Shown: positions 1 through 64,000 of the stretch, in pieces
How positions within the stretch are numbered: the stretch's first letter is position 1
Layout of the letters: the number at the start of each line of letters is the position of its first letter
Assembly (NCBI RefSeq): GCF_030015065.1
Contig: NZ_JAIVFN010000004.1
Span: 44,210 to 108,209 of the forward strand
Direction of reading: 5' to 3'
From: Xanthobacter autotrophicus
Lineage (GTDB): Bacteria; Pseudomonadota; Alphaproteobacteria; Rhizobiales; Xanthobacteraceae
DNA length: 64,000 bases
Position numbers and translations under genes: made by a program
Notes under the pieces: generated by a model
Seen by the model: only the letters and a program-made list of their open reading frames with translations
Databases searched by the model: none
What the model was told of the DNA's origin: nothing

Positions 1-49
1 CGGAGAGTTCGTCGAGGCGATAGACGGTGGTTTCGATGATCTCAGGCAT
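1..49 (-). CDS. 5' end of a small DELS-motif protein, cut by the window edge
   Basis: An ATG at 49 on the minus strand follows a strong GGAGG ribosome-binding site 8 bases upstream. It opens a frame reading MPEIIETTVYRLDELS to the window edge. The Tyr-x-x-Asp-Glu-Leu-Ser start is typical of small proteins found on phages and ICEs of Proteobacteria, whose function is unsettled. The start codon overlaps the stop of the preceding gene by 8 bases, so the two are probably translationally coupled. Only 16 residues are visible, so the family assignment is tentative. Confidence 0.6.
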   Translation of the reverse strand, partial: MPEIIETTVYRLDELS

Positions 50-458
50 CGGGATTACCTCCATCCACCGCGGCGGCGAGCCAGCCATCGGTGTCGATCC
101 ATCCGAGGGTCTCACCCGTGCCGAGGTCGAGGACGTGCGCACCGCCGCCAAACCCATTGAGCCGGGGCCGCGAGCAGGTATTGGCGTATTGGAAGCCCCA
201 ACGGCCCTTGAGGCTGAATTCCGCCGCGCAGAGTTTCACGAACTGGATCAGCCGTTCGGGATCGCCGGAGACGTCATCCCGTAGCCAGAGCTGCGAGCCG
301 CCGTGCTCCGGCTGGATGGAGACAAGGAAGCCCTCCGACGGCGGTTCTTCCGACGCGCCCGCTTCGGACAGGGCATTGTAGAGATCGAGTGCGCGCGCGG
401 CGTTCTGAGCTGTGCCGACGTCGAGCAGGCACGAGAAGTGCGTGAAATAGTCTGCCAT
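42..458 (-). CDS. Hypothetical ICE/plasmid-associated protein, 138 aa
   Basis: This is a 138-residue acidic soluble protein with no signal peptide or membrane segment. The middle (about residues 45-100) is rich in tryptophan and aromatic residues and contains RWGFQYANTCSRPRLNG, followed by a glycine-rich DLGTGETLGWIDTDGW stretch. I do not recognise a named domain. It lies downstream of the parB-family gene, separated by a probable terminator hairpin, and overlaps the start of the next small gene. The start at 458 has GGGAGA a few bases upstream. Its neighbourhood (ParB, ArdC, DELS protein) is typical accessory content of rhizobial ICEs and plasmids, but no function can be inferred from the sequence. 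Confidence 0.7.
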   Translation of the reverse strand: MADYFTHFSCLLDVGTAQNAARALDLYNALSEAGASEEPPSEGFLVSIQPEHGGSQLWLRDDVSGDPERLIQFVKLCAAEFSLKGRWGFQYANTCSRPRLNGFGGGAHVLDLGTGETLGWIDTDGWLAAAVDGGNPDA

Positions 459-475
459 GACAGTCTCCCACGAAA

Positions 476-505
476 ATGAAAAAGCCCGGCGCGGCGACTG
501 GGCTT
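476..505 (-). terminator. Rho-independent terminator after the parB-family gene
   Basis: On the minus strand AAGCCC (505-500) can pair with GGGCTT (487-482) and is followed by a run of five T before the next gene's ribosome-binding site. It lies 60 bases past the parB-family stop codon. It could equally act as an attenuator-like hairpin in the leader of the 138-aa gene. Confidence 0.6.
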
Positions 506-563
506 ATGGAAGGGGCGTCTGAGGAAAGATGCGGGACCACCGGAGCGGTCCCGCCTGGATCGG

Positions 564-2708
564 CTACTCGGCTGCGATGGCCGGGAGCGGCTCGGTATCT
601 TCGTCCGAAGGTTCCTCGTCGCCTGAGAGGAACGCCGGCAGATCCACGGACCTTGCCTCAGCTTCGGGTTCGGCCGGTTCGGAGGATATGTCCGTGTCGG
701 CGAGCCGCAGCGGCTCGGGCAGCCACCGGGCGTCGGCGAGAAGTCGTTCGGCTTCCTTGGCCATTTCAGCTTTCTTCAGATGCTCGATGAGCTGCGCCGC
801 CCGGTCTCCCGCGCCCTCACGCACGGCCTCGACGATGCGACGCTTCGGCACCCGGCCGAGATAACTGTCGACCGAAGGACGCCATCCGGCCTCCACCATG
901 TCGAGACCAGTCGCCCGCGCGAGCCGGTCGGCCTGGGTGAGACGGCGTTCGAGCCCGTGCTGGGACACGCCGTTCCCGCCGTAGGGGTTCGGCTTCTCGT
1001 AAAGCGCGTTGACGCCGAAGCTCACGCAATGAGCGAGCAGCGCGAGTCGGCTCGCATCGTCGAGTGCCGACAGCCAGTCCCAGAGCGCCTGATCGCCCTG
1101 CGGAAAATCGGCCTTCCAGGCGTCGTGACGCTCCGCGATCGCGCATGCGGAGGGGCTGTCCTTGAGGTCGGCGGCCTGCGCGGGGAAGAAGACGTGTCGC
1201 ACGGACGCTTCGAGGCATCCGCCGCCAGTGCTGGTGCGCTGGAATGTGTCGATGACGAGCTTGTGCAGCAGCGCCGTCAGCGCGATCTGTGGGTTGCTCG
1301 CCACGGCGTCGCGCAGCGCGAGCGTGCGATGGGCGGTCAGTTCGATCACCAGGCGCTCGGGCAACGGCTTGATCACGTCGTCCTCGTCGTCCTCGCTTTC
1401 GATCGGCTGCCCGCCGACCGTGATGACGGTGCGGGACGTGCCGCTCGGTCCGGGTTCGCCGGCTTGGGCGCTGGTGGCCGCCGTAGCGTCATCGGTCTCG
1501 TCATCGGGCAGGACGAGGGGCGCCTCGTCGTCCGGGCGAACATAGCCGCGGTCGACCACGAGCCTGCCGTCCGCGCCGATGCTCACGAAGACGCCAGCAC
1601 GCGTGATATCGCAGGGATCAAAGATCACCGGCCGGGTGTCGAGCTCATCCAGCAGGGCCTCGATCTCGCCGAGCCGCGCATCGACATCGTCTGGCAATTC
1701 GTCCGCACCTTCATACTCGGCTTCGAGCCGCTGATACTCAGCGTTGAGCGCGTCGATCGTCGCCTGCTCGTCAGCCGATCGTTCGGCGGCGACACCCTCG
1801 ATCTGGCGCAGACCGTGGGTGTGACCGTAGGGGAAGTCGGCAGCGACCTCGATCCACTTCCAACCTTCGGCCGCGATGGCCTTAGCCTCTGTCTTCAGCT
1901 TGGCGGCAACCAGGGTATCGAGCAGGGCGACATCGGCGAGCCAGCCGCCATCGTCCTGTTGGAAGAGATCGCGCAGGACCGTGCCGCCAGCGGCTTCATA
2001 GGCATCGAGCCCGACGAACATGGCGCGGCGGTCCGACGCGCGCACCGTCTTCTCGGTCAGCATGCGGCGGATCTGATAGGGCTCCTTGGACCAGGAGCCT
2101 GCGATCGTCTCCCAGACCTGTTCCTGCCTCGGATGGTCGGCGCTGACCGTGAAGGCCATCAGCTGCTCCAGCGTCATGCCGTCCTCGGCATAGACGTCGA
2201 GAAGCCTCGGCGAGACGCCGGCAAGGCGCAGACGCTGCTTCACCACATGAGCGGAAGTGAAGAAGGCCGCGGCAATGTCTTCCTCGGACTGGCCCTTGTC
2301 GCGCAGCGCCTGGAACGCCCGGAACTGATCGAGCGGGTGGAGCGGAGCACGCTGAAGGTTCTCTGCCAGGGAGTCGTCTTCGGCCAGAATCGGCGTCGCG
2401 GGATCGCGCACCACGCACGGCACTGCGGCTGTCTTGGCGAGGCGCTTCTGCTTCACCAGACGCTCGAGCGCCCGGTAGCGACGCCCACCGGCCGGGATCT
2501 CGTACAGGCCGGTCTCTGCGCCATCGGCATCGATGATAGGACGGACGTTGAGGCTCTGCAGGAGACCGCGGCGCGCGATGTCCTCGGCGAGTTCCTCGAT
2601 AGACACACCGGCTTTGATGCGCCTGACGTTCGCCTGCGAGAGCGAGAGCTTGTTGAAGGGGATGTCGCGCGATGGCGAGAGGATGATCTTCTGAATGGCA
2701 GTGGCCAT
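564..2708 (-). CDS. ParB/RepB/Spo0J-family DNA-binding protein, plasmid/ICE type, 714 aa
   Basis: The N-terminal 200 residues are a ParB nuclease-like/HTH unit: a start FNKLSLSQANVRR, then a GGRRYRAL box matching the ParB GERR motif, an ENLQR box, and a helix-turn-helix (EEDIAAAFFTSAHVVKQRL). The remaining 500 residues are a long acidic region typical of the ParB-like proteins of rhizobial plasmids and ICEs, much larger than chromosomal ParB (about 300 aa). I chose the ATG at 2708 because GGAGA lies 8 bases upstream and the family sequence begins there; an upstream in-frame ATG at 2756 would place the start inside the structured leader. No ParA is adjacent, so it may be a regulator or replication-associated factor rather than a true partition protein. 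Confidence 0.85.
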   Translation of the reverse strand: MATAIQKIILSPSRDIPFNKLSLSQANVRRIKAGVSIEELAEDIARRGLLQSLNVRPIIDADGAETGLYEIPAGGRRYRALERLVKQKRLAKTAAVPCVVRDPATPILAEDDSLAENLQRAPLHPLDQFRAFQALRDKGQSEEDIAAAFFTSAHVVKQRLRLAGVSPRLLDVYAEDGMTLEQLMAFTVSADHPRQEQVWETIAGSWSKEPYQIRRMLTEKTVRASDRRAMFVGLDAYEAAGGTVLRDLFQQDDGGWLADVALLDTLVAAKLKTEAKAIAAEGWKWIEVAADFPYGHTHGLRQIEGVAAERSADEQATIDALNAEYQRLEAEYEGADELPDDVDARLGEIEALLDELDTRPVIFDPCDITRAGVFVSIGADGRLVVDRGYVRPDDEAPLVLPDDETDDATAATSAQAGEPGPSGTSRTVITVGGQPIESEDDEDDVIKPLPERLVIELTAHRTLALRDAVASNPQIALTALLHKLVIDTFQRTSTGGGCLEASVRHVFFPAQAADLKDSPSACAIAERHDAWKADFPQGDQALWDWLSALDDASRLALLAHCVSFGVNALYEKPNPYGGNGVSQHGLERRLTQADRLARATGLDMVEAGWRPSVDSYLGRVPKRRIVEAVREGAGDRAAQLIEHLKKAEMAKEAERLLADARWLPEPLRLADTDISSEPAEPEAEARSVDLPAFLSGDEEPSDEDTEPLPAIAAE

Positions 2709-2721
2709 GACAGGTCTCCGC

Positions 2722-2762
2722 GACGGGCGGCCGGGAGCCTCTCTCCCGACCTCCAACCCGTC
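2722..2762 (-). ncRNA. Structured leader RNA upstream of the parB-family gene (radC-motif-like)
   Basis: Read on the minus strand, GACGGG pairs with CCCGTC as an outer stem enclosing an inner GGAG/CTCC stem, with a GGGAGAGAGG loop. Nearly the same element precedes the ardC-like gene at 3,851-3,890, where the inner stem is GAAG/CTTC, a compensatory change that argues for RNA structure. The element ends 13 bases before the start codon, next to the ribosome-binding site. Position and gene context resemble the radC RNA motif, known from leaders of anti-restriction and DNA-binding genes in Proteobacteria. I could not check the Rfam model. Confidence 0.6.
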
Positions 2763-2868
2763 ACGAAAATCGGCGCAGCCCTCTTCCTCTCATCGCTTCC
2801 GGATAGCCGGAACGCCGTAGAGCCGGAAAGACGGGACTGCGCCGATGCTTGGAGCGTATGCGAGTGGG

Positions 2869-3837
2869 TCATGCCGCCTGGCGTGCGGCCTCGGGGGTGG
2901 TGGCAATTGCCTGACCCGGTTCTCCGGCGTTTGGGGCGAAGGCCAGCAACCAGTCCGCTGCCTTGCTTGCCTGACTGGCTGCACGGACGATGGCGCGATT
3001 GTCCTCGCGCATGACCTCGGCCCAGGATCCGATGTAGTCGGCGTGGCGGACGGTCGGGGCGATGCCGAGGGCGGTGCAGCAGAAGGCCGAGGCGATCTCG
3101 GCAACCAGTTCCTCGAACGCGTATTTCTTGGAGCCGAACGATCCTGTGAGATCGCGTCCCAGCCGATGGGCCGCGCCGCTGGCATGGGCGCATTCATGTA
3201 GCGCCGTGCGATGCCAGTTGATGGGCTCGAAGAAGGCTTGGGGCGGCGGCACCATCACATAGTCAGGTGCCGGCGCGTAGTAGGCCCGGTCGCCGCCGAT
3301 GCGAAAGTCGATCCCGCTGGCCCGGATCAGCGCGTCGACCGTGGGCTCGATCAGCCCAAGTTCGGGCGCCGGCACGGCGGCAACGAGGTCCTCAGGCAGG
3401 CCGGCACACTGAGCGACGTTGAAGACCGTGAAGCGCTTCAGGAACGGGATCGCCTGTGCCTCGTCGCCGGTCTCTCGCGCACGACGGCGTTCATCGTCCG
3501 GCACGAAGCGGTCGGCATAGACGACGGTGGTGCCGCGCTCGCCCTTGCGGACATTGCCGCCAAGCGACAGGGCCTGGCGGAAGGTCAGCCAGCCTTGGCT
3601 CGGGAAGCCGTGCGAGATCACCGCGCCCCAGAGGATCAGCACATTGATCCCCGAGTAGCCGCGCCCGGTTGCGGCGTTGGTCGGCATGGCGAGCGGCGCC
3701 TTGGCCGCGGCCGTCCCCCAGGGCTGGACCCAGGGCAACCGTCCGGCCTCCAGTTCGGCCAGGATCTTGCCGGTGATTTCGTCATACAGGCTCGTCCGGT
3801 CGGCGCTCGGCCGGCTGCGTGGATCACGTTTCGACAT
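2869..3837 (-). CDS. ardC: ArdC-like antirestriction protein: ssDNA-binding N-domain plus zincin metalloprotease
   Basis: This 322-residue protein has an N-terminal ArdC ssDNA-binding domain (DUF1738; about residues 15-135, with NAATGRGYSGINVLILW and the GGNVRKGERGTTVVY stretch). A C-terminal zincin-like domain carries HECAH at about 211-215 and a downstream EELVAEIASAF that supplies the third zinc-ligand glutamate. Length and layout match the plasmid ArdC family. These proteins protect incoming single-stranded plasmid DNA from type I restriction during conjugation. Here it is next to a ParB-family gene and shares its structured leader, so the two are probably co-regulated after transfer. The start at 3837 directly follows the leader. 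Confidence 0.92.
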   Translation of the reverse strand: MSKRDPRSRPSADRTSLYDEITGKILAELEAGRLPWVQPWGTAAAKAPLAMPTNAATGRGYSGINVLILWGAVISHGFPSQGWLTFRQALSLGGNVRKGERGTTVVYADRFVPDDERRRARETGDEAQAIPFLKRFTVFNVAQCAGLPEDLVAAVPAPELGLIEPTVDALIRASGIDFRIGGDRAYYAPAPDYVMVPPPQAFFEPINWHRTALHECAHASGAAHRLGRDLTGSFGSKKYAFEELVAEIASAFCCTALGIAPTVRHADYIGSWAEVMREDNRAIVRAASQASKAADWLLAFAPNAGEPGQAIATTPEAARQAA

Positions 3838-3850
3838 CGCGGGTCTCCGC

Positions 3851-3890
3851 GACGGGCGCCGGAAGCCTCTCTCCCAGCCTTCAACCCGTC
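3851..3890 (-). ncRNA. Structured leader RNA upstream of the ardC-like gene (radC-motif-like)
   Basis: On the minus strand this reads GACGGG, a GAAG/CTTC inner hairpin with a GGGAGAGAGG loop, then CCCGTC. It is a near-copy of the element at 2,722-2,762, with a compensated base-pair change in the inner stem, and it lies the same distance from the start codon. The outer stem, inner stem and purine loop are all conserved. See the parB leader for the proposed radC-motif identity. Confidence 0.62.
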
Positions 3891-4232
3891 ACGGCACAGC
3901 CAGCCTGCACTCTCACTCTCGGGGTCGTTGCGGGGAGCTTTCCGCAGAAGGGGTCGGCTGAGAAATAGCTCAGCAGCAGGGGAAGGCTTTTCCCTCGGTT
4001 CCCATATCACGCCGCTGACGAAACCAATCGGCGGGGTGTTGACTACAAATCTGCCGACCCTTCGGATGGCCTCAGGATCACCGGTCTTGAAGAAAATGTG
4101 GTTTCCGAAGCGCCGACCCAATGACGCGAGAGGGGCTTCAGACGTGCATCACCGCGTTCATGAAGCAGCTAAGGCGGCATGGCGCGGAAATCGGTGGATA
4201 ATGTGTGATTGTCGACAGCCGCTTCTGCTCGG
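3891..4232. other. Non-coding gap between the ardC leader and the end of the helicase gene
   Basis: I see no convincing gene in these 342 bases; the minus-strand frame that crosses them continues out of phase into ardC and has no family features. The gap should hold the ardC promoter. There is a short inverted repeat, GGGAA/TTCCC, around 3,980-3,996. It also marks the junction between the ICE housekeeping genes and the defence locus. Confidence 0.5.
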
Positions 4233-7200
4233 CTATCTTCCTGACTTATCAGAAAGCTCGGGCTCGAGGCGGATTTGCAAGTCGCTGAGCAGACTGGCTT
4301 CCATGCCCTCGCCCGCCAGATTTTGCAGGTAGTCAAGTAGATCATCCTGGCGTGGCTGTCCGAATGCCAGACGATAAACGGTGAGACTGCGTTTCAGCCA
4401 GGCTAGACGCGAAACCTCCCGACTGAACGGCAACATCGGCACTCGCCGTTCGATCCGCACGGAACCTTCGTAGATCCAGTATGGGATGATATCGCTGTCG
4501 ATCGGCGCTTCAGATCGCGCGCGTTCAAACATCAGCTTCCACGGATCGTCAGGAGCTTTCCCACTTCCCCGGACCACAGCAGCTTGGCGCTCGGCGAGGT
4601 TGAGGCGCACCGCGTGGCCTTTGAAGCGGTGTACGCGGCCTTCGCGCTGTTCGAGGTCCACCGGGTTGCCCGGCAGGTTCCAGTGATAGACGCGATAGCA
4701 GTAGGGATGGAAATCCAGCCCTTCCTGGCCGACCGACGTGGTGGCGAGAACAAACGGCCGGAACGGTGAGTTGAACGCATCGCGCACGCCTCCGAGCCGC
4801 GCGACGGCGCCGTCTTCGTCCTTGTAGTCGGCGAGCCGCATCGCGAAGCGTCCGCGCATCTGGAATTTGCTGATGGCGAGGGCCTCTCCATCGACATGCA
4901 CGTCATCGACGTCGATCTGTGACGGGCGGATTGCCAGGGCCTGGGCCATGGCGCGAGCGACACCGATTGCGCGCTCATCGGCCGGACGGGCGCCAAGACC
5001 TTCGGCGTCGACGAGGTAGTGGGCGTATTCGTCAAGGACGGCCTGAAGATTGTGCTGGGCGCAATAGACCAGCACGCGGCGCCAGTAGTGATCGTCGGTA
5101 TCCCGCCGCAGCAGGGCGACCGCGTCGTGCTGATTGAACAGCGTGCGGAACGACCAGGCGACTTCGGCGGCGGCGCTGAGCATGCGCGGGTCGTCCCAAG
5201 CCAACTCGGGAGCGATCCGTTTGAGAGCGCGAAGCGCGCATATGGCCGGACTGCCGAGCGCGACGTCAACCAGCAGATCCGATAGATCAGCGGACGTAGC
5301 GCCAATGTCGCGCGTCTTCACCGCTGTGGCCAGTTCGGCGACATGATCGTGGAAGGCGTCTTCGCGCGCCAGCGCGCGCATGCCGTGGGGCATCTCCAGC
5401 CACGCGCGGGACCGCACGCCCAGCAGGTCATCGATCACGGCAGGGGCGGCCCACTCGGCGCTGTTCGCGTCTTGATGCGATACCGCTCCCTCCTGCAAAG
5501 CACCGATGGCTGGCTTGAGGCGGTCGCCGACAGCGGCGCGCATTCCCTCCAGCGACAAGGCGGTCTCGGTTTCGCTGAACACTGCCAGCGGATCGGCCAG
5601 TTCGGCCAGAGATGGCGAAGGATAGATCAGCAGCAGCGCGCGCAGACCCGCGAGCCGACCGTGATCCTGCCGAAACTGCAAGGGGCGCAGGCGATGCTGC
5701 TCGAAATAGCGTCGGCCGGATTCGCCGACACCCATTCGCCGTTCGGCTTCGTAGGACAGGAGGGCTGCGACCGCGTCGGGCACCATGGACCAGGACGAAA
5801 ATATCAGCGCCTTGGTCAGCGGCGCCCCGGATCTCGGGTCGCCGTAGTAGGGCATAGCGGCAGGCAGCCAGAGATTTTGTTCGAGGTGCAGGCCGAAGAT
5901 GTCGTCCATGATCGCGCGCATACGGCCATTGGCAGGGTCCAGCGGCGCGTAGGCGTCGATGGCGTCGTGATCGAGCATGGCCGGTCGAGCCGCCTGGATT
6001 GCGGTGCGGAGCGCGGCCGAAGGAGCGTTGGCCTGGTCTTCCAGCAGCCGTTTCAGGCTGTAGTGGCGCATGAAGTTGAGCAGGTAGGGCGAGGATTTCC
6101 AGTATTCGATGATCTCGGGGGCATCGAGCGTGCGCGCCACCTGGGAAACGGCCGATGCCTGCGCGAGGTCGGCGGGCGCGACCGAGACTGTGACGGCGGG
6201 CTCGCTCATCATGGAGTCGCGCTCGACCGTGGACGCGACCCGTTCGGTTCGCGCGATCACCCGGCGCAGGCGCCGTTCGATGGTCTGGCGGGTCTCGACC
6301 GCTGAGGCGTGTGACTGCGGCAGGGCATGCAGGAGACCACGGAAGGCGCGCATTTCTCGCGCCAGCGTGGCCGTAACCTCCGGCCCCTTTTCCCGGCCGT
6401 AGAGGAAACTCAGTGTCTCCAGGAAGTCCTGATAGTGATCGCCTTCGTCTGGCTCGTCGCCGGCGAGCGTGAGCATCCGATAGGGCGTGGCGGAGAGAAG
6501 CAGGGTGCGGGCGGCGTGCCCGTCGCCTCCTGAATAGTCGAACAGTTCGCGCGCGAGGATTGCCGCGTCGCTGTCGCCGTGCAGCAGATCCCGAAACCGC
6601 TGGAACTCGTCCATGATGATGAGGTCGGGTTGCAGCGCGTCCACGCAGGCATGGGACAGTTTGGCGCGGAGTCGGGCGACCAGGCTGTTGCGGGGCTGTG
6701 TCATCTCCGGGGGATAGGCGTCCCGGCGGCGCGGGAAGAGTTCGCAAACCCGTTCGAGTTCCTCGAAGAGGTCGCGATCCGCCTGCACGTCGCGGCGGAA
6801 GCGCTCGATGATACGCTTGTCGACGCCTTCGAGGGTGAGATTGTCCACGGCGCGGTTCCAGCCGTCGATGCCGGCTGTGACCTGCAACAGGTTGTGCAGG
6901 CCCCGCGGGCGCGTCACGAGATCGCGCAGGAGATGGCACAGCAGAGCGCGTTCCTGGGTCACGCCCGTCGCGGAGCGCAGATCGAAGGTCGTGCCCGGCG
7001 TCAGGCTGATGAAGTTCACCTTGTTGGCGTCGAGGCCCACCTGGTCGCGCAGTTGCAGGGGAACGAGGGTCATGCGGGTTGGCAAGGCCAGCTCGCGCCG
7101 CCCAAGGACGTTCAAGCGGTTGAGGTTCTGGGCGGCGATCGCCTGGTTCGAGCAGATGTAGAGGATGTCGATCCGTTTGGTGGTGTCCCACAGGTGCTCG

Positions 7201-7385
7201 ATCATGCGGGCGATGACCCCGCGCGCCACCATCGTTTTACCAAGGCCGACTTCGTCGGCGACCAGGAACTGGCGGACTGGATCGTCCTGGCCATAGAGCC
7301 GATCGAAGACATAATCGACGGTGCGCCGCTGAAATGCCTTGAGAGGAGCGAGCGCCGCATCGGCGCGGAACCGTTTATTCGGCAT
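4233..7385 (-). CDS. Large SF2 (SNF2-like) helicase of the defence locus, 1050 aa
   Basis: An N-terminal RecA-like domain has Walker A DEVGLGKT near residue 45-53, a DEFQRF Walker B box near 255 and a SATPYRM motif III near 300. A second RecA domain appears only near residues 870-930, with VGQEGLDFH and the motif VI QREGRVHR. The roughly 550-residue insert between them is unusual and has no domain I recognise. The start at 7385 has AGGA 8 bases upstream and overlaps the stop of the PLD gene by 11 bases, so it is coupled to it. A PLD nuclease next to a large SF2 helicase recalls DISARM-type (DrmC/DrmA) and Mokosh-type pairings, but no DUF1998 partner is present. It is the last gene of the leftward operon. 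Confidence 0.85.
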   Translation of the reverse strand: MPNKRFRADAALAPLKAFQRRTVDYVFDRLYGQDDPVRQFLVADEVGLGKTMVARGVIARMIEHLWDTTKRIDILYICSNQAIAAQNLNRLNVLGRRELALPTRMTLVPLQLRDQVGLDANKVNFISLTPGTTFDLRSATGVTQERALLCHLLRDLVTRPRGLHNLLQVTAGIDGWNRAVDNLTLEGVDKRIIERFRRDVQADRDLFEELERVCELFPRRRDAYPPEMTQPRNSLVARLRAKLSHACVDALQPDLIIMDEFQRFRDLLHGDSDAAILARELFDYSGGDGHAARTLLLSATPYRMLTLAGDEPDEGDHYQDFLETLSFLYGREKGPEVTATLAREMRAFRGLLHALPQSHASAVETRQTIERRLRRVIARTERVASTVERDSMMSEPAVTVSVAPADLAQASAVSQVARTLDAPEIIEYWKSSPYLLNFMRHYSLKRLLEDQANAPSAALRTAIQAARPAMLDHDAIDAYAPLDPANGRMRAIMDDIFGLHLEQNLWLPAAMPYYGDPRSGAPLTKALIFSSWSMVPDAVAALLSYEAERRMGVGESGRRYFEQHRLRPLQFRQDHGRLAGLRALLLIYPSPSLAELADPLAVFSETETALSLEGMRAAVGDRLKPAIGALQEGAVSHQDANSAEWAAPAVIDDLLGVRSRAWLEMPHGMRALAREDAFHDHVAELATAVKTRDIGATSADLSDLLVDVALGSPAICALRALKRIAPELAWDDPRMLSAAAEVAWSFRTLFNQHDAVALLRRDTDDHYWRRVLVYCAQHNLQAVLDEYAHYLVDAEGLGARPADERAIGVARAMAQALAIRPSQIDVDDVHVDGEALAISKFQMRGRFAMRLADYKDEDGAVARLGGVRDAFNSPFRPFVLATTSVGQEGLDFHPYCYRVYHWNLPGNPVDLEQREGRVHRFKGHAVRLNLAERQAAVVRGSGKAPDDPWKLMFERARSEAPIDSDIIPYWIYEGSVRIERRVPMLPFSREVSRLAWLKRSLTVYRLAFGQPRQDDLLDYLQNLAGEGMEASLLSDLQIRLEPELSDKSGR

Positions 7386-9231
7386 GCGCGGCATCCTGGG
7401 TGGCGAGCGCAATTCGGAAGGTGTTCCAGAGCGCGCGGAACTCAGCCGGAATCAGATCGGTATCGACGCCGTCGCCGGCTTCTAGGCGCGCGATCAGCCG
7501 TTCGATGGCGCGGAGCTGGTCGCCGCCCCGGCAGAAGGCCCGAACCATCTCCTCGAGGATCGGCGCGTCATCGCTTGCCACGCGCCAGGCGCCCTGACCC
7601 GCACCGTCCTGCGCTGCAAGGGCCGCTGCGAAGGGATCGCCCAATTCGGAGAGGAGCAGACGGAGATAGCGGAAGAAGGCGTCCTTGCTGTCGATCACCC
7701 AGCGCAGGATGGCTGCGTGACGCTCGGCCGGCAGTCCCTCCATCATGAGCCCGGTGCTGAACAGGATCGAGACGTCTTCCGTCTCGTCCGTCAGGTGACA
7801 AGCGAGGAAGCGCGTGAGGTCGACCAAGGGCATTGCGCCAAGGTCGGCGGGTTGTCCCTGCCGAAGCGGCTCCAGCACATCGCGTGCATGCCCTTCGCCC
7901 CGCGTGATCGGCCAAACACGCAAGACGCCGACCCCGGCAAGCGGAAGCGGTTCGGACGGGACCAGCCAGACCTGCCAGACTGGCGAGCCATCGGCGGCGG
8001 GCTCGCCACGCTCGCAACAGAGCTTGAGGCCGCTGCGGCAAATCTCGCGCCGGGCCTGGTCCAAACGCGCCTCGGCGGCTCGTTGTGCGGCATCGGCGGC
8101 GCTCGTCTCGTCGCGGACGAACGGCCGCGTCAGCCGGCCGAATCCTTTGTCGCCAAGGATTTCCTCGACGCTTCCGACCTGCGACCGCTTGCCGGTCAGG
8201 GTCGTGAAGATCTCGACATTGCTGCCGGTCAGCAGCGCCGGCCGGGTGGCGTTTCCTGAGCCGACGGTGATCGCGGTGTCCCAGCCGCGCTCGGCGATGA
8301 ACGCCTTGGCGTGGAGCCCTTGCAGGGCCGTCGCGTCCTCCTCTTCGCCATCTTCCGTGGCAGCCATCTCGTCGAGCACGGCCACGCGGGCAAAGCCATC
8401 CAACGTGACGCCGGGCACCTGAGCGAGTTCGTCGGATCGCCCGATGAAAATGGGCTTTTCGGCGCTGGCTAGGCCAGCGAGCATCGACAGGGTCTGATCG
8501 TCGCAGAACGGTGACACCACGCCCAGCCGAGCGCAGGGTTCCGGGCGCCATGGCTTGCCGCCGAGGCCGTTGACCGCGAAGGAGACACTCTGGAACGGCT
8601 CGGGTAGACTCCATTCGGCGCGCCGCATGTCTTCGGCCAGTTCATCGACGAGAGTCTTCGTTCCGTCGGGAGCACCGGCGGTCGCGAGGTTCGGGAGCTG
8701 GCGAAGGAAGTCGGCGACCGGGCGGTTGACGGCTTTGGGCTGCTTGGTGATCACGCCGTCGAGGGTGGCGGCAATATCCCAGGAGCGGTCGCGCGTCAGG
8801 TTTCGGGAGAGGATGAGCAGGCGCAGGCGCGCCGGGTCTTCGGGCCGAAGCGGCGTGAAGCGTAGCGCCCACATCTTGGGATGGAAGGCCCCGCCTTGAG
8901 GGGCGGCGACCTCGACGATGATGCGTTCGAGCAAAGAGCAAAGGCGAGAATGCGGCCGGGCGCTCGCCTGGATATGGCCGGCGTCGGTAAAGACGACGAG
9001 GCGGCCGGCGATGCGCTCGGCCCCTTCCAGCAGCGCCAGAGGGTGAGAGAGAATGTCGTCGCGGTTCTCGGCGGCGAAGAGCGCCAGACTGACCGGCACG
9101 GCGAGCGTGGTCTCGAAGTCGAGCGAGAAGGTCGTAGCGACCGCCGCGTCGAAGACGTAGCCCGCCGGTGGCTGAAGATTGGCACCGTAGAGCGTTCGCT
9201 GTTCGGGATCGAGGCTGCGCCTATTCAGCAT
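7375..9231 (-). CDS. Phospholipase D-family nuclease, 618 aa
   Basis: Two HKD-like half-sites are visible: FHPKMW (117-119) with SRNLT (142-146), and HAKAF (307-309) with GSGNAT (324-329). These fit a two-lobed PLD nuclease fold with His-Lys-Asn active sites; DrmC and many defence nucleases belong to this superfamily. The C-terminal 280 residues are helical and unassigned. The ATG at 9231 was chosen because it overlaps the DUF6361 stop by 11 bases; a longer frame upstream lies inside DUF6361. The protein ends in His-Ala-Glu, as DUF6361 does, and both gene junctions share the same overlap geometry. The likely role is cutting invader DNA with the adjacent helicase. Confidence 0.85.
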   Translation of the reverse strand: MLNRRSLDPEQRTLYGANLQPPAGYVFDAAVATTFSLDFETTLAVPVSLALFAAENRDDILSHPLALLEGAERIAGRLVVFTDAGHIQASARPHSRLCSLLERIIVEVAAPQGGAFHPKMWALRFTPLRPEDPARLRLLILSRNLTRDRSWDIAATLDGVITKQPKAVNRPVADFLRQLPNLATAGAPDGTKTLVDELAEDMRRAEWSLPEPFQSVSFAVNGLGGKPWRPEPCARLGVVSPFCDDQTLSMLAGLASAEKPIFIGRSDELAQVPGVTLDGFARVAVLDEMAATEDGEEEDATALQGLHAKAFIAERGWDTAITVGSGNATRPALLTGSNVEIFTTLTGKRSQVGSVEEILGDKGFGRLTRPFVRDETSAADAAQRAAEARLDQARREICRSGLKLCCERGEPAADGSPVWQVWLVPSEPLPLAGVGVLRVWPITRGEGHARDVLEPLRQGQPADLGAMPLVDLTRFLACHLTDETEDVSILFSTGLMMEGLPAERHAAILRWVIDSKDAFFRYLRLLLSELGDPFAAALAAQDGAGQGAWRVASDDAPILEEMVRAFCRGGDQLRAIERLIARLEAGDGVDTDLIPAEFRALWNTFRIALATQDAAHAE

Positions 9232-10399
9232 GGGCGAGGTCCCGCAGGTGGGATTTGGCTTGCGCCCAGCGGAAGCTGAGGCGGTCGGCGCCCGATGCGC
9301 CGGTCCAGCGGTCGCGGACAGCGTGATTGGCGTAGCGGGACTGGCTGGTCTTGAGCCGGCGTTCTCGCTCCTCGACGAGATGCCGCGCCGTGGGTGCTGA
9401 TAGCACCTGCTCCGTCCCGGCAAGAACCAGCTCACGCCACTCGGTCACGAAGCGCTTGGCGGCCGGTCGGACGGCGTGCGCCGGGTGCTCCACGACGCTC
9501 CAGAAATCATCGAGCGACCACGCGCGGACGGCGCTAGCATCGAGTTCGTCGCTCCAGGCGTCAAGCCGACCGCGATAGTTGTCGATCCAGTCGTCGCGCT
9601 GGCGCAGTTCACTGAGCGCGAGGTTGTAGAGCAACGCTGCGCCGTGCATCACATGGGAGAAGATTTCCCCATGCTGGACTAGGCGGCGCGCGGCAGGTGG
9701 AAACGCCGACAGATGGGGATGCGTCCAGATATAGTCGCAGTCCGCGTCGCTTCCTTCGCGCGCGAGCATCGTGAGTAGCGCGGTGGGCTGGCTGGCGACC
9801 AGGCGATCGATCAGGAATTGCGCCTCGTCCGTGGTCAGGCGGAAGATGGCGCGTTCGAGCAGGTCGCCGGGCATCTGCGGCAAGGCCGGATTCCAGACGG
9901 CGGGCGCCTGCGCGCCGGCCAGGGCGTCTTCGCCGCCGGATGCGCCGCGCGAACGGCCACGGCCCCGTAAGGTGACGAACAAGCTGTCGAGCGAGCCGGG
10001 AAAGACCCGGATGCCCCACGCGCCGAGCCCGGCCCAATAGACGGAACTCGGCAGCCGCTGGAGCCGCGGTCCCGCATCGCGGCCGATAATGCCGTTGGAC
10101 TCGCCGCCGGCTTTCAAGGCGTCGGCAAGCCGGATTTCGGTGTCGCGCGCCTCGGCGCGGAGCTGCGCTTCGGGGACTTCGCGTTTCTCCAGCGCCCGAT
10201 AGAGCCAGGGGATGAACAGCATGTATCGCAGGCGCGTCTGGATCGTGCTCGTACCCGGAAAGAGGTGATCGGCGATGGAATCGCGGATCGCCCCCAGCCC
10301 CAGCTCGTCGCGGGTCTCGCGCTCCTGAAAGAGCGCCATGATGCGTTGCGCACGCTGCCGCTCAGCTTCATCGAAATCGATCCAGGCAAGAGATGACAT
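9221..10399 (-). CDS. DUF6361-family protein, 392 aa
   Basis: The start MSSLAWIDFDEAERQRAQRIM, the LGLGAIRDSIADHLFPGTSTIQTRLRY box and the FIPWLYRALE box are features I associate with DUF6361, a family of unknown biochemical function seen beside PLD nucleases and helicases in genomic islands. It is a mostly helical soluble protein with no visible catalytic motif. It starts 4 bases after the AddA-like gene ends, and its stop overlaps the PLD start, so it is an integral part of the leftward operon. It probably acts as an adaptor or DNA-recognition subunit of the PLD/helicase module (inference). Confidence 0.78.
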   Translation of the reverse strand: MSSLAWIDFDEAERQRAQRIMALFQERETRDELGLGAIRDSIADHLFPGTSTIQTRLRYMLFIPWLYRALEKREVPEAQLRAEARDTEIRLADALKAGGESNGIIGRDAGPRLQRLPSSVYWAGLGAWGIRVFPGSLDSLFVTLRGRGRSRGASGGEDALAGAQAPAVWNPALPQMPGDLLERAIFRLTTDEAQFLIDRLVASQPTALLTMLAREGSDADCDYIWTHPHLSAFPPAARRLVQHGEIFSHVMHGAALLYNLALSELRQRDDWIDNYRGRLDAWSDELDASAVRAWSLDDFWSVVEHPAHAVRPAAKRFVTEWRELVLAGTEQVLSAPTARHLVEERERRLKTSQSRYANHAVRDRWTGASGADRLSFRWAQAKSHLRDLAHAE

Positions 10400-10403
10400 G
10401 GGC

Positions 10404-13400
10404 TCAGGCTGCCTCGCTCTCGGTCGGCTTCGTCGGCAGGACGGGAATGACGGAACCGGAGGTCATCAGCACGATCAGTCCGCGCTCGGCGCCGGTCATG
10501 TCGAGATAGGCTCGCACCTGCGCGCGATAGTGATCGAGTGTCCCCGGCGCCGGCGTCACATCGCTCTTCCAGTCAACAACGACGGCGGGGCGGCCCTCGG
10601 TCGTAAGGGTCAGGGCGTCGGCGATCCCGGCCTTTGCGGTTTCCACGCCGTCGGCTGCCTGCGCAGAATAAACGGGAAATTCCGCCAGCAGACCCGGTCG
10701 CAGGGCCGCGATGTCGGGCAGGGCCAGCGTCCGCACGACACATTCAGCTAGTTCATCAGCCGACAGTCCCGTCGCCGGGTCGGCGACCGGAGACTGACCG
10801 AGAGCACGGATAAGGTCGGCTGCTCGCTCGATTAGGGCAGCCTCCGTCTCTGGGGTTTCGCCGGTCAGTACCTCTTCCATGAGCTTATGGAGGATCAGCC
10901 CGCGTTCGCGGCCGCCCTGCACGAGAACCGCGGCTTCTAGTTCGGGAGGCTGCTCGTCGGCCGCCCCCGTCCAGAGCGCGGCTTCTTCTTCTCGCAACAC
11001 GGTCCCGGCGGTGCTTTCATCGCGACTGGGCGCAAGCCAGGTCAACCGCGTCTGCGCGGCCGCGATGGCTTCGGCTTCGGCGGCGAAGCTGGCGCGCGTC
11101 TGCATGTTGCCCGCGCCTGCACCTCCGGCCGTGATGCCGGCAGGCAGGTGAGAGACGTCCAGGCCTGGCAGGCCGGCGAGCGACAGATCGACGAGACCGA
11201 TCCAGGCCGATTTCGACGGCGTGACGTCGAGCCGGGGAAGGACGAGGAGTTCGCGAGCGCGGGTGGCCGCGACATACCAGAGCCGGATGCGTTCGCGGTC
11301 CAGCTCCTCCTTTTCCGCCTGACGCGCGGTTTCGTAGCCTTCGGGCGCGACGCCGAGGACCGGGCAATAGAAGGTCTCGCGCTGGCGGTCGATGACGGCG
11401 CTGTCGGGCGCCATGACGCTGGTCATGGTGTTGACCGGAATGACGATCGGCCATTCCAGCCCCTTGGCAGCGTGCATGGTGAAGAGCGCCACCGCTTCTT
11501 CCTGCGCGTCGGGCCGTCCCTCGACAGCACGGGCCTCGTCAGACCACGCAGCTGCCATCGCCTCGGCAAAGGCGCGCAGGCCGCGCACTGCGTAACCAGT
11601 CGACAGGCTGAGATAGAGATCGACATTGGCGAGTGCGCGCTCGGCCTGGCCGCGATGACGTTCAAGGAGGAGCGGACGGACGCGCATCACGTCCACGGCC
11701 TGCGAGAGCAGTGCATGCGGCGTCGTGCTGTTGCTGCGCCGGGAGAGCGATTGCAGCCGCTCAATGATCTCGCGCGCGAGCGGGTGGGCGATGACGGCCG
11801 GATCGATGCTGAGATCCAGGCGCGGAATCCGATCCGGCTCTTCCTCCGAACGTGGAAGCGCCCAGATGATATCCAGCAATTCTTCTTCAGTAAGGCCGAC
11901 CAGAGGCCCGCGCAGCAGCGCGCCGAGCGCCAGCGTGTCACGGCGATCAGCCAGAACACGGGTCAACGCGATCAGATCCTGGATCTCCTGGCGGCGGAAC
12001 AGCCCCTTGCCGGCCTGCGTTGCCACGGGGATACCGCGACGCTCCAATGCCTCCTCGTAGCGCCACAGCTCTGCACCGGTCGGCGCCAGCAAGGCAATGT
12101 CGCCCGGTTGGCAGGGACGCTCCATGCCGCTGCGACGGTCAATGATGGGGTGGCTTTCGATCAGCCGGGCGCACAGCTCGGCGATGGCATCGGCCTCGGC
12201 ATCGCGCTGCTGTTCGGCGCTGGCCTTGCCGTTTTCGTCAGCCACGGCGATGTCGAGGGCCGCCACGCACAGGCCGTCGCGATCGTCATGGAACGGGTCG
12301 AGAGCGGTGAAACCCGGCTGTCCATCGTCGGAGAGCACGGCTTCGAAGCGCTCGTTGACGAAGGTAAGGATAGAGGCGCAGGAACGGAAGTTGGTAGAGA
12401 TCGACAGGAGGCTGCCGGGGTCCTGGGCGCGGAATGCGTCGCGCGCCTGCACATAGGCGCCGACATCGGCGCCCCGGAAGCGATAGATCGCCTGCTTGGG
12501 GTCGCCCACCAGGAAGAGCGCGCCCGGCCGGATGGTGAAGCGGGTCCAGTCGTCATCGCCATCTGCCGGTTCGCCGCACAGCCGCCAGAAGATTTCGGTT
12601 TGCAGGGGATCGGTGTCCTGGAATTCGTCGACGAGGACATGGGCAAAACGCTGTCCCAGTGCCCGGCGCACGGCATCATGGTCGCGCAGCAAGTCGCGCG
12701 CGGCAAAAATCAGGTCGTCAAAATCGAGCTGGGCGCTGGCGCGCTTGTGGTCGCGATAGCGTTGCAGGATCGGGCGCGCTTCATCGATCAGCGCCGCCAG
12801 AGCGTGGCCGGCGGCGGACTGCACCAACGCGACCCAAGCATCGCAGCAGGCGGTGTAGTGGGTCTCGGCACCGTCGTTCAGCCGGTCGCCATCGGCCTTG
12901 GAGAGACCGGCCTGCTTGGCGGCAGCGGCCCATTTGCCCTTCTTGCGATAGGAGGCAAAGGCCCCGGCCTTGGTGCAAAGGTCCGGATGTGGCCGCAAGG
13001 TCAGGAGGTGGACGAGGCGCGCAGGCGTTGCGGGATCGGGACCGTTGGCCAAGGCGGTCGCCATCTCGGCCAGCCGCTCGACGATCGTCACCGTTTCCGG
13101 CTCGGCCGTCGCCAAACCATCCATGAAGCCTTCGAAATCCGCAGCGGCCTGCCGGAACGCCGTCAGGTGGCCCTCAATCGGGGAAACAGTCGGAGCCGAG
13201 AGCGTTGGGCGGCGGCGCAGATTTTCGGCGATCTTATGGATGAGCGCCACGGTTTCGCCGGGGCTGTGCAGCACCATCTCGGCCAGGATGCCTTCCTGGC
13301 CGCCGGACAGGCGTTCGCGCAGCCAGCCATCGACAATCTCTAGGAAGGTAAGATCGGCCTGGTTGCGATCCATGACCCCTGCGCCGGGATCAATGTTGGC

Positions 13401-13805
13401 CTCCGCCGGATAGGGCTTGATGAGGCGCTGGCAGAAGCCATGGATTGTCGAGCAGGTGATTTCGTCGATCGCCGCGCTGGCGGCGGCTAGATTGCTTCGA
13501 TGGGCCTGGGTCAGCCCATTGGGGAACGCCACGCGCAGATCGGTCGCGATCGCGCCGGCCGAGAGGTCGGCGACGAACTCGCGGACGCGCGACAGCAGCT
13601 CGCTCGCAGCGAGTTCGGTGAAGGTGACGGCGGCGATGGAACGCGGCGCGACGCCTTCGGCCAGCATCGCGGCGATGCGGCCGGCCATGACGGCGGTCTT
13701 GCCCGAACCCGCGCCGGCCTCGACCAGTATCGAGCGATCATGCAGGCTGATCGCATCGCGGCGCGCGCCGTCGTCCTTCAGCACTTTGGACACGCTGCTC
13801 ATCAT
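10404..13805 (-). CDS. AddA-like UvrD-family helicase with C-terminal PD-(D/E)XK nuclease, 1133 aa
   Basis: SF1A helicase motifs are in order: Walker A EAGAGSGKTAVMAGR (about 29-43), DFDDLIFAARDLL, VLVDEFQDTDPLQTEIFWRL (near 390), VGDPKQAIYRFRGAD, the STNFRS motif and HAAKGLEWP. The C-terminus has VVVDWKSD and YRAQVRAYL, the nuclease lysine and the QxxxY-type motif of RecB/AddA. It thus matches AddA in size and layout. The ATG at 13805 overlaps the stop of the AddB-like gene (ATGA), which supports a stable two-subunit complex. As it sits in a defence operon it is more likely an island-borne AddAB-like effector than the housekeeping recombination enzyme (inference). Confidence 0.88.
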   Translation of the reverse strand: MMSSVSKVLKDDGARRDAISLHDRSILVEAGAGSGKTAVMAGRIAAMLAEGVAPRSIAAVTFTELAASELLSRVREFVADLSAGAIATDLRVAFPNGLTQAHRSNLAAASAAIDEITCSTIHGFCQRLIKPYPAEANIDPGAGVMDRNQADLTFLEIVDGWLRERLSGGQEGILAEMVLHSPGETVALIHKIAENLRRRPTLSAPTVSPIEGHLTAFRQAAADFEGFMDGLATAEPETVTIVERLAEMATALANGPDPATPARLVHLLTLRPHPDLCTKAGAFASYRKKGKWAAAAKQAGLSKADGDRLNDGAETHYTACCDAWVALVQSAAGHALAALIDEARPILQRYRDHKRASAQLDFDDLIFAARDLLRDHDAVRRALGQRFAHVLVDEFQDTDPLQTEIFWRLCGEPADGDDDWTRFTIRPGALFLVGDPKQAIYRFRGADVGAYVQARDAFRAQDPGSLLSISTNFRSCASILTFVNERFEAVLSDDGQPGFTALDPFHDDRDGLCVAALDIAVADENGKASAEQQRDAEADAIAELCARLIESHPIIDRRSGMERPCQPGDIALLAPTGAELWRYEEALERRGIPVATQAGKGLFRRQEIQDLIALTRVLADRRDTLALGALLRGPLVGLTEEELLDIIWALPRSEEEPDRIPRLDLSIDPAVIAHPLAREIIERLQSLSRRSNSTTPHALLSQAVDVMRVRPLLLERHRGQAERALANVDLYLSLSTGYAVRGLRAFAEAMAAAWSDEARAVEGRPDAQEEAVALFTMHAAKGLEWPIVIPVNTMTSVMAPDSAVIDRQRETFYCPVLGVAPEGYETARQAEKEELDRERIRLWYVAATRARELLVLPRLDVTPSKSAWIGLVDLSLAGLPGLDVSHLPAGITAGGAGAGNMQTRASFAAEAEAIAAAQTRLTWLAPSRDESTAGTVLREEEAALWTGAADEQPPELEAAVLVQGGRERGLILHKLMEEVLTGETPETEAALIERAADLIRALGQSPVADPATGLSADELAECVVRTLALPDIAALRPGLLAEFPVYSAQAADGVETAKAGIADALTLTTEGRPAVVVDWKSDVTPAPGTLDHYRAQVRAYLDMTGAERGLIVLMTSGSVIPVLPTKPTESEAA

Positions 13806-16456
13806 TCCGCCTCCCAGACCCGAGCGACTTCGCCAAGCCGCTCCGTGGCTGCCGTCATTTTGCGTTTGCAATAGGTGGCGCTGGCGTTGGCCGGCAGGGC
13901 GAAGGCGAGGTCGTCATAGTCGCCGCCGGTGTCCGGGCCAGGCAGGGCCGCGCCTCTGGCGAGACTCGACCGTGCCGCGCGCAGATAGCCTTTGATCTCC
14001 GCCAGAACGGCTTCGGGATCGTCGAGCTGAAGATCCACCGGCTCGCGGGGGTAGAGCAGCGAGGCGCTGATGGCGACATCCTCGCCGAGCAGCGCCTTTA
14101 CCGCGAAGGCATACAGACAGCGCTGAAGCTCGCGTCCGCCATTGAGGCGGATGTCGCCGCGTGGCGGCCGCCCGGTCTTGTAGTCCCGCACAAGCGCGCG
14201 CTTGCCGTCGCCTGAGATGTCGAGCCGGTCGATGTAGCCAGCGATCTTGAAGCCCGTGTCCGGGATCGTGACCGGCGCGCTTGTATCCCAAGGCGTTTTT
14301 GCGTCGGATTTTGGCTCCGAGCCGCCGAAGGGAACCTCTCCGTAGGAGCGTGCGCCCGGCAGGACTTCATCACCATATGACAAGGCGCGGCCCGCCATAA
14401 CGCGAGCGTCGTCGAGCGTGCGGCTCCAGATGACGGCCGGCGGAACCGGTCGCTCGCTTTCCCAATCGGCGGCGACGGCTTGCGCGGCCCGCGCCACCGC
14501 GACCTCGATGGTCTCGGCGTCGGCGGAGGCGAGACCGTCTCCGGTTTCGAGGTCGCGCAAGGCGCGGTCGAGAACCAAATGAACGAGATCGCCGATCCCG
14601 AGCGCGTCGAGCACGAGCGGTTCGGCGCTGCTCTGCGGTTCGCGCCATCCGAATGCATAGACCCACACGAAACTCAGCGGATTGCGTAGCAGGCGGCGCA
14701 GCGAGCTGGCCGACTGGGTGCGGCCGAGGATGGCGAGAACGAGCGGATGATCTGCCCGCACCAGCCCGTCATGGGGAGTAATCTCGGCTCGCAGCCAGTC
14801 GCGCCAGCAGCCCTGCGCACCGACCGCTTGCGGATCGGCTGCGAACTCCTGGGGCCGGGCCATGAGGCGGTCTGTTTCGCTAAAGGCGTGCGCCGGCGTC
14901 GCGTTGCGGCGCAGATAGGTTTCGTCGCCACGCCCGGCGAGCAGAGGGCTGCGACCCAGGAGACGCCCGTCGCTGTCGCGCCGGGCGCGCGACAGAACGA
15001 CGGTGTCGGCCGTTGTGGCGAGGATCGTCTCGAAGTCGCGGCGGTCGGCGAGGTTGACCGGCAGCGGGTCGAGCACCGGAGTCGGGATGATGTGGTCCGG
15101 GATCAGCCGGTCTTCGGCGATCCCCCGCGGCCAGCGCGAGGAATTAAGCCCGAGGAGCCGCACGAAGCGGCGGGGCGACGCCGCGAGCGCGCTGGCGGGC
15201 ATCCAGGCAACGCAGACACATGCTTCCAGTCCGTCGTCCTGCTTCAGGGTTTCCAGCGTGGCGTCGATCGAAGCGGCGGGGCCACCGAGCAGAGCCTTGC
15301 GCCAGATCGCGAGCGCGCGGCCCGTAAGGAAGGCTTCTCCGATCTCGCTGGCGGCCTCCGATCCTTTCACAAGGGTCTCGACCGCCGTGCGCAGCGCCGG
15401 AACATGGTCGGCGCCGTCGGGCCAGTCTTCCGGCGTCAGCCGGGCCAGCAGCTGGTTCCAGGCGCTCGGCGTCGAGAGCGGCGCATCTGTCGGCAGCACC
15501 CGCAGCCAGCCTTCGGGCAGGGTCTCGAACGGCCCGCTGTCCCGGCAGAGCGCCGCGAGGCGGCGCAGCCGCGACTGCGACAGACCGCGAACCACGATGT
15601 CAGCCAACGCCGCAGCCGCCTGACCCTCGCGGGTGGCGACGGTGCGGATGCCATGGACGAAGTGAAAGTCGATGTTGGCGTCGGCGCGCAGGGCCAGGAA
15701 ATAATCATCATAGTCGGCGGGCGAGGCGGTTGCGATGGCGATCTCCGAAGCCGGGACGCCCGACGCGAGCAGGCTGCGCGCCCAGCGCATCGCCTCAATG
15801 GCCTCGTGATAGGCCGTCGCTGCGCTGGCGGCACTGATTCCCGGCGCATGCGCCGGTGCGCGCGCGACTGTGACTCCGGTGCCCTCCAGCCATGCGGGAA
15901 CGCTCCTCGGGCCGGCCGTCCATCGCACGGGGATATGGGCGGTGAGTGCCTGGAGCAGCGGCCGCCAACAGGGCGAGAGTTCGGTAAGGCCGACGATCTC
16001 CAACGGGCCTAGGACTGCCGGGGCATGACCGATACGGGCGGTTGCGGCGGTAGCGATGTCGAGAGGCCGCATCATGCCGGGCGGAAGCTGGTCGAGGACG
16101 GCCGCTTCCAGGCGCGCGATGGCGGCGAGACGCGGATGATCGGCCGCGCATGCGGCAAGATCGATGCCCGCGCGCCAGGCTTTGTGGAGCGTGTCGGCCG
16201 CCGCGTCGATCATGCCGGGCAGAGCCTTGATGCTCTCCAGCTCACCTATCGGCGTGGCAGGCAAGGCCGCCTGGATGGCCGCACGCAGGCTCTCGTCGTC
16301 GATAGGACGAGCGAAGCCTCCAGCTAGCCGGACAGCGGCCTGTTCAAACGACATGATCTGGAGGCCGTGACGACGATCCCGGCCAGCCGCCAGCCGGTGC
16401 TCCCGCATGGCGAGACGGCCGTGAACGACCAGGGTAGAACGATTTGCGACTGCCAT
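13802..16456 (-). CDS. AddB-like PD-(D/E)XK nuclease, 884 aa
   Basis: The N-terminal half is an inactive-helicase-like region with a degraded start (no Walker A that I can see). The C-terminal domain has a RecB-type nuclease signature: GYIDRLDI, RDYKTGRPP with the catalytic Asp and Lys, and ELQRCLYAFAV (about residues 735-790). Gene order and overlap with the AddA-like helicase match AddB. The ATG at 16456 is chosen for its GGAGGAGAG ribosome-binding site 5 bases upstream, one of the strongest in the window. I do not see the four cysteines of an AddB iron-sulfur cluster arranged clearly, so it differs from canonical AddB. Confidence 0.82.
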   Translation of the reverse strand: MAVANRSTLVVHGRLAMREHRLAAGRDRRHGLQIMSFEQAAVRLAGGFARPIDDESLRAAIQAALPATPIGELESIKALPGMIDAAADTLHKAWRAGIDLAACAADHPRLAAIARLEAAVLDQLPPGMMRPLDIATAATARIGHAPAVLGPLEIVGLTELSPCWRPLLQALTAHIPVRWTAGPRSVPAWLEGTGVTVARAPAHAPGISAASAATAYHEAIEAMRWARSLLASGVPASEIAIATASPADYDDYFLALRADANIDFHFVHGIRTVATREGQAAAALADIVVRGLSQSRLRRLAALCRDSGPFETLPEGWLRVLPTDAPLSTPSAWNQLLARLTPEDWPDGADHVPALRTAVETLVKGSEAASEIGEAFLTGRALAIWRKALLGGPAASIDATLETLKQDDGLEACVCVAWMPASALAASPRRFVRLLGLNSSRWPRGIAEDRLIPDHIIPTPVLDPLPVNLADRRDFETILATTADTVVLSRARRDSDGRLLGRSPLLAGRGDETYLRRNATPAHAFSETDRLMARPQEFAADPQAVGAQGCWRDWLRAEITPHDGLVRADHPLVLAILGRTQSASSLRRLLRNPLSFVWVYAFGWREPQSSAEPLVLDALGIGDLVHLVLDRALRDLETGDGLASADAETIEVAVARAAQAVAADWESERPVPPAVIWSRTLDDARVMAGRALSYGDEVLPGARSYGEVPFGGSEPKSDAKTPWDTSAPVTIPDTGFKIAGYIDRLDISGDGKRALVRDYKTGRPPRGDIRLNGGRELQRCLYAFAVKALLGEDVAISASLLYPREPVDLQLDDPEAVLAEIKGYLRAARSSLARGAALPGPDTGGDYDDLAFALPANASATYCKRKMTAATERLGEVARVWEAE

Positions 16457-16476
16457 GACCGCTCTCCTCCCAGAGA

Positions 16477-16620
16477 TCACTTACGGTTCGAGCGCTGCGT
16501 CAGCGCCGAGGCTGCGGCAGTCTTGGCGGCCTTGCTGCTCTTCGGGTCGCGCAGAACTTTCGCTGCTGCGCTGGCCGCCCGCTTGCCGGTGACCTCGCCA
16601 TTGGATCTGCGTTTTGGCAT
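16477..16620 (-). CDS. Small basic Lys/Ala/Ser-rich protein, 47 aa
   Basis: The frame from ATG 16620 has GGAGC upstream and encodes a 47-residue, strongly basic protein starting MPKRRSNGEVTGKRAAS and ending in a SALTQRSNRK tail. Alternating Lys and Ala/Ser blocks suggest a disordered nucleic-acid-binding peptide. Similar short Ser/Ala/Lys proteins are common next to island genes in Proteobacteria, but no function is established that I know of. It is the first gene of the leftward defence operon, 20 bases before the AddB-like start, and directly abuts the intergenic control region. Confidence 0.65.
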   Translation of the reverse strand: MPKRRSNGEVTGKRAASAAAKVLRDPKSSKAAKTAAASALTQRSNRK

Positions 16621-16665
16621 CGCTTGCTCCCGAAATTTGGGCCTCATTGACCATTGACCAGCCGC

Positions 16666-16696
16666 CCTGATGGGACTAATAATTACACGCATCAGG
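16666..16696. promoter_or_regulatory. Inverted repeat in the divergent control region, candidate operator of the WYL regulator
   Basis: CCTGATG (16,666-16,672) and CATCAGG (16,690-16,696) form a perfect 7-bp inverted repeat with a 17-base spacer, about two helical turns between centres. It lies between the leftward operon (first ATG 16,620) and the WYL gene (ATG 16,749), overlapping AT-rich -10-like sequence on both strands. Dimeric WYL/wHTH repressors of the BrxR/CapW type bind such spaced palindromes upstream of their own genes. Binding by the adjacent WYL protein is inferred. Confidence 0.5.
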
Positions 16697-16748
16697 CGCC
16701 AGTGTCCATATAGTTTTGATGCCCATGTTCGGGCGGAGATGGAATGCG

Positions 16749-17633
16749 ATGAAAGTGACCGCAGCGGCGTTGAAGTGGGGGGTGGAGCGCCGTCTCGAGT
16801 TCGTCGAGTTCCGGTTGTTCTGGGAAGGGTCGATCAATCGTGCCGACCTCGTGGAATTTTTTGGCGTGTCAGTGCCCCAGGCGTCGAAGGACCTGGCCCT
16901 CTATCAAGAGCGCGCGCCGGGAAACATGGACTACGATACGCGGGAGAAGCGTTATGTAGCGGCAGACAAGTTCGTCCTGCGTTTTCTTGAACCCGATCCG
17001 TATGTCTATCTTGCGCAGCTTCGGTCAGTCGCCGAAGGCGCGGTGCCGACCCACGATTCTTGGATCTCCACGCTGCCGAATGCGGATGTGGCGCTGACCC
17101 CAAAACGGGACATCGACATCCAGGTCTTGCGCCTTGTGCTCGACGCAGTGCGCGAGAGCGGATCGGTGGAAATCTTCTATCAGTCGATGAACAAGGTTCG
17201 GCCAGATCCCATCTGGCGTCGAATTACACCGCATGCCTTCGGTTTTGACGGCTTCCGATGGCACGTGCGCGCCTATTGCCACCTCGAGAACAGGTTCAAG
17301 GACTTCCTGCTCCCACGGATCCTCGAGGTGCGGGGTAAGGGCAAGCCCGGGGCGACCGGCGAGCAAGATTGGCTCTGGAACAACTTCTTCGATGTAGTCA
17401 TTGGACCCCATCCGGATTTAACGGAAAGTCAGAAGAAGGTGGTCGCCAAGGATTATGGGCTGGACCAGGGCAATGGTGTGCTGTCCGTTCGGTATGCGAT
17501 GCTTTTCTATGTTCTGAAGCGACTTGGCCTGCTCGGCGATGCGGCCAAGCAGAGTGCTCGCACACAGCATATTGTCGCGCTAAACCGCAAGGAAACCGAG
17601 GCTGCGCTGAACAAGGCGGAGCTTCTGATATGA
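16749..17633 (+). CDS. WYL-domain transcriptional regulator with N-terminal wHTH (BrxR/CapW-like), 294 aa
   Basis: Residues 1-90 form a winged helix (GVERRLEFVEFRLFWEGSIN, then DLVEFFGVSVPQASKDLALYQ as recognition helix). A central WYL domain (about 130-205) has the VEIFYQSM and RRITPHAFGFDGFRWHVRAYC motifs, and a C-terminal WCX-type extension ends near 285. The length matches BrxR/CapW, dimeric repressors that sense nucleic-acid ligands and control BREX, CBASS and other defence operons. The ATG at 16749 has GGAGA 9 bases upstream. It is the first gene of the rightward arm, 25 bases before the helicase start, and probably represses both divergent arms until infection (inference). Confidence 0.85.
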   Translation: MKVTAAALKWGVERRLEFVEFRLFWEGSINRADLVEFFGVSVPQASKDLALYQERAPGNMDYDTREKRYVAADKFVLRFLEPDPYVYLAQLRSVAEGAVPTHDSWISTLPNADVALTPKRDIDIQVLRLVLDAVRESGSVEIFYQSMNKVRPDPIWRRITPHAFGFDGFRWHVRAYCHLENRFKDFLLPRILEVRGKGKPGATGEQDWLWNNFFDVVIGPHPDLTESQKKVVAKDYGLDQGNGVLSVRYAMLFYVLKRLGLLGDAAKQSARTQHIVALNRKETEAALNKAELLI

Positions 17634-17658
17634 CGATATTGTGGGGGAGCGCCGGCTG

Positions 17659-20600
17659 ATGACCGCCAAGCTCGAAAGCATCAAGAACGGCGCCTCCGTC
17701 CGCGGCATCGCGTCTGCGCAGCCCGTGCAGATCGTGTCCGTGGACTGGATCGGAGATCAGGCGATCAATGTCGTCTACCGCGACCACAACGGCTCGGTCG
17801 CGGAGTCTGTTCTCTACAGGGACGACGAGCATCGTCTCGAGGTCGAGCAGGACGGGCGGCCCTGGTCGTTCGACGCGGATGGTGCGTTGCTTCGATTGGT
17901 GACCGAAGCCAACCGCATCAAGCTTGCCCATTTTTTCGATCCTTATCTGGCCATCCACACCAGCCTCGTCGATCCGCTGCCTCATCAGATTTCGGCAGTC
18001 TATGGCGAGATGCTTCCGCGGCAGCCGTTGCGATTTCTGCTCGCAGATGATCCCGGCGCCGGCAAGACGATCATGGCGGGCTTGCTGATCAAGGAACTCA
18101 TCGCGCGGAGCGACCTCGAGCGTTGCCTCGTGGTCGCCCCCGGCAGCCTGGTCGAACAGTGGCAAGATGAACTGGGTCAGAAGTTCAATCTCGAGTTCGA
18201 CATTCTGACGCGGGACATGATCGAGACGTCTCGCTCGGGGAACCCGTTCAACGACCGGGATCGACTTATCGTTCGCCTCGACGTTCTGGCCCGCAACGAA
18301 GACCTGCAAGAAAAGCTCATGAGCGCCCGCGAGTGGGACCTCGTCATCTGCGACGAAGCCCACCGGATGTCGGCAACCTATTTCGGTGGCGAGGTCAAAT
18401 ACACGCGGCGATATCAGGTTGGTCAGAAGCTCGGCCAGGTCTGCCGGCATCTGCTGCTCATGTCGGCGACGCCGCATAACGGCAAGGAAGAGGACTTTCA
18501 GCTCTTCATGGCGCTGCTCGACGGCGACCGGTTCGAGGGGCGTTTCCGTGATGGCGTCCATTATGCCGATACGGAAGACATGATGCGGCGCCTGACGAAG
18601 GAAGAGCTGCTGAGGTTCGACGGTCGGCCGCTCTTTCCCGAGCGCCGAGCCCGCACGGTCAAGTACCAACTCTCGGAAGGCGAGGCTGCGCTCTACGCCG
18701 CCGTGACCGAATATGTGCGAACCGAGATGAACCGGGTTCAGCGGTTTGCTGAGGGAGATGGCAAGAAGCGCAATAATGTCGGATTCGCCCTGCAGATCCT
18801 GCAGCGTCGCCTCGCTTCCTCACCGGCTGCCATCTATCAGTCGCTGAAGCGTCGCCGCGAACGGCTCGAGACCGAGCTGGGCGAAGCGAGGCTCGCGGCC
18901 AAGGGACGGCGTGCCGGTATCGGCGAGCCGTCGGTGAGCTCCGATGTTCTCGGCAACATCGACGAGTACGGACAGGACGAAATCGATGAGCTCGAAGAGC
19001 TGATTTCGACTGGCGCGACGACGGCGGAGACCGTCGAGCAGCTGGCTCTCGAAGTCGACACGCTCAAGGGGCTGGAGTCGATGGCGCTCGGCGTCCTTCG
19101 CTCCGGTGTCGATACGAAGTGGACCCAGCTGAACCGCATTCTCGACGACGATCTCATGATCGACGCCGCCGGAAATCGCCGGAAGCTGATCATCTTCACC
19201 GAGCCCAAGGACACGCTTCATTACCTGCTCGACAAAGTGCGCGCGCGCCTTGGGAGCCCTGAAGCCGTGGACGTCATCCATGGTGGTGTGTCGCGCGAGG
19301 AGCGGAGGAAAGTGATCGAGCGCTTCATGCAGGACAAGGACTTGCTTGTGCTCATCGCCAACGATGCGGCGGGCGAAGGCGTGAACCTCCAGCGCGGCCA
19401 CTTGATGGTCAACTACGACCTTCCATGGAACCCCAACAAGATCGAGCAGCGCTTCGGCCGCATCCATCGAATCGGGCAGACCGAAGTTTGCCACCTCTGG
19501 AATCTTGTGGCGGCCGACACGCGTGAGGGCGAGGTCTACGGGCGTCTGCTCGAAAAGCTTGAGGCGGCGCGGGAGGCTCTGGGTGGGCGCGTCTATGATG
19601 TGCTCGGTGAGCTCTTCGAAGGGACTGCGCTGAAAGACCTTCTTTTCCAGGCCATCCAGTATGGCGAACAGGAGGAGGTGAGGGCCCGCTTGTTCCGCCA
19701 AGTCGATGGCGCAGTCGACCAGACGCACCTGCTGGAACTTCTGCGTCGACGCGCGCTCACAAACGACACCATGCCCCAGGCCAAGGTCGAAGAGCTGCGG
19801 CTCGAGATGGAGCGCGCCGAAGCGTTGCGCCTGCAGCCGCACCACATTCAGAGCTTCTTTGTCGAGGCATTCCAGCATCTGGGCGGCCGTTTGAAGCGCC
19901 GTGAAGAGGGCCGCTGGGAAATCACGCACGTTCCAGTGCGGATCAGGGAGCGCGATCGCCAAATCGGCACGGGCGCGCCTATCCAGAAGCAGTACGAGCG
20001 GGTCTGCTTCGAGAAGAGCAAGATCAATCAACAGCCGGTCGCTGCGTTCATCTGCCCGGGACATCCGCTGCTGGAGGCTGTGATCAGCCTCATCCGGGAG
20101 CAGTACGAGCAGATCATGCGCCAGGGCGCGATACTGGTGGACGAAACCGATACTGGCGACGCGCTGTCCGCTGTCTTCCTGCTGGAGCACACGGTCCAGG
20201 ACGCCCGCACGACGAGCGGCGGCAAGCCGCATGTCATTTCTCAGCGCTTGCAGTTTGCCGCGATCGACAAGGCCGGGAGTGCCAGCAACGCTGGTATCGC
20301 GCCTCATCTCAATCTCCGGCCCGCCGCACCAGAAGAAGTCGACCTGATTCGAGACCTGCTTGATGAGGATTGGCTGACCACCGAGCTAGAGAAAACCGCG
20401 ATCCGCTTTGCCACAGTGGAGCTGGCGCAAGGACACGTCGCCGAAGTCAAGGCGCGGCGCATACCTGAAATCGAGAAGGTCGAGCAGGAGGTACGTGCCC
20501 GCCTCAAGAAGGAAATCAACTACTGGGACTCGCGGGCCTTCGAGCTGAAAGAAGAAGAGAAGGCCGGCAAGAAGACGCGGCTCAGCTGGCAGAACGCCCA

Positions 20601-21162
20601 GCGGCGCGCCGAGGATCTGGCGGAGCGGCAGAAGCGCCGGATGGATCAGCTCGAGCGGGAGCGGTTTATTTCATCGCAGCCGCCGCGGGTGCGCGGCGGC
20701 ATGGTCGTCATTCCGCGCGGGCTGCTCAAAGCCCGGCAGAACCCTACGGTACCCAATCATTTTGCCGAAGATCCGGCGGCGCGGAAAGAGATCGAGCTCG
20801 CGGCCATGCAGGCTGTGATGGCGGCGGAGCGAGCGCTTGGGCACGAACCGCTCGACGTGTCCGCCCAAAAGATTGGCTACGACATCGCCTCCCACAATCC
20901 GAAGTCCGGACACCTTCGCTTTATCGAGGTCAAGGGCCGGATCGACGGTGCGGACTCCGTGATGATCACGCGGCAGGAGATCATCACCTCCCTTCATGAG
21001 CCGGAAAAGTTCATCCTCGCGGTCGTGGCCGTCAATGGCGGGTTTGCGCACGAGCCGCGATATGTGCGGGGCGCGCTTATTGAACGCGAGCCGTCCTTCC
21101 TGGAGACAGCGATCCAGTTTGACCTGCGGCGTCTGCTTGAACGTGCGGTGCCGCCATCATGA
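17659..21162 (+). CDS. DrmD-like SNF2-family helicase with C-terminal DUF3883-like domain, 1167 aa
   Basis: Helicase motifs run DDPGAGKTIMAG (near 130), VICDEAHRMS (near 230), LLMSATPHNGK, LLVLIANDAAGEGVNLQ and the motif VI RFGRIHRIGQ (near 604). A coiled, charged region follows (about 930-1010), then a DUF3883/NOV-like C-terminal domain (about 1045-1140) with GYDIASHN and RFIEVKGR, reminiscent of a PD-(D/E)XK fold (D, E-x-K). This layout is that of DrmD of class 1 DISARM and related helicases. The start at 17659 has GGGGGAG 9 bases upstream. The gene's stop overlaps the next start (ATGA). The role is presumably ATP-driven translocation on invader DNA, with DUF3883 for recognition or cutting. 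Confidence 0.87.
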   Translation: MTAKLESIKNGASVRGIASAQPVQIVSVDWIGDQAINVVYRDHNGSVAESVLYRDDEHRLEVEQDGRPWSFDADGALLRLVTEANRIKLAHFFDPYLAIHTSLVDPLPHQISAVYGEMLPRQPLRFLLADDPGAGKTIMAGLLIKELIARSDLERCLVVAPGSLVEQWQDELGQKFNLEFDILTRDMIETSRSGNPFNDRDRLIVRLDVLARNEDLQEKLMSAREWDLVICDEAHRMSATYFGGEVKYTRRYQVGQKLGQVCRHLLLMSATPHNGKEEDFQLFMALLDGDRFEGRFRDGVHYADTEDMMRRLTKEELLRFDGRPLFPERRARTVKYQLSEGEAALYAAVTEYVRTEMNRVQRFAEGDGKKRNNVGFALQILQRRLASSPAAIYQSLKRRRERLETELGEARLAAKGRRAGIGEPSVSSDVLGNIDEYGQDEIDELEELISTGATTAETVEQLALEVDTLKGLESMALGVLRSGVDTKWTQLNRILDDDLMIDAAGNRRKLIIFTEPKDTLHYLLDKVRARLGSPEAVDVIHGGVSREERRKVIERFMQDKDLLVLIANDAAGEGVNLQRGHLMVNYDLPWNPNKIEQRFGRIHRIGQTEVCHLWNLVAADTREGEVYGRLLEKLEAAREALGGRVYDVLGELFEGTALKDLLFQAIQYGEQEEVRARLFRQVDGAVDQTHLLELLRRRALTNDTMPQAKVEELRLEMERAEALRLQPHHIQSFFVEAFQHLGGRLKRREEGRWEITHVPVRIRERDRQIGTGAPIQKQYERVCFEKSKINQQPVAAFICPGHPLLEAVISLIREQYEQIMRQGAILVDETDTGDALSAVFLLEHTVQDARTTSGGKPHVISQRLQFAAIDKAGSASNAGIAPHLNLRPAAPEEVDLIRDLLDEDWLTTELEKTAIRFATVELAQGHVAEVKARRIPEIEKVEQEVRARLKKEINYWDSRAFELKEEEKAGKKTRLSWQNAQRRAEDLAERQKRRMDQLERERFISSQPPRVRGGMVVIPRGLLKARQNPTVPNHFAEDPAARKEIELAAMQAVMAAERALGHEPLDVSAQKIGYDIASHNPKSGHLRFIEVKGRIDGADSVMITRQEIITSLHEPEKFILAVVAVNGGFAHEPRYVRGALIEREPSFLETAIQFDLRRLLERAVPPS

Positions 21163-24100
21163 GTGCGGACCGCCGATCCGCGCCTGTCGTGGCTGAGCCA
21201 CCGGCTTTCTTCCATCCGATCAGGGATGGTGCGTCGAAGCGCTGGAATCAGCTTGAGGCCGACCCCGAGCTTGCCGGGCCGTGGCACCAACTGTTCAAGC
21301 AGGTGCAGAGCCCGCGCCATATCCTGTCCGAGCTGCTTCAGAATGCCGACGATGCCGGCGCGACCGAGGCGCGCGTCTCGATCGAAGACCAGCGTTTCGT
21401 GTTCGAGCACAACGGCGAAGACTTTGTCGAAGCGCACTTCGCCTCTATCTGCCGCTTCGGCTACTCGAACAAACGTGCGCTTCACACCATCGGGTTCCGA
21501 GGGATCGGCTTTAAGAGCACGTTCAGCCTGGGCGATCGCGTCGAGCTGTTCACCCCCACATTGTCTGTTGCCTTCGAGCGGAACCGCTTCACCGAGCCGC
21601 ATTGGATTGACGGCCGCCGCACGACTCAGAGCGTCACGCGCGTCGAAGTGGCTATTGCCAACCCACTTCTCTGCCGCGAGGTCGAGAAGAACCTCGATGA
21701 CTGGCTGAAGAGCCCGGTTTCGCTGCTGTTCTTCAAGAAAATTCGGCGTCTTCAGATTGGCGATCGGGTGGTCCACTGGCAAAGCCTCGGACCAGGCCCT
21801 GTCGCCGAGAGCGAGTGGATGTCGCTGGACGACAAGGGCGATGACGCCTTTCTCCTGGTCCGGTCGGCCGAAGAAGCGTTCCCCGCTGATGCGCTCGACG
21901 AGATCCGCAAGGAACGGATGCTCGGTGCCGAGGACGGCGGCGACTTCCCGCCCTGCCGGGTCGAGATCGTCTTGGGCGCAAAGGGCCGGCTTTATGTCGT
22001 GCTGCCAACGGGTGTTGAGACGCCGCTCCCGTTCGCCTGCAACGCTCCGTTCATCCAGGATCCCGCCCGCCTTAAAATCAAGGACCCCGAGACCTCGCCG
22101 ACAAACCGCTGGCTGCTGAAACGTGCCGGCGAACTCGCGGCCAAGGCGATGGTGGAATGGCTCGAACAGACCAAGACCGGTGTTCTGGATCGAGCTGCGG
22201 CCTATGGCCTGCTGCCTGACGTTGACCGAGAGGCAAGCACACTTGAGGGCTCTTGCGCGGCCATCGTCGAGCTGGCGTTCGCCGATGCGGTCGAGGACCG
22301 GCCGATCCTGCTGACCGATGAGGGCAAGCTGGTTGCCGCCGACGCGGCGATCGTGATCCCGCTGCCGATCTTCGATATCTGGCCGGCGGAGCAGGCGATG
22401 GCTCTGTTGGATGAGAAGTCGCGGCCAGCCTTGTGTCGGCATGTCTCGGCCGCCGACCGGACCAAGCTGGTTCACTGGAACCTGGTCGAGGAGTTTTCGA
22501 AGAGCGATCTTCTCGCTCGCCTCCGCACAAGCCACCTGCCTCGGCCGTCCACATGGCGGCATCTGCTGAACCTTTGGACTTACATCGCGCCCGAGGTGAC
22601 GGGATGGCAGAGCCATCAACCGGAGCGACTCCGCATCGTTCCCGTCCAGGGCAAGGAAGTGCTCTATTCGGCGTCTGAGGTGGTGCGGCTCGGGGAGAAG
22701 AAGCTGCTCCAGTCCGATGATGACTGGGAGTTTCTCGCGGGGCATCTGATTGTCCTCAATCAGAACTGGACCCGCTTTCTGGCGGAGCAACGCCGGGACA
22801 AGGGCGACGGCGATGGCCGATCTGACCCGACCCAAGCCGCCTTTGCGGTGCTCAAGAAAATCGGCCTCGACGACACGAGTGACGTCAACGCGGTGATCGA
22901 ACGGGTCGCTGCCGACTTCTTTGGAACAAGCGGCATCAAGCTGGCCGAGTGCGTGCAACTGGCCCAGATCGCGGCAAAGCTTGGTGCGACCGCGGGCGAA
23001 GCATTTCGCTATGCCTGCGCTGATCGGAAGCTTCGACAGGTCGCCACAGCGATCCTGTATGACCAAGACGGCACCCTGGAAGACCTGTTGCCGGAGACTG
23101 CACGGCAGACGCAGCTCCTGCACCCCGATTATGTGGCCAGCTTCACCTCTTGTTCGCGCGAGGATTGGCTGCGGTGGGTGTCGTCCGGCCGTTCGGGACT
23201 ACAGACCTTCGCACCGCTGACCGCAAAGCGGACAAACGTCTATGGGCGCCAGCAGGTGGACGCCGAGGCCAAAAAACGTGGTCTGCGCGGAGCGCTCTAT
23301 TACCCCTATGTGACGAGCCAGTTCGTCGTCGAGGACTGGGATGTCCCGGCCGAGTACTGGCGGCACTGGGAGGCGCTGGCGAAGTCCGACCCACAAATTT
23401 GGGCCAAGGTCGCCGGGCGGATTTTGGAGCAGCGGGACAGCTACTGGTCTCGTGCATCAAGTGCGCGCTTGTCCCAGGTCGCGACCACGGGATCGACCCG
23501 ATCGCTGACGTCAGAGCCGCTGCTGGCGGACTGGTTGCTGAAGCTCAGGTCGAAGCCCTGCCTTCCCGATACGCGCGACATGATCCATGTCCCTGCCGAT
23601 CTGCTCCGGAGGACGCCGGAGACGGAATCACTCATGGATGTCGAGCCATTCGTGCACGGTCTCCTTGATCGGGAGACGACGCGGCCGCTGCTCGATCTGC
23701 TCGGCGTTCGCAGCTCGCCAAGCGGGCCAGGCCGATTGCTCGACCGGCTGCGCGCGCTGGCGAAGTCGGACAAGGCGCCGGCCCATGAGGTCGAGAAATG
23801 GTATCGCCGCCTCGACCAGATGCTCGATGCCGCTTCCACGCCTGACGCCCAGAGCATCAAGGACGCGTTCAAGGCAGAGAAGCTGATCCTCGCGCAGGAC
23901 GGCACCTGGGTGACGTCGGGCGGGGTTTTCCTGGCCGGGGACGAAGAGGATGTCCCGGGCGCCGCGGTCATCCGCGCCTCGGTACTTGATCTGACCCTAT
24001 GGCGCCGCATCGGCGTTGCTGAGCGGCCGTCAGCGGATCTGGCGTTGCAATGGCTGGGTGCGCTTCCCTCCGGTAAGGCGCTCTCGCCTGATGACGCGCG

Positions 24101-25400
24101 CCGTGTGCGGACACTCATGTCCCGATACCCGACCCGCATCTGGGAAGAGTGCCGGCATTGGGTGAACCTGTCCGGCGAATGGGTCGAAACCGACGCGCTC
24201 GCCTATGGGCTCAGCATGCAGAGCCTGTTCACCTACGGGCATCTCCACGACTGGGTGAAGCGCAAGACAGCCGATTTCCGGCAGCTCTCGGCCGAAACGG
24301 TGCGCAATCCGCCATTTTCGTCGCTTCAGGCATTGTCCGATCTCGTCGAGGAGCGCTTCAACCAGCCTCCCCTGTTTCCGGGTCTGGAAGACAGGCGCGC
24401 TTGGCTCACGGCCTTCGGCACGCAGCTTGCGCGGATCGAACTGGCCGACCCTGGCGAGACCGAGCGCGTGCGCACGGTCGCAGCGGCGATCGCGGCGACC
24501 AGCTGGGTCGCCGCCCCGAAGCTGGAAGTGATCCCTTATCTGGACGGCGTGCCGGCTGGCACGGCGCGGCTCACGGATATTCTGTGGCTGGACGGCAAGC
24601 TGTTCGTCAGCCCGCTGTCGAAGGCGAAGCTTGCCAAGCGCGTGCCGGAAGAGATCGGCAAGGGCCTGAGCGCCGATATTCGTGCCGCGCTGGCCTATGC
24701 GTTCGAGCGGTCGCCTGCTGACATCAAGGACTATCTCGAAGAGAACTTCACGCTTGGCCCAGAGCAGACGACGGTCGCGCCTGTGGTGGAGGTTCCGCCT
24801 GCGGCTGCCGCTGGCGGAGGCGAAGCGGTCGATGAGCCGGCCGAGCACTCTCAGCAAGCGGCGTCGGACGATGGCGAGGCCGGGTCGGTGATCGACGAGG
24901 ACTTGTCCGAGGACGAGGATCCCACGAACCCGCCGGAACCAGAGGCACCGCCCCAGGAGGCCGAAGGCGGGTTGTTGGAGCCGGAGACCGTCAGCCGTCC
25001 GCGCCCGCCGCAGAAGCCAGCGCGGCCCAGCGTCATCGCCCGCTTCGCGTTGGCGCTCGGCTACAAGCCCGATGGCGAGGATCGCTTCTACCATGCGGAT
25101 GGCAGCTGGATCGGCCGCGCCAACGGCGCACGCTTCCCGTGGGAGCGTCGCTCGGCAGGCGGTGAGGTGCAGCGGCATTACTATCCGAAAGAGCATTGCC
25201 TGGAGCGTGAACCGCTTCAGATCGAGGCCGACGTCTGGGGCCTGCTCGACCAGAAGCCCGACGCTTACTCATTCATTCTCGTCAACCCTGAGGGTGAACC
25301 CGTCGAAATGACGGGCGCTCGCCTGCGCGCATTGCGCGATGGCGGCGAGATCACCATTCACCCCGCAACATACAGGCTCGTCTATGACCTCGACCAATAA
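21159..25400 (+). CDS. Sacsin/NOV-type GHKL-ATPase protein, 1413 aa
   Basis: The N-terminus holds a HSP90-like (GHKL) ATPase of sacsin type: N-box ELLQNADDAGATEA (about 55-68), a HNG turn (near 86), and GFRGIGFKSTFSLGDRVELF (about 110-130) with the glycine lid. A very long helical middle follows, then an acidic Pro/Glu-rich linker (about 1205-1290) and a 120-residue C-terminal globular domain. I do not recognise that domain; it has two Trp-rich segments. Large sacsin-like ATPases co-occur with DrmD-like helicases and DUF1156 methylases in defence islands, with unknown mechanism. The start ATGA overlaps the helicase stop and the end overlaps the methylase start by 17 bases. Confidence 0.85.
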   Translation: MSADRRSAPVVAEPPAFFHPIRDGASKRWNQLEADPELAGPWHQLFKQVQSPRHILSELLQNADDAGATEARVSIEDQRFVFEHNGEDFVEAHFASICRFGYSNKRALHTIGFRGIGFKSTFSLGDRVELFTPTLSVAFERNRFTEPHWIDGRRTTQSVTRVEVAIANPLLCREVEKNLDDWLKSPVSLLFFKKIRRLQIGDRVVHWQSLGPGPVAESEWMSLDDKGDDAFLLVRSAEEAFPADALDEIRKERMLGAEDGGDFPPCRVEIVLGAKGRLYVVLPTGVETPLPFACNAPFIQDPARLKIKDPETSPTNRWLLKRAGELAAKAMVEWLEQTKTGVLDRAAAYGLLPDVDREASTLEGSCAAIVELAFADAVEDRPILLTDEGKLVAADAAIVIPLPIFDIWPAEQAMALLDEKSRPALCRHVSAADRTKLVHWNLVEEFSKSDLLARLRTSHLPRPSTWRHLLNLWTYIAPEVTGWQSHQPERLRIVPVQGKEVLYSASEVVRLGEKKLLQSDDDWEFLAGHLIVLNQNWTRFLAEQRRDKGDGDGRSDPTQAAFAVLKKIGLDDTSDVNAVIERVAADFFGTSGIKLAECVQLAQIAAKLGATAGEAFRYACADRKLRQVATAILYDQDGTLEDLLPETARQTQLLHPDYVASFTSCSREDWLRWVSSGRSGLQTFAPLTAKRTNVYGRQQVDAEAKKRGLRGALYYPYVTSQFVVEDWDVPAEYWRHWEALAKSDPQIWAKVAGRILEQRDSYWSRASSARLSQVATTGSTRSLTSEPLLADWLLKLRSKPCLPDTRDMIHVPADLLRRTPETESLMDVEPFVHGLLDRETTRPLLDLLGVRSSPSGPGRLLDRLRALAKSDKAPAHEVEKWYRRLDQMLDAASTPDAQSIKDAFKAEKLILAQDGTWVTSGGVFLAGDEEDVPGAAVIRASVLDLTLWRRIGVAERPSADLALQWLGALPSGKALSPDDARRVRTLMSRYPTRIWEECRHWVNLSGEWVETDALAYGLSMQSLFTYGHLHDWVKRKTADFRQLSAETVRNPPFSSLQALSDLVEERFNQPPLFPGLEDRRAWLTAFGTQLARIELADPGETERVRTVAAAIAATSWVAAPKLEVIPYLDGVPAGTARLTDILWLDGKLFVSPLSKAKLAKRVPEEIGKGLSADIRAALAYAFERSPADIKDYLEENFTLGPEQTTVAPVVEVPPAAAAGGGEAVDEPAEHSQQAASDDGEAGSVIDEDLSEDEDPTNPPEPEAPPQEAEGGLLEPETVSRPRPPQKPARPSVIARFALALGYKPDGEDRFYHADGSWIGRANGARFPWERRSAGGEVQRHYYPKEHCLEREPLQIEADVWGLLDQKPDAYSFILVNPEGEPVEMTGARLRALRDGGEITIHPATYRLVYDLDQ

Positions 25401-28311
25401 GTACAAGAAGAAGCTCATCGAGGTCGCTATCCCGCTGGAGGCGATCAACGCGGCGTCGGCGAAGGAAAAGGGCAGTCCGTTTCTCAAAGGCCACGCGCGG
25501 GCACTCCACCAATGGTGGGCTAGGAGGCCGGTGGTTGCATGTCGAGCAATCTTGTTCTCCCAGTTGGTAGACGACCCGTCGGGATATACGGCGAAGCTGC
25601 TGGACGATCCAAAGATCCGCGAGAGGGCGGAGGCGGACCTCGCTGTGCGCCTCAAGGCTTGGCGCGAGCGCAAGGCAGACGCGCATGGAAATGTGCCCGA
25701 CACGCCCGAGCCGACGTTGGAGGATTGCGCAGCCGACATTGAGCGCAAGCGCCTTTTCGAGATCATCGAAGAGCTCGTTCTGTGGGAGAATTCGACCAAC
25801 GAGGAAGTGCTAGAGCGCGCGCGCGCTGAAATCCGGCGCTGTTGCGGCGGCTCGCTACCGCCGGTCTACGATCCGTTTTCGGGTGGAGGGTCGATCCCTC
25901 TTGAGGCGCAGCGCTTAGGCCTGCCCGCCTATGGGTCTGACCTAAATCCAGTGGCGGTGATGATCGGCAAGGCGATGATCGAAATTCCGCCGAAGTTCAA
26001 GGATCTTCCCCCCATTCATCCCGGCATCAAGGAGCGGTCGTTTTACCGGAACGCAGAAGGGCTGGCCGAAGATGTGAAGAACTACGGCGAATGGATGCGC
26101 GAGAAGGCGTGGAAGCGGATCGGACATCTCTACCCGCAGGTCGATTTGCCGAAGGAATATGGTGGCGGCAAGGGCACCGTCGTCGCCTGGATTTGGGCTC
26201 GAACCGTTCCGAGTCCTGATCCTGCCTTTTCTGGTTCGCAGGTGCCAATCGCCTCAAGCTTCTTGCTGAGTTCAAAATCTGGAAAAGAGGTGTGGGTCGA
26301 GCCAGTGGTCGATAAGCAAACAAAGATGATCACTTACCGCATCCGACATAAGGGCACCGCTTCGGAGATTGCGGTTGCCAAGGAGGGTACAAAGGCTGGG
26401 CGCGGAGCAAATTTCCTATGCAAGTTGTCCGATACTGCGATTACCTCGAAGCATATTACTTCCGCAGGCAAATCTGGACAGATGGGTCAGAGGCTTATTG
26501 CTATTGTGGCCGAGGGCAAACGTGGGCGAGCATACATAGAGCCCTCAGAGGAGCATGAAGCAATTGCTTTGTCGGCCAAGCCAAACTGGAGGCCTGAGCA
26601 GCGTCAGCCGGATAATCCACGATGGTTTTCACCGCCGGCCTACGGGATGGAAACATTCGGGGACCTGTTCACTGACCGCCAATTAGTGGCGCTCAACACC
26701 TTCAGCGATTTGGTGCACGAGGCGCGCGCACAAATTGAGGTGGATGCGCTAAGCGCGGGGCTTTCTCCTGACCCCACCCCGCTTCGGAATGGAGGTACAG
26801 GTGCATTTGCATATGCAGAGGCAGTAAGCGTGTATTTGGCCTTCGTCGTGGACAAGTCCGCTGACTATGGAAACAGTATTTGCGGCTGGAATTCAACAAA
26901 TCAGAACATACGGCAGCTTTTCGCTCGGCAAGCGGTTCCCATGAGCTGGGATTTTGCTGAAACAAACCCATTCGGGAAGATGGCAAGTTTTTCTGGGTTT
27001 TGTGAAAGTGTTTTGGGAGGGCTATCTGGCGTACTACCAGCCGCGTTCGGAAGTGTTTTTCAAGCGGATGCGGCAGTATCGAGCTTTCCGGTGCCTAACT
27101 GTGCAGTTTCGACGGACCCTCCATATTACGACAACATTGGCTATGCGGATTTGTCTGATTTTTTTTACGTTTGGTTGAGGAAAAATATCAAATCTGTATT
27201 TCCAGAGATTTCGAGCACACTGACAGTACCGAAAGCAGAGGAATTAGTCGCTACACCTTATCGGCATGGGGGGCGCGACGAAGCGGAAGAGTTTTTCTTG
27301 CGTGGAATGACGGCTGCCATTTCTAGTCTTGCTAGGCAAACGGACACAGAATTCCCTACAACAATTTACTATGCATTTAAGCAGAGCGAAATCGAAGAGG
27401 AGGGTCTTTCATCGACTGGATGGGCTACATTTCTTCAAGCGGTTATTTCGGCAGGCTACTGCATTGTTGGAACATGGCCGGTTCGGACTGAGCGCGCAGC
27501 GAGGACAGTTGCCGCCGGCACAAATGCCCTTGCCAATTCGGTGGTATTGGTTTGTCGAAAGAAGGAGGCCGCTGCTGAGGTCATCACGCGCGCCGAGTTT
27601 ATCCGCGCGCTAAAGCGCGAGCTGCCCCCGGCCATTGCCGAACTTCAGGCGGCCAACATCGCACCTGCCGATATGCCTCAATCGGCCATCGGTCCCGGCA
27701 TGGGTGTGTTTTCGCGCTACAAGGCGGTGCTGGAATCCGATGATAGCCCAATGAGCGTGAAAGCAGCGCTGCAGCTCATCAATCGTGAGCTCGACGAATA
27801 TCTCGGCGGCATACAGGGCGAATTTGATGGTGATACCCGTTTTGCGATCACCTGGTTTGAACAGCACGGCATGGCGAAGGGTGATTATGGTGCCGCTGAC
27901 AATCTCGCCCGCGCGCGGGGTATCTCCGTTGAGAGCGTAAAGCACGCCGGAATCATTGAGAGCGCTGCCGGCAAGGTGCGCATCCTTCCGCGCGACGAAC
28001 TGGATGGTGATTGGGAGCCCGAGGGCGACGGTCACCTGACCGTCTGGGAATGCCTTCAGCACCTCGTCCGCAAGTACGAGAAGGACGGCATCTCGCATGA
28101 CACCGCGGCGCTGTTGAAGAAGATCGACGCCAAGGCAGAGGCCGTAAAAGACCTTGCCTACTGCCTCTACGACATCAGCGCCAATAAGCGGAAGGATGCG
28201 AAGGAGGCCACGGCCTACAACGCCCTTATCGCCGACTGGACCGAGCTGACGCGGCAGGCCGCGGCCATCCACGACACGAGCGGGGATCGTCAGATCCGCC
28301 TGGATATCTGA
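25384..28311 (+). CDS. DUF1156-family DNA methyltransferase, 975 aa
   Basis: The first 70 residues are DUF1156: LIEVAIPLEAINAASAKEK and HALHQWWARRP-like LHQWWARRPVVACRA. The methylase core has a SAM site DPFSGGGSIPLEAQRLG (near 161) and a catalytic DPPYYDNIGYADLSDFFYVW box (near 577). The order is SAM site before DPPY, as in N6-adenine/N4-cytosine enzymes with a target-recognition insert. It presumably marks host DNA for self/non-self discrimination. DUF1156 methylases pair with DUF499 ATPases in defence loci. Bases about 26,190-27,570, which cover the insert and the catalytic box, are visibly poorer in G+C than both ends, so the specificity part looks transplanted. Start chosen at ATG 25384, overlapping the upstream gene. 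Confidence 0.88.
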   Translation: MTSTNKYKKKLIEVAIPLEAINAASAKEKGSPFLKGHARALHQWWARRPVVACRAILFSQLVDDPSGYTAKLLDDPKIRERAEADLAVRLKAWRERKADAHGNVPDTPEPTLEDCAADIERKRLFEIIEELVLWENSTNEEVLERARAEIRRCCGGSLPPVYDPFSGGGSIPLEAQRLGLPAYGSDLNPVAVMIGKAMIEIPPKFKDLPPIHPGIKERSFYRNAEGLAEDVKNYGEWMREKAWKRIGHLYPQVDLPKEYGGGKGTVVAWIWARTVPSPDPAFSGSQVPIASSFLLSSKSGKEVWVEPVVDKQTKMITYRIRHKGTASEIAVAKEGTKAGRGANFLCKLSDTAITSKHITSAGKSGQMGQRLIAIVAEGKRGRAYIEPSEEHEAIALSAKPNWRPEQRQPDNPRWFSPPAYGMETFGDLFTDRQLVALNTFSDLVHEARAQIEVDALSAGLSPDPTPLRNGGTGAFAYAEAVSVYLAFVVDKSADYGNSICGWNSTNQNIRQLFARQAVPMSWDFAETNPFGKMASFSGFCESVLGGLSGVLPAAFGSVFQADAAVSSFPVPNCAVSTDPPYYDNIGYADLSDFFYVWLRKNIKSVFPEISSTLTVPKAEELVATPYRHGGRDEAEEFFLRGMTAAISSLARQTDTEFPTTIYYAFKQSEIEEEGLSSTGWATFLQAVISAGYCIVGTWPVRTERAARTVAAGTNALANSVVLVCRKKEAAAEVITRAEFIRALKRELPPAIAELQAANIAPADMPQSAIGPGMGVFSRYKAVLESDDSPMSVKAALQLINRELDEYLGGIQGEFDGDTRFAITWFEQHGMAKGDYGAADNLARARGISVESVKHAGIIESAAGKVRILPRDELDGDWEPEGDGHLTVWECLQHLVRKYEKDGISHDTAALLKKIDAKAEAVKDLAYCLYDISANKRKDAKEATAYNALIADWTELTRQAAAIHDTSGDRQIRLDI

Positions 28312-28325
28312 GGGGGAACGGGACA

Positions 28326-31622
<3,297 letters not shown>

Positions 31623-33002
31623 ATGAGCGGGGGCGGGCCTGTTGAACGCGACCTGATTTTCATCTCCAAGGCGACGCCTGGTGATGACCAGTTTGTGTTG
31701 TGGCTCGCGCCGCGGCTCGAAGCCGCCGGCTACAAGGTCTTCGCAGACATTTTCGATCTTGATGCCGGGGACGAATGGCGCGGCAAGCTTACTGCGGCGC
31801 TTCAGACTCGTGCATTCAAGATGCTGTTGTGCTGTAGCGACGAGACGCTCGCCAGAAGGGGTGTCCGCGAGGAGATCGCCATCGCGGAAGACCTGACGAA
31901 ACAACTCCAGGATCCCAACTTCATCATTCCGTTGAAGCTGCGCGCCTTCCAAAAGCTCTTCGGCATCGGCGGCCTGCAGTATGTCGACTTCGAGAGCGGA
32001 TGGGCGAAGGGGCTGGAAAGCTTGCTCAAATCGCTCGAAAGGCAGCATGTGCCCAAGGCTGGCGGCGGCATCATTCAGCCCGAATGGTACGCTCATCTGC
32101 GTCGGCGCGCAGTCGAGATCGAGGCGGTTCCCGAGGTCCTGACGTCCAATTGGCTCCGGATATTAAGGATGCCGGACAAGCTCAATCACCTGGTGCCGAA
32201 CAATCGTGCCAATGAGACGTTGCAGCGTAAGCTCGGCGCGTCCTTCGAATACCCGATGGCGGAATTCGGCGACGGTTTCCTGACCTTCGCCAGCCCAATG
32301 GACCTGGCGGAACATTTCGAGCGGGTGGGGCCGTTTCACGCCGAGCGTGACTTCGACGTTCTCGATCTACTCGAGAACGGGTCATCGGACGCGGGGATCG
32401 ACAGCCGCGATGCCCGGTCGATCATGATGAATCTCTTGCGCCAGGCATGGGAGAAGCATTGCGCCCGCCAAGGGCTTCTTGCGCATTCGTTCTCAAGCGG
32501 ACTGTCCTTCCACGTTGGCGACAAAAGACTGGGCCTCAAGAAGCGCGTCTCATGGGGGCGCCAGGGTCAGAGCCGCAATTCAATGCTACGCGGTGTCGCC
32601 CGCAAGAAGATCTGGGAATACGGTGTAAGCGTAATTCCCAGCCTCTTCCCTTACCCTCATATGCGGCTCAAGGGCCGTGTGCTGTTTTCTGACATCGGCG
32701 AGCACAACAAGCCGATCGCTATTCCAGACCCCAAAACTCAGTTTCGCCTTCGGCGTTCGATCTGTTCAGCTTGGCGGAACAAGGCTTGGCATGGGCGTGT
32801 GATGGCGTTCATGGAGCTGTTGGCTGGCGACAGTCCGTATGTCGACCTTGCCGTCGGCTCGGGCGGCAGCATTACTCTCGATGCGATGCCGATCCAGTTC
32901 ACAGCGCCTGTAACCGCGCGCCAGACCAACAGACTGGGCGAGGACGCGGAAGAAGCCGATCCCACAACGCTAGGCGGCCACTTCGAGGAGGCGGACGCTT
33001 GA
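31623..33002 (+). CDS. TIR-APAZ protein of a SPARTA (short Argonaute) system, 459 aa
   Basis: Residues 1-145 form a TIR domain: DLIFISKATPGDDQFV, then FADIFDLDAGDEWRGKL, LLCCSDETLARRG and REEIAIAED with the expected catalytic glutamate near 82. The remaining 300 residues fit APAZ, the partner-binding domain of short Argonautes (SNWLRILRMPDKLNHL, then the VARKKIWEYGVSVIP stretch). In SPARTA, guide-RNA/target-DNA recognition by the Argonaute activates TIR NAD(P)ase, killing cells invaded by plasmids. Its ATG follows the DUF499 stop with no spacer and its stop overlaps the Argonaute start, so the pair is embedded at the end of the large defence operon. Confidence 0.9.
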   Translation: MSGGGPVERDLIFISKATPGDDQFVLWLAPRLEAAGYKVFADIFDLDAGDEWRGKLTAALQTRAFKMLLCCSDETLARRGVREEIAIAEDLTKQLQDPNFIIPLKLRAFQKLFGIGGLQYVDFESGWAKGLESLLKSLERQHVPKAGGGIIQPEWYAHLRRRAVEIEAVPEVLTSNWLRILRMPDKLNHLVPNNRANETLQRKLGASFEYPMAEFGDGFLTFASPMDLAEHFERVGPFHAERDFDVLDLLENGSSDAGIDSRDARSIMMNLLRQAWEKHCARQGLLAHSFSSGLSFHVGDKRLGLKKRVSWGRQGQSRNSMLRGVARKKIWEYGVSVIPSLFPYPHMRLKGRVLFSDIGEHNKPIAIPDPKTQFRLRRSICSAWRNKAWHGRVMAFMELLAGDSPYVDLAVGSGGSITLDAMPIQFTAPVTARQTNRLGEDAEEADPTTLGGHFEEADA

Positions 33003-34555
33003 TCGAATTTTCCGAGAAATCCGTTCCGGTTCTCTACATTCCGGAACCACCACTGGGTTTTGGGCACGGGCAGGCTTCGGATCATCCGAAGGACGGCCTT
33101 ACGCTTTACGGGCCTGCGTCAAAGCCTGATCGTCCGCAGATTACGATAGGTGCGGTTGGTACAAAACATGGCCTAGACCTCCTGTGCCGCTGGCTCGATG
33201 CAATCAGCAATCCCGTCGCAATTCCGCCTCGGGGTCAGCGCGACAAAGAGTTCCGGCTTCATCTGTCTGATTTTCCCGGTCTCGAGGAGGCCTTCGGCAT
33301 CCGCGCCGATCCCGGCGGTATGATTAAATGCGAGATTGATCCTGCGGATATCCGTGCTGCGATTGCGATCGAGAACCATCACGAGGCGGTGGCCACCACA
33401 ACAAAGCTGTTCATCAACCCGATTGAACGCCACGCGAAAAATGAGGAGCGGGCGGTAGACGTTTGGATCTTTGTTGTGCCGGAAATCGTCTTCGAAACCT
33501 GCCGCCCAGTTGCGGGTCAGCGCCGCAAGGTCGAGCTTCTCAAGGGGGAATTGTCCCGGCGCCAGAAGGGGCGCGTCGACCTTCCGCTACTGGCCGGTGT
33601 TATTGATGACACGCTTGAAGCAGTGTTCGATGACATTCCCGACTTCCACCGGCAGGTCAAAGCGAAGCTTTTGAAGCTGGGCATGACATCTCAGCTTGTT
33701 CGCGAGACAACCCTTGCTCCTGAAGAGTTCGTGAACAAGGCAGGATATCCGAAACGTGGCACTCAGGATTCCGCCACCGTCGCTTGGAATTTGGCCACAG
33801 GCCTGTTCTACAAAACGCAGGCGGAACCCCCGTGGAAGATCGCCCGTATGCGGCCAGGCGTCTGCTACGTCGGCTTGGTGTTTAAGCTGCTTCCAAATCA
33901 CGCTGACAATCACGCCTGCTGTGCGGCGCAGATGTTCCTGAGCGAAGGAGACGGTGTCGTCTTTCGCGGGGCGAACGGGCCGTGGCGGACTGAAAACAGA
34001 GAGTTTCACCTCAGCGATCTGGCGGCCGAAAACCTGATCAAGACGGTTCTGGATACCTACAAGCAACGCTTCGGAATTTATCCAAAAGAGCTGTTCATTC
34101 ACGGCCGAACCAAGTTCAACGACGCGGAATGGGAGGCCTTTAGCAAAGCCGCGCCCGACGGCACCAATATCGTAGCCGTGCGTATCCAATCGACGCACGG
34201 CGAGATCAAGCTCTTCCGCGATGGCGATTATCCGTGCCTGCGCGGCACGGCGATCCAGCTCGGAGACAAAGATGCTTATCTGTGGACCACGGGGTATGCG
34301 CCACGCATCGATACCTATATCGGTCCCGAGACGCCGAACCCGTTGTTCGTGACCGTGCTCCGCGCGAGCGGTGACTATCCCTCCATCGAGACGGTGCTGG
34401 CAGACATACTGGGTCTCACGAAAATCAATTACAACGCCTGCAATTTCAGCGACGGGTTGCCGGTCACCATTCGTTTCGCGGACAAGGTCGGCGAAGTGCT
34501 AACTATGGGCAGCGCTACGGGAGCAGAGCGACAGCCGTTCAAGTTCTATGTTTAG
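32999..34555 (+). CDS. Short prokaryotic Argonaute (MID-PIWI) of SPARTA, 518 aa
   Basis: The frame begins at TTG 32,999, which overlaps the TGA of TIR-APAZ (TTGA). It encodes 518 residues, the usual size of SPARTA Argonautes, which lack N and PAZ domains. The C-terminal PIWI-like half contains KELFIHGRTKFNDAEWEAF, EIKLFRDGDYPCLRGTAI and the end motif KINYNACNFSDGLPVTIRFADKVGEVL. That end motif has the conserved Asn and Pro-Val stretch of PIWI. The four-residue DEDX cleavage site is not evident, consistent with catalytically inactive short Argonautes that only sense guide/target. A longer frame upstream lies inside TIR-APAZ, so I reject it. It is the last gene of the rightward operon. Confidence 0.9.
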   Translation: MIEFSEKSVPVLYIPEPPLGFGHGQASDHPKDGLTLYGPASKPDRPQITIGAVGTKHGLDLLCRWLDAISNPVAIPPRGQRDKEFRLHLSDFPGLEEAFGIRADPGGMIKCEIDPADIRAAIAIENHHEAVATTTKLFINPIERHAKNEERAVDVWIFVVPEIVFETCRPVAGQRRKVELLKGELSRRQKGRVDLPLLAGVIDDTLEAVFDDIPDFHRQVKAKLLKLGMTSQLVRETTLAPEEFVNKAGYPKRGTQDSATVAWNLATGLFYKTQAEPPWKIARMRPGVCYVGLVFKLLPNHADNHACCAAQMFLSEGDGVVFRGANGPWRTENREFHLSDLAAENLIKTVLDTYKQRFGIYPKELFIHGRTKFNDAEWEAFSKAAPDGTNIVAVRIQSTHGEIKLFRDGDYPCLRGTAIQLGDKDAYLWTTGYAPRIDTYIGPETPNPLFVTVLRASGDYPSIETVLADILGLTKINYNACNFSDGLPVTIRFADKVGEVLTMGSATGAERQPFKFYV

Positions 34556-34852
34556 GGGCGTCGGACGTGCGCTGGCCACCTTTGCTGTTCCCGGGCTACT
34601 CGATCCGAAGACTGAGTCCTGTTATGGAGGACTGACGGTACTTTCAGGCGGCCGCCGGAGTTGCGCTGGGCAGGCAGAAAACGGGTCTGAGGGGCGATTG
34701 ACCTCGATAGATCCCGGAACCGCGAAAATATTTTTTCTGGCAGTTTTTTCAATGAAATCAAAAGCGTAGCATTTTGACGGCCTCACAGTCGGAGAATGGC
34801 CGTCAGACCGGGTACTTACCATCGAGTTTTCAAACACTTATGCGAGATTCAG
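34556..34852. other. Non-coding gap between the Argonaute gene and the attachment site
   Basis: No gene is supported in these 297 bases. A hairpin, TGACGGCC/GGCCGTCA (34,775-34,805; 8-bp stem, 15-base loop), lies about 220 bases past the Argonaute stop and may end transcription or be an integrase/accessory-protein site. A partial copy of the attachment sequence, ACCATCGAG, is at 34,818-34,826. Base composition drops around 34,725-34,780, as expected at an element edge. Confidence 0.5.
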
Positions 34853-34870
34853 ACAATCGAGTGGGAGTGA
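34853..34870 (+). repeat. Left attachment site (attL-like copy of the guaA 3' end)
   Basis: ACAATCGAGTGGGAGTGA encodes T-I-E-W-E-stop, the usual C-terminus of GMP synthase, whose gene end is a well-known integrase target. It matches the right-end copy at 16 of 18 positions. The upstream sequence is not guaA coding, so this is a junction copy and not the gene itself. The integrase gene begins 221 bases downstream, its normal position in guaA-integrated islands. Confidence 0.72.
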
Positions 34871-34987
34871 ACTAGGGTGGTTTCAGACCATCCCGCGCCG
34901 TGCCGAAGATCGAACCAATCCTCTGGCTAACAACGATTTTTCTTCCTACCCCGTATCACTGCGTTTCACCCCAGCCGGACCACTTTG

Positions 34988-35060
34988 TTGGTACCGATGT
35001 TGGTATGGCGCAGGATGGTCGAGAAACGGGCTTCCGGTACCAACAGCGCCTGTTGATGGT
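34988..35060 (+). promoter_or_regulatory. Repeated TTGGTA-type sites before the integrase gene, candidate arm-type sites
   Basis: TTGGTACCGATG and TTGGTATGG lie in tandem at 34,988-35,009, with inverted or diverged copies CCGGTACCAAC (35,034-35,044) and GATGGTATCC (35,055-35,064). Related TGGTATCG repeats occur at the opposite end of the element (54,091-54,120). Clusters of short repeats flanking both cores are typical arm-type binding sites of tyrosine integrases or their excisionases. The gap from 34,871 to 35,091 holds no gene apart from these. Confidence 0.5.
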
Positions 35061-35091
35061 ATCCGTTCGCCCCCCGACCGGATGCGGATTT

Positions 35092-36441
35092 ATGAGCGAA
35101 CTCACTGATAAAGAACTGAAAAATCTCAAACCGAGGGCCAAGCTCTACAAGGTGACGGACCGCGACGGGATGTACGCGGCCGTCACCCCGACCGGGGTCA
35201 TTTCGTTCCGGTATCAGTATCGGGTGAACGGACGGCAGGAGGTCTTGACCATCGGCCGATATAGCGCCGAGGCGGCGCGCAAGCTGACACGGGCGCCCGA
35301 CGCGCTGGAATACGGCATGGAGGTGTCGCTTGCGGAGGCAAGGTCGCTGCTGGCGCGCGCCCGTCGTCAGGTCGAGAGGGGCGAGTCGCCGTCAAAAGCC
35401 AAGGTAGAGAAGCGCACCGCGTCAGCCGAGGCTTTGACGTTCGGTGGGTGGGCGGAAGCCTATTTCAAGCATAAGGCCGATCCGAAGTCAGGGGCCGAGA
35501 AACTGGCTGACAGCACATTGGCCATGCGCCGCTCGGTCTATGATCGCGCCATCGCGGGAGAGTTGTCGAAGCTCAAGCTCGGGGAAGTGACGCCGCAGCG
35601 CCTCAAACATCTGTGCGACGAGGTCAAGGAGAAGCGCGGGCCGGCCGTCGCCGTGCATGTCCGCGAGGTCGTGTTGCTGGTGTTCCGTCATGCTCAGGGA
35701 AGCGGGCTGGACGTGAGCAATCCGGCCGAGTCGATCCGCACCAGCGCTATCGCCACCTTTGAGCCGCGCGAGCGCGCCCTTTCGCCCTCCGAGGTCCGCG
35801 CGGTCCTGGCGGCCTTGGATCATGTGTCGGCCGCGCCCACGCTACGCTTGGCGGTGAAGTTTGTCCTGCTGACCGGCGTCCGCAAGTCGGAGTTCATCGA
35901 CGCCACTTGGAAGGAAATCGACTTCGCCGCCGCACGCTGGACGATCCCGGCCGAGCGCATGAAGGCAGGCAAGGCGCATGTGGTCCCGCTGAGCGATCAG
36001 GCTCTCGACATTCTGACAGTGTTTCGCACGATGTTCGGTACCAGCCGATACCTGCACCCCGGCCGATACGACAGCGATACGCCGATCAGCAATGCCACCC
36101 TCAACCGCGTGATCGACACCGTTGTGGAGCGCATCCGGGAGACTGATCCTGATTTTCAGAGCTTCGGCGTTCACGATCTCCGTCGCACATTCTCGACCGG
36201 CCTGAACCGCGCCAAGTTCGATGATCGCTGGATCGAGATGAGCTTGGCCCACGCGCCCCGGAACCGGATCGCCGCCGTCTACAATGTGAACCGCTATCTC
36301 GCCGAGCGGAGGATCATGCTTCAGTGCTGGGCTGACATGCTCGACGCTTGGGTAGACGGGCGATCCGCGAAGGATCTGATCGCCGACGCAAAACAGCGCG
36401 CCGCCGAGGTTCACGATGACGAATTGGATGATGATCTCTGA
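35092..36441 (+). CDS. P4-type tyrosine integrase, 449 aa
   Basis: An N-terminal DUF4102-like arm-binding domain (about 1-110; YAAVTPTGVISFRYQYRVNGR) is followed by a core-binding SAM-like domain (about 115-205) and the catalytic domain. Visible catalytic residues are Arg in LLTGVRKSEFI (near 261), HDLRRT (near 360), the histidine of SLAHAP (near 385) and the tyrosine of AAVYN (near 396). ATG 35092 (MSELTDKELKNLKP) is the family start; a longer frame upstream runs through the att/arm-site region and is unlikely. It sits beside the left attachment copy and should catalyse integration at the guaA 3' end. Confidence 0.93.
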   Translation: MSELTDKELKNLKPRAKLYKVTDRDGMYAAVTPTGVISFRYQYRVNGRQEVLTIGRYSAEAARKLTRAPDALEYGMEVSLAEARSLLARARRQVERGESPSKAKVEKRTASAEALTFGGWAEAYFKHKADPKSGAEKLADSTLAMRRSVYDRAIAGELSKLKLGEVTPQRLKHLCDEVKEKRGPAVAVHVREVVLLVFRHAQGSGLDVSNPAESIRTSAIATFEPRERALSPSEVRAVLAALDHVSAAPTLRLAVKFVLLTGVRKSEFIDATWKEIDFAAARWTIPAERMKAGKAHVVPLSDQALDILTVFRTMFGTSRYLHPGRYDSDTPISNATLNRVIDTVVERIRETDPDFQSFGVHDLRRTFSTGLNRAKFDDRWIEMSLAHAPRNRIAAVYNVNRYLAERRIMLQCWADMLDAWVDGRSAKDLIADAKQRAAEVHDDELDDDL

Positions 36442-36464
36442 GCGATGCTTCCCCGTCCATTCTG

Positions 36465-36665
36465 TCAGTCATTGGTGGCCCGCCATCGGGGCGGATCAGC
36501 AACCCATCGGTTGATGTCGGATTCCCGCCAGCCGGCACCATTTGTGCTGATCTTCAGTTGGGCGGGGAAAGTGCCCTCGGCGATCTTGCGGTAGATGGTG
36601 GAACGGGACAGGCCGGTGCGGGTAAGGACGGTCTTGAGGCGGATGATGCGCTCTGGTGTCTGCAT
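36465..36665 (-). CDS. alpA: AlpA-family helix-turn-helix regulator, 66 aa
   Basis: The product starts MQTPERIIRLKTVLTRTGLS, with the helix-turn-helix TVLTRTGLSRSTIYRKIAEGTFP and the IGTRAVGWRESDI-like tail (NGAGWRESDINRWV) of the P4 AlpA family. These small proteins activate integrase or excisionase functions on P4-like elements. It lies between the convergent integrase and the relaxase, which reads in the same direction 129 bases upstream. The ATG at 36665 fits the family's usual 65-70 residues; the longer upstream frame is not conserved-looking. Confidence 0.88.
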   Translation of the reverse strand: MQTPERIIRLKTVLTRTGLSRSTIYRKIAEGTFPAQLKISTNGAGWRESDINRWVADPPRWRATND

Positions 36666-36794
36666 GGCGGTGCTGCCTCCTGCTGGGCGCGCCTGATGGC
36701 GCCTGACCAAGACAAGGCATGGAGCCGCCGACGGGCAAGAGGAGGAACGACGCCGGTGTTTTCTGGCGGATCGGCGGCGGTACATCGGATGGGT

Positions 36795-39752
36795 CTAGAG
36801 TCCAAGACCACGGCTGCGGTCGAAATCGATGCCGTGGCTCTGGGCCAGTTCACGACCAAGACTGCGGCCTGTGTCGAGGCTGATGCCGAGTTCCTTCCTG
36901 CGAGCTGCGAGCAAGGATTCGAGTTGCGGGTCGCGCTCCAGGCTCCGCGCCATGTCGCTCATCTGGACGCGGGTGGCCTTGTAGCCGGAGTAATCGCCGT
37001 CGCTGTACTGGCGGTGACGCTGCTGGTCGAGCTTCTTCCAGCGCTCGACAAATTGACCGGCGCGGCGCTCCGGATCGGTGCGGATTTCCGTTTCAAGCTG
37101 GAGGGCGCGAATGGTGCGATTGAGCTTGCCGCCGGCCGCCTCGTGTACCAGCTCCGGGTTCTTCTCGTAGGCCGCTTCCGCGTCCCGCCAGCCATGAGGG
37201 CGTAGCTCCTCGAAGGCCTTGCGGGCGTCAGAGAGTTCGCGAATCTGCTCGGGCGTCCCCTGGCCGGTCCCGTCGGCCGTAGAGAGGATCGCGTCCCACG
37301 CGCGGGCATGCCGGACGAGCGCGCGGGTTCGCGCCTGCCGCAGCACCGCCTCCGGATCTTCGGGAGGCTCCTGGGCGATCGGCCTGACTCTGTTTCCTGG
37401 CTCCTCGCGCAGGGCTGGTGCGTCCTGTGCAATGTCTACGGACGGCCTGAGCGTGTCGACGAGGTCTCGCAGCTTTTCCGGGACCTTGCGCACCATCTCG
37501 ACGACACGCTGGCGGAAGGTGATGCTGCGGCGCTCGGCATAGTCCTGCGCCGGATCGGAGCGCGGATAGTCCGACGCCATGTCCTTGGCCCGTTCACGCG
37601 ACAGGGTGCGCACCAGCCGGTCGCCATCCGCGAAGTCGTCGCGGCCATAGTGCAGCTCCATGCCGTCACGATGGCGCGACAGCGCGACATAGCTGGAATG
37701 GGCATCCATGCCGGGCGTGGCGAGCACATGGGTGCGGTCCACGGTCATGCCCTGCGCCTTGTGGATGGTGGCGGCATAGCCATGGTCGATGCGGTCGTAG
37801 TCCTTCAAGTCAAAGGCGACGGATCGTCCATCATCAATACGCACGGACATGGACTGCGCGCTGACCTCTTCGATGGTGCCGAGCGTGCCGTTCTTCACCC
37901 CGAGCCCGCGCTCGTTCTGTAGGAACATCACGCGGTCGCCACGGGCGAAGGAACGCGCGCCGCGCTCGACGGTGACGCGCACCTCCTCGCCGAGATCGCC
38001 CGCCTCCCGCATCCGCTCGCGGGCGGCCTGGTTGAGGGCGCGCACCTCTTCATTGGTGTGGGTGAGGATGATGCGACTGCTATCAGGCGCGACCTGCCGG
38101 CCACGGTCCCAACGTTCGATCAGCTCGCCCCGCGCCTGCTCCCGCGTCTGAGCGGCATGGACCATGCCGTTCCTCTCATAGGTATGAATCGCATCGCCGA
38201 TCCGGCCGGTCGCCAGATTGCGCGTGGCGTCGCGCTGCCAGTCCGCGCGCTGGCGGCGCACCTCGCCGATCTCGGCGCCGCCGTGACGCTCAACAAGCGA
38301 GCGGAAGGCGGCGCCCGCCTCGATCGATTGCAGTTGCTGCGGATCGCCAACCAGCACGACCTTGGCGCCAACGTCAGCGGCATGGGAGAGCACGCGCTCC
38401 AGCTGGCGCGTGCCGACCATGCCGGCCTCGTCAATCACCAGAACATCGCGTGAGGTGAGCAGATCCCGGCCTTGGCTCCAGCCATGTTCCAGGCTGGCAA
38501 TGGTGCGGGACGTGATGCCCGATCCGCTCTCCAGATTCTCCGCCGCGATGCCGGACAGCGCGACGCCGCGAACCTCCAGGCCGGCCGCCTGCCAGGCCTC
38601 ACGCGCGACACCCAGCATGGCGCTCTTCCCCGTCCCGGCATAACCGACGACTATGCCGAGATCGCGCGTGCCGGTGATGTGCGCCAGAGCGTCAGACTGC
38701 TCACCGGAGAGAACAAGGCCGCGCTGCTCAGCACGCTGAAGTGCCGCCTCCCTCTCTATATCCTTTACGGCATGGCGCTCGCGCTCCGCCATGAGCCCGG
38801 CAGCCCTGTGCAGACGCTGCTCGGCCTCGATCATCTGACGCGTGGTGAAGCGGTCCTCGCCGCGTCCGTCCTTGCCGAGCTCGATGAGATCGGGCGCGCG
38901 GCCCATTGCGCCTATCACCGCGTTGAACTGCTCGATCCCGTCGCTGTGGCGGTGCGCGAAGCGCGCCATGTCGCGCCGGGTGAAAGTCGATTGCTGATGG
39001 GTGATCGCATCCAGTGCCAGTGCCGGATCGGCGATGATGCGCGCGCCATTGCCGCGCGCGATCTCCCGGTGAAGCTCCGACCGATCGGCTGTCTCGATCC
39101 CTTCCGCTTCGATCCGCTGGGCGGGCGCGCCGATCTGGCTCTGCGGCTCCAGCGCGATGCCCTGCGCTTCCAGGCTGCGATGATCGATGCGCGCGTCGAT
39201 ATCGAGCTCGGCCAGCCGCTCATTGGCGAGTTCGGCCCAGCGTTCGCGCCAGCGCTCGACCATCTGGGTCGCATTCCACTCCCGCACCTTCGGACCGAAG
39301 CTATCCTCGTCCACCGAGCGCATGGTGAGCATGACATGGGCATGGGGTTTCGCCATGCCGTCCGCGCCAATATCCCAATGCACATTGAGATCGGCGACCA
39401 TTCCGAGATCGACGAACTCCGTCTCAACGAAGTCACGCGCGAGCGCGATGCCCTGTGCCTGGCTCATCTCGCGCGGCAGGGCGAACTCGACCTCGCGGGC
39501 GAGCTGCGCGTCTTTCCTGACCTCGAAGGCTTCGACATCGTTCCACAGCCGCTCACGGTCGCGCCACATCTCGGGCGCCCCGTCGGGCAGCAACACCTCT
39601 GAGTGCACGACACCGCGCTTGGACGAGAAGTCCTGAACGCGATCAATCCGCGTGTCGCGCAGCCGCGAGGCCGAGCGATAAGCGGCGGACGCCACCGCGC
39701 TGGAGCCGGCCCTGCGGCCGATGACCTTGACATGAAGATGATAAATCGCCAT
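36795..39752 (-). CDS. traA: Ti-type conjugative relaxase TraA (MOBQ) with helicase domain, 985 aa
   Basis: The N-terminal relaxase begins MAIYHLHVKVIGR with the YRSASRL tyrosine segment and the metal-binding histidines in NVHWDIG and KPHAHVML (near 125-145). A TraA/RecD-like helicase follows: Walker A VVGYAGTGKSAM (near 370), VLVIDEAGMVG (near 440) and GYAATIHKAQGMTVD with YVALSRHRD (near 655-690). The coiled C-terminal 250 residues probably contact partners. It nicks oriT and unwinds the transferred strand. It is divergent from traC/traD with oriT in between, exactly the pTi arrangement. Length is slightly below pTi TraA (about 1100 aa), still complete by motif. Confidence 0.93.
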   Translation of the reverse strand: MAIYHLHVKVIGRRAGSSAVASAAYRSASRLRDTRIDRVQDFSSKRGVVHSEVLLPDGAPEMWRDRERLWNDVEAFEVRKDAQLAREVEFALPREMSQAQGIALARDFVETEFVDLGMVADLNVHWDIGADGMAKPHAHVMLTMRSVDEDSFGPKVREWNATQMVERWRERWAELANERLAELDIDARIDHRSLEAQGIALEPQSQIGAPAQRIEAEGIETADRSELHREIARGNGARIIADPALALDAITHQQSTFTRRDMARFAHRHSDGIEQFNAVIGAMGRAPDLIELGKDGRGEDRFTTRQMIEAEQRLHRAAGLMAERERHAVKDIEREAALQRAEQRGLVLSGEQSDALAHITGTRDLGIVVGYAGTGKSAMLGVAREAWQAAGLEVRGVALSGIAAENLESGSGITSRTIASLEHGWSQGRDLLTSRDVLVIDEAGMVGTRQLERVLSHAADVGAKVVLVGDPQQLQSIEAGAAFRSLVERHGGAEIGEVRRQRADWQRDATRNLATGRIGDAIHTYERNGMVHAAQTREQARGELIERWDRGRQVAPDSSRIILTHTNEEVRALNQAARERMREAGDLGEEVRVTVERGARSFARGDRVMFLQNERGLGVKNGTLGTIEEVSAQSMSVRIDDGRSVAFDLKDYDRIDHGYAATIHKAQGMTVDRTHVLATPGMDAHSSYVALSRHRDGMELHYGRDDFADGDRLVRTLSRERAKDMASDYPRSDPAQDYAERRSITFRQRVVEMVRKVPEKLRDLVDTLRPSVDIAQDAPALREEPGNRVRPIAQEPPEDPEAVLRQARTRALVRHARAWDAILSTADGTGQGTPEQIRELSDARKAFEELRPHGWRDAEAAYEKNPELVHEAAGGKLNRTIRALQLETEIRTDPERRAGQFVERWKKLDQQRHRQYSDGDYSGYKATRVQMSDMARSLERDPQLESLLAARRKELGISLDTGRSLGRELAQSHGIDFDRSRGLGL

Positions 39753-39782
39753 CGCGATCCGAACATCACCACGGCGAAGTGC

Positions 39783-39812
39783 GCGTCGGAACGACGTATA
39801 AGCGCGCCCTCG
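39783..39812 (+). other. Origin of transfer (oriT), pTi/RSF1010-like nic region
   Basis: Between the divergent traA and traC genes, an inverted repeat CGTCG (39,784-39,788)/CGACG (39,792-39,796) is followed by TAAGCGCGCCCT (39,799-39,810). This closely matches the TAAGTGCGCCCT nic region of RSF1010 and the corresponding pTi sequence, and the reverse strand carries the pTi-like TTATACGTCG. By analogy the nick would fall near 39,806/39,807. Match by eye only. Confidence 0.75.
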
Positions 39813-39923
39813 AAACTATTTTCTCGGGACTGATCGCGCCGTTCCAGCCCGTCCCGTCACCCTTACAGCATTTCGGCAGGCGCTCAACTATCATCGCTCC
39901 ATCGACAGCTTATGGAGACGACG

Positions 39924-40250
39924 ATGCGCAAACCACGGGACTTCGATGCAGAACTGAAATCGCTGGAAGACAAGGCGCGAGACCTGAAAGCACGCAAGGT
40001 GCAGCAGCTTGGCGAACTGGTCATCTCGACCGGAGCCGACGCTCTTAGCGCCGAGGAACTGGCGGGCGCGCTGATCGTGCTGGCCGAAATCAAGGACGCC
40101 GGAAAGAGGGAGGCATGGGCGAAGCGTGGCGCCGCGTTCTTTCAGGGGCGGGCACGCCGAACTGCATCAGCGTCTGAGCTCGACGTTGGTGGCGCTCAAC
40201 CGCAACCGGGCGGCGCGCAACCGGCATCAGGGAGCGCGGGCGCGGAATGA
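39924..40250 (+). CDS. traC: Conjugal transfer protein TraC-like, 108 aa
   Basis: The protein is small and charged: MRKPRDFDAELKSLEDKARDLKARKVQQLGEL, a predicted helical/coiled N-terminus, then AEELAGALIVLAEIKD and KRGAAFFQ, resembling Ti-plasmid TraC (about 100 aa), an accessory factor of oriT processing. I chose the ATG at 39924 because GGAG lies 6 bases upstream; a second ATG at 39912 is possible. The Gly/Ala/Gln-rich tail (GGAQPQPGGAQP) is low-complexity. It overlaps nothing and is followed by traD after a single base. Confidence 0.8.
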   Translation: MRKPRDFDAELKSLEDKARDLKARKVQQLGELVISTGADALSAEELAGALIVLAEIKDAGKREAWAKRGAAFFQGRARRTASASELDVGGAQPQPGGAQPASGSAGAE

Positions 40251-40251
40251 T

Positions 40252-40470
40252 ATGCGCACCTGGCAGGTCGAGCGTCGCAGGCGGACGCGGCATCTGATCG
40301 AGCTTGGCGGCCTCGTGGTTAAGGCCGGGATCGTGGACCTGACCGGCGATGATCGCGCCATGATCTACGGCGCACTGCTCTGGATGGCCGACAAGCTCCG
40401 AAGCGAAGAGCGCGACAAGGCGCTGGCGCTGTGGGCTGCGAAGGGAAAGCAGGGGTTCGACGGTGGCTGA
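40252..40470 (+). CDS. traD: Conjugal transfer protein TraD, 72 aa
   Basis: A 72-residue product starting MRTWQVERRRRTRHLIELGG, with LVVKAGIVDLTGDDRAMIYGALLWMADKL, matches the Ti-type TraD family (about 70 aa, function ancillary to the coupling protein). The ATG at 40252 follows the traC stop by one base; a longer upstream frame inside traC is rejected. In pTi the next gene would be traG, but here the following gene runs the opposite way and is defence-related, so the transfer operon is cut short after traD. Confidence 0.85.
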   Translation: MRTWQVERRRRTRHLIELGGLVVKAGIVDLTGDDRAMIYGALLWMADKLRSEERDKALALWAAKGKQGFDGG

Positions 40471-40486
40471 CGTGATTGTTCCTGTG

Positions 40487-41227
40487 TCACTCAGCAGTCT
40501 TTTCCTGCTGTCGCTTGATCTCATTCAACCGCTCGGCCTGCGGTTTCGTCTTTGCAAGGACGCGCCGAGTTGCGTCCACGTTCAGCCATCTTGGACCTGC
40601 GGTAATGCCCACCTGTTCCGCTTGCAAAAGTAGCGCCTGCTGTTCCTCGAAAGTTGACGAGCGCCGATATACGAGGTCGGCAGCTTGCGCGACAAGCTCG
40701 TCCAGAGAGGAAGAGTGTCCGCCGAGCGAATAAATATCTTCGGGCGTTACAGCGTCGATTTCCAGAACTACTTCAGATTGGCTATTTTTCCAGCGACCAG
40801 CCCCATCGCTATAGCCGTTGATCGCGTTCCTGTTCCGCTCTATCGCCTCAGTGAAGGCAGGATTCCGGTATAGCTTGGACAGGTTGACGATGACGCTGCA
40901 AGGTGGCGGGTGAAGGCAAAGGATCGTTCCCTGATAACCTTGACCTTCCGGCGGAACGCCGCCCTTGAAGGCTTTGGCTACCTCGATGGATGTGGTCCAC
41001 GAGGAAATCTTTTCGGACAATCTGTCCTCCCCAATGAGGTCCCAGACACCGCCCTTCGGCAAAGCGATCTGCCGGAAACAGCACAGCGCGCTGGAGCGAT
41101 ATTCTGGAGGAAGGCTTGCACAGGCAGCTTTCAGTGCAATGCCACGCTTGCGGTTCTGGCTGGCGTCGCCGCCACGCTGCCAATCACTGATAGCCTGCAA
41201 TAGCGGCAGTTCAAAAACGTAGCTCAT
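40487..41227 (-). CDS. Putative ADP-ribosyltransferase-like protein coupled to AbiEii, 246 aa
   Basis: I do not recognise a named family. An ART-like pattern can be read: Arg in CCFRQIALPKG, a SSWTTSIEVAKAFKGG segment like the Ser-Thr-Ser motif, and QSEVVLEIDAVTPEDIYSL like the final Glu strand. These are in the R-S-E order. The N-terminal 45 residues are helical. Its ATG overlaps the AbiEii stop (ATGA), so it is the third gene of the abiE operon. The start at 41227 (MSYVFELPLLQAI) is chosen for this coupling. It may be a second toxin or modifier; a simple hypothetical protein is the alternative. Confidence 0.6.
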   Translation of the reverse strand: MSYVFELPLLQAISDWQRGGDASQNRKRGIALKAACASLPPEYRSSALCCFRQIALPKGGVWDLIGEDRLSEKISSWTTSIEVAKAFKGGVPPEGQGYQGTILCLHPPPCSVIVNLSKLYRNPAFTEAIERNRNAINGYSDGAGRWKNSQSEVVLEIDAVTPEDIYSLGGHSSSLDELVAQAADLVYRRSSTFEEQQALLLQAEQVGITAGPRWLNVDATRRVLAKTKPQAERLNEIKRQQEKTAE

Positions 41228-42150
41228 GTGAACAGCACCTTTTCCAGCGCATCGGCCAGCTCGCGCCGTTTGGCATCGGGCAACTGGGCGAGGTTGCGCT
41301 GCTTCCACATGACGGCGGGCAGATGCTGGGCTTCCGGTATCCCGAGAAGTGCCCAATCCGGTTCGCCGCGTTTGAAGCCGGCAAGGAAGTGCCGATGGTC
41401 TTCCGGCATTTCGGCCACGATCGCGGCGATGATCGCTTCCCGCGCTGCATCAAGGTCCGCAAGCGCGACAGGCTCCTGAGTCATGCCGGCGAAGCCGCGC
41501 GCAAACTCCTCATCCAGCGGTTTGCGGGTCGGGGCGAGAACTTCGGCCATCGGACGGTTGTGACTGATGACGTAGACCAGAAAGGCGCGCCGCAACTCGT
41601 CGCCGACGCCCTCGTTTGCCAAGAGGCTGCGCACGTCGAAGAGATCGCGCGGGTGCTGGCGGTCGAAGGCCGCCACGATCTTGCCCGCGTAGAGGTCGGC
41701 GAATGACACGACCTGCATTTCGGCGAAGCCGAAGGCGTCTTCGACAACGGGCACCACGCTCATTACAACGGGATCATAGACCGCACCACGGAGCACTGGC
41801 GTCACCTCGATCTTGATCTGCACGCCGCTCGCCCGGACGATCAGCTTGGTGACGATATTCTCGTCGGCGGAACGTGAAGCATTGACGCGCGCAACAGGGA
41901 TCGCCCGCTCGATCCGTTCCTTGATCCTCATCATGGCGGCGTTGATTGCCGCGAGCGATGCGGCCCGATCTTCGACCGGCAGATAGGTCAGGTCGATGTC
42001 CACCGAGAGGCGCGGCATGTCGCGCACGAACAGGTTGATCGCGGTGCCGCCCTTGAGCGCGAAAGTCCGCTCCTCCGCTACGAAAGGAAGGACGCGAATG
42101 AGCAGGGCGACCTGCTGCCGATATGTGTCCAGGAAGGCCATGAACTTCAC
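41224..42150 (-). CDS. abiEii: AbiEii/AbiGii-family nucleotidyltransferase toxin, 308 aa
   Basis: The N-terminal nucleotidyltransferase has FALKGGTAINLFV and the acidic pair LSVDIDLTYL (near 40-58), then the KLIVRASGVQIKIEV strand and the LYAGKIVAAFDRQHPRDLFDV box, all AbiEii hallmarks. These type IV toxins transfer nucleotides (to tRNA, for relatives) and cause growth arrest on phage infection. Translation probably starts at GTG 42150, overlapping the AbiEi stop (GTGA); an internal ATG at 42141 is the alternative. It pairs with the upstream AbiEi antitoxin. Confidence 0.92.
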   Translation of the reverse strand: MKFMAFLDTYRQQVALLIRVLPFVAEERTFALKGGTAINLFVRDMPRLSVDIDLTYLPVEDRAASLAAINAAMMRIKERIERAIPVARVNASRSADENIVTKLIVRASGVQIKIEVTPVLRGAVYDPVVMSVVPVVEDAFGFAEMQVVSFADLYAGKIVAAFDRQHPRDLFDVRSLLANEGVGDELRRAFLVYVISHNRPMAEVLAPTRKPLDEEFARGFAGMTQEPVALADLDAAREAIIAAIVAEMPEDHRHFLAGFKRGEPDWALLGIPEAQHLPAVMWKQRNLAQLPDAKRRELADALEKVLFT

Positions 42151-42944
42151 GGATCTCCAAGATCGGACGGCACGGTGATGTTGTAGCGCGGATCGAGCTT
42201 CCCGCCTTTAGCGAGGACGCGCTTGCCCGAACCCAGATCGACGCGGGATACATCGAGCCGGGATCGCCACGCATGGCGGTGGCGGTCGGCGAAGTAGAGA
42301 AAAAGCCGCTTCACCTTCACGCTGGCGCAAGCCTCAAGTAGGGCTTGCAAACGGCGTGGGCTCAGATCGCTCAGCCCCTCCATCAAGGCGTCGGCCTGAT
42401 GAAAACTTTCATGCTCGGGCAGTTCGTCGAGCAATTCGAGAATGGCCCGCTCCTTGCCGGAATAGCGGACAGGTAAGGTCAGGCCGCCGGCGCTGACCAT
42501 GACCGGGTTTGACTCGGGCGGTGCGTCGGAGCCGCCGGGAAACAGCCGCACGCTGTTGTGCCAATGAAAGGTCACGTCGAGCGGCAGGTCCGCCAGCCAG
42601 GTCGGCGGCCGCTTCGGCCCGTAGAGGTGAACCTCGCGCACTACTGTCAAAAGGTAGTGGGCGTAACCCTGCTGTTCGAGCGCGGTACGCCCGCCGACGG
42701 TCAGCGGAAGGTCCAGAACCGTCTGGAGCGAGACGGCCACCTGCTGCCAGGTGAGTGGCGTGCGCGACCGGCGATAGACCCGCCGGGCCGGGCTATCGAG
42801 CCAGCCCGCGCGAACATACTGGCTGCGCAGCGCCGATGAATAGCCGTGGGCCTCCATCCAGGCGGCATCGGCCAGGAGCCCTTCCGGGAGCTCCTGCTGG
42901 AGTCGGTTTAGCTTACCGCCAGAACGCATATTCATGCTTGGCAT
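42147..42944 (-). CDS. abiEi: AbiEi-family antitoxin / transcriptional repressor, 265 aa
   Basis: The N-terminal winged helix reads GKLNRLQQELPEGLLADAAWMEAHGYSS, then VRAGWLDSPARRVYRR. It is followed by the AbiEi C-terminal domain with LYGPKRPPTWLADLP and LSDLSPRRLQALLEACASVKVKRLF. AbiEi neutralises AbiEii and represses the operon by binding upstream repeats. Start ATG 42944 is chosen, though 42935 and 42929 are also in frame and no strong ribosome-binding site separates them. The longer frame to 43031 is unlikely. The 284 bases before the next gene (to 43,228) hold the operon's control region but I see no clear operator. Confidence 0.9.
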   Translation of the reverse strand: MPSMNMRSGGKLNRLQQELPEGLLADAAWMEAHGYSSALRSQYVRAGWLDSPARRVYRRSRTPLTWQQVAVSLQTVLDLPLTVGGRTALEQQGYAHYLLTVVREVHLYGPKRPPTWLADLPLDVTFHWHNSVRLFPGGSDAPPESNPVMVSAGGLTLPVRYSGKERAILELLDELPEHESFHQADALMEGLSDLSPRRLQALLEACASVKVKRLFLYFADRHRHAWRSRLDVSRVDLGSGKRVLAKGGKLDPRYNITVPSDLGDP

Positions 42945-43228
42945 TTTTGTCGATTTGCAAACCGATGTCGAGTTCGTACTTTTCGCGATTCGCCAAGCCT
43001 CTCTTAGCGTTTCACGAATCCGACAAACCATCCCTCAAGATCGATGAGGTGGCCGCCTACATCGGACCATCCTTAAAACGCCGCTTTCAGAGGGGAATCT
43101 TCAACGTGATGCTGCGGCAGCCCCAGCCCAACCTGCGCGGCTTGCCCCAAGATGGGAAGCTACCGCTACCTTCCCTGATTTTCTCCGATCTTCTATAAAC
43201 TTCCTCAACCACGTGTCACGATGGGCGC

Positions 43229-43426
43229 ATGGACGACGAAATCCTGACGATCCGGGAAATGGCGGAACTTCTCAAGATCAATGAGAAGACCGCCTACAAG
43301 CTTGCCTCGGCAGGCAAGATTCCTGGCTTCAAGGTCGGCGGATCGTGGCGATTCCAGCGGCAGGAAATCGCAAACTGGATAAAGCGTAAGGTTGAGGAAC
43401 AGCAGGGTGGCAGCGGGGGCGCATGA
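43229..43426 (+). CDS. Excisionase-type MerR-like HTH regulator of the restriction operon, 65 aa
   Basis: The product begins LTIREMAELLKINEKTAYKL after a short lead and continues KIPGFKVGGSWRFQRQEIANWI, the HTH_17/excisionase-family DNA-binding fold. Because its stop overlaps the start of hsdR (ATGA), it is more likely a controller of restriction expression than an excisionase of the element. Position as first gene of an hsd operon is common for this family. Confidence 0.85.
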   Translation: MDDEILTIREMAELLKINEKTAYKLASAGKIPGFKVGGSWRFQRQEIANWIKRKVEEQQGGSGGA

Positions 43427-45795
43427 CAAACGAAGCCGACACCTGCCGAAAAATCGTTGTGCCCAAGCTGCAATCGGCGGGGTGGGATAACGAACCTCAT
43501 TCTATCGCCGAGCAGCGCACCATCACGGATGGCCGCGTCATTCCCGTAGGCAAGGGTTTCGTCCGCAAGCCGCCCAAGCGGGTCGACTACCTGCTGCGCT
43601 ACACGCGGGACTTCCCGCTTGCCGTAGTCGAGGCAAAGGCCAGTTACAAATCCGCGACTGATGCCGTGCAGCAGGCCCGCGACTATGCGGAAATCCTCGG
43701 GCTCAAATACGCCTACGCCACCAACGGCGCCGAGATCATCGAGATCGACTATTTCAAGGGGACGGAAACGCGCGTCGCCGACTTCCCTACGCCTGACGGC
43801 CTTTGGCGGCGCTATCAGGCGGGTAGCGGAATCGACACTCCCGAGCAGGTGGAGCACCTAATCGCTCCCTACAACACGGTCGGCGGCAAGCCGCCCCGGT
43901 ACTACCAGCAAATCGCCATCAACCGGACGGTCGAAGCGATCCTCGCCGGGAGGAAGCGCCTGCTTCTCACGATGGCGACGGGAACGGGCAAGACCATAGT
44001 TGCCTTCCAGATTTGCTGGAAGCTTTGGTCGAGCCGCTGGAACCGGACTGGGGAGTATCGCAAGCCGCGCATCCTGTTTCTCGCGGATCGCAACATCCTC
44101 ATCGACGATCCGAAGGACAAGACCTTCACCCCTTTCGGGGATGCTCGCCACAAGATCGAATCTGGCGAGATCGTCAAAAGCCGGGAAATGTATTTCGCCA
44201 TCTATCAGGCGCTTGCAGAGGACGAGCGCCGCGTAGGGCTTTTTCGCGACTATCCGCCGGACTTCTTCGACCTCATCATTGTCGATGAATGTCACCGGGG
44301 AAGCGCGCGGGATGACAGCTCATGGCGCGTCATCCTTGATCATTTCAATCCCGCTTACCAGCTTGGCATGACGGCCACGCCTCTGCGCGAGGACAACCGC
44401 GACACCTACCTCTATTTCGGCAATCCGATCTACGAATATAGCCTGCGGCAGGGCATCGACGATGGCTTTCTCGCGCCTTATCGTGTTCATCGCGTCGTCA
44501 CACAATGGGACGCGGCCGGATGGCGGCCGAGCAGAGATGAGGTTGACCGCTTCGGCCGGACGATCCCCGATGACGAGTACCAGACCAAGGACTTCGAGCG
44601 GACCATAGCCTTGCGTGCCCGGACGGAGGCCATCGCACGCCACCTGACCGACTTTCTCAAGAAGACCGACCGTTTCGCCAAGACCATCGTGTTCTGCGTC
44701 GATCAGGAACACGCCTCGGAAATGCGGCAGGCGCTGGTCAACCTCAATGCCGACCTTGTGGCGCAGTATCCCGACTATGTGGCGCGCGTCACCGCCGACG
44801 AGGGCGCCATCGGGCGCGGCCACCTGTCCAAATTCCAGGACCTCGAAACCAAAACGCCGGTTATCCTCACGTCGTCGCAGCTTCTGACGACCGGCGTCGA
44901 TGCGCCGACCTGCAAGAATGTCGTTCTGGCGCGCGTCGTTGGCTCCATGAGCGAGTTCAAGCAGATCATCGGGCGCGGGACGCGCCTGCGCGACGATTAC
45001 GGCAAGCTGTGGTTCAACATCCTCGACTACACCGGCTCGGCCACCCGCATGTTCGCCGACCCGGACTTCGACGGCGATCCGGCCCGGATCACGGAAGAAG
45101 AAGTGAACGACGACGGGGAAACCACCGCGACGACGGAAATCGTCCCCGAAGGGCAGGAGCCGGAACCCGCCCCGCCCGATGAAGGCGAACCCGGCGTGAT
45201 CGAACCGCCGACCGGCGAGCCGCGCAAATTCTATTTCGACGGCGGCCAGGTCGAAGTCGTGGCCCATCTGGTCCACGAGCTTGATCCGAACGGCAAGCAG
45301 CTTCGCGTCGTCAAGTACACCGACTACGCCGCCGAAAGCGTGCGGTCATTGGCTCCGACCTCCGCCGAGCTTCGCAGGCGGTGGGCGGACGCGGACCAGC
45401 GTAGCGAGATCATCGCCGCCCTGGCCGAGCGCGGGATCGACTTCGACGTGCTGGCCGAACAGACCGGCCAGACCGATGCCGACCCCTTCGACCTGCTTTG
45501 CCATCTGGCCTTCAACGCGCCGCTTCGCACAAGGCGCGAGCGGGCGCAGCGCCTCAAGGCCGAGCGCAAGGATTATTTCGAGAAGTTCTCCCCCGAGGCG
45601 CGTCAGGTGCTCGACGAGCTTCTGGAAAAATACGCGGAGCACGGCGACGCGCAGTTTGTCTTGCCGGACGTGCTCAAGGTTCCGCCCATCTCAACTCACG
45701 GCCAGCCCGCCGAAATCATCAAGCTGTTCGGTGGCCCCGATGAGCTTCGCCGGGCCGTGACCGACCTGCAAGGACTGCTCTATGGCACGAACTAA
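43423..45795 (+). CDS. hsdR: Type I restriction endonuclease subunit R (HsdR), EcoEI-like, 790 aa
   Basis: The N-terminal nuclease has VDYLLRY and LAVVEAKASY (near 60-75; the D and E-x-K motif), then the helicase with Walker A TMATGTGKTIVAF (near 183), IIVDECHRG (near 286), MTATPLREDN and IGRGTRLRDDYGK (motif VI). The C-terminus matches the EcoEI_R_C domain (PISTHGQPAEIIKLFGGPD near the end). It is the DNA-translocating, cutting subunit. The length is normal for this subtype. It overlaps the HTH gene upstream and hsdM downstream by 14 bases. Confidence 0.94.
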   Translation: MTNEADTCRKIVVPKLQSAGWDNEPHSIAEQRTITDGRVIPVGKGFVRKPPKRVDYLLRYTRDFPLAVVEAKASYKSATDAVQQARDYAEILGLKYAYATNGAEIIEIDYFKGTETRVADFPTPDGLWRRYQAGSGIDTPEQVEHLIAPYNTVGGKPPRYYQQIAINRTVEAILAGRKRLLLTMATGTGKTIVAFQICWKLWSSRWNRTGEYRKPRILFLADRNILIDDPKDKTFTPFGDARHKIESGEIVKSREMYFAIYQALAEDERRVGLFRDYPPDFFDLIIVDECHRGSARDDSSWRVILDHFNPAYQLGMTATPLREDNRDTYLYFGNPIYEYSLRQGIDDGFLAPYRVHRVVTQWDAAGWRPSRDEVDRFGRTIPDDEYQTKDFERTIALRARTEAIARHLTDFLKKTDRFAKTIVFCVDQEHASEMRQALVNLNADLVAQYPDYVARVTADEGAIGRGHLSKFQDLETKTPVILTSSQLLTTGVDAPTCKNVVLARVVGSMSEFKQIIGRGTRLRDDYGKLWFNILDYTGSATRMFADPDFDGDPARITEEEVNDDGETTATTEIVPEGQEPEPAPPDEGEPGVIEPPTGEPRKFYFDGGQVEVVAHLVHELDPNGKQLRVVKYTDYAAESVRSLAPTSAELRRRWADADQRSEIIAALAERGIDFDVLAEQTGQTDADPFDLLCHLAFNAPLRTRRERAQRLKAERKDYFEKFSPEARQVLDELLEKYAEHGDAQFVLPDVLKVPPISTHGQPAEIIKLFGGPDELRRAVTDLQGLLYGTN

Positions 45796-47935
45796 GAAAA
45801 AGAACGGCGCTGACGCCGCACCGATGACAACCTCCCAGATGCTCGGGAGTTTGCTGAACTCCGCGCGCAAAATCATGCGCAAGGACAAGGGCTTGAACGG
45901 CGACCTCGACCGTCTGCCTCTGCTGACATGGATCATGTTCCTTAAATTCCTCGACGACCTTGAGCAGCAGCGTGAGGAGGAAACCGCGCTATCCGGCAAG
46001 AAGTTCAAGGCCGCCATTGAGGCCCCGTATCGCTGGCGCGACTGGGCCGCCAATCCGCAGGGCATCACGGGCGACGAGCTTCTGGCCTTCATCAACAGCG
46101 AAGAGGCCGTGCGCGCAGATGGAGCGAAAGGCCCCGGCCTGTTCGCTTATCTGCGCTCTCTCTCAAGCTCCAACGGCGACAACCGCCGCGACGTGATCGC
46201 CACCGTGTTCAAGGGTGTCGATAACCGCATGAAGAGCGGTTATCTGCTGCGCGACATTATCAACAAGGTAGGCGGGATTCATTTCACGTCGTCGGACGAG
46301 TTGCACACCCTCGGCGCGCTCTACGAATCCATGCTCCGCGAAATGCGCGATGCGGCGGGCGATTCCGGCGAGTTCTACACGCCGCGCGCCGTCGTCCGCT
46401 TCATGGTGGAAGTCACCGATCCTCGCCTCGGCGAGACTGTCCTCGATCCGGCCAGCGGCACGGGCGGGTTTCTGGTGGAGGCGTACAACCATCTTGAGAA
46501 GCAGGTGAAGACCGTCGCCGACCGCAAGCGCCTGCAAAACGACACCATCGCCGGCTGCGAACCCAAATCCCTGCCTTATCTGCTCTGCCAGATGAACCTG
46601 CTGCTGCACGGGCTGGACGCGCCGCAGATCGACCCCGGCAACGCCCTGCGCTTCAAGCTCTCCGAGATCGGCGAGAAAGAGCGTGTTGATGTGATCCTCA
46701 CCAACCCGCCCTTCGGGGGTGAGGAAGAGAAGGGCATCCAGGGCAATTTCCCAGAAGACCGCCAGACGGCGGAAACGGCACTGCTGTTCCTCCAGCTCAT
46801 CATGCGCAAGCTCAAGCGACAGCCGACTTCCGCCGGTCGCCCGGCGCGGGCTGCCGTGGTCGTGCCGCATGGCAGCCTTTCATCCCCAGGTGTTGCCAAG
46901 CGCATTCGCGAAACGCTGCTTGGCGATTTCAATATCACTGCGATAGTGCGCCTGCCTCATAATGTTTTTGCCCCATACACTGACATACAATCGAACGTCA
47001 TATTTTTTGAGCGCGGCGAACCAACGCAATCAATCCTCTACTGCGAACCGTCCCTTCCGCTCGGCTACTCGCTCAGCAAGACCAAGCCCTTGCTTTACGA
47101 ATGGATAGAGCCGCTCAAGACGCTCATAGCGTCGAGGCAGGAAACAGATACATCTTGGCTTGTTCGGCGGGACGACCTCGACGAAAATCTCAATCTCGAC
47201 ATCAAAAACCCCCGCCGAAAACTCAATTCTTTGGCGGACCGGGGAAACCTTGAAACCCTCGCTGCGCAAATGCGCTCGTATGCCGACGAGGCCGATGCCA
47301 TCAAAGCCGAACTGGCGCAGGTCACGGAATTGATAGGACAATCGCCGTGGGAATTGCTCGACAGCCACACTTATGAATCGGACGAGCGGATCGGTGAGGA
47401 CTATTCACCCGAAATGCCGCTCTTGGGCGTCTCTGCCGAGGAAGGGATTACCAATCCGAAGACTGCTATCGGCAAGTCGCCTGAACGATACAAGGTGCTG
47501 CGGACGCATTACCTTGCCTACAACCCCATGCGTATCAATATTGGGTCTATCGGCGTTGTCCGAGACGATACGCAGCAAGGCATCACAAGCCCTGATTACG
47601 TCGTCTTTTACTGTGGGCCAGACCTATTGCCTGAATATGTATATCACTATTTGAGAAGTGAGGCGGGTCGTCACGAAATAAATCTGAAAACAAAGGGATC
47701 AGTGCGGTTCAGATTGTATTTTGAACAGCTATCCAAGATTAAAATACCCGTGCCAAAAAACATTGAGACTCAGCAGCGGTTTGTAAATGCCTGTAACAGG
47801 CTTGAAGACCTGAAGAAGATGCTTAATGCCGCCGCTTCGTCGGCGACAGATTGTCTTAACGCGGCCACACGCTCCAGCTTTCTCCTTGAAGGCGGCAAGC
47901 CTTCAAACACCTCAACGGGGAGCAGGGCGGCATGA
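45782..47935 (+). CDS. hsdM: Type I methyltransferase HsdM fused to a half HsdS specificity domain, 717 aa
   Basis: An HsdM N-domain (about 15-165) is followed by a methylase core with ASGTGGFLVEAYNHL (near 222) and catalytic NPPFGG (near 309), both intact. From about residue 510 a second unit begins: LADRGNLETLAAQM coiled segment, then one target-recognition domain with KVLRTHYLAYNPMRI and IKIPVPKNIETQQRFV plus a helical spacer. A single recognition domain means it probably dimerises to read a symmetric bipartite site. The recognition part (47.35-47.85 kb) is more A+T-rich than the methylase part. No separate hsdS follows; the next gene overlaps by ATGA. Confidence 0.9.
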   Translation: MARTKKKNGADAAPMTTSQMLGSLLNSARKIMRKDKGLNGDLDRLPLLTWIMFLKFLDDLEQQREEETALSGKKFKAAIEAPYRWRDWAANPQGITGDELLAFINSEEAVRADGAKGPGLFAYLRSLSSSNGDNRRDVIATVFKGVDNRMKSGYLLRDIINKVGGIHFTSSDELHTLGALYESMLREMRDAAGDSGEFYTPRAVVRFMVEVTDPRLGETVLDPASGTGGFLVEAYNHLEKQVKTVADRKRLQNDTIAGCEPKSLPYLLCQMNLLLHGLDAPQIDPGNALRFKLSEIGEKERVDVILTNPPFGGEEEKGIQGNFPEDRQTAETALLFLQLIMRKLKRQPTSAGRPARAAVVVPHGSLSSPGVAKRIRETLLGDFNITAIVRLPHNVFAPYTDIQSNVIFFERGEPTQSILYCEPSLPLGYSLSKTKPLLYEWIEPLKTLIASRQETDTSWLVRRDDLDENLNLDIKNPRRKLNSLADRGNLETLAAQMRSYADEADAIKAELAQVTELIGQSPWELLDSHTYESDERIGEDYSPEMPLLGVSAEEGITNPKTAIGKSPERYKVLRTHYLAYNPMRINIGSIGVVRDDTQQGITSPDYVVFYCGPDLLPEYVYHYLRSEAGRHEINLKTKGSVRFRLYFEQLSKIKIPVPKNIETQQRFVNACNRLEDLKKMLNAAASSATDCLNAATRSSFLLEGGKPSNTSTGSRAA

Positions 47936-50550
47936 GCGTCGCGACCACGCCATCCGCGCCCCTGACCGAAAAGGCCGCCCTCGCGGACCTCGTGACGTGG
48001 GCAGAGAAGCGCCCCGCGTGGCAGAGAGACGCCCTTCGGCGCTTGGTCACAGGTGAAACGCTCGACGATCAGGTGATTGTGGAACTTACGGAGCTTTGCC
48101 TTGATCCGGCGCGCACCCATACGCCGATTGCACAATCGCATATTGTGGCTGAAACCAGCGCCGCAGAGCCGATTTCCCTCGTTTCGATCAAAAATCCAAC
48201 CGCCATCAACGCGCTTGCCAGCCAGCAGGAGCTGTCCTTTGAGCCTGCCGGGCTGACGGTGATTTACGGCGACAACGGTTCGGGAAAGTCCGGCTATGTC
48301 CGCGTCCTGAAGCACGCATGTCGGTCGCGGGACGAGAAGTTCGCGATCCACAGGGATTTGGAAGACAAGACCGACACGCCGCAATCTGCAGAGATATGTT
48401 TCACGCGGGGTGCGAACACCGACCAATTCAATTGGACGCCCGACGGCGAGCCGCACGGCGACCTGCCATCGGTCAGCATCTTCGACTCCCGAAGCGCAAG
48501 CATCCATGTCGAAAGCACCAACGAGGTAGCCTATATCCCCCGGCCAATGCGGTTGCTGGAGGCGCTGGCGGATGCTTCCGACCGCATTAAAACGGCGCTC
48601 GACGGCAAGATCGCAACGCTCAAGAGCCAGGTTCCGCTTGCGATTTCAAACCCCTCGCTGAGCAGGGAAACGGCTGCCGGCAGCTACGTCTTCGGGTTGA
48701 GCGCGAAATCCAACATCCCGCAGCTTGATAAACTCGCCGCCTTCAGCAATCAGGAAACCGGCCGCCTCTCCACGCTGGAAACCGACTTCACTCAAGACCC
48801 CAAGCGCGCTGTGGCGCGGCTTGATAACCAGCGCGGCGAAGTGGAGCGCATCCGGACGACCCTTCAAACCCTAATTGGCGCGACGAGCGCGGCGGCGTTC
48901 GTGGAAATCAATACACTACGAAAGACCCACGGCGATGCCGTGGAAGCCGCGTCGTTAGCATCGCAACAGCTATTCAGCGCATCGCCGTTGCCCGAGGTAG
49001 GCCAAGCCGCCTGGCAAAAACTGTGGGAGGCCGCCCGCACCTATGCGGACACCGTGGCCTATCCCGGCAAGACATTCCCTTCGCGCGAACCGGATACGCT
49101 TTGCGTGCTTTGTCAGCAGCCCCTCGGAGCTGACGCAATGGTGCGCCAGCAGACATTCGAGTCGTTTGTAAAAAGCTCGACGAAGGCTGATGAAGCGACG
49201 GCGCGCGCGAAGCTGGATGCTGCGCTCACGCAGTTGAAAGGGCAGATGCTGCGCCATGGCGATGTGCTGAAATCCGGCAAATTCCTCGCCACCGAGATCG
49301 GCGATGCGGCGCTTGCCCAGCAAGTCCGCCGGGCCTTTGTCGTGGTGCTTTGGCGGCTTCGGGCAATGGTCAGGGCATACGGCGAGCCCAGGCCGCTTGG
49401 CGCTGATCCGCTCCAGGCACTTACGGCGCTCGCAGCCGATCTCAAAACCCGTGCCGCGCAGCTTTCCGCCGATACGCAGAGCGACGACTACAAGAAACTG
49501 AAATCCGAATACCTTGAACTCAAGGACCGTGCCGCCCTTGCGCCGCTGCTCCCGGACATCAAGGCACATATCGCGCGCCTCAAGGACATCGAGTCAATCA
49601 ACACCGCGCTCAAGGCCACCGCCAAAAAGCCGATCACCGATAAGAACAAAGAACTCTCGGATCGCATGGTGACGGACGCGCTACGCGGTCGGTTTGCGCG
49701 CGAGATCGGAAAACTGAAACTGGCCAGAATGCCGGTCGAGCTTCGCAAGGAGAAAGACCGGCAGGCGGTGTCGTATTTTCGTGTTGCGTTGGTGGAGAAT
49801 CCTAGCGCCAAGGTCGGCGAGATCTTCAGCGAAGGCGAGCACCGCTGCGTCGCGCTCGCCGCGTTCCTCGCCGAGCTGGTCACGGCACAGCGTTATTCCG
49901 GCATCGTTTTCGACGATCCAATGTCATCGCTCGACCACATCCACAGGGGCGCGGTTGCGTCGCGGCTGGTGGAGGAAGCGGAACACCGCCAGGTCGTCGT
50001 ATTCACGCATGACCTCGTGTTCCTGTACGAACTTCGCCGCGAAGCGGAAAAGGCAAACCGGCCAATAGCGTTTCGCAATGTCCGTCGGCAGCAGGACAAG
50101 CCCGGCTACATTGAAAACGAGTTGCCGGACAAGGCGAAATCCGGACTTGAGATGTGCAACGCCCTGCGGTCATCTCTCAAAGCAGCAAAACCCGGCTTTG
50201 ACAAGCTGACGGATACGCAACGCACCATCTTCCGCAAAGGCACTATTGGTCAGTTGCGCGATGCCTGGGAACAGGCAATCTCCGACTATATCCGGCCCGT
50301 CCTTGAACGGTTCGACAACAAGGTCAAGCCGACCTCGATGTTCAAGCTCGGCATTCTCACAGAGGACGATGTGAAGCACGTGATGGCGGCCCAATCGAGG
50401 CTGTCCGAAGACCTTCATTCGTCAGCACAGGCGTTGAATCCCGAAGCCGTTTCGCTTGATGAACTGCTTAATGAGGTCAAGGCGCTAGAAGACTGGATTC
50501 AGTCCATACGTGACCGCCAAAAGAATGCGGTGAAGCCTGTGCTGAGCTAG
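47932..50550 (+). CDS. RloC-like zinc-hook ABC ATPase linked to the restriction operon, 872 aa
   Basis: Walker A is IYGDNGSGKSGYVRV (near 111). A long coiled middle holds a CVLC zinc-hook motif (near 390). The C-terminus has the ABC signature FSEGEHRCVALAAF (near 633), Walker B IVFDDPMSSLDH (near 658) and the H-loop FTHDLVFLYEL. This Rad50-like layout fits the PrrC/RloC group, which are anticodon nucleases activated when phages disable type I restriction; hsd linkage supports that. The last 150 residues, where the nuclease site should be, do not show a motif I can name, so nuclease activity is inferred. The start ATGA overlaps hsdM. Confidence 0.8.
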   Translation: MSVATTPSAPLTEKAALADLVTWAEKRPAWQRDALRRLVTGETLDDQVIVELTELCLDPARTHTPIAQSHIVAETSAAEPISLVSIKNPTAINALASQQELSFEPAGLTVIYGDNGSGKSGYVRVLKHACRSRDEKFAIHRDLEDKTDTPQSAEICFTRGANTDQFNWTPDGEPHGDLPSVSIFDSRSASIHVESTNEVAYIPRPMRLLEALADASDRIKTALDGKIATLKSQVPLAISNPSLSRETAAGSYVFGLSAKSNIPQLDKLAAFSNQETGRLSTLETDFTQDPKRAVARLDNQRGEVERIRTTLQTLIGATSAAAFVEINTLRKTHGDAVEAASLASQQLFSASPLPEVGQAAWQKLWEAARTYADTVAYPGKTFPSREPDTLCVLCQQPLGADAMVRQQTFESFVKSSTKADEATARAKLDAALTQLKGQMLRHGDVLKSGKFLATEIGDAALAQQVRRAFVVVLWRLRAMVRAYGEPRPLGADPLQALTALAADLKTRAAQLSADTQSDDYKKLKSEYLELKDRAALAPLLPDIKAHIARLKDIESINTALKATAKKPITDKNKELSDRMVTDALRGRFAREIGKLKLARMPVELRKEKDRQAVSYFRVALVENPSAKVGEIFSEGEHRCVALAAFLAELVTAQRYSGIVFDDPMSSLDHIHRGAVASRLVEEAEHRQVVVFTHDLVFLYELRREAEKANRPIAFRNVRRQQDKPGYIENELPDKAKSGLEMCNALRSSLKAAKPGFDKLTDTQRTIFRKGTIGQLRDAWEQAISDYIRPVLERFDNKVKPTSMFKLGILTEDDVKHVMAAQSRLSEDLHSSAQALNPEAVSLDELLNEVKALEDWIQSIRDRQKNAVKPVLS

Positions 50551-50620
50551 GACGCCGCCTAATTAGATGCCGTGCTTTCGAGCATTCTTGGCAAGGCGTT
50601 CAAAGGAGATTTGTGACGAC

Positions 50621-51115
50621 ATGGCAGACGACAAGAAGAATGCTAATCCCGAGCCGCCGGCGCCTGAGTCAGTTGCGGCGCACCCGGCATGGTTCCGGCT
50701 CGTCGATCAGTTAAACTGGTATGATCGCAAGAGCCAGCACGCCCAAGGGTGGTATAAACGCTTGAAAATCGCACAGTTCGCGTCTGCGGCACTGATTCCA
50801 GCAACGAGTCTGTTGCCTGCGGAGTACGCCAAATGGGCCGCATCAGCTTTCGGCGTCTTGATTGCCGTTCTGGAAGCTGTTCAGCAGATGAATCAGTATT
50901 CGACTCTTTGGTTCAGCTACAGGGCAACGGCAGAGCGTCTCAAGCACGAAAAATACCTCTTCCTTTCTGCCGCAGGCCCCTACAAGGGCTTAGCCGAACC
51001 CGAGCGGCTAGTTGCGTTGGCTGAAAGGGTCGAAGAGCACGTCTCGACCGAACACGCCAACTGGTTCAATGAAACCCGCCGCGCCGCCACGGTGCAGAAG
51101 TCGGAGGGCGCGTGA
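50621..51115 (+). CDS. DUF4231/SLATT-type two-helix membrane protein, 164 aa
   Basis: The protein has a soluble N-terminus with WFRLVDQLNWYDRKSQHAQGWYKRLK, two hydrophobic helices near residues 55-95 (FASAALIPATSLLP and AASAFGVLIAVLEA), and a soluble C-terminal helix with WFSYRATAERLKHEKYLFL. This is the DUF4231 pattern of the SLATT superfamily, proposed pore-forming effectors of nucleotide-signal defence systems. ATG 50621 was chosen over an upstream frame because the lysine-rich MADDKKN start follows an AAGGAG site. Its stop overlaps the next start (TGATG), making it the first gene of the TIR/deazaguanine operon. Confidence 0.82.
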   Translation: MADDKKNANPEPPAPESVAAHPAWFRLVDQLNWYDRKSQHAQGWYKRLKIAQFASAALIPATSLLPAEYAKWAASAFGVLIAVLEAVQQMNQYSTLWFSYRATAERLKHEKYLFLSAAGPYKGLAEPERLVALAERVEEHVSTEHANWFNETRRAATVQKSEGA

Positions 51116-52098
51116 TGCCTGTCGCGCGCCCCACTGAGCTGGCCATCGGAGCACGGTCGTTGCCGTTGCCCGTGTACTTCCCATCCATTTCTTCGGTGAA
51201 GACGGCGCTACGCCCGCTGGATTATTTACAGTTGCTATCGTCTCTGGGCGGGCTGAACGGCCAGTTTCTGGTATCGGCCTTCGATCTCGCAGGCGTCGAT
51301 CAGCCGCAGTCGGCCCAACAGGCACTAAGTGCTGCTCGTCAGGCGGGCATCATCACGTTGATGGATTCCGGCAACTATGAAAGTTTCTGGAAGGACGCGC
51401 AGGCAGATTGGAAGCAAGCAGACTTTCACAAGGTTCTGGCCGATTTCCCTTGCGATCTGGCCTTCGGCTTCGATGAGCAACAGCCACCAGCCAACGCGGA
51501 CGATCACGTTGCCTTGGTCGCCGAACGCTGGCAAGCGGATCAAGCCGCTGCGGGTTGCTGCCAAATCATTCCCATCGTCCACGCCCCGGCCGGTGAATTG
51601 CCGGCGCTGTGCGCGGCTGTCGCCGCCAAGACTGGCGTCACGATGCTGGCGATTCCAGAACGCAGGTTGGGCGACGGCGTTCTGGAGCGTGCCCGTGTCG
51701 TAAAGTCCATTCGGACGGCCTTGAATGAACTCGGGCGCTACGTCATTTTGCACCTGCTGGGCACTGGCAACCCCATTTCCATCGCCCTTTACTCGGCGAT
51801 GGGTGCCGACAGTTTCGACGGGTTGGAGTGGTGCCAGACGGTAGTCGATCATGAATCTGGCCTGCTTTATCATCTTTCGCAGGCCGATTTCTTTGCCGGA
51901 CAGACCGCGTGGGGTGATGACGACAAGCTGTCGTTTCAAGCGCGCGCGTTGGCCCATAATCTGGAATTCTTCTCCGATTGGATGAGAAGACTGCGCGACG
52001 CGGTGAGCCAGGATCGCTTGCCGGAATTCTGCCGATCCAATCTGCCTTCTCGCGCCCATCGCCACGTTGCCGATGTTGCCGGCTGGAGTCAGCCATGA
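51115..52098 (+). CDS. TGT-like (Cap10-like) guanine transglycosylase homologue, 327 aa
   Basis: Two TGT-type active-site segments are recognisable: ITLMDSGNYESFW (like DSGGFQ; about 80-92) and LLGTGNPISIALYSAMGADSFDG (like GxGxP ... GxDxFDC; about 208-230). The CxCxxC zinc motif of true tRNA-guanine transglycosylases is missing, and the chain is about 50 residues shorter, so tRNA modification is unlikely. Together with the neighbouring glycosylase and QueC-like genes it matches the Cap10 of type IV CBASS, where it cooperates with Cap9 in attaching a deazaguanine base to a protein. Start ATG 51115 overlaps the previous stop. Confidence 0.75.
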   Translation: MPVARPTELAIGARSLPLPVYFPSISSVKTALRPLDYLQLLSSLGGLNGQFLVSAFDLAGVDQPQSAQQALSAARQAGIITLMDSGNYESFWKDAQADWKQADFHKVLADFPCDLAFGFDEQQPPANADDHVALVAERWQADQAAAGCCQIIPIVHAPAGELPALCAAVAAKTGVTMLAIPERRLGDGVLERARVVKSIRTALNELGRYVILHLLGTGNPISIALYSAMGADSFDGLEWCQTVVDHESGLLYHLSQADFFAGQTAWGDDDKLSFQARALAHNLEFFSDWMRRLRDAVSQDRLPEFCRSNLPSRAHRHVADVAGWSQP

Positions 52099-52811
52099 CC
52101 GTGGACATCATCAACCAGACCATACGCGCGATGTGTCTTGAGGTCGAGACACATGCATCTGCGGCGCAGAACTGGCAGCAGATGGCGGAAGAAGAATTTC
52201 TGTACGAAGCGGCGATCTGCATTTTCGGCAGCCAGATGGTTTTCGAGATGGCGGTAGCAACGGCGGATCGGCTACGTGAAAAGAAGTTGCTCCAGCCTGC
52301 ACCGCGCGGACGAAGCGTCCAGGTTATTGAACGAAAGGTTGTTGCGGCTCTATCCGATCCACTGCCTGTTCCTGCGCGCAACGGGACGCAACGATGGGTT
52401 CGGCCACGCTTCAAGAACCGACTTGCGTCCTTGCTGGCCAAGACCATCGTTGAAATTTATGGGCAATCCCAAACGATCCGTGGATTTTTATTCGATGCGC
52501 GGAATGCGAGGGAGGCCCGCGAGACCCTGATGCACCACGTTTGGGGCTTTGGCCCTAAACAGGCCAGCCTCTTTCTACGCCGTGTTGGCTACTGCGCCGA
52601 CCTAGCCGTTCTGGATGTCCATGTGTTGGACTATCTGGAACTGGCGCGCGGCCTGTCGCTCTCGCCCAGCAAGTTGGGGCGCCTCTCGCTCTATGAGGAA
52701 ATCGAGGACACATTTCGGGAGATTTCTGCTGAATTCGGCCATTCGATGGGTTGCGTCGATTTGGCAACCTGGCTCACGATGCGCGTAGCCAAGAAGGAAG
52801 CTTTCCTATGA
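52095..52811 (+). CDS. HhH-GPD DNA glycosylase/lyase of OGG type (Cap11-like), 238 aa
   Basis: The helix-hairpin-helix and catalytic region reads VWGFGPKQASLFLRRVG followed by LAVLDVHVLDYLELA (about 145-180). The lysine of GPKQAS and the aspartate of LDVHV correspond to the Ogg1 Lys/Asp pair, so it should be a bifunctional glycosylase/lyase. The N-terminus is helical. Housekeeping OGG in alphaproteobacteria is not found in such an operon; Cap11 of type IV CBASS is this type. Start (ATGA) and stop (ATGA) both overlap neighbours. Confidence 0.82.
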   Translation: MTVDIINQTIRAMCLEVETHASAAQNWQQMAEEEFLYEAAICIFGSQMVFEMAVATADRLREKKLLQPAPRGRSVQVIERKVVAALSDPLPVPARNGTQRWVRPRFKNRLASLLAKTIVEIYGQSQTIRGFLFDARNAREARETLMHHVWGFGPKQASLFLRRVGYCADLAVLDVHVLDYLELARGLSLSPSKLGRLSLYEEIEDTFREISAEFGHSMGCVDLATWLTMRVAKKEAFL

Positions 52812-53401
52812 GCTTCGTGAACCTGGTTTCCGGTGGCCTTGATTCGACGCTGGTCAGCGTGATGGCGAAGGAAGAAGGTATAGAGCAATTCCCGCTGTTC
52901 GTTGACTACGGTCAACGGGCAGCCAGCAGGGAATGGGAAACTTGTAAGCTTGTCCACGATGCCTTGGGCCTTCCGGCGCCGACGAGGATGGATTTATCGG
53001 GTTTCGGGCGCGTCATCGCATCTGGCCTGACCCGTCAAGACCTCGATGTTAAAGCCGATGCGTTCACGCCCGGCCGCAACCTGATGTTCTTGCTGATGGG
53101 CAGCGCGTATGCCTATCAGCAAGGCGCATCATCGGTGACGATTGGCCTGCTGGCGGAGGAATTCAGTCTGTTCCCCGACCAGAAACGGCAATTTGTGGCT
53201 CAGGCCGAAGCCACCATCTCCGCAGCAATGGGGCAGCAGATCAAGGTGCTCACGCCATTGATCGAGTTCAGCAAAGCTGATGTGGTCAGGCTGGCGCAGG
53301 CCAAGGGCATCACGGGCACCTACTCGTGCCATACCGGCAATTCAGAACCTTGCGGGCGGTGCATCGCCTGCTTGGAGTTTCAATTCGACAAGGGGAAATG
53401 A
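52808..53401 (+). CDS. QueC-like (Cap9-like) 7-deazaguanine ligase homologue, 197 aa
   Basis: The PP-loop LVSGGLDSTLVSV opens the protein (about 5-17), a PGRNLMFLLMGSAYAYQQGA box lies near 95-115, and the zinc site is SCHTGNSEPCGRCIAC (about 175-190), as in QueC. It is shorter than QueC (about 220-230 aa) and no QueD, QueE or QueF is nearby. QueC makes preQ0 from CDG using ATP; its Cap9 relative instead uses CDG to modify an N-terminal glycine of the CD-NTase in type IV CBASS. Here the next gene encodes a protein starting Met-Gly-Gly-Gly. Confidence 0.82.
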   Translation: MSFVNLVSGGLDSTLVSVMAKEEGIEQFPLFVDYGQRAASREWETCKLVHDALGLPAPTRMDLSGFGRVIASGLTRQDLDVKADAFTPGRNLMFLLMGSAYAYQQGASSVTIGLLAEEFSLFPDQKRQFVAQAEATISAAMGQQIKVLTPLIEFSKADVVRLAQAKGITGTYSCHTGNSEPCGRCIACLEFQFDKGK

Positions 53402-53402
53402 C

Positions 53403-53903
53403 ATGGGTGGAGGCTCGGGCGGCGGTCTTTCTAGCTATGACATCAAGCGCCTTGAAGAACAGGCAAAGCGGAAGCTATCTGAGGCGAAAGGTGACGCCAG
53501 CAGGCACGTTTTCATTAGCTTCAACCATGAAGATTTAGACGAAGTGAACCTGCTTCGTGGTCAGGCGAAGAATGACAAGGTCGATTTGCAGTTCGACGAC
53601 CATTCCGTCAAGGAGCCGTTCGATAGCGCCAACGCCGACTACATCAAGCGCCAAATCCGCGACAAGATCGACCGCTGCTCGGTAACGGTGGTGTATCTCT
53701 CCGATAAAGCGGCCTCCAGCAAATGGGTGAACTGGGAAATCGAGGAGAGCATCAAGCGCGGCAAGGGCGTCATTGGCGTCTACAAGGGAGACAAGTCCCC
53801 GACCAATGTCCCGCCAGCGTTCCAGCAGAACGGCTGCAAGTCTGTGAAGTGGGAGCACGCTGCGCTGATGAAGGCCATCGAGGATGCGAGCACGAAGCGA
53901 TAG
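53403..53903 (+). CDS. ThsB-like TIR-domain protein with poly-glycine N-terminus, 166 aa
   Basis: The TIR domain (DUF1863/MTH538-like) spans about 35-160: RHVFISFNHEDLDEV, KVDLQFDDHSVKEPFDS, CSVTVVYLSDKAASSKWVNWEIEESIKRGKGVIGV (read here in pieces), with the glutamate of WVNWEIEES as the likely catalytic residue. This is the ThsB type that makes cyclic-ADP-ribose signals in Thoeris. The N-terminus MGGGSGGGLSSYDIKR is an unstructured glycine tail; after Met removal it exposes glycine. AAGGGG lies 10 bases before ATG 53403. It ends the operon. Confidence 0.85.
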   Translation: MGGGSGGGLSSYDIKRLEEQAKRKLSEAKGDASRHVFISFNHEDLDEVNLLRGQAKNDKVDLQFDDHSVKEPFDSANADYIKRQIRDKIDRCSVTVVYLSDKAASSKWVNWEIEESIKRGKGVIGVYKGDKSPTNVPPAFQQNGCKSVKWEHAALMKAIEDASTKR

Positions 53904-54090
53904 CCGGTGGGCGTTCTTTCTGGAGTGGTATCCGGTGGCGCTGCCGCAGCGGGCTGGGTGAGCGCCTCCGCCATCCTCCGAAGCTCAAGCTCTTTTAGTC
54001 TGCATTCTCGCGACGCTCGTTTATGATGTAGAATGCGCTTATGGCGGGATGACTGCTGTAGAGAATCCGCGAATCCAGCGGCCTTACCCT

Positions 54091-54120
54091 GGTGGTATCG
54101 CAGTTGGTATCGACATTGGT
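54091..54120 (+). promoter_or_regulatory. TGGTATCG-type direct repeats at the right end, candidate arm-type sites
   Basis: GGTGGTATCGCAG, TTGGTATCGACA and TTGGT lie in tandem about 50-75 bases inside the right attachment copy. They resemble the TTGGTACCGATG/TTGGTATGG repeats beside the integrase at the left end. This pairing supports a role as integrase or excisionase binding sites. Bases 53,904-54,090 hold no gene. Confidence 0.5.
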
Positions 54121-54166
54121 CATGGGCGGAAAGCTCAATAACTACAACACCAACTCAAACCCATTG

Positions 54167-54184
54167 ACCATCGAGTGGGAATGA
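54167..54184 (+). repeat. Right attachment site (attR-like copy of the guaA 3' end)
   Basis: ACCATCGAGTGGGAATGA again encodes T-I-E-W-E-stop. It matches the left copy at 16 of 18 positions and is preceded by non-guaA sequence. It marks the change from element DNA to chromosomal DNA: defence genes stop about 260 bases before and housekeeping genes begin about 370 bases after. Confidence 0.72.
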
Positions 54185-54556
54185 TTCAGCCCCATCCGAA
54201 CGCAGCCGATTTTACGCCAGAGCGTGACGCGGAAGATCGCGACGATCCTTCTCTTCCCGCCCCGGCATGCGGGAGGGAGCGAGCGAGCGAGAAGATCGGG
54301 GAGGGCGTTGCCTGAAGGCAACGCGGTTGCGTCGCCCGGGGTGACGGCCGACTGGGCCATCCACGCTTTTCCGTAGAACTTATCATTCTGATGCCACATA
54401 CGAATGTGGTGGAAACCGTTGACATATGTGGCGACCACGGCCACATGCGGCCCCTCCAGATCGCTCCGGTACTCCTGAGGCCCGGAAAGGCTCGCCGGCG
54501 CGCGCATCTTGCGTTCGGCCGGAGCACATCCGGTCCCGGATTTAAGGGCGGAGCGC
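54185..54556. other. Non-coding chromosomal gap after the attachment site
   Basis: No gene is supported. A perfect palindrome GCGTTGCCT-GA-AGGCAACGC (54,305-54,324) is the strongest structure and may be a bidirectional terminator or repeat element. The rest is G+C-rich and has only short overlapping frames on both strands without family features. Confidence 0.5.
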
Positions 54557-56389
54557 TCAGGGGCGTCTGGGCTTCCTGCCGGCCGGCCGGCCCTCGGACG
54601 GATGCGGGCGCGGTCCGGCGCCACGGCCGGGAGGCTTCGGCTCGCGCCGGGTCTCGGACCCCGACCTGTCCTGCGCCGACTTGTCCTGCGCAGGTTTGTC
54701 GCGGAACGACTTGCCCCTTGCCGGCTTGTCCTGCTGCGGCGTCCAGCGCGGCGCCTTGGTCCGGCCGGAGCGCTCGGGACGGCTCGCCGGGGGGCCGCCG
54801 GGAAGCCGCTCTATGACCACCTCGGAGCCGTCCGGCTTCAGCGCGGCCGTGCTGAAACGGTCGAGCGCGGCGGTGGCGACCTCGAATGCGGTCTCATTGT
54901 CGAAGATGCGGATGGCACCGATATCCTCGCGCGTCACGTTCCCGCGACGGCAGATCAGCGGCAGCAGCCAGCGCGGGTCCGCCTTGTTGCGACGACCGAT
55001 ATTGAGGCTGAACCAGGCCCCGCCGGCAGCGCCAGGCGGCCCGTCGAGCCCGCGCTGCGCGGCGCGGTCGCGGGCACCGCGGGGCTCGCCGGGATCGGCG
55101 ACCTCCTCAGGAGCCGGCAGGCCGGCGCGATAGAGCCGCACCAGCGCGGCGACCAGATGCTCGGCCGACTGTTCCGCCAGCAGCGCGCGGGCGACAGCGG
55201 CATCCTCCTCGCTCGGCTCGTCGGTCAGGAGAGGATCACGCAGCATCCGCTCGTGATCGAGTCTGCGGATCTCGTCAGCTGTCGGCGGCCCCGACCAGGC
55301 GGGGGTGACACCCAGCCCGCGCAGCAGATCCTCGGTTCGCCGGCGGCGGAACGGCGGCACCAGCAGCACGCTGACGCCCTTGCGGCCGGCCCTTCCGGTG
55401 CGGCCGCTGCGGTGCTGGAGGCTCTCGGCGTCGTTGGGCAGGTCGGCATGGATCACGAGGCCGAGGCTCGGCAGGTCGATGCCGCGGGCCGCCACGTCGG
55501 TGGCGACGCACACCCGCGCCCGCCCGTCCCGCAGCGCCTGGAGCGCGGCGTTCCGCTCGTTCTGGCTCAGCTCGCCGGACAGCGCCACCGTGGAGAACTG
55601 ACGTTCCTGAAGCGTCGCGTGCAGGTGCCGCACGGTTTCGCGCGTGTTGCAGAACACGATGGCGCAGGGCGCATCATAGAAGCGCAGCAGGTTGACGACG
55701 GCGTGCTCGATTTCCTTCGGCACCACGCGGATGGCCCGGTACTCGATGTCGGCATGGCCGCCTTCGGCGCTCGCGACCTCGATGCGCAGCGCCTCGTGCT
55801 GGTAGCGCTTGGCCAAGGCCGTGATGCCCCGCGGCAGGGTCGCGGAGAACAGCAGGCTGCGCCGATCCGGCGGCGTCGCGTCGAGAATGAACTGGAGGTC
55901 CTCGCGAAAGCCGAGATCGAGCATCTCATCGGCTTCATCGAGCACGACCACCCGCAGCCCGGAGATGTCGAGCCGGCCCCGCTCCAGATGGTCGCGCAGA
56001 CGTCCGGGGGTGCCGACGACCATGTGGGCGCCCCGGCCGAGCGCGCGCTGCTCCTGGCGCGGGTCCATGCCGCCGACGCAGGAGACGATGCGCGCGCCGG
56101 TCGCCGCATAAAGCCACTCGAACTCGCGCTGGACCTGGAGGGCAAGCTCCCGGGTGGGCGCCACCACCAGCGCCTGCGGCGCGGTCGCCGGCCCGAAGCG
56201 CTCATCCGTGCCCAGCAGCGTGTCGGCCATCGCAAGGCCATAGGCCACGGTCTTGCCCGAGCCGGTCTGTGCCGAGACGAGGAGGTCGCGTCCCGAAGCC
56301 TCGGGCGCCAGCACGGCGATCTGCACCGGTGTCGGGTCGTTGTAGTCCCGCTCGGCGAGGGCGCGGGCAAGCGCCGGGTTCGTCGTCAT
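54557..56389 (-). CDS. DEAD-box RNA helicase with DbpA-type RNA-binding domain, 610 aa
   Basis: DEAD-box motifs are complete: Q-motif region DYNDPTPVQIAVL, AQTGSGKTVAYGLA (about 40-54), PTRELALQV, VGTPGRLRDHLE, VVLDEADEMLDLGF (about 145-160), FSATLPRG and HRSGRTGRAGRKG (about 320). A DbpA/CsdA RNA-binding domain lies at about 465-540 (FSLNIGRRNKADPRWLLPLICRR). The basic, repeat-rich tail has KPARGKSFRDKPAQDKSAQD-type repeats ending RKPRRP. It probably helps ribosome assembly or cold adaptation. ATG 56389 is chosen; GTG 56398 is a possible alternative. It is a housekeeping gene outside the mobile element. Confidence 0.92.
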   Translation of the reverse strand: MTTNPALARALAERDYNDPTPVQIAVLAPEASGRDLLVSAQTGSGKTVAYGLAMADTLLGTDERFGPATAPQALVVAPTRELALQVQREFEWLYAATGARIVSCVGGMDPRQEQRALGRGAHMVVGTPGRLRDHLERGRLDISGLRVVVLDEADEMLDLGFREDLQFILDATPPDRRSLLFSATLPRGITALAKRYQHEALRIEVASAEGGHADIEYRAIRVVPKEIEHAVVNLLRFYDAPCAIVFCNTRETVRHLHATLQERQFSTVALSGELSQNERNAALQALRDGRARVCVATDVAARGIDLPSLGLVIHADLPNDAESLQHRSGRTGRAGRKGVSVLLVPPFRRRRTEDLLRGLGVTPAWSGPPTADEIRRLDHERMLRDPLLTDEPSEEDAAVARALLAEQSAEHLVAALVRLYRAGLPAPEEVADPGEPRGARDRAAQRGLDGPPGAAGGAWFSLNIGRRNKADPRWLLPLICRRGNVTREDIGAIRIFDNETAFEVATAALDRFSTAALKPDGSEVVIERLPGGPPASRPERSGRTKAPRWTPQQDKPARGKSFRDKPAQDKSAQDRSGSETRREPKPPGRGAGPRPHPSEGRPAGRKPRRP

Positions 56390-56659
56390 GAAGGGCACGG
56401 CTGGTTCCGCCTATCTCGTGGTGTCGTCAGGCGTCGAACGGGAGCCATCGGAAGGGGTTGGGGGCGTCGTCTCAAATCGAGCAGACCGGCCTGATAGCAC
56501 GACTGCCGTGACCTGATCCAACGGCGACTGTCGGGATCCCGATCAACCGGCCGTCGCGGAGGGCGGGCGCTCCATGGTCTCGCGGGGCGCCCCGAGCATC
56601 GGCGTTCTGAATGACGGACGCCGGCGAGAGGTGCCCCGGCGGCCGTTCTGCCGTTGCCC

Positions 56660-56811
56660 GATCAGCTACGATGCAAGCTGATCGGCCCGTGCTCCTTAGA
56701 GCGCGATCCGAGCAAATTGGATCAATTTGCTCGGTGAATCGCCCTCTAAATGCAAGAAAGAGAACGCGTTCTCCGATCAGCTTGCGATGCAAGCAGATCG
56801 GCGCGTGCTCT
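56660..56811. repeat. Interspersed palindromic repeat pair
   Basis: Two copies of a GATCAGCTTGCGATGCAAGC-type unit (56,660-56,691 and 56,775-56,811) flank a perfect 12-bp palindrome CCGAGCAAATTG-GAT-CAATTTGCTCGG (56,708-56,734) and GAGAACGCGTTCTC (56,760-56,773). A third copy is at 59,820-59,850. Such mosaic REP-like units are scattered in intergenic regions of alphaproteobacterial chromosomes and are not seen in the mobile elements here. Confidence 0.72.
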
Positions 56812-56869
56812 AGAGAGACTGTATGGAAAATCCGGCGGGCTTATGCATGTCGCTGGAAAAGAGCCGTCG

Positions 56870-57031
56870 TCATGCCCGGGCTTGTCCCGGGCATCCACGC
56901 CCTGGGTCTGGGAAAGACCCTGGAACAGCCGGAAACTCGGCCCGGCGTGGATGAGCGTTCAGGACCAGCGCGCCGACTGCCAGCGCCGCAGCAGTGACGA
57001 TACCGCGACGGGACGGAAGGCTCTTGGACAT
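56870..57031 (-). pseudogene. Truncated Tat-signal gene interrupted by an inverted-repeat element
   Basis: From ATG 57031, with GAGGAG 6 bases upstream, the frame reads MSKSLPSRRGIVTAAALAVG and on to ALVLNAH. This is a twin-arginine-like signal peptide (SRRGIV plus hydrophobic stretch). After residue 26 the frame runs into the interspersed inverted-repeat element at 56,873-56,953 and stops 27 codons later. The mature part is lost or was never adjacent. The remaining 53-codon frame is unlikely to be functional. Its family cannot be told from the signal peptide alone. Confidence 0.6.
56873..56953. repeat. Inverted-repeat element of 81 bases
   Basis: CATCCACGCC (56,892-56,901) pairs with GGCGTGGATG (56,944-56,953), and TGCCCGGG-CTTGT-CCCGGGCA forms a second hairpin (56,873-56,893). 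This is the layout of a non-autonomous repeat common in alphaproteobacterial intergenic DNA (the GTCATGCCCGGGCTTGTCCC type). It interrupts the Tat-signal gene described above. Confidence 0.7.
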
Positions 57032-57261
57032 GGCGATCTCCTCACCTTGACCTCCACCGGCTTCCGGCGGGACTGAGGAGAACATCAGCATGGGCGCTCG
57101 GGCGGAATTTTGATGGACCGCACAAGGCGACCCATCTCGCGCGCCGGGATCCGCCACATCAATGAGTTGTGGTTCGAGGTGGTGGGCCCGGCCCGCGTGA
57201 GGAAAACGCGTCACCACAATACCGAAGAGCGCTTCCCCGACGCCATGAAACGGGAAAGGCT

Positions 57262-57741
57262 TCAGGGGCTGATGACCGTCATGTAGAGCCCCGCAGGCTT
57301 TTCGCCCGGGCCGGTTATGGCTGGCACCTTGTTCGAGATCGGTTTCAGCGACTTCAGGTAGAGCGCGAGCGACATGGCATCCTGGGGCGTGAGCCTGCTG
57401 TAGGAATGCCACGGCATGATGGGCGCCAGCATCCGGCCGTCCGGCCGCACCCCCTTCGTGATGGCCCGGACGATCTCGGCCGTGGACCATCGCCCGAGGC
57501 CGGTCTCGTCATCGGGCGTGAGGTTGGGCGGGAAGAAGATGCCGGCATCGGGGATCTGGAAGCCCACGTCACCACCGGCCACGACCCGGGACATGTCGGG
57601 CTTGCCCAGCATGGAGCCCGGCGTGTGGCAGCCGCCGCAATCCATGATGGTCGCCAGGTATCCTCCCCGCTTCACGTCCGCATGGCTGCTGGTGGGGACC
57701 CCCACCAGCATGAGGGCAAGGGCAATGACGCTTGTGCGCAT
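57262..57741 (-). CDS. Periplasmic c-type cytochrome, 159 aa
   Basis: A Sec signal peptide (MRTSVIALALMLVGVPTSSHA) precedes RGGYLATIMDCGGCHTPGSM, with the single CGGCH heme site near 35. The distal methionine ligand is probably in the MLAPIMPWHSYSRL stretch (near 107), which resembles the class I cytochrome domains of dehydrogenase electron-acceptor subunits. GGAGGA lies 6 bases before the start. It is the third gene of a minus-strand set after the NTF2-like and TetR genes, 36 bases downstream of the latter. The electron donor is not identifiable from the window. Confidence 0.88.
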   Translation of the reverse strand: MRTSVIALALMLVGVPTSSHADVKRGGYLATIMDCGGCHTPGSMLGKPDMSRVVAGGDVGFQIPDAGIFFPPNLTPDDETGLGRWSTAEIVRAITKGVRPDGRMLAPIMPWHSYSRLTPQDAMSLALYLKSLKPISNKVPAITGPGEKPAGLYMTVISP

Positions 57742-57777
57742 GGTGTATCCTCCGTTACCGTAGGCTTGCTTTGGTTC

Positions 57778-58467
57778 TCATCGCGCTGATGGGCTCGCCG
57801 GCTTCCGCGCGGCCATCTTCGGCCCGGGAGGCGCGCCGAACGCAGCCTGGACCAGCGCATGGATGGCCCAGGCCTTCACGTCCTGCGCCACCGCCTCGTC
57901 GACGCGCAGCACGTCCTCGAAGACGATCATGGCCTCGGGCCCGAAGATCAGGCTAAGCGCCCCGCACAGCCGCCCGTAGGCCTGGGTGTCGAGCTGGCCA
58001 CGCGCCGGGGCGAGCGCCGCTTCGATCAGCTGCTGGCGGCGGTTCTGGCGGATGGGCACCCCCTGCGTTTCCACCAGGAGCAAGGACGCAAGCATGACCC
58101 GGATGGCCGGCTCGTTGTCGTAGGTCACGCGGTGGAGGGCTGCCTCGGCCTTGCGGAGCCGGGCTTCCACGTCGCGTGACGCATCGCCCGAGAACAAAGC
58201 GGGCCCATCCGGGGCGGCGATGTGGACGGAGGCCTCCGCCAATAGAACCTCCAGGTTCGGGAAATAGCGGTAGGCCGTGGCACGCGACACGCGCGCGGCC
58301 TCGGCCACCTCCTCCAGAGACGGCTTGTGCCCGTCCTTCATCAGGCCCGCCGCCGCCGCCAGCAGGTCCTTGCGGGTCCTGTAGTGCTGGTTCGCCCGGG
58401 CCGGGGACTTGCTGGCCGGAGACTTCCTGGCGGGAGACTTGCGGACCGGGGACTTGCCTGTCGACAT
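57778..58467 (-). CDS. TetR/AcrR-family regulator with KSP-repeat N-terminus, 229 aa
   Basis: The helix-turn-helix lies at about residues 30-75 (RKDLLAAAAGLMKDG and VAEAARVSRATAYRYFPN). The ligand domain follows, without a recognisable ligand signature. The first 25 residues are four KSPxR/KSPA-type repeats, an unusual basic, disordered lead that may add DNA contacts. It begins 8 bases after the NTF2-like stop, with GAGGGG upstream. It probably controls the divergent MBL gene and its own operon through the palindrome at 58,927-58,942. Confidence 0.9.
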   Translation of the reverse strand: MSTGKSPVRKSPARKSPASKSPARANQHYRTRKDLLAAAAGLMKDGHKPSLEEVAEAARVSRATAYRYFPNLEVLLAEASVHIAAPDGPALFSGDASRDVEARLRKAEAALHRVTYDNEPAIRVMLASLLLVETQGVPIRQNRRQQLIEAALAPARGQLDTQAYGRLCGALSLIFGPEAMIVFEDVLRVDEAVAQDVKAWAIHALVQAAFGAPPGPKMAARKPASPSAR

Positions 58468-58475
58468 GCCGCCCC

Positions 58476-58892
58476 TCAGCCGAGCTGCTTGAGGATGGCG
58501 CCGAAATCGAGCCAGACCTGCTCGCGGCGGATGTCGCCGGCTTCGGTGAACTCGAGCACATGGAGCATCCGGAACGAGAGCGCGCGCCCGCCGCCCTCAA
58601 GACCGAACGGCTTGCCCACGGCCCGCCCGCTCCAGCGGGTCTCGTCGATCAGGAAATGCTCGCCGTAGAGGCGGCGCACGCATTCGGTCCGGCTGTCCGC
58701 CAGATCCGCGAACAGCGCCTCATAGAACTTGCGCGCCTGCGCGTGGCCGACGGAGGGGCCATCGGGCCACCCCACCACATCATGCTCGCAATCGGGCGCG
58801 AGGGTGGACAGGACACCATCAATATCGTCGCGCGCCTCGAAGCCGAAATGCTCCTCGATCTTGCGATCCATGACTTCGGGGGTCAGGGCCAT
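58476..58892 (-). CDS. SnoaL/NTF2-like fold protein, 138 aa
   Basis: The start MALTPEVMDRKIEEHFGFEARDD, followed by TLAPDCEHDVVGWPDGP, a FYEALFADLAD helix and RRLYGEHFLIDETRWSG, matches the SnoaL-like NTF2 fold used by small cyclases, isomerases and binding proteins. Substrate unknown. The ATG at 58892 is the first conserved residue; the longer frame upstream lies in the promoter region. It is the first gene of the NTF2-TetR-cytochrome set. Confidence 0.85.
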   Translation of the reverse strand: MALTPEVMDRKIEEHFGFEARDDIDGVLSTLAPDCEHDVVGWPDGPSVGHAQARKFYEALFADLADSRTECVRRLYGEHFLIDETRWSGRAVGKPFGLEGGGRALSFRMLHVLEFTEAGDIRREQVWLDFGAILKQLG

Positions 58893-58926
58893 GGCGATCC
58901 TCACTCTTGATACGACTTGCTCTTTA

Positions 58927-58942
58927 TGAGATATTTGTCTCA
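58927..58942. promoter_or_regulatory. Palindrome in the divergent promoter, candidate TetR operator
   Basis: TGAGATATTTGTCTCA has perfect TGAGA/TCTCA arms and lies between the divergent NTF2-like (58,892) and MBL (58,991) starts. The size and 16-base pitch suit a TetR dimer, and a TetR gene lies in the leftward operon. Binding is inferred. Confidence 0.6.
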
Positions 58943-58990
58943 CTAGGAAACAGGCGTGTCAAGCGTTGCCGCCCAACCGAGGAGACCATG

Positions 58991-59746
58991 ATGGAAACGC
59001 GCACCGACGAGATCGCCGACGGCATCTTTCGCATCAGCGTATTCGTGCCGGACATCGCCCCGCCCGCAGGCTTCACCTTCAACCAATTCCTCATTCTCGG
59101 CGACGACCCCCTGCTGTTCCACACCGGCCTGAGGAAGATGTTCCCGCTCTATTGCGAGGCCGTGCGTCGTCTGGTGCCCCTCGATCGCCTGCGCTGGATC
59201 TCCTTCGGGCACTTCGAGGCCGACGAATGCGGCGCCATGAACGAGTGGCTCGCGGCGGCACCGAACGCCGAGCTCGCCCACGGCCAGACCGGGTGCCTCG
59301 TGTCGGTGACCGATATGGCGGATCGCCCGCCGCGCATCCTGGGGGACGGCGAGGTCGTCGATCTCGGGCGCGGCAAGCGCGTCCGCTACATCGACACCCC
59401 CCATACGCCCCACGGCTGGGATGCCGGCCTGATGATCGAGGAGTCGACCGGGACGCTGCTGTGCGGCGACCTCTTCACCCAGCTCGGCGACGGGCCCGCT
59501 TTGACCGACGGCGACATCGTGGGGCCCGCCATCCTCGCCGAGGACATCTTCAGGTATTCGAGCCTGAACCCGGACATGGGCCTGACGATCCGCGGTCTCG
59601 CAGGCCACGCGCCGCGCACCCTCGCCCTGATGCACGGCCCCTCATTCTCGGGCGACGGCCCGGCCGCCCTGCGCGCCCTGGCCGACGAATACGACCGCAA
59701 GGCTGCGGCGACCGTGTCGTCACGCCCGGCTTCCATGTCACGCTGA
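58991..59746 (+). CDS. MBL-fold protein with flavodiiron-type (ODP-like) metal site, 251 aa
   Basis: The chain contains HFEADECGAMNE (near 77-88, the H-x-E-x-D metal motif of oxygen-binding diiron domains), DTPHTPHGWDAG (near 137), CGDLFTQ (near 160) and LMHGPSF (near 215). This is the diiron ODP variant of the metallo-beta-lactamase fold and not the HxHxDH hydrolase variant. There is no flavodoxin domain, so it needs an external electron donor; the cytochrome in the divergent operon is a possible one (inference). GAGGAG lies 7 bases before ATG 58991; ATG 58988 is an alternative. It is regulated with its divergent neighbour. Confidence 0.86.
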   Translation: METRTDEIADGIFRISVFVPDIAPPAGFTFNQFLILGDDPLLFHTGLRKMFPLYCEAVRRLVPLDRLRWISFGHFEADECGAMNEWLAAAPNAELAHGQTGCLVSVTDMADRPPRILGDGEVVDLGRGKRVRYIDTPHTPHGWDAGLMIEESTGTLLCGDLFTQLGDGPALTDGDIVGPAILAEDIFRYSSLNPDMGLTIRGLAGHAPRTLALMHGPSFSGDGPAALRALADEYDRKAAATVSSRPASMSR

Positions 59747-59819
59747 GCAGATCCGTCGTGGGCGGACCCGCCCCCGGGCGTCCTCGCCCTCCAGCTTGAT
59801 GCCAGAGAGCGCGTTATCC

Positions 59820-59850
59820 GATCAGCTTGCGATGCAGGCTGATCGGCGCG
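59820..59850. repeat. Third copy of the interspersed palindromic repeat
   Basis: GATCAGCTTGCGATGCAGGC and the following CTGATCGGCGCG match the units at 56,660-56,811. It sits in the 245-base gap between the MBL gene and the hypothetical gene, in which I see nothing else. Confidence 0.7.
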
Positions 59851-59991
59851 CGCCTGACCGCGCGCTTCCCCCTCGCCGCGATGCGGGCCGCGCGTGCGGA
59901 TGCCTGCGCAGGGGTCCGGCTTGATCCCCAAGCACCCCCTTGCCCCACCCCTTCGGTTTTCGTGTGGCCGCAGACCTGTCAGGCCACCGCC

Positions 59992-60297
59992 TCACTCCAC
60001 GGCCAGCCGCTCGGCCAATTCCGTCACATCGTCCCAATTCAAATGGTGGCCTCCATCGGCCGTTTCCACACGAAGGCCGTCCTGCGTGACCGCGGCCGAG
60101 AATTCCGCATCGCTTCCGACCGGGCTCAGATAGATGGAATCGGTCCGCCGCCAGTCATAGGCGACTGCGGTGAAGGCGCGCGACAATGTCCGGCCCTCTT
60201 CCAGGGTCAGGTCAAAATACAACAGGTCGCTCAACATCATCCGCAGCATGTCGCCGAGCATCCGATGCGGCACGCGTTTGACGAGGGGATAGCTCAT
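59992..60297 (-). CDS. Hypothetical protein, 101 aa
   Basis: The product starts MSYPLVKRVPHRMLGDMLRMMLSD and has a methionine-rich amphipathic N-terminus, a central YDWRRTDSIYLSPVGSDAEFS and an acidic C-terminus HLNWDDVTELAERLAVE. I recognise no family. The start at 60297 has a weak GAAGG site; 60363 (Met-Val-Pro) is also in frame. No partner is obvious in the neighbourhood; the next minus-strand gene ends 230 bases upstream, with no feature seen in that gap. Confidence 0.6.
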   Translation of the reverse strand: MSYPLVKRVPHRMLGDMLRMMLSDLLYFDLTLEEGRTLSRAFTAVAYDWRRTDSIYLSPVGSDAEFSAAVTQDGLRVETADGGHHLNWDDVTELAERLAVE

Positions 60298-60528
60298 ATG
60301 CCTTCGCTCAATATCGACCGTGGACACCCTGCCAGCCTGCAAGCGCCACCTCTCCGGGACCATGGTGGGTGCGATAGCCACCACCGCGAGGAATTCAGGG
60401 AAGCGCGGAAGCGCATTGCCGGTATCGTCCGTGCATCCGGGGTGAGAGCGGCAACCGGGGTCCGGCGTCGTCCGCGCCCTTCGCGTCAACGGTCATGCCG
60501 CCAGCGCGCGACCCTGGTCCTCCCTCGA

Positions 60529-61089
60529 TCACGCTCCCGATGCAACAGCGCGAACCTCCTCCGGCTTCGCGACGAATTCCAGGCGGTCGGCCTGATCGAA
60601 GTCCGCCATGGGCACCTCGAACGCGAAACGGTTCGGGTACCAGAAGTTGGCATAGGGCAGGAACAGGCTGCTCGAGGACAGGCTGACCAGCTGCTGCGAG
60701 CCTGCAAGGAGGGTCGCGTCGAAGCCGACCCCGCCTGTCGGCGCCGCCGTGTTGTCGCCGAACACCTCGAACTGGACGAACAACTTGGCGGAAGGCACCC
60801 CGGCCTCGACCGTCTTGATCCCGATGACGCGCAGATCCTGGAAGCGGCGACCGATCGTGCCGTCCGCAAGAAGTTGCAGGAACTCGTGCACGCGCCCCTT
60901 CTTGACCACGGCGGCGTCGACCGCCGGCACACCCAGATCGGCCAGTCCGCCAGCCTTCGCGGGCGCCAATGCCACGACGGTGCGGGTTTCCTGCAATGAG
61001 GTCAAGACGAGCTCCTTGTACGGTTCGACATTGTATGGTTCGACGTCGGAAACCCGACCAAGACGCCGGGTCTGAGCCGCCGCAGGCAT
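60529..61089 (-). CDS. Hypothetical protein, 186 aa
   Basis: The frame from ATG 61089 encodes a protein with a VEPYNVEPYKE duplication near residue 15, a helix-rich section (KKGRVHEFLQLLADGTIGRRF) and a beta-rich second half with LFVQFEVFGDN and NFWYPNRFAFEVPMADF. There is no signal peptide or catalytic motif that I can name. The 16-base duplication giving VEPY twice may be recent. The longer frame upstream crosses the tRNA gene and is rejected. Confidence 0.6.
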   Translation of the reverse strand: MPAAAQTRRLGRVSDVEPYNVEPYKELVLTSLQETRTVVALAPAKAGGLADLGVPAVDAAVVKKGRVHEFLQLLADGTIGRRFQDLRVIGIKTVEAGVPSAKLFVQFEVFGDNTAAPTGGVGFDATLLAGSQQLVSLSSSSLFLPYANFWYPNRFAFEVPMADFDQADRLEFVAKPEEVRAVASGA

Positions 61090-61254
61090 ATTGCGCGCCA
61101 AATCGGCATGGCGGGCCGGACGCTCCCGGCAAGGGGTATCGAGGGGAGGGCGTTGTGCCGCGCCGGGCTTGTGAGAGCTGAGACCACGGTGCGCACTGCT
61201 GGGGAGGCGCGCTCTCGCACTTGCCCGCACCATCGGCACCACGTCATTGAAAAC

Positions 61255-61344
61255 TGGCGGAGAGGGAGGGATTTGAACCCCCGATACGGTTGCCCGTATG
61301 CCGCATTTCGAGTGCGGTGCATTCGACCACTCTGCCACCTCTCC
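61255..61344 (-). tRNA. tRNA-Ser, anticodon CGA
   Basis: On the minus strand the acceptor arms GGAGAGG and CCTCTCC pair, followed by discriminator G and an encoded CCA. The anticodon stem CCGCA/TGCGG encloses the loop CTCGAAA, so the anticodon is CGA (codon UCG). A long variable arm (ATACGG/CCGTAT) and the GGTTCAAATCC T-loop confirm a class II serine tRNA of 90 bases. No integrase-type sequence lies next to it. Confidence 0.97.
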
Positions 61345-61541
61345 GCGAGGCCCGGCACCAGCAGGCGCTGGTGAGTGTGGTTCCGCGCTTCTAGCGGACG
61401 ACAAAGCCGCCGACAAGCCGTCTAAACCATCCGCTCCGTTTTTCTCCCGCTCGGTCCTCCCACTCCACGCTCCGCCTTGTGAGGCGGCGCCCGCTCCTCG
61501 ACCGGCAGCGACCGGGGTCGCCCGGGCGCGGTGCGGGTCAT

Positions 61542-61576
61542 GCCACGGCCGGTGAGCAGGGCTCCTCGGCCGTGGC
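61542..61576 (-). terminator. Strong hairpin directly after the transketolase-family gene
   Basis: GCCACGGCC (61,542-61,550) and GGCCGTGGC (61,568-61,576) form a perfect 9-bp G+C-rich stem one base past the stop codon of the minus-strand gene. No T-run follows, so it may act as a Rho-dependent or mRNA-stabilising structure more than an intrinsic terminator. Confidence 0.55.
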
Positions 61577-61577
61577 G

Positions 61578-64000
61578 TCACACCGCCTTGAGGTGGCGCA
61601 GCGGACGGCCGGGCGAGATGGCCTGCGCGGCCGCGACGATGGCGGCGGTGTCGAGGCCGTAATGGGCATAGAGGTCGGCAAGCGTCCCGGTCTGGCCGAA
61701 ATGCTCCACGCCCAGCGCCCGGACCCGATGCCCCGCCACCGCGCCCAGCCAGCCCAGCGTTGCCGGATGGCCGTCAATGACGCTCACGATGCCGCAATGG
61801 CGGGGCAAGGGCTCAAGCAGCCGCTCCACATGGCTGGTGGCCCCGGCAAAGCCGCGCTCGCGGGCGCGGGCGGCGGCGGTCCAACCGGCGTTCAGCCGGT
61901 CGGCCGAGGTGACGGCGAGAAGGCCCACGTCGCGCCGGTCCTCGGCGATGAGAGCCACCGCGGCGACGGCCTCCGGCATCACCGCGCCCTGCACCGCCAC
62001 CACCACCTCGCAATTGGGGCCGGGCGCGCGCAGCCAGTAGGCGCCGTCGACGATGCCGCGCTTCTGGGCCTCGCTCAACACCCGCTTGGGCTGCTCCAGC
62101 GGACGGGTGGAAAGGCGGAAATAGACCGAGCCGCCGGTCTCGTCACGCAGCCAGTTGCGCTCGTCGCCGGCCCCCTCGCCATCGCGCTGCACATAGTCGA
62201 AGGCAAACTCCATCAGTACCGCCAGCTCATCCACGAAGGCCGGCTCGAAGGCGGCGAGGCCGTCCTGTGCCATGCCGATGAGCGGGGTGGAGATGGACTG
62301 GTGCGCCCCGCCCTCAGGCGCCAGCGTGATGCCGGAGGGCGTCGCCACCAGGATGAAGCGGGCGTCCTGGTAGCAGGCATAGTTCAGCGCATCGAGGCCG
62401 CGGCAGATGAAGGGATCATAGAGCGTGCCCACCGGCACGAGGCGCGCCCCGAACAGGGAATGGGCGAGGCCGAAGGCCGAGAGGGTGAGGAACAGGTTCA
62501 TCTCGGCGATGCCCAGCTCCACATGCTGCCCCTTGGGCGAGAACTCCCAGGCGAAGGTGGAGGGGATGCGCTCGCGCTTGAACACGTCCGCCAGCGCCGC
62601 GTGGGCGAACAGGCCGCGCCGGTTCACCCACGGCCCCAGATTGGTGGAGACGGTCACATCCGGCGAGGTGGTCACCACCCGGTCGGACAAGGCGCTCTCG
62701 CCCTTGGCCAGGTCCTGCAGGATGAGGCCGAAACCCGCCTGGTTGGAGATCACCGGATTGGGCGGCGGCGCCAGCGCCGGCACGGCCAGGGCCGGCGCTG
62801 TGAAGCGGCGCGGGCCGCCCTGCGCGAACGGCACGCGGCCGAGGAAGGCGGCAAGCTCCGCCGCCGGACGCCTCAGCCCCTCGAACGGCTCCCACTCGCG
62901 GCCGGCGCCCACCCCCATGGCGGCGCGCAGGGCCTCCATCTGGGCGGGGGTCATGAGGCCGGCATGGTTGTCCTTGTGGCCGGCGAGCGGCAGGCCGAAG
63001 CCCTTCACCGTGTAGCACAGGAAGGCCACCGGCCGGTCATGGTCGATGGCATCGAAGGCGGCGATGAGCGCGGCGATGTCATGACCGCCCAGATTGGTCA
63101 TGAGGGCGGACAGCTCGGCATCCGAGCGCCGGGCGATGAGAGCGGAAACCGCGCCCTGGTCGCCAAGGTCGTCCATCAGCCGCTTGCGCCAGGCAGAACC
63201 GCCCTGGAAGGTGAGCGCGGCATAGTCGGCATTGGGGCAGGTGTCGATCCAGCTTTTCAGCGCCGCGCCGCCCGGCTCGGCGAAGGCGGCCTGCTGCAGG
63301 GTGCCGTATTTGAGCACGACCACCTGCCAGCCCATGGCCTCGAAGATGCCGGTGAAGCGCTCGTAGAGGCCCTCTCGCACCACGCCGTCGAGGCTCTGGC
63401 GGTTGTAGTCGATGATCCACCAGGTGTTGCGCACCTCGTGCTTCCAGCCCTCCAGCAGGGACTCGAAGACGTTGCCTTCGTCCAGCTCCGCATCGCCCAC
63501 CAGGGCGATCATGCGTCCCTTCGGCCGGCCGCCGGCGAGGCCGTGGGCGTGCACATAATCCTGCGCGAGGCTGGCAAACAGGGTCTGCGCCACGCCGAGG
63601 CCCACAGAGCCGGTGGAGAAATCCACGTCGTCCGCGTCCTTGGTGCGGGAGGGGTAGGACTGGGCGCCTTTGAAGCCGCGGAAATGCTCCAGCCGCTCGC
63701 GGGTCTGGCGGCCAAGCAGATATTGGATGGCATGGAAAACGGGGCTGGCATGAGGCTTCACCGCCACCCGGTCCTCCGGGCGCAGCACGTGGAAATAGAG
63801 CGCGCTCATGATGGCGGCCAGCGAAGCCGAGGAGGCCTGATGACCGCCCACCTTCAGCCCGTCCGTGCCCGGGCGCAGGTGGTTGGCGTTGTGGATCATC
63901 CAGCTCGCCAGCCACAGCACCTTGCGCTCCAGCTCGGCGAGGAGGGCGAGGTCCGCCGCGCTCGGCGGCGCGGGGCGCGGGCGCAGGGGGGCGGCGAGGG
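61578..64000 (-). CDS. Transketolase-family/AceE-like thiamine-diphosphate enzyme, 5' end outside the window
   Basis: The visible 800 residues include NHLRPGTDGLKVGGHQASSAS, HFRGFKGAQSYPSR, the ThDP/Mg motif GDAELDEGNVFESLLEGWKH...NTWWIIDYN (positions about 63,470-63,390), the second-subunit-like EFSPKGQHVELGIAEMNLF with the catalytic Glu, and a C-terminal transketolase domain. Sequence features are closer to homodimeric pyruvate dehydrogenase E1 (AceE) than to Calvin-cycle transketolase, but the chain seems shorter than AceE (about 890 aa). The reading frame runs open to 64,000 (ELERKVLWLASW precedes the first in-window Met), so the true start lies outside. The substrate is uncertain. Confidence 0.88.
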   Translation of the reverse strand, partial: LAAPLRPRPAPPSAADLALLAELERKVLWLASWMIHNANHLRPGTDGLKVGGHQASSASLAAIMSALYFHVLRPEDRVAVKPHASPVFHAIQYLLGRQTRERLEHFRGFKGAQSYPSRTKDADDVDFSTGSVGLGVAQTLFASLAQDYVHAHGLAGGRPKGRMIALVGDAELDEGNVFESLLEGWKHEVRNTWWIIDYNRQSLDGVVREGLYERFTGIFEAMGWQVVVLKYGTLQQAAFAEPGGAALKSWIDTCPNADYAALTFQGGSAWRKRLMDDLGDQGAVSALIARRSDAELSALMTNLGGHDIAALIAAFDAIDHDRPVAFLCYTVKGFGLPLAGHKDNHAGLMTPAQMEALRAAMGVGAGREWEPFEGLRRPAAELAAFLGRVPFAQGGPRRFTAPALAVPALAPPPNPVISNQAGFGLILQDLAKGESALSDRVVTTSPDVTVSTNLGPWVNRRGLFAHAALADVFKRERIPSTFAWEFSPKGQHVELGIAEMNLFLTLSAFGLAHSLFGARLVPVGTLYDPFICRGLDALNYACYQDARFILVATPSGITLAPEGGAHQSISTPLIGMAQDGLAAFEPAFVDELAVLMEFAFDYVQRDGEGAGDERNWLRDETGGSVYFRLSTRPLEQPKRVLSEAQKRGIVDGAYWLRAPGPNCEVVVAVQGAVMPEAVAAVALIAEDRRDVGLLAVTSADRLNAGWTAAARARERGFAGATSHVERLLEPLPRHCGIVSVIDGHPATLGWLGAVAGHRVRALGVEHFGQTGTLADLYAHYGLDTAAIVAAAQAISPGRPLRHLKAV

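What the first reader, a model, noticed from the sequence alone, without database searches (positions are those of the whole stretch)
50621..53903. TIR-centred operon with type IV CBASS ancillary genes and no CD-NTase
Seen: five genes joined by overlaps or a one-base gap encode a SLATT-type membrane protein, a TGT-like enzyme without its zinc motif, an OGG-type glycosylase, a QueC-like enzyme and a ThsB-like TIR protein. Known: QueC-, TGT- and OGG-like genes (Cap9, Cap10, Cap11) define type IV CBASS, where they accompany a CD-NTase; ThsB-type TIRs make cyclic-ADP-ribose signals, and SLATT proteins are proposed membrane effectors. Inference: the TIR protein replaces the CD-NTase as signal maker and DUF4231 is the pore effector, a CBASS-IV/Thoeris hybrid I do not know as a described system.
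Basis: partly seen in the sequence, partly recalled or inferred. Interest (0 to 1): 0.95.

Follow-up and report, generated by a model that had tools for sequence, protein, structure and literature searches.

The report
TIR defence operon with nucleobase tagging
This bacterial operon joins a TIR immune protein to relatives of the enzymes that, in type IV CBASS antiviral defence, attach a modified guanine base to a partner protein; the TIR protein begins with the same kind of glycine tail as that partner, so it is likely the protein that gets tagged, and a TIR alarm would then be under a control described for a nucleotide-cyclase alarm.

Summary
The five genes are real, tightly packed and non-random. 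The order TGT-OGG-QueC-TIR recurs in 41 of 43 fetched loci with QueC, in about eleven phyla by record title; a SLATT gene is in 38 of 46. A type IV CD-NTase profile finds none in 51 loci or the window, but finds both positive controls. Type IV CBASS attaches 7-deazaguanine to the N-terminal glycine of a CD-NTase that begins MGGS (PMC13279940, PMC11996544). TIRs directly behind QueC begin MGG in 47 of 48 cases; other TIR ORFs in 1 of 37, at a contig end. Two viral TIR-SLATT pairs without QueC lack the tail. The TGT-like model ranks Cap10, the reader of the tag, first by Foldseek E-value and VIA Z, though not by TM-score. Best reading: TIR signalling controlled by N-terminal deazaguanylation, outside CBASS and Thoeris as defined. 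Not shown: the modification, NAD chemistry, the signal, SLATT as effector, phage defence. Eight searches of an open-licence library found no such system.

The parts
50621..51115 (+). SLATT/DUF4231 protein, 164 aa; two hydrophobic segments near residues 48-66 and 69-91; predicted membrane effector
   Evidence: SLATT in 38 of 46 loci
51115..52098 (+). TGT-like, Cap10-related protein, 327 aa; no zinc motif; predicted to bind the tagged TIR tail
   Evidence: AF2 model pLDDT 93; Cap10 9ntn_A first by Foldseek E-value and by VIA Z, 27.7 against 24.6 for the next, a tRNA enzyme
52095..52811 (+). OGG-type HhH protein, 238 aa; keeps Lys and Asp at the sites expected for the glycosylase; role unknown
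   Evidence: Lys and Asp columns 35 of 36 rows each, one gap; which residues are catalytic is recalled
52808..53401 (+). QueC-like enzyme, 197 aa; predicted to attach 7-deazaguanine to the TIR N-terminus
52829..52846 (+). SGGLDS ATP-binding loop of the QueC-like enzyme
   Evidence: SGGxDS in 43 of 44 cassette sequences
53403..53903 (+). ThsB-family TIR protein, 166 aa, with an N-terminal tail ahead of the TIR domain
53403..53426 (+). MGGGSGGG, the predicted acceptor tail (Gly2 after Met removal); mean pLDDT 51 over residues 1-10
53502..53900 (+). TIR domain, residues 34-166
53736..53738 (+). Glu112 codon (WVNWE), aligned with the YE of ThsB 6lhy; predicted NAD-cleaving glutamate
   Evidence: invariant in alignments A5 and A7; aligned column Glu in 55 of 56 rows; alignment to 6lhy; its catalytic role is recalled

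Best explanation
This is a predicted antiviral operon in which a QueC-like enzyme likely attaches 7-deazaguanine to the first glycine of a TIR protein, a TGT-like protein would bind that tag, and the activated TIR would make an NAD-derived signal that likely opens a SLATT membrane protein and stops the infected cell. Shown here: the gene set, its conserved order, the absence of a CD-NTase, the MGG tail that accompanies QueC, the Cap10-like fold of the TGT-like model, and the conserved site residues. Inferred from type IV CBASS: the tagging reaction and the reader protein. Inferred from Thoeris and from published SLATT proposals: the signal and the pore. The role of the OGG-like protein is not known; removal of a base or of the tag is a guess. 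The needed substrate, CDG (7-carboxy-7-deazaguanine), would come from the host queuosine pathway.
For: (1) TIRs directly behind QueC begin MGG in 47 of 48 loci (exception MAG); other TIR ORFs in 1 of 37, whose contig starts at that gene (the 37 hold a few repeats, as L109/L119 overlap and L115/L116 are near-identical). Of the 120 closest TIRs, 116 begin MGG. (2) The known substrate has the same start: 101 of 120 homologues of a type IV CD-NTase begin MGG; a profile made only of TIR tails gives an N-terminal hit in 115 of those 120 (median 6.4, best 20.4 bits) but in 8 of 600 shuffles (best 1.4 bits); the CdnD chain of the solved Cap10-CdnD complex begins GGSGG. (3) Two viral TIR-SLATT loci without QueC, TGT or OGG (L103, L104) have untailed TIRs (L104 ends at its contig end behind SLATT). 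In 349 Pseudomonadota genomes the 4 TIRs next to QueC are all tailed; the 12 other match places are untailed, with no QueC in their short loci (one of the 12, L120, is the second TIR of a cassette genome). (4) TGT-like protein: Cap10 is first in Foldseek by E-value and in VIA-align by Z, and is the only PDB sequence that its profile finds at 1e-3. The PADLOC Cap10 model rings in 0 of 14 control genomes and in the own genome at this cassette. (5) QueC-like: SGGxDS in 43 of 44; RN and the four cysteines in 41 of 41 rows. (6) Tail of low confidence, then helix, then TIR fold. (7) QueD-family gene in 33 of 36 hosts, own genome included.
Against: No experiment. The YPDC motif of canonical QueC is FPDQ here (P, D and Q in 41 of 41 rows, F in 40); QatC, which also departs at the base site, catalyses an unresolved reaction (PMC13279940), so the attached group may differ. 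The QueC tree puts the cassette enzymes (22 of 43 used) in a clade apart from Cap9 (3 rows), with long branches; a common origin is not shown. The tail is short and glycine-rich, so likeness to CD-NTase tails may be convergent. By TM-score over the query some tRNA enzymes equal or pass Cap10 (0.70-0.71 against 0.68). OGG-like: no clear similarity to a CBASS Cap11 candidate; 2 of 43 loci (L014, L028) give no OGG hit. Eight of 46 loci have no SLATT, some cut by contig ends; three of them have a TPR-S protein instead (L021, L037, L039). QueD is common anyway (9 of 14 controls), and QueE was not searched.
Confidence: 0.66

Rival explanations
1. The QueC-like enzyme modifies the TIR N-terminal glycine, but with a group other than 7-deazaguanine.
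For: FPDQ replaces YPDC at the nucleobase site. QatC, whose partner has a similar tail, has altered base-binding residues and an unresolved reaction (PMC13279940, sections 9 and 10).
Against: The TGT-like partner keeps D85, D121 and D236 in 46, 46 and 44 of 47 rows, at places that by recalled TGT numbering bind the base or act as nucleophile, which suits a deazaguanine-type ligand. The aspartate of the PDC site is kept.
Confidence: 0.15
2. The tagged TIR is itself the killer: it destroys NAD+ directly, and SLATT is an anchor or regulator.
For: TIR domains that deplete NAD+ occur in several defence systems (review passages, PMC10952713). Eight of 46 loci show no SLATT, some of them cut by contig ends.
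Against: SLATT lies directly in front of TGT in most loci of the window's clade and occurs in 38 of 46 loci. TIR-SLATT genes occur without the cassette, and the TIR is of the ThsB family, known to make signals (family; function: listing abstracts).
Confidence: 0.2
3. QueC and TGT make or insert a modified base in tRNA or DNA, and the TIR reacts to loss of that modification.
For: Relatives of both act in queuosine or DNA deazaguanine pathways, and OGG-type proteins act on bases in nucleic acid (recalled).
Against: The TGT-like protein has no CxCxxC zinc motif and is closest by profile to Cap10, which binds a protein. This does not predict a QueC-linked MGG tail on the TIR. The host has its own QueC.
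Confidence: 0.08
4. The TIR tail is an ordinary flexible leader, kept by descent, and unrelated to QueC.
For: The tail is short and the loci are related by descent, so counts are not independent.
Against: The first glycines persist down to about 46-50% TIR identity while the next residues vary, and the untailed relatives seen have no QueC in their loci.
Confidence: 0.05

Closest known systems
Type IV CBASS (Cap9 and Cap10 with a CD-NTase)
   Same: QueC-like and TGT-like genes beside a signal-enzyme gene whose product begins MGG, with a 2TM protein behind it (L061, L068)
   Different: TIR in place of CD-NTase; order TGT-OGG-QueC-TIR instead of Cap9-Cap10-CD-NTase; SLATT not detectably similar to the 2TM proteins of L061 and L068
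Thoeris (ThsB)
   Same: ThsB-family TIR with the aligned glutamate
   Different: no ThsA among the proteins tested; adds QueC, TGT and OGG; the TIR has an N-terminal tail
qatABCD
   Same: QueC-family enzyme beside a protein with an N-terminal glycine motif (MGTS in QatB, PMC13279940)
   Different: QatC model gives 10.7 bits; no QatA or QatD model among the neighbours tested
TIR-SLATT genes on viral contigs (L103, L104; such pairs also noted in PMC9503650)
   Same: related TIR beside a related SLATT protein
   Different: no tail; no QueC, TGT or OGG in the locus

Membership tests
Type IV CBASS | CD-NTase in the operon | tested here: not met
   type IV CD-NTase profile: none in 51 cassette loci or the window, found in both controls.
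Type IV CBASS | Cap9-type QueC-like enzyme | tested here: inconclusive
   QueC family with conserved motifs; cassette profile hits a Cap9 at 7e-29, PDB Cap9 at 4e-12 but canonical QueC at 3e-22; own clade in the tree
Type IV CBASS | Cap10-type TGT-like protein | tested here: met
Type IV CBASS | MGG(S) acceptor tail on the signal enzyme | tested here: met
   met on the TIR, not on a CD-NTase: 47 of 48
Type IV CBASS | Cap11 (OGG-like) | tested here: inconclusive
   Ogg-HhH family; 7 bits to one CBASS candidate that itself has no Pfam hit
Type IV CBASS | N-terminal deazaguanylation | not testable with these tools
   needs mass spectrometry
Thoeris | ThsB-type TIR | tested here: met
   ThsB_TIR 4.5e-24; PADLOC ThsB models; PDB ThsB hits
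Thoeris | ThsA effector beside ThsB | tested here: not met
   none among the 5 cassette proteins and 9 neighbouring proteins tested; rest of the genome not searched
qatABCD | QatA, QatB, QatC and QatD together | tested here: not met
   QatC model 10.7 bits; no QatA or QatD model among the 9 neighbours tested

The most novel reading that the evidence does not exclude
A widespread TIR immune system, separate from CBASS and Thoeris, in which a nucleobase is attached to the N-terminus of a TIR enzyme and read by a TGT-derived protein. Deazaguanylation would then be a portable control module (tagger, reader, OGG-like protein) grafted onto unrelated signal makers: CD-NTases in one lineage and TIRs in another.
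Probability: 0.68. Interest if true: 0.92.

Novelty: new variant of a known kind. Interest (0 to 1): 0.86.

Why it matters
Protein deazaguanylation was found in type IV CBASS and proposed for qat. A TIR family with the same kind of acceptor tail, in about eleven phyla, would show that the tag is a general switch for immune enzymes with different folds. It makes a direct question testable: what does the tag do, if it works on both a cyclase and a TIR? Untailed TIR-SLATT genes offer a natural control.

Tried and rejected
Rejected as evidence: cysteine and Q-E spacing of the QueC-like enzyme as a Cap9 mark; some QueC-type proteins of hosts share it. Rejected: homology of this SLATT with the 2TM proteins of two CBASS loci (no similarity). 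Not settled: a common origin of cassette QueC and Cap9 (long branches). Viral scans for Cap10 and for the type IV CD-NTase gave no relative; phage and E. coli DNA searches gave no match. No Rfam match in 30000-60000. No promoter-like site in 50000-54200. The repeat search gave none that frames the island. The weak Cap10-model hit in G510 (L069) has none of the cassette genes and stays unexplained. A first count of 22 non-core TIR ORFs found no MGG; one search repeats it on a wider set.

Dropped rows: L025 from gene-neighbourhood clustering (one ORF spans several genes and its OGG is split, probably assembly frameshifts); L020, L042, L043 and L044 have no QueC hit and are not in the tail count; L102 left out as a copy of L045; L105-L108 and L120 left out because they repeat places already counted; half of the cassette QueC rows left out of the tree; 9 of 13 plasmid records not fetched.

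Sampling bias: the genome scan was seeded with TGT sequences of this cassette, so it cannot tell how often CD-NTases go with other TGT-like proteins. The broader Cap10 model found 5 of 398 Pseudomonadota, all TIR cassettes, own included; and 3 of 247, 1 of 247 and 2 of 296 in three other phyla. Those three searches were centred on genomes already known to hold the cassette; of their 6 hits four are known cassette genomes, one is a type IV CBASS (L068) and one is G510.

Literature: eight searches of an open-licence library. The 2015 SLATT/SMODS paper is not held. The type IV CBASS paper was seen as abstract only.
Full report
What is there. Five + strand genes at 50621-53903 encode a DUF4231/SLATT protein, a TGT-like protein, an OGG-type HhH protein, a QueC-like enzyme and a ThsB-family TIR protein. 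They overlap by one to four bases or, before the TIR, are one base apart. Upstream lie a type I restriction set (HsdR 43423-45795; HsdM with a specificity-like end 45782-47935), an AAA ATPase of the PADLOC candidate family PDC-S06 (47932-50550) and an AbiE pair; further out lie ORFs that I read as an integrase and a relaxase/TraA-like protein (names from my reading). G+C is 0.578 in the cassette, 0.617 in 34900-50620, 0.639 before and 0.687 after the island, which suits an acquired island.

Conservation. A scan of species genomes seeded with this TGT family gave 42 loci, a viral scan one, and plasmids 13 records, of which four were fetched. Of these 47 loci, 43 hold QueC, and these 43 have the TIR directly behind it; 41 of the 43 have an OGG hit. 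With L025 left out, SLATT is in 38 of 46 loci, TPR-S in 8 and a PfkB-like gene in 5. On the four Rhizobiaceae plasmids fetched the gene over the TGT match is annotated as a TIR protein of about 466 aa; Pfam shows TIR plus TGT in the one tested and in L060. In 18 of 46 loci at least one gene of three restriction-like clusters lies near the cassette; Pfam confirms HsdR and HsdM for L003, and the third cluster, probably HsdS, was not tested. Record titles place the loci in about eleven phyla (phylum names recalled; most are metagenome bins, so some placements may be wrong).

No CD-NTase. A profile of type IV CD-NTases found none in 51 cassette loci or the window, and found both controls at 2e-151 or better. 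PF18144 is missing from 34 of 40 cassette-bearing genomes or records, own genome included; in the other six the match is not in the cassette locus.

The tail. Type IV CBASS attaches 7-deazaguanine to the N-terminal glycine of its CD-NTase; the enzyme is Cap9 and the tag is bound by Cap10 (PMC11996544, abstract only; PMC13279940, section 0 part 1 and sections 9 and 10). The CD-NTase motif is MGGS, and QatB of the qat system has MGTS. The TIR here begins MGGGSGGG. Of the 120 closest TIR homologues 116 begin MGG; the others begin VGG, MCG, MNMGGG and MRS. Across divergent loci 47 of 48 TIRs directly behind QueC begin MGG, the exception MAG; of 37 other TIR ORFs one does, and its contig begins there. 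The rows are related by descent and a few of the 37 repeat, so the Fisher value printed in that call is not a true probability. A tail profile made from TIRs alone gives an N-terminal hit in 115 of 120 homologues of a type IV CD-NTase, against 8 of 600 shuffles. The neighbourhoods of those 120 were not seen; two type IV CBASS loci were (L061, L068), with CD-NTases beginning MGGSGGGFF and MGGGGGGGG. Shared descent of the tail is not shown; convergence on one enzyme's requirement would serve the same reading.

A natural control. Two viral contigs carry a related TIR next to a related SLATT gene with no QueC, TGT or OGG in the locus; their TIRs start at the TIR domain itself. L104 ends at its contig end behind SLATT, and L103 has a second TIR behind SLATT. 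In 349 Pseudomonadota genomes, four TIRs beside QueC are tailed and the 12 other match places are not (the loci there reach only about 1.5 kb to each side). A simple reading is that a tagging module was added to a TIR-SLATT pair.

Mechanism. I infer that the QueC-like enzyme tags Gly2 of the TIR with 7-deazaguanine made from the host's CDG (QueD family in 33 of 36 hosts; QueE not searched), that the TGT-like protein binds the tag, and that the TIR then makes an NAD-derived signal for SLATT. SLATT as a nucleotide- or ADPr-responsive membrane effector is a published proposal (passages of PMC7159879 and PMC9503650). None of these steps is shown for this operon.

What is known. The 2026 QueC family study describes QatC, Cap9 and other clusters; a term search of its main text finds no TIR, SLATT or Cap10 (PMC13329287: section 0 parts 1-3 read; term search). 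The main text of the qat study has no TIR either. A 2023 review table lists QueC for qat and type IV CBASS (passages of PMC10952713). Eight searches found no report of this gene set (for most papers only listings were seen). Papers outside the open-licence library could hold one.

Noticed in passing
window 43423-50550: Type I restriction genes (HsdR; an HsdM whose C-terminal part matches specificity domains) and a PDC-S06 ATPase directly upstream; 18 of 46 related loci also have restriction-like genes near the cassette, so the two may travel together.
   Followed up: partly
window 41224-43031 (-): AbiEi- and AbiEii-like pair (PADLOC 318 and 418 bits); the ORF 40487-41356 overlapping it matches no PADLOC model.
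   Followed up: partly
window 34900-39752: Integrase-like and relaxase/TraA-like ORFs (named from my reading) suggest an integrative element; no framing repeat was found.
   Followed up: partly
L046 5614-7014, L060 6347-7744; by annotation also L047-L049: In Rhizobiaceae the TGT-like protein is fused to an N-terminal TIR domain, and PfkB-like and TPR-S genes lie next to the cassette.
   Followed up: partly
L103 5989-7416, L104 5998-6860: TIR-SLATT genes on viral contigs with no QueC, TGT or OGG in the locus; the TIRs have no glycine tail.
   Followed up: yes
L115, L116: A SLATT protein of 286 aa next to a second-clade TIR without the QueC cassette in the short locus, as if SLATT-TIR modules also travel alone.
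   Followed up: no
L069 (G510): Weak Cap10-model hit (4.4e-7) on a contig with none of the other cassette genes.
   Followed up: partly
window 56739-56808 and 59784-59853: A 70-base direct repeat, 81% identical, downstream of the island.
   Followed up: no
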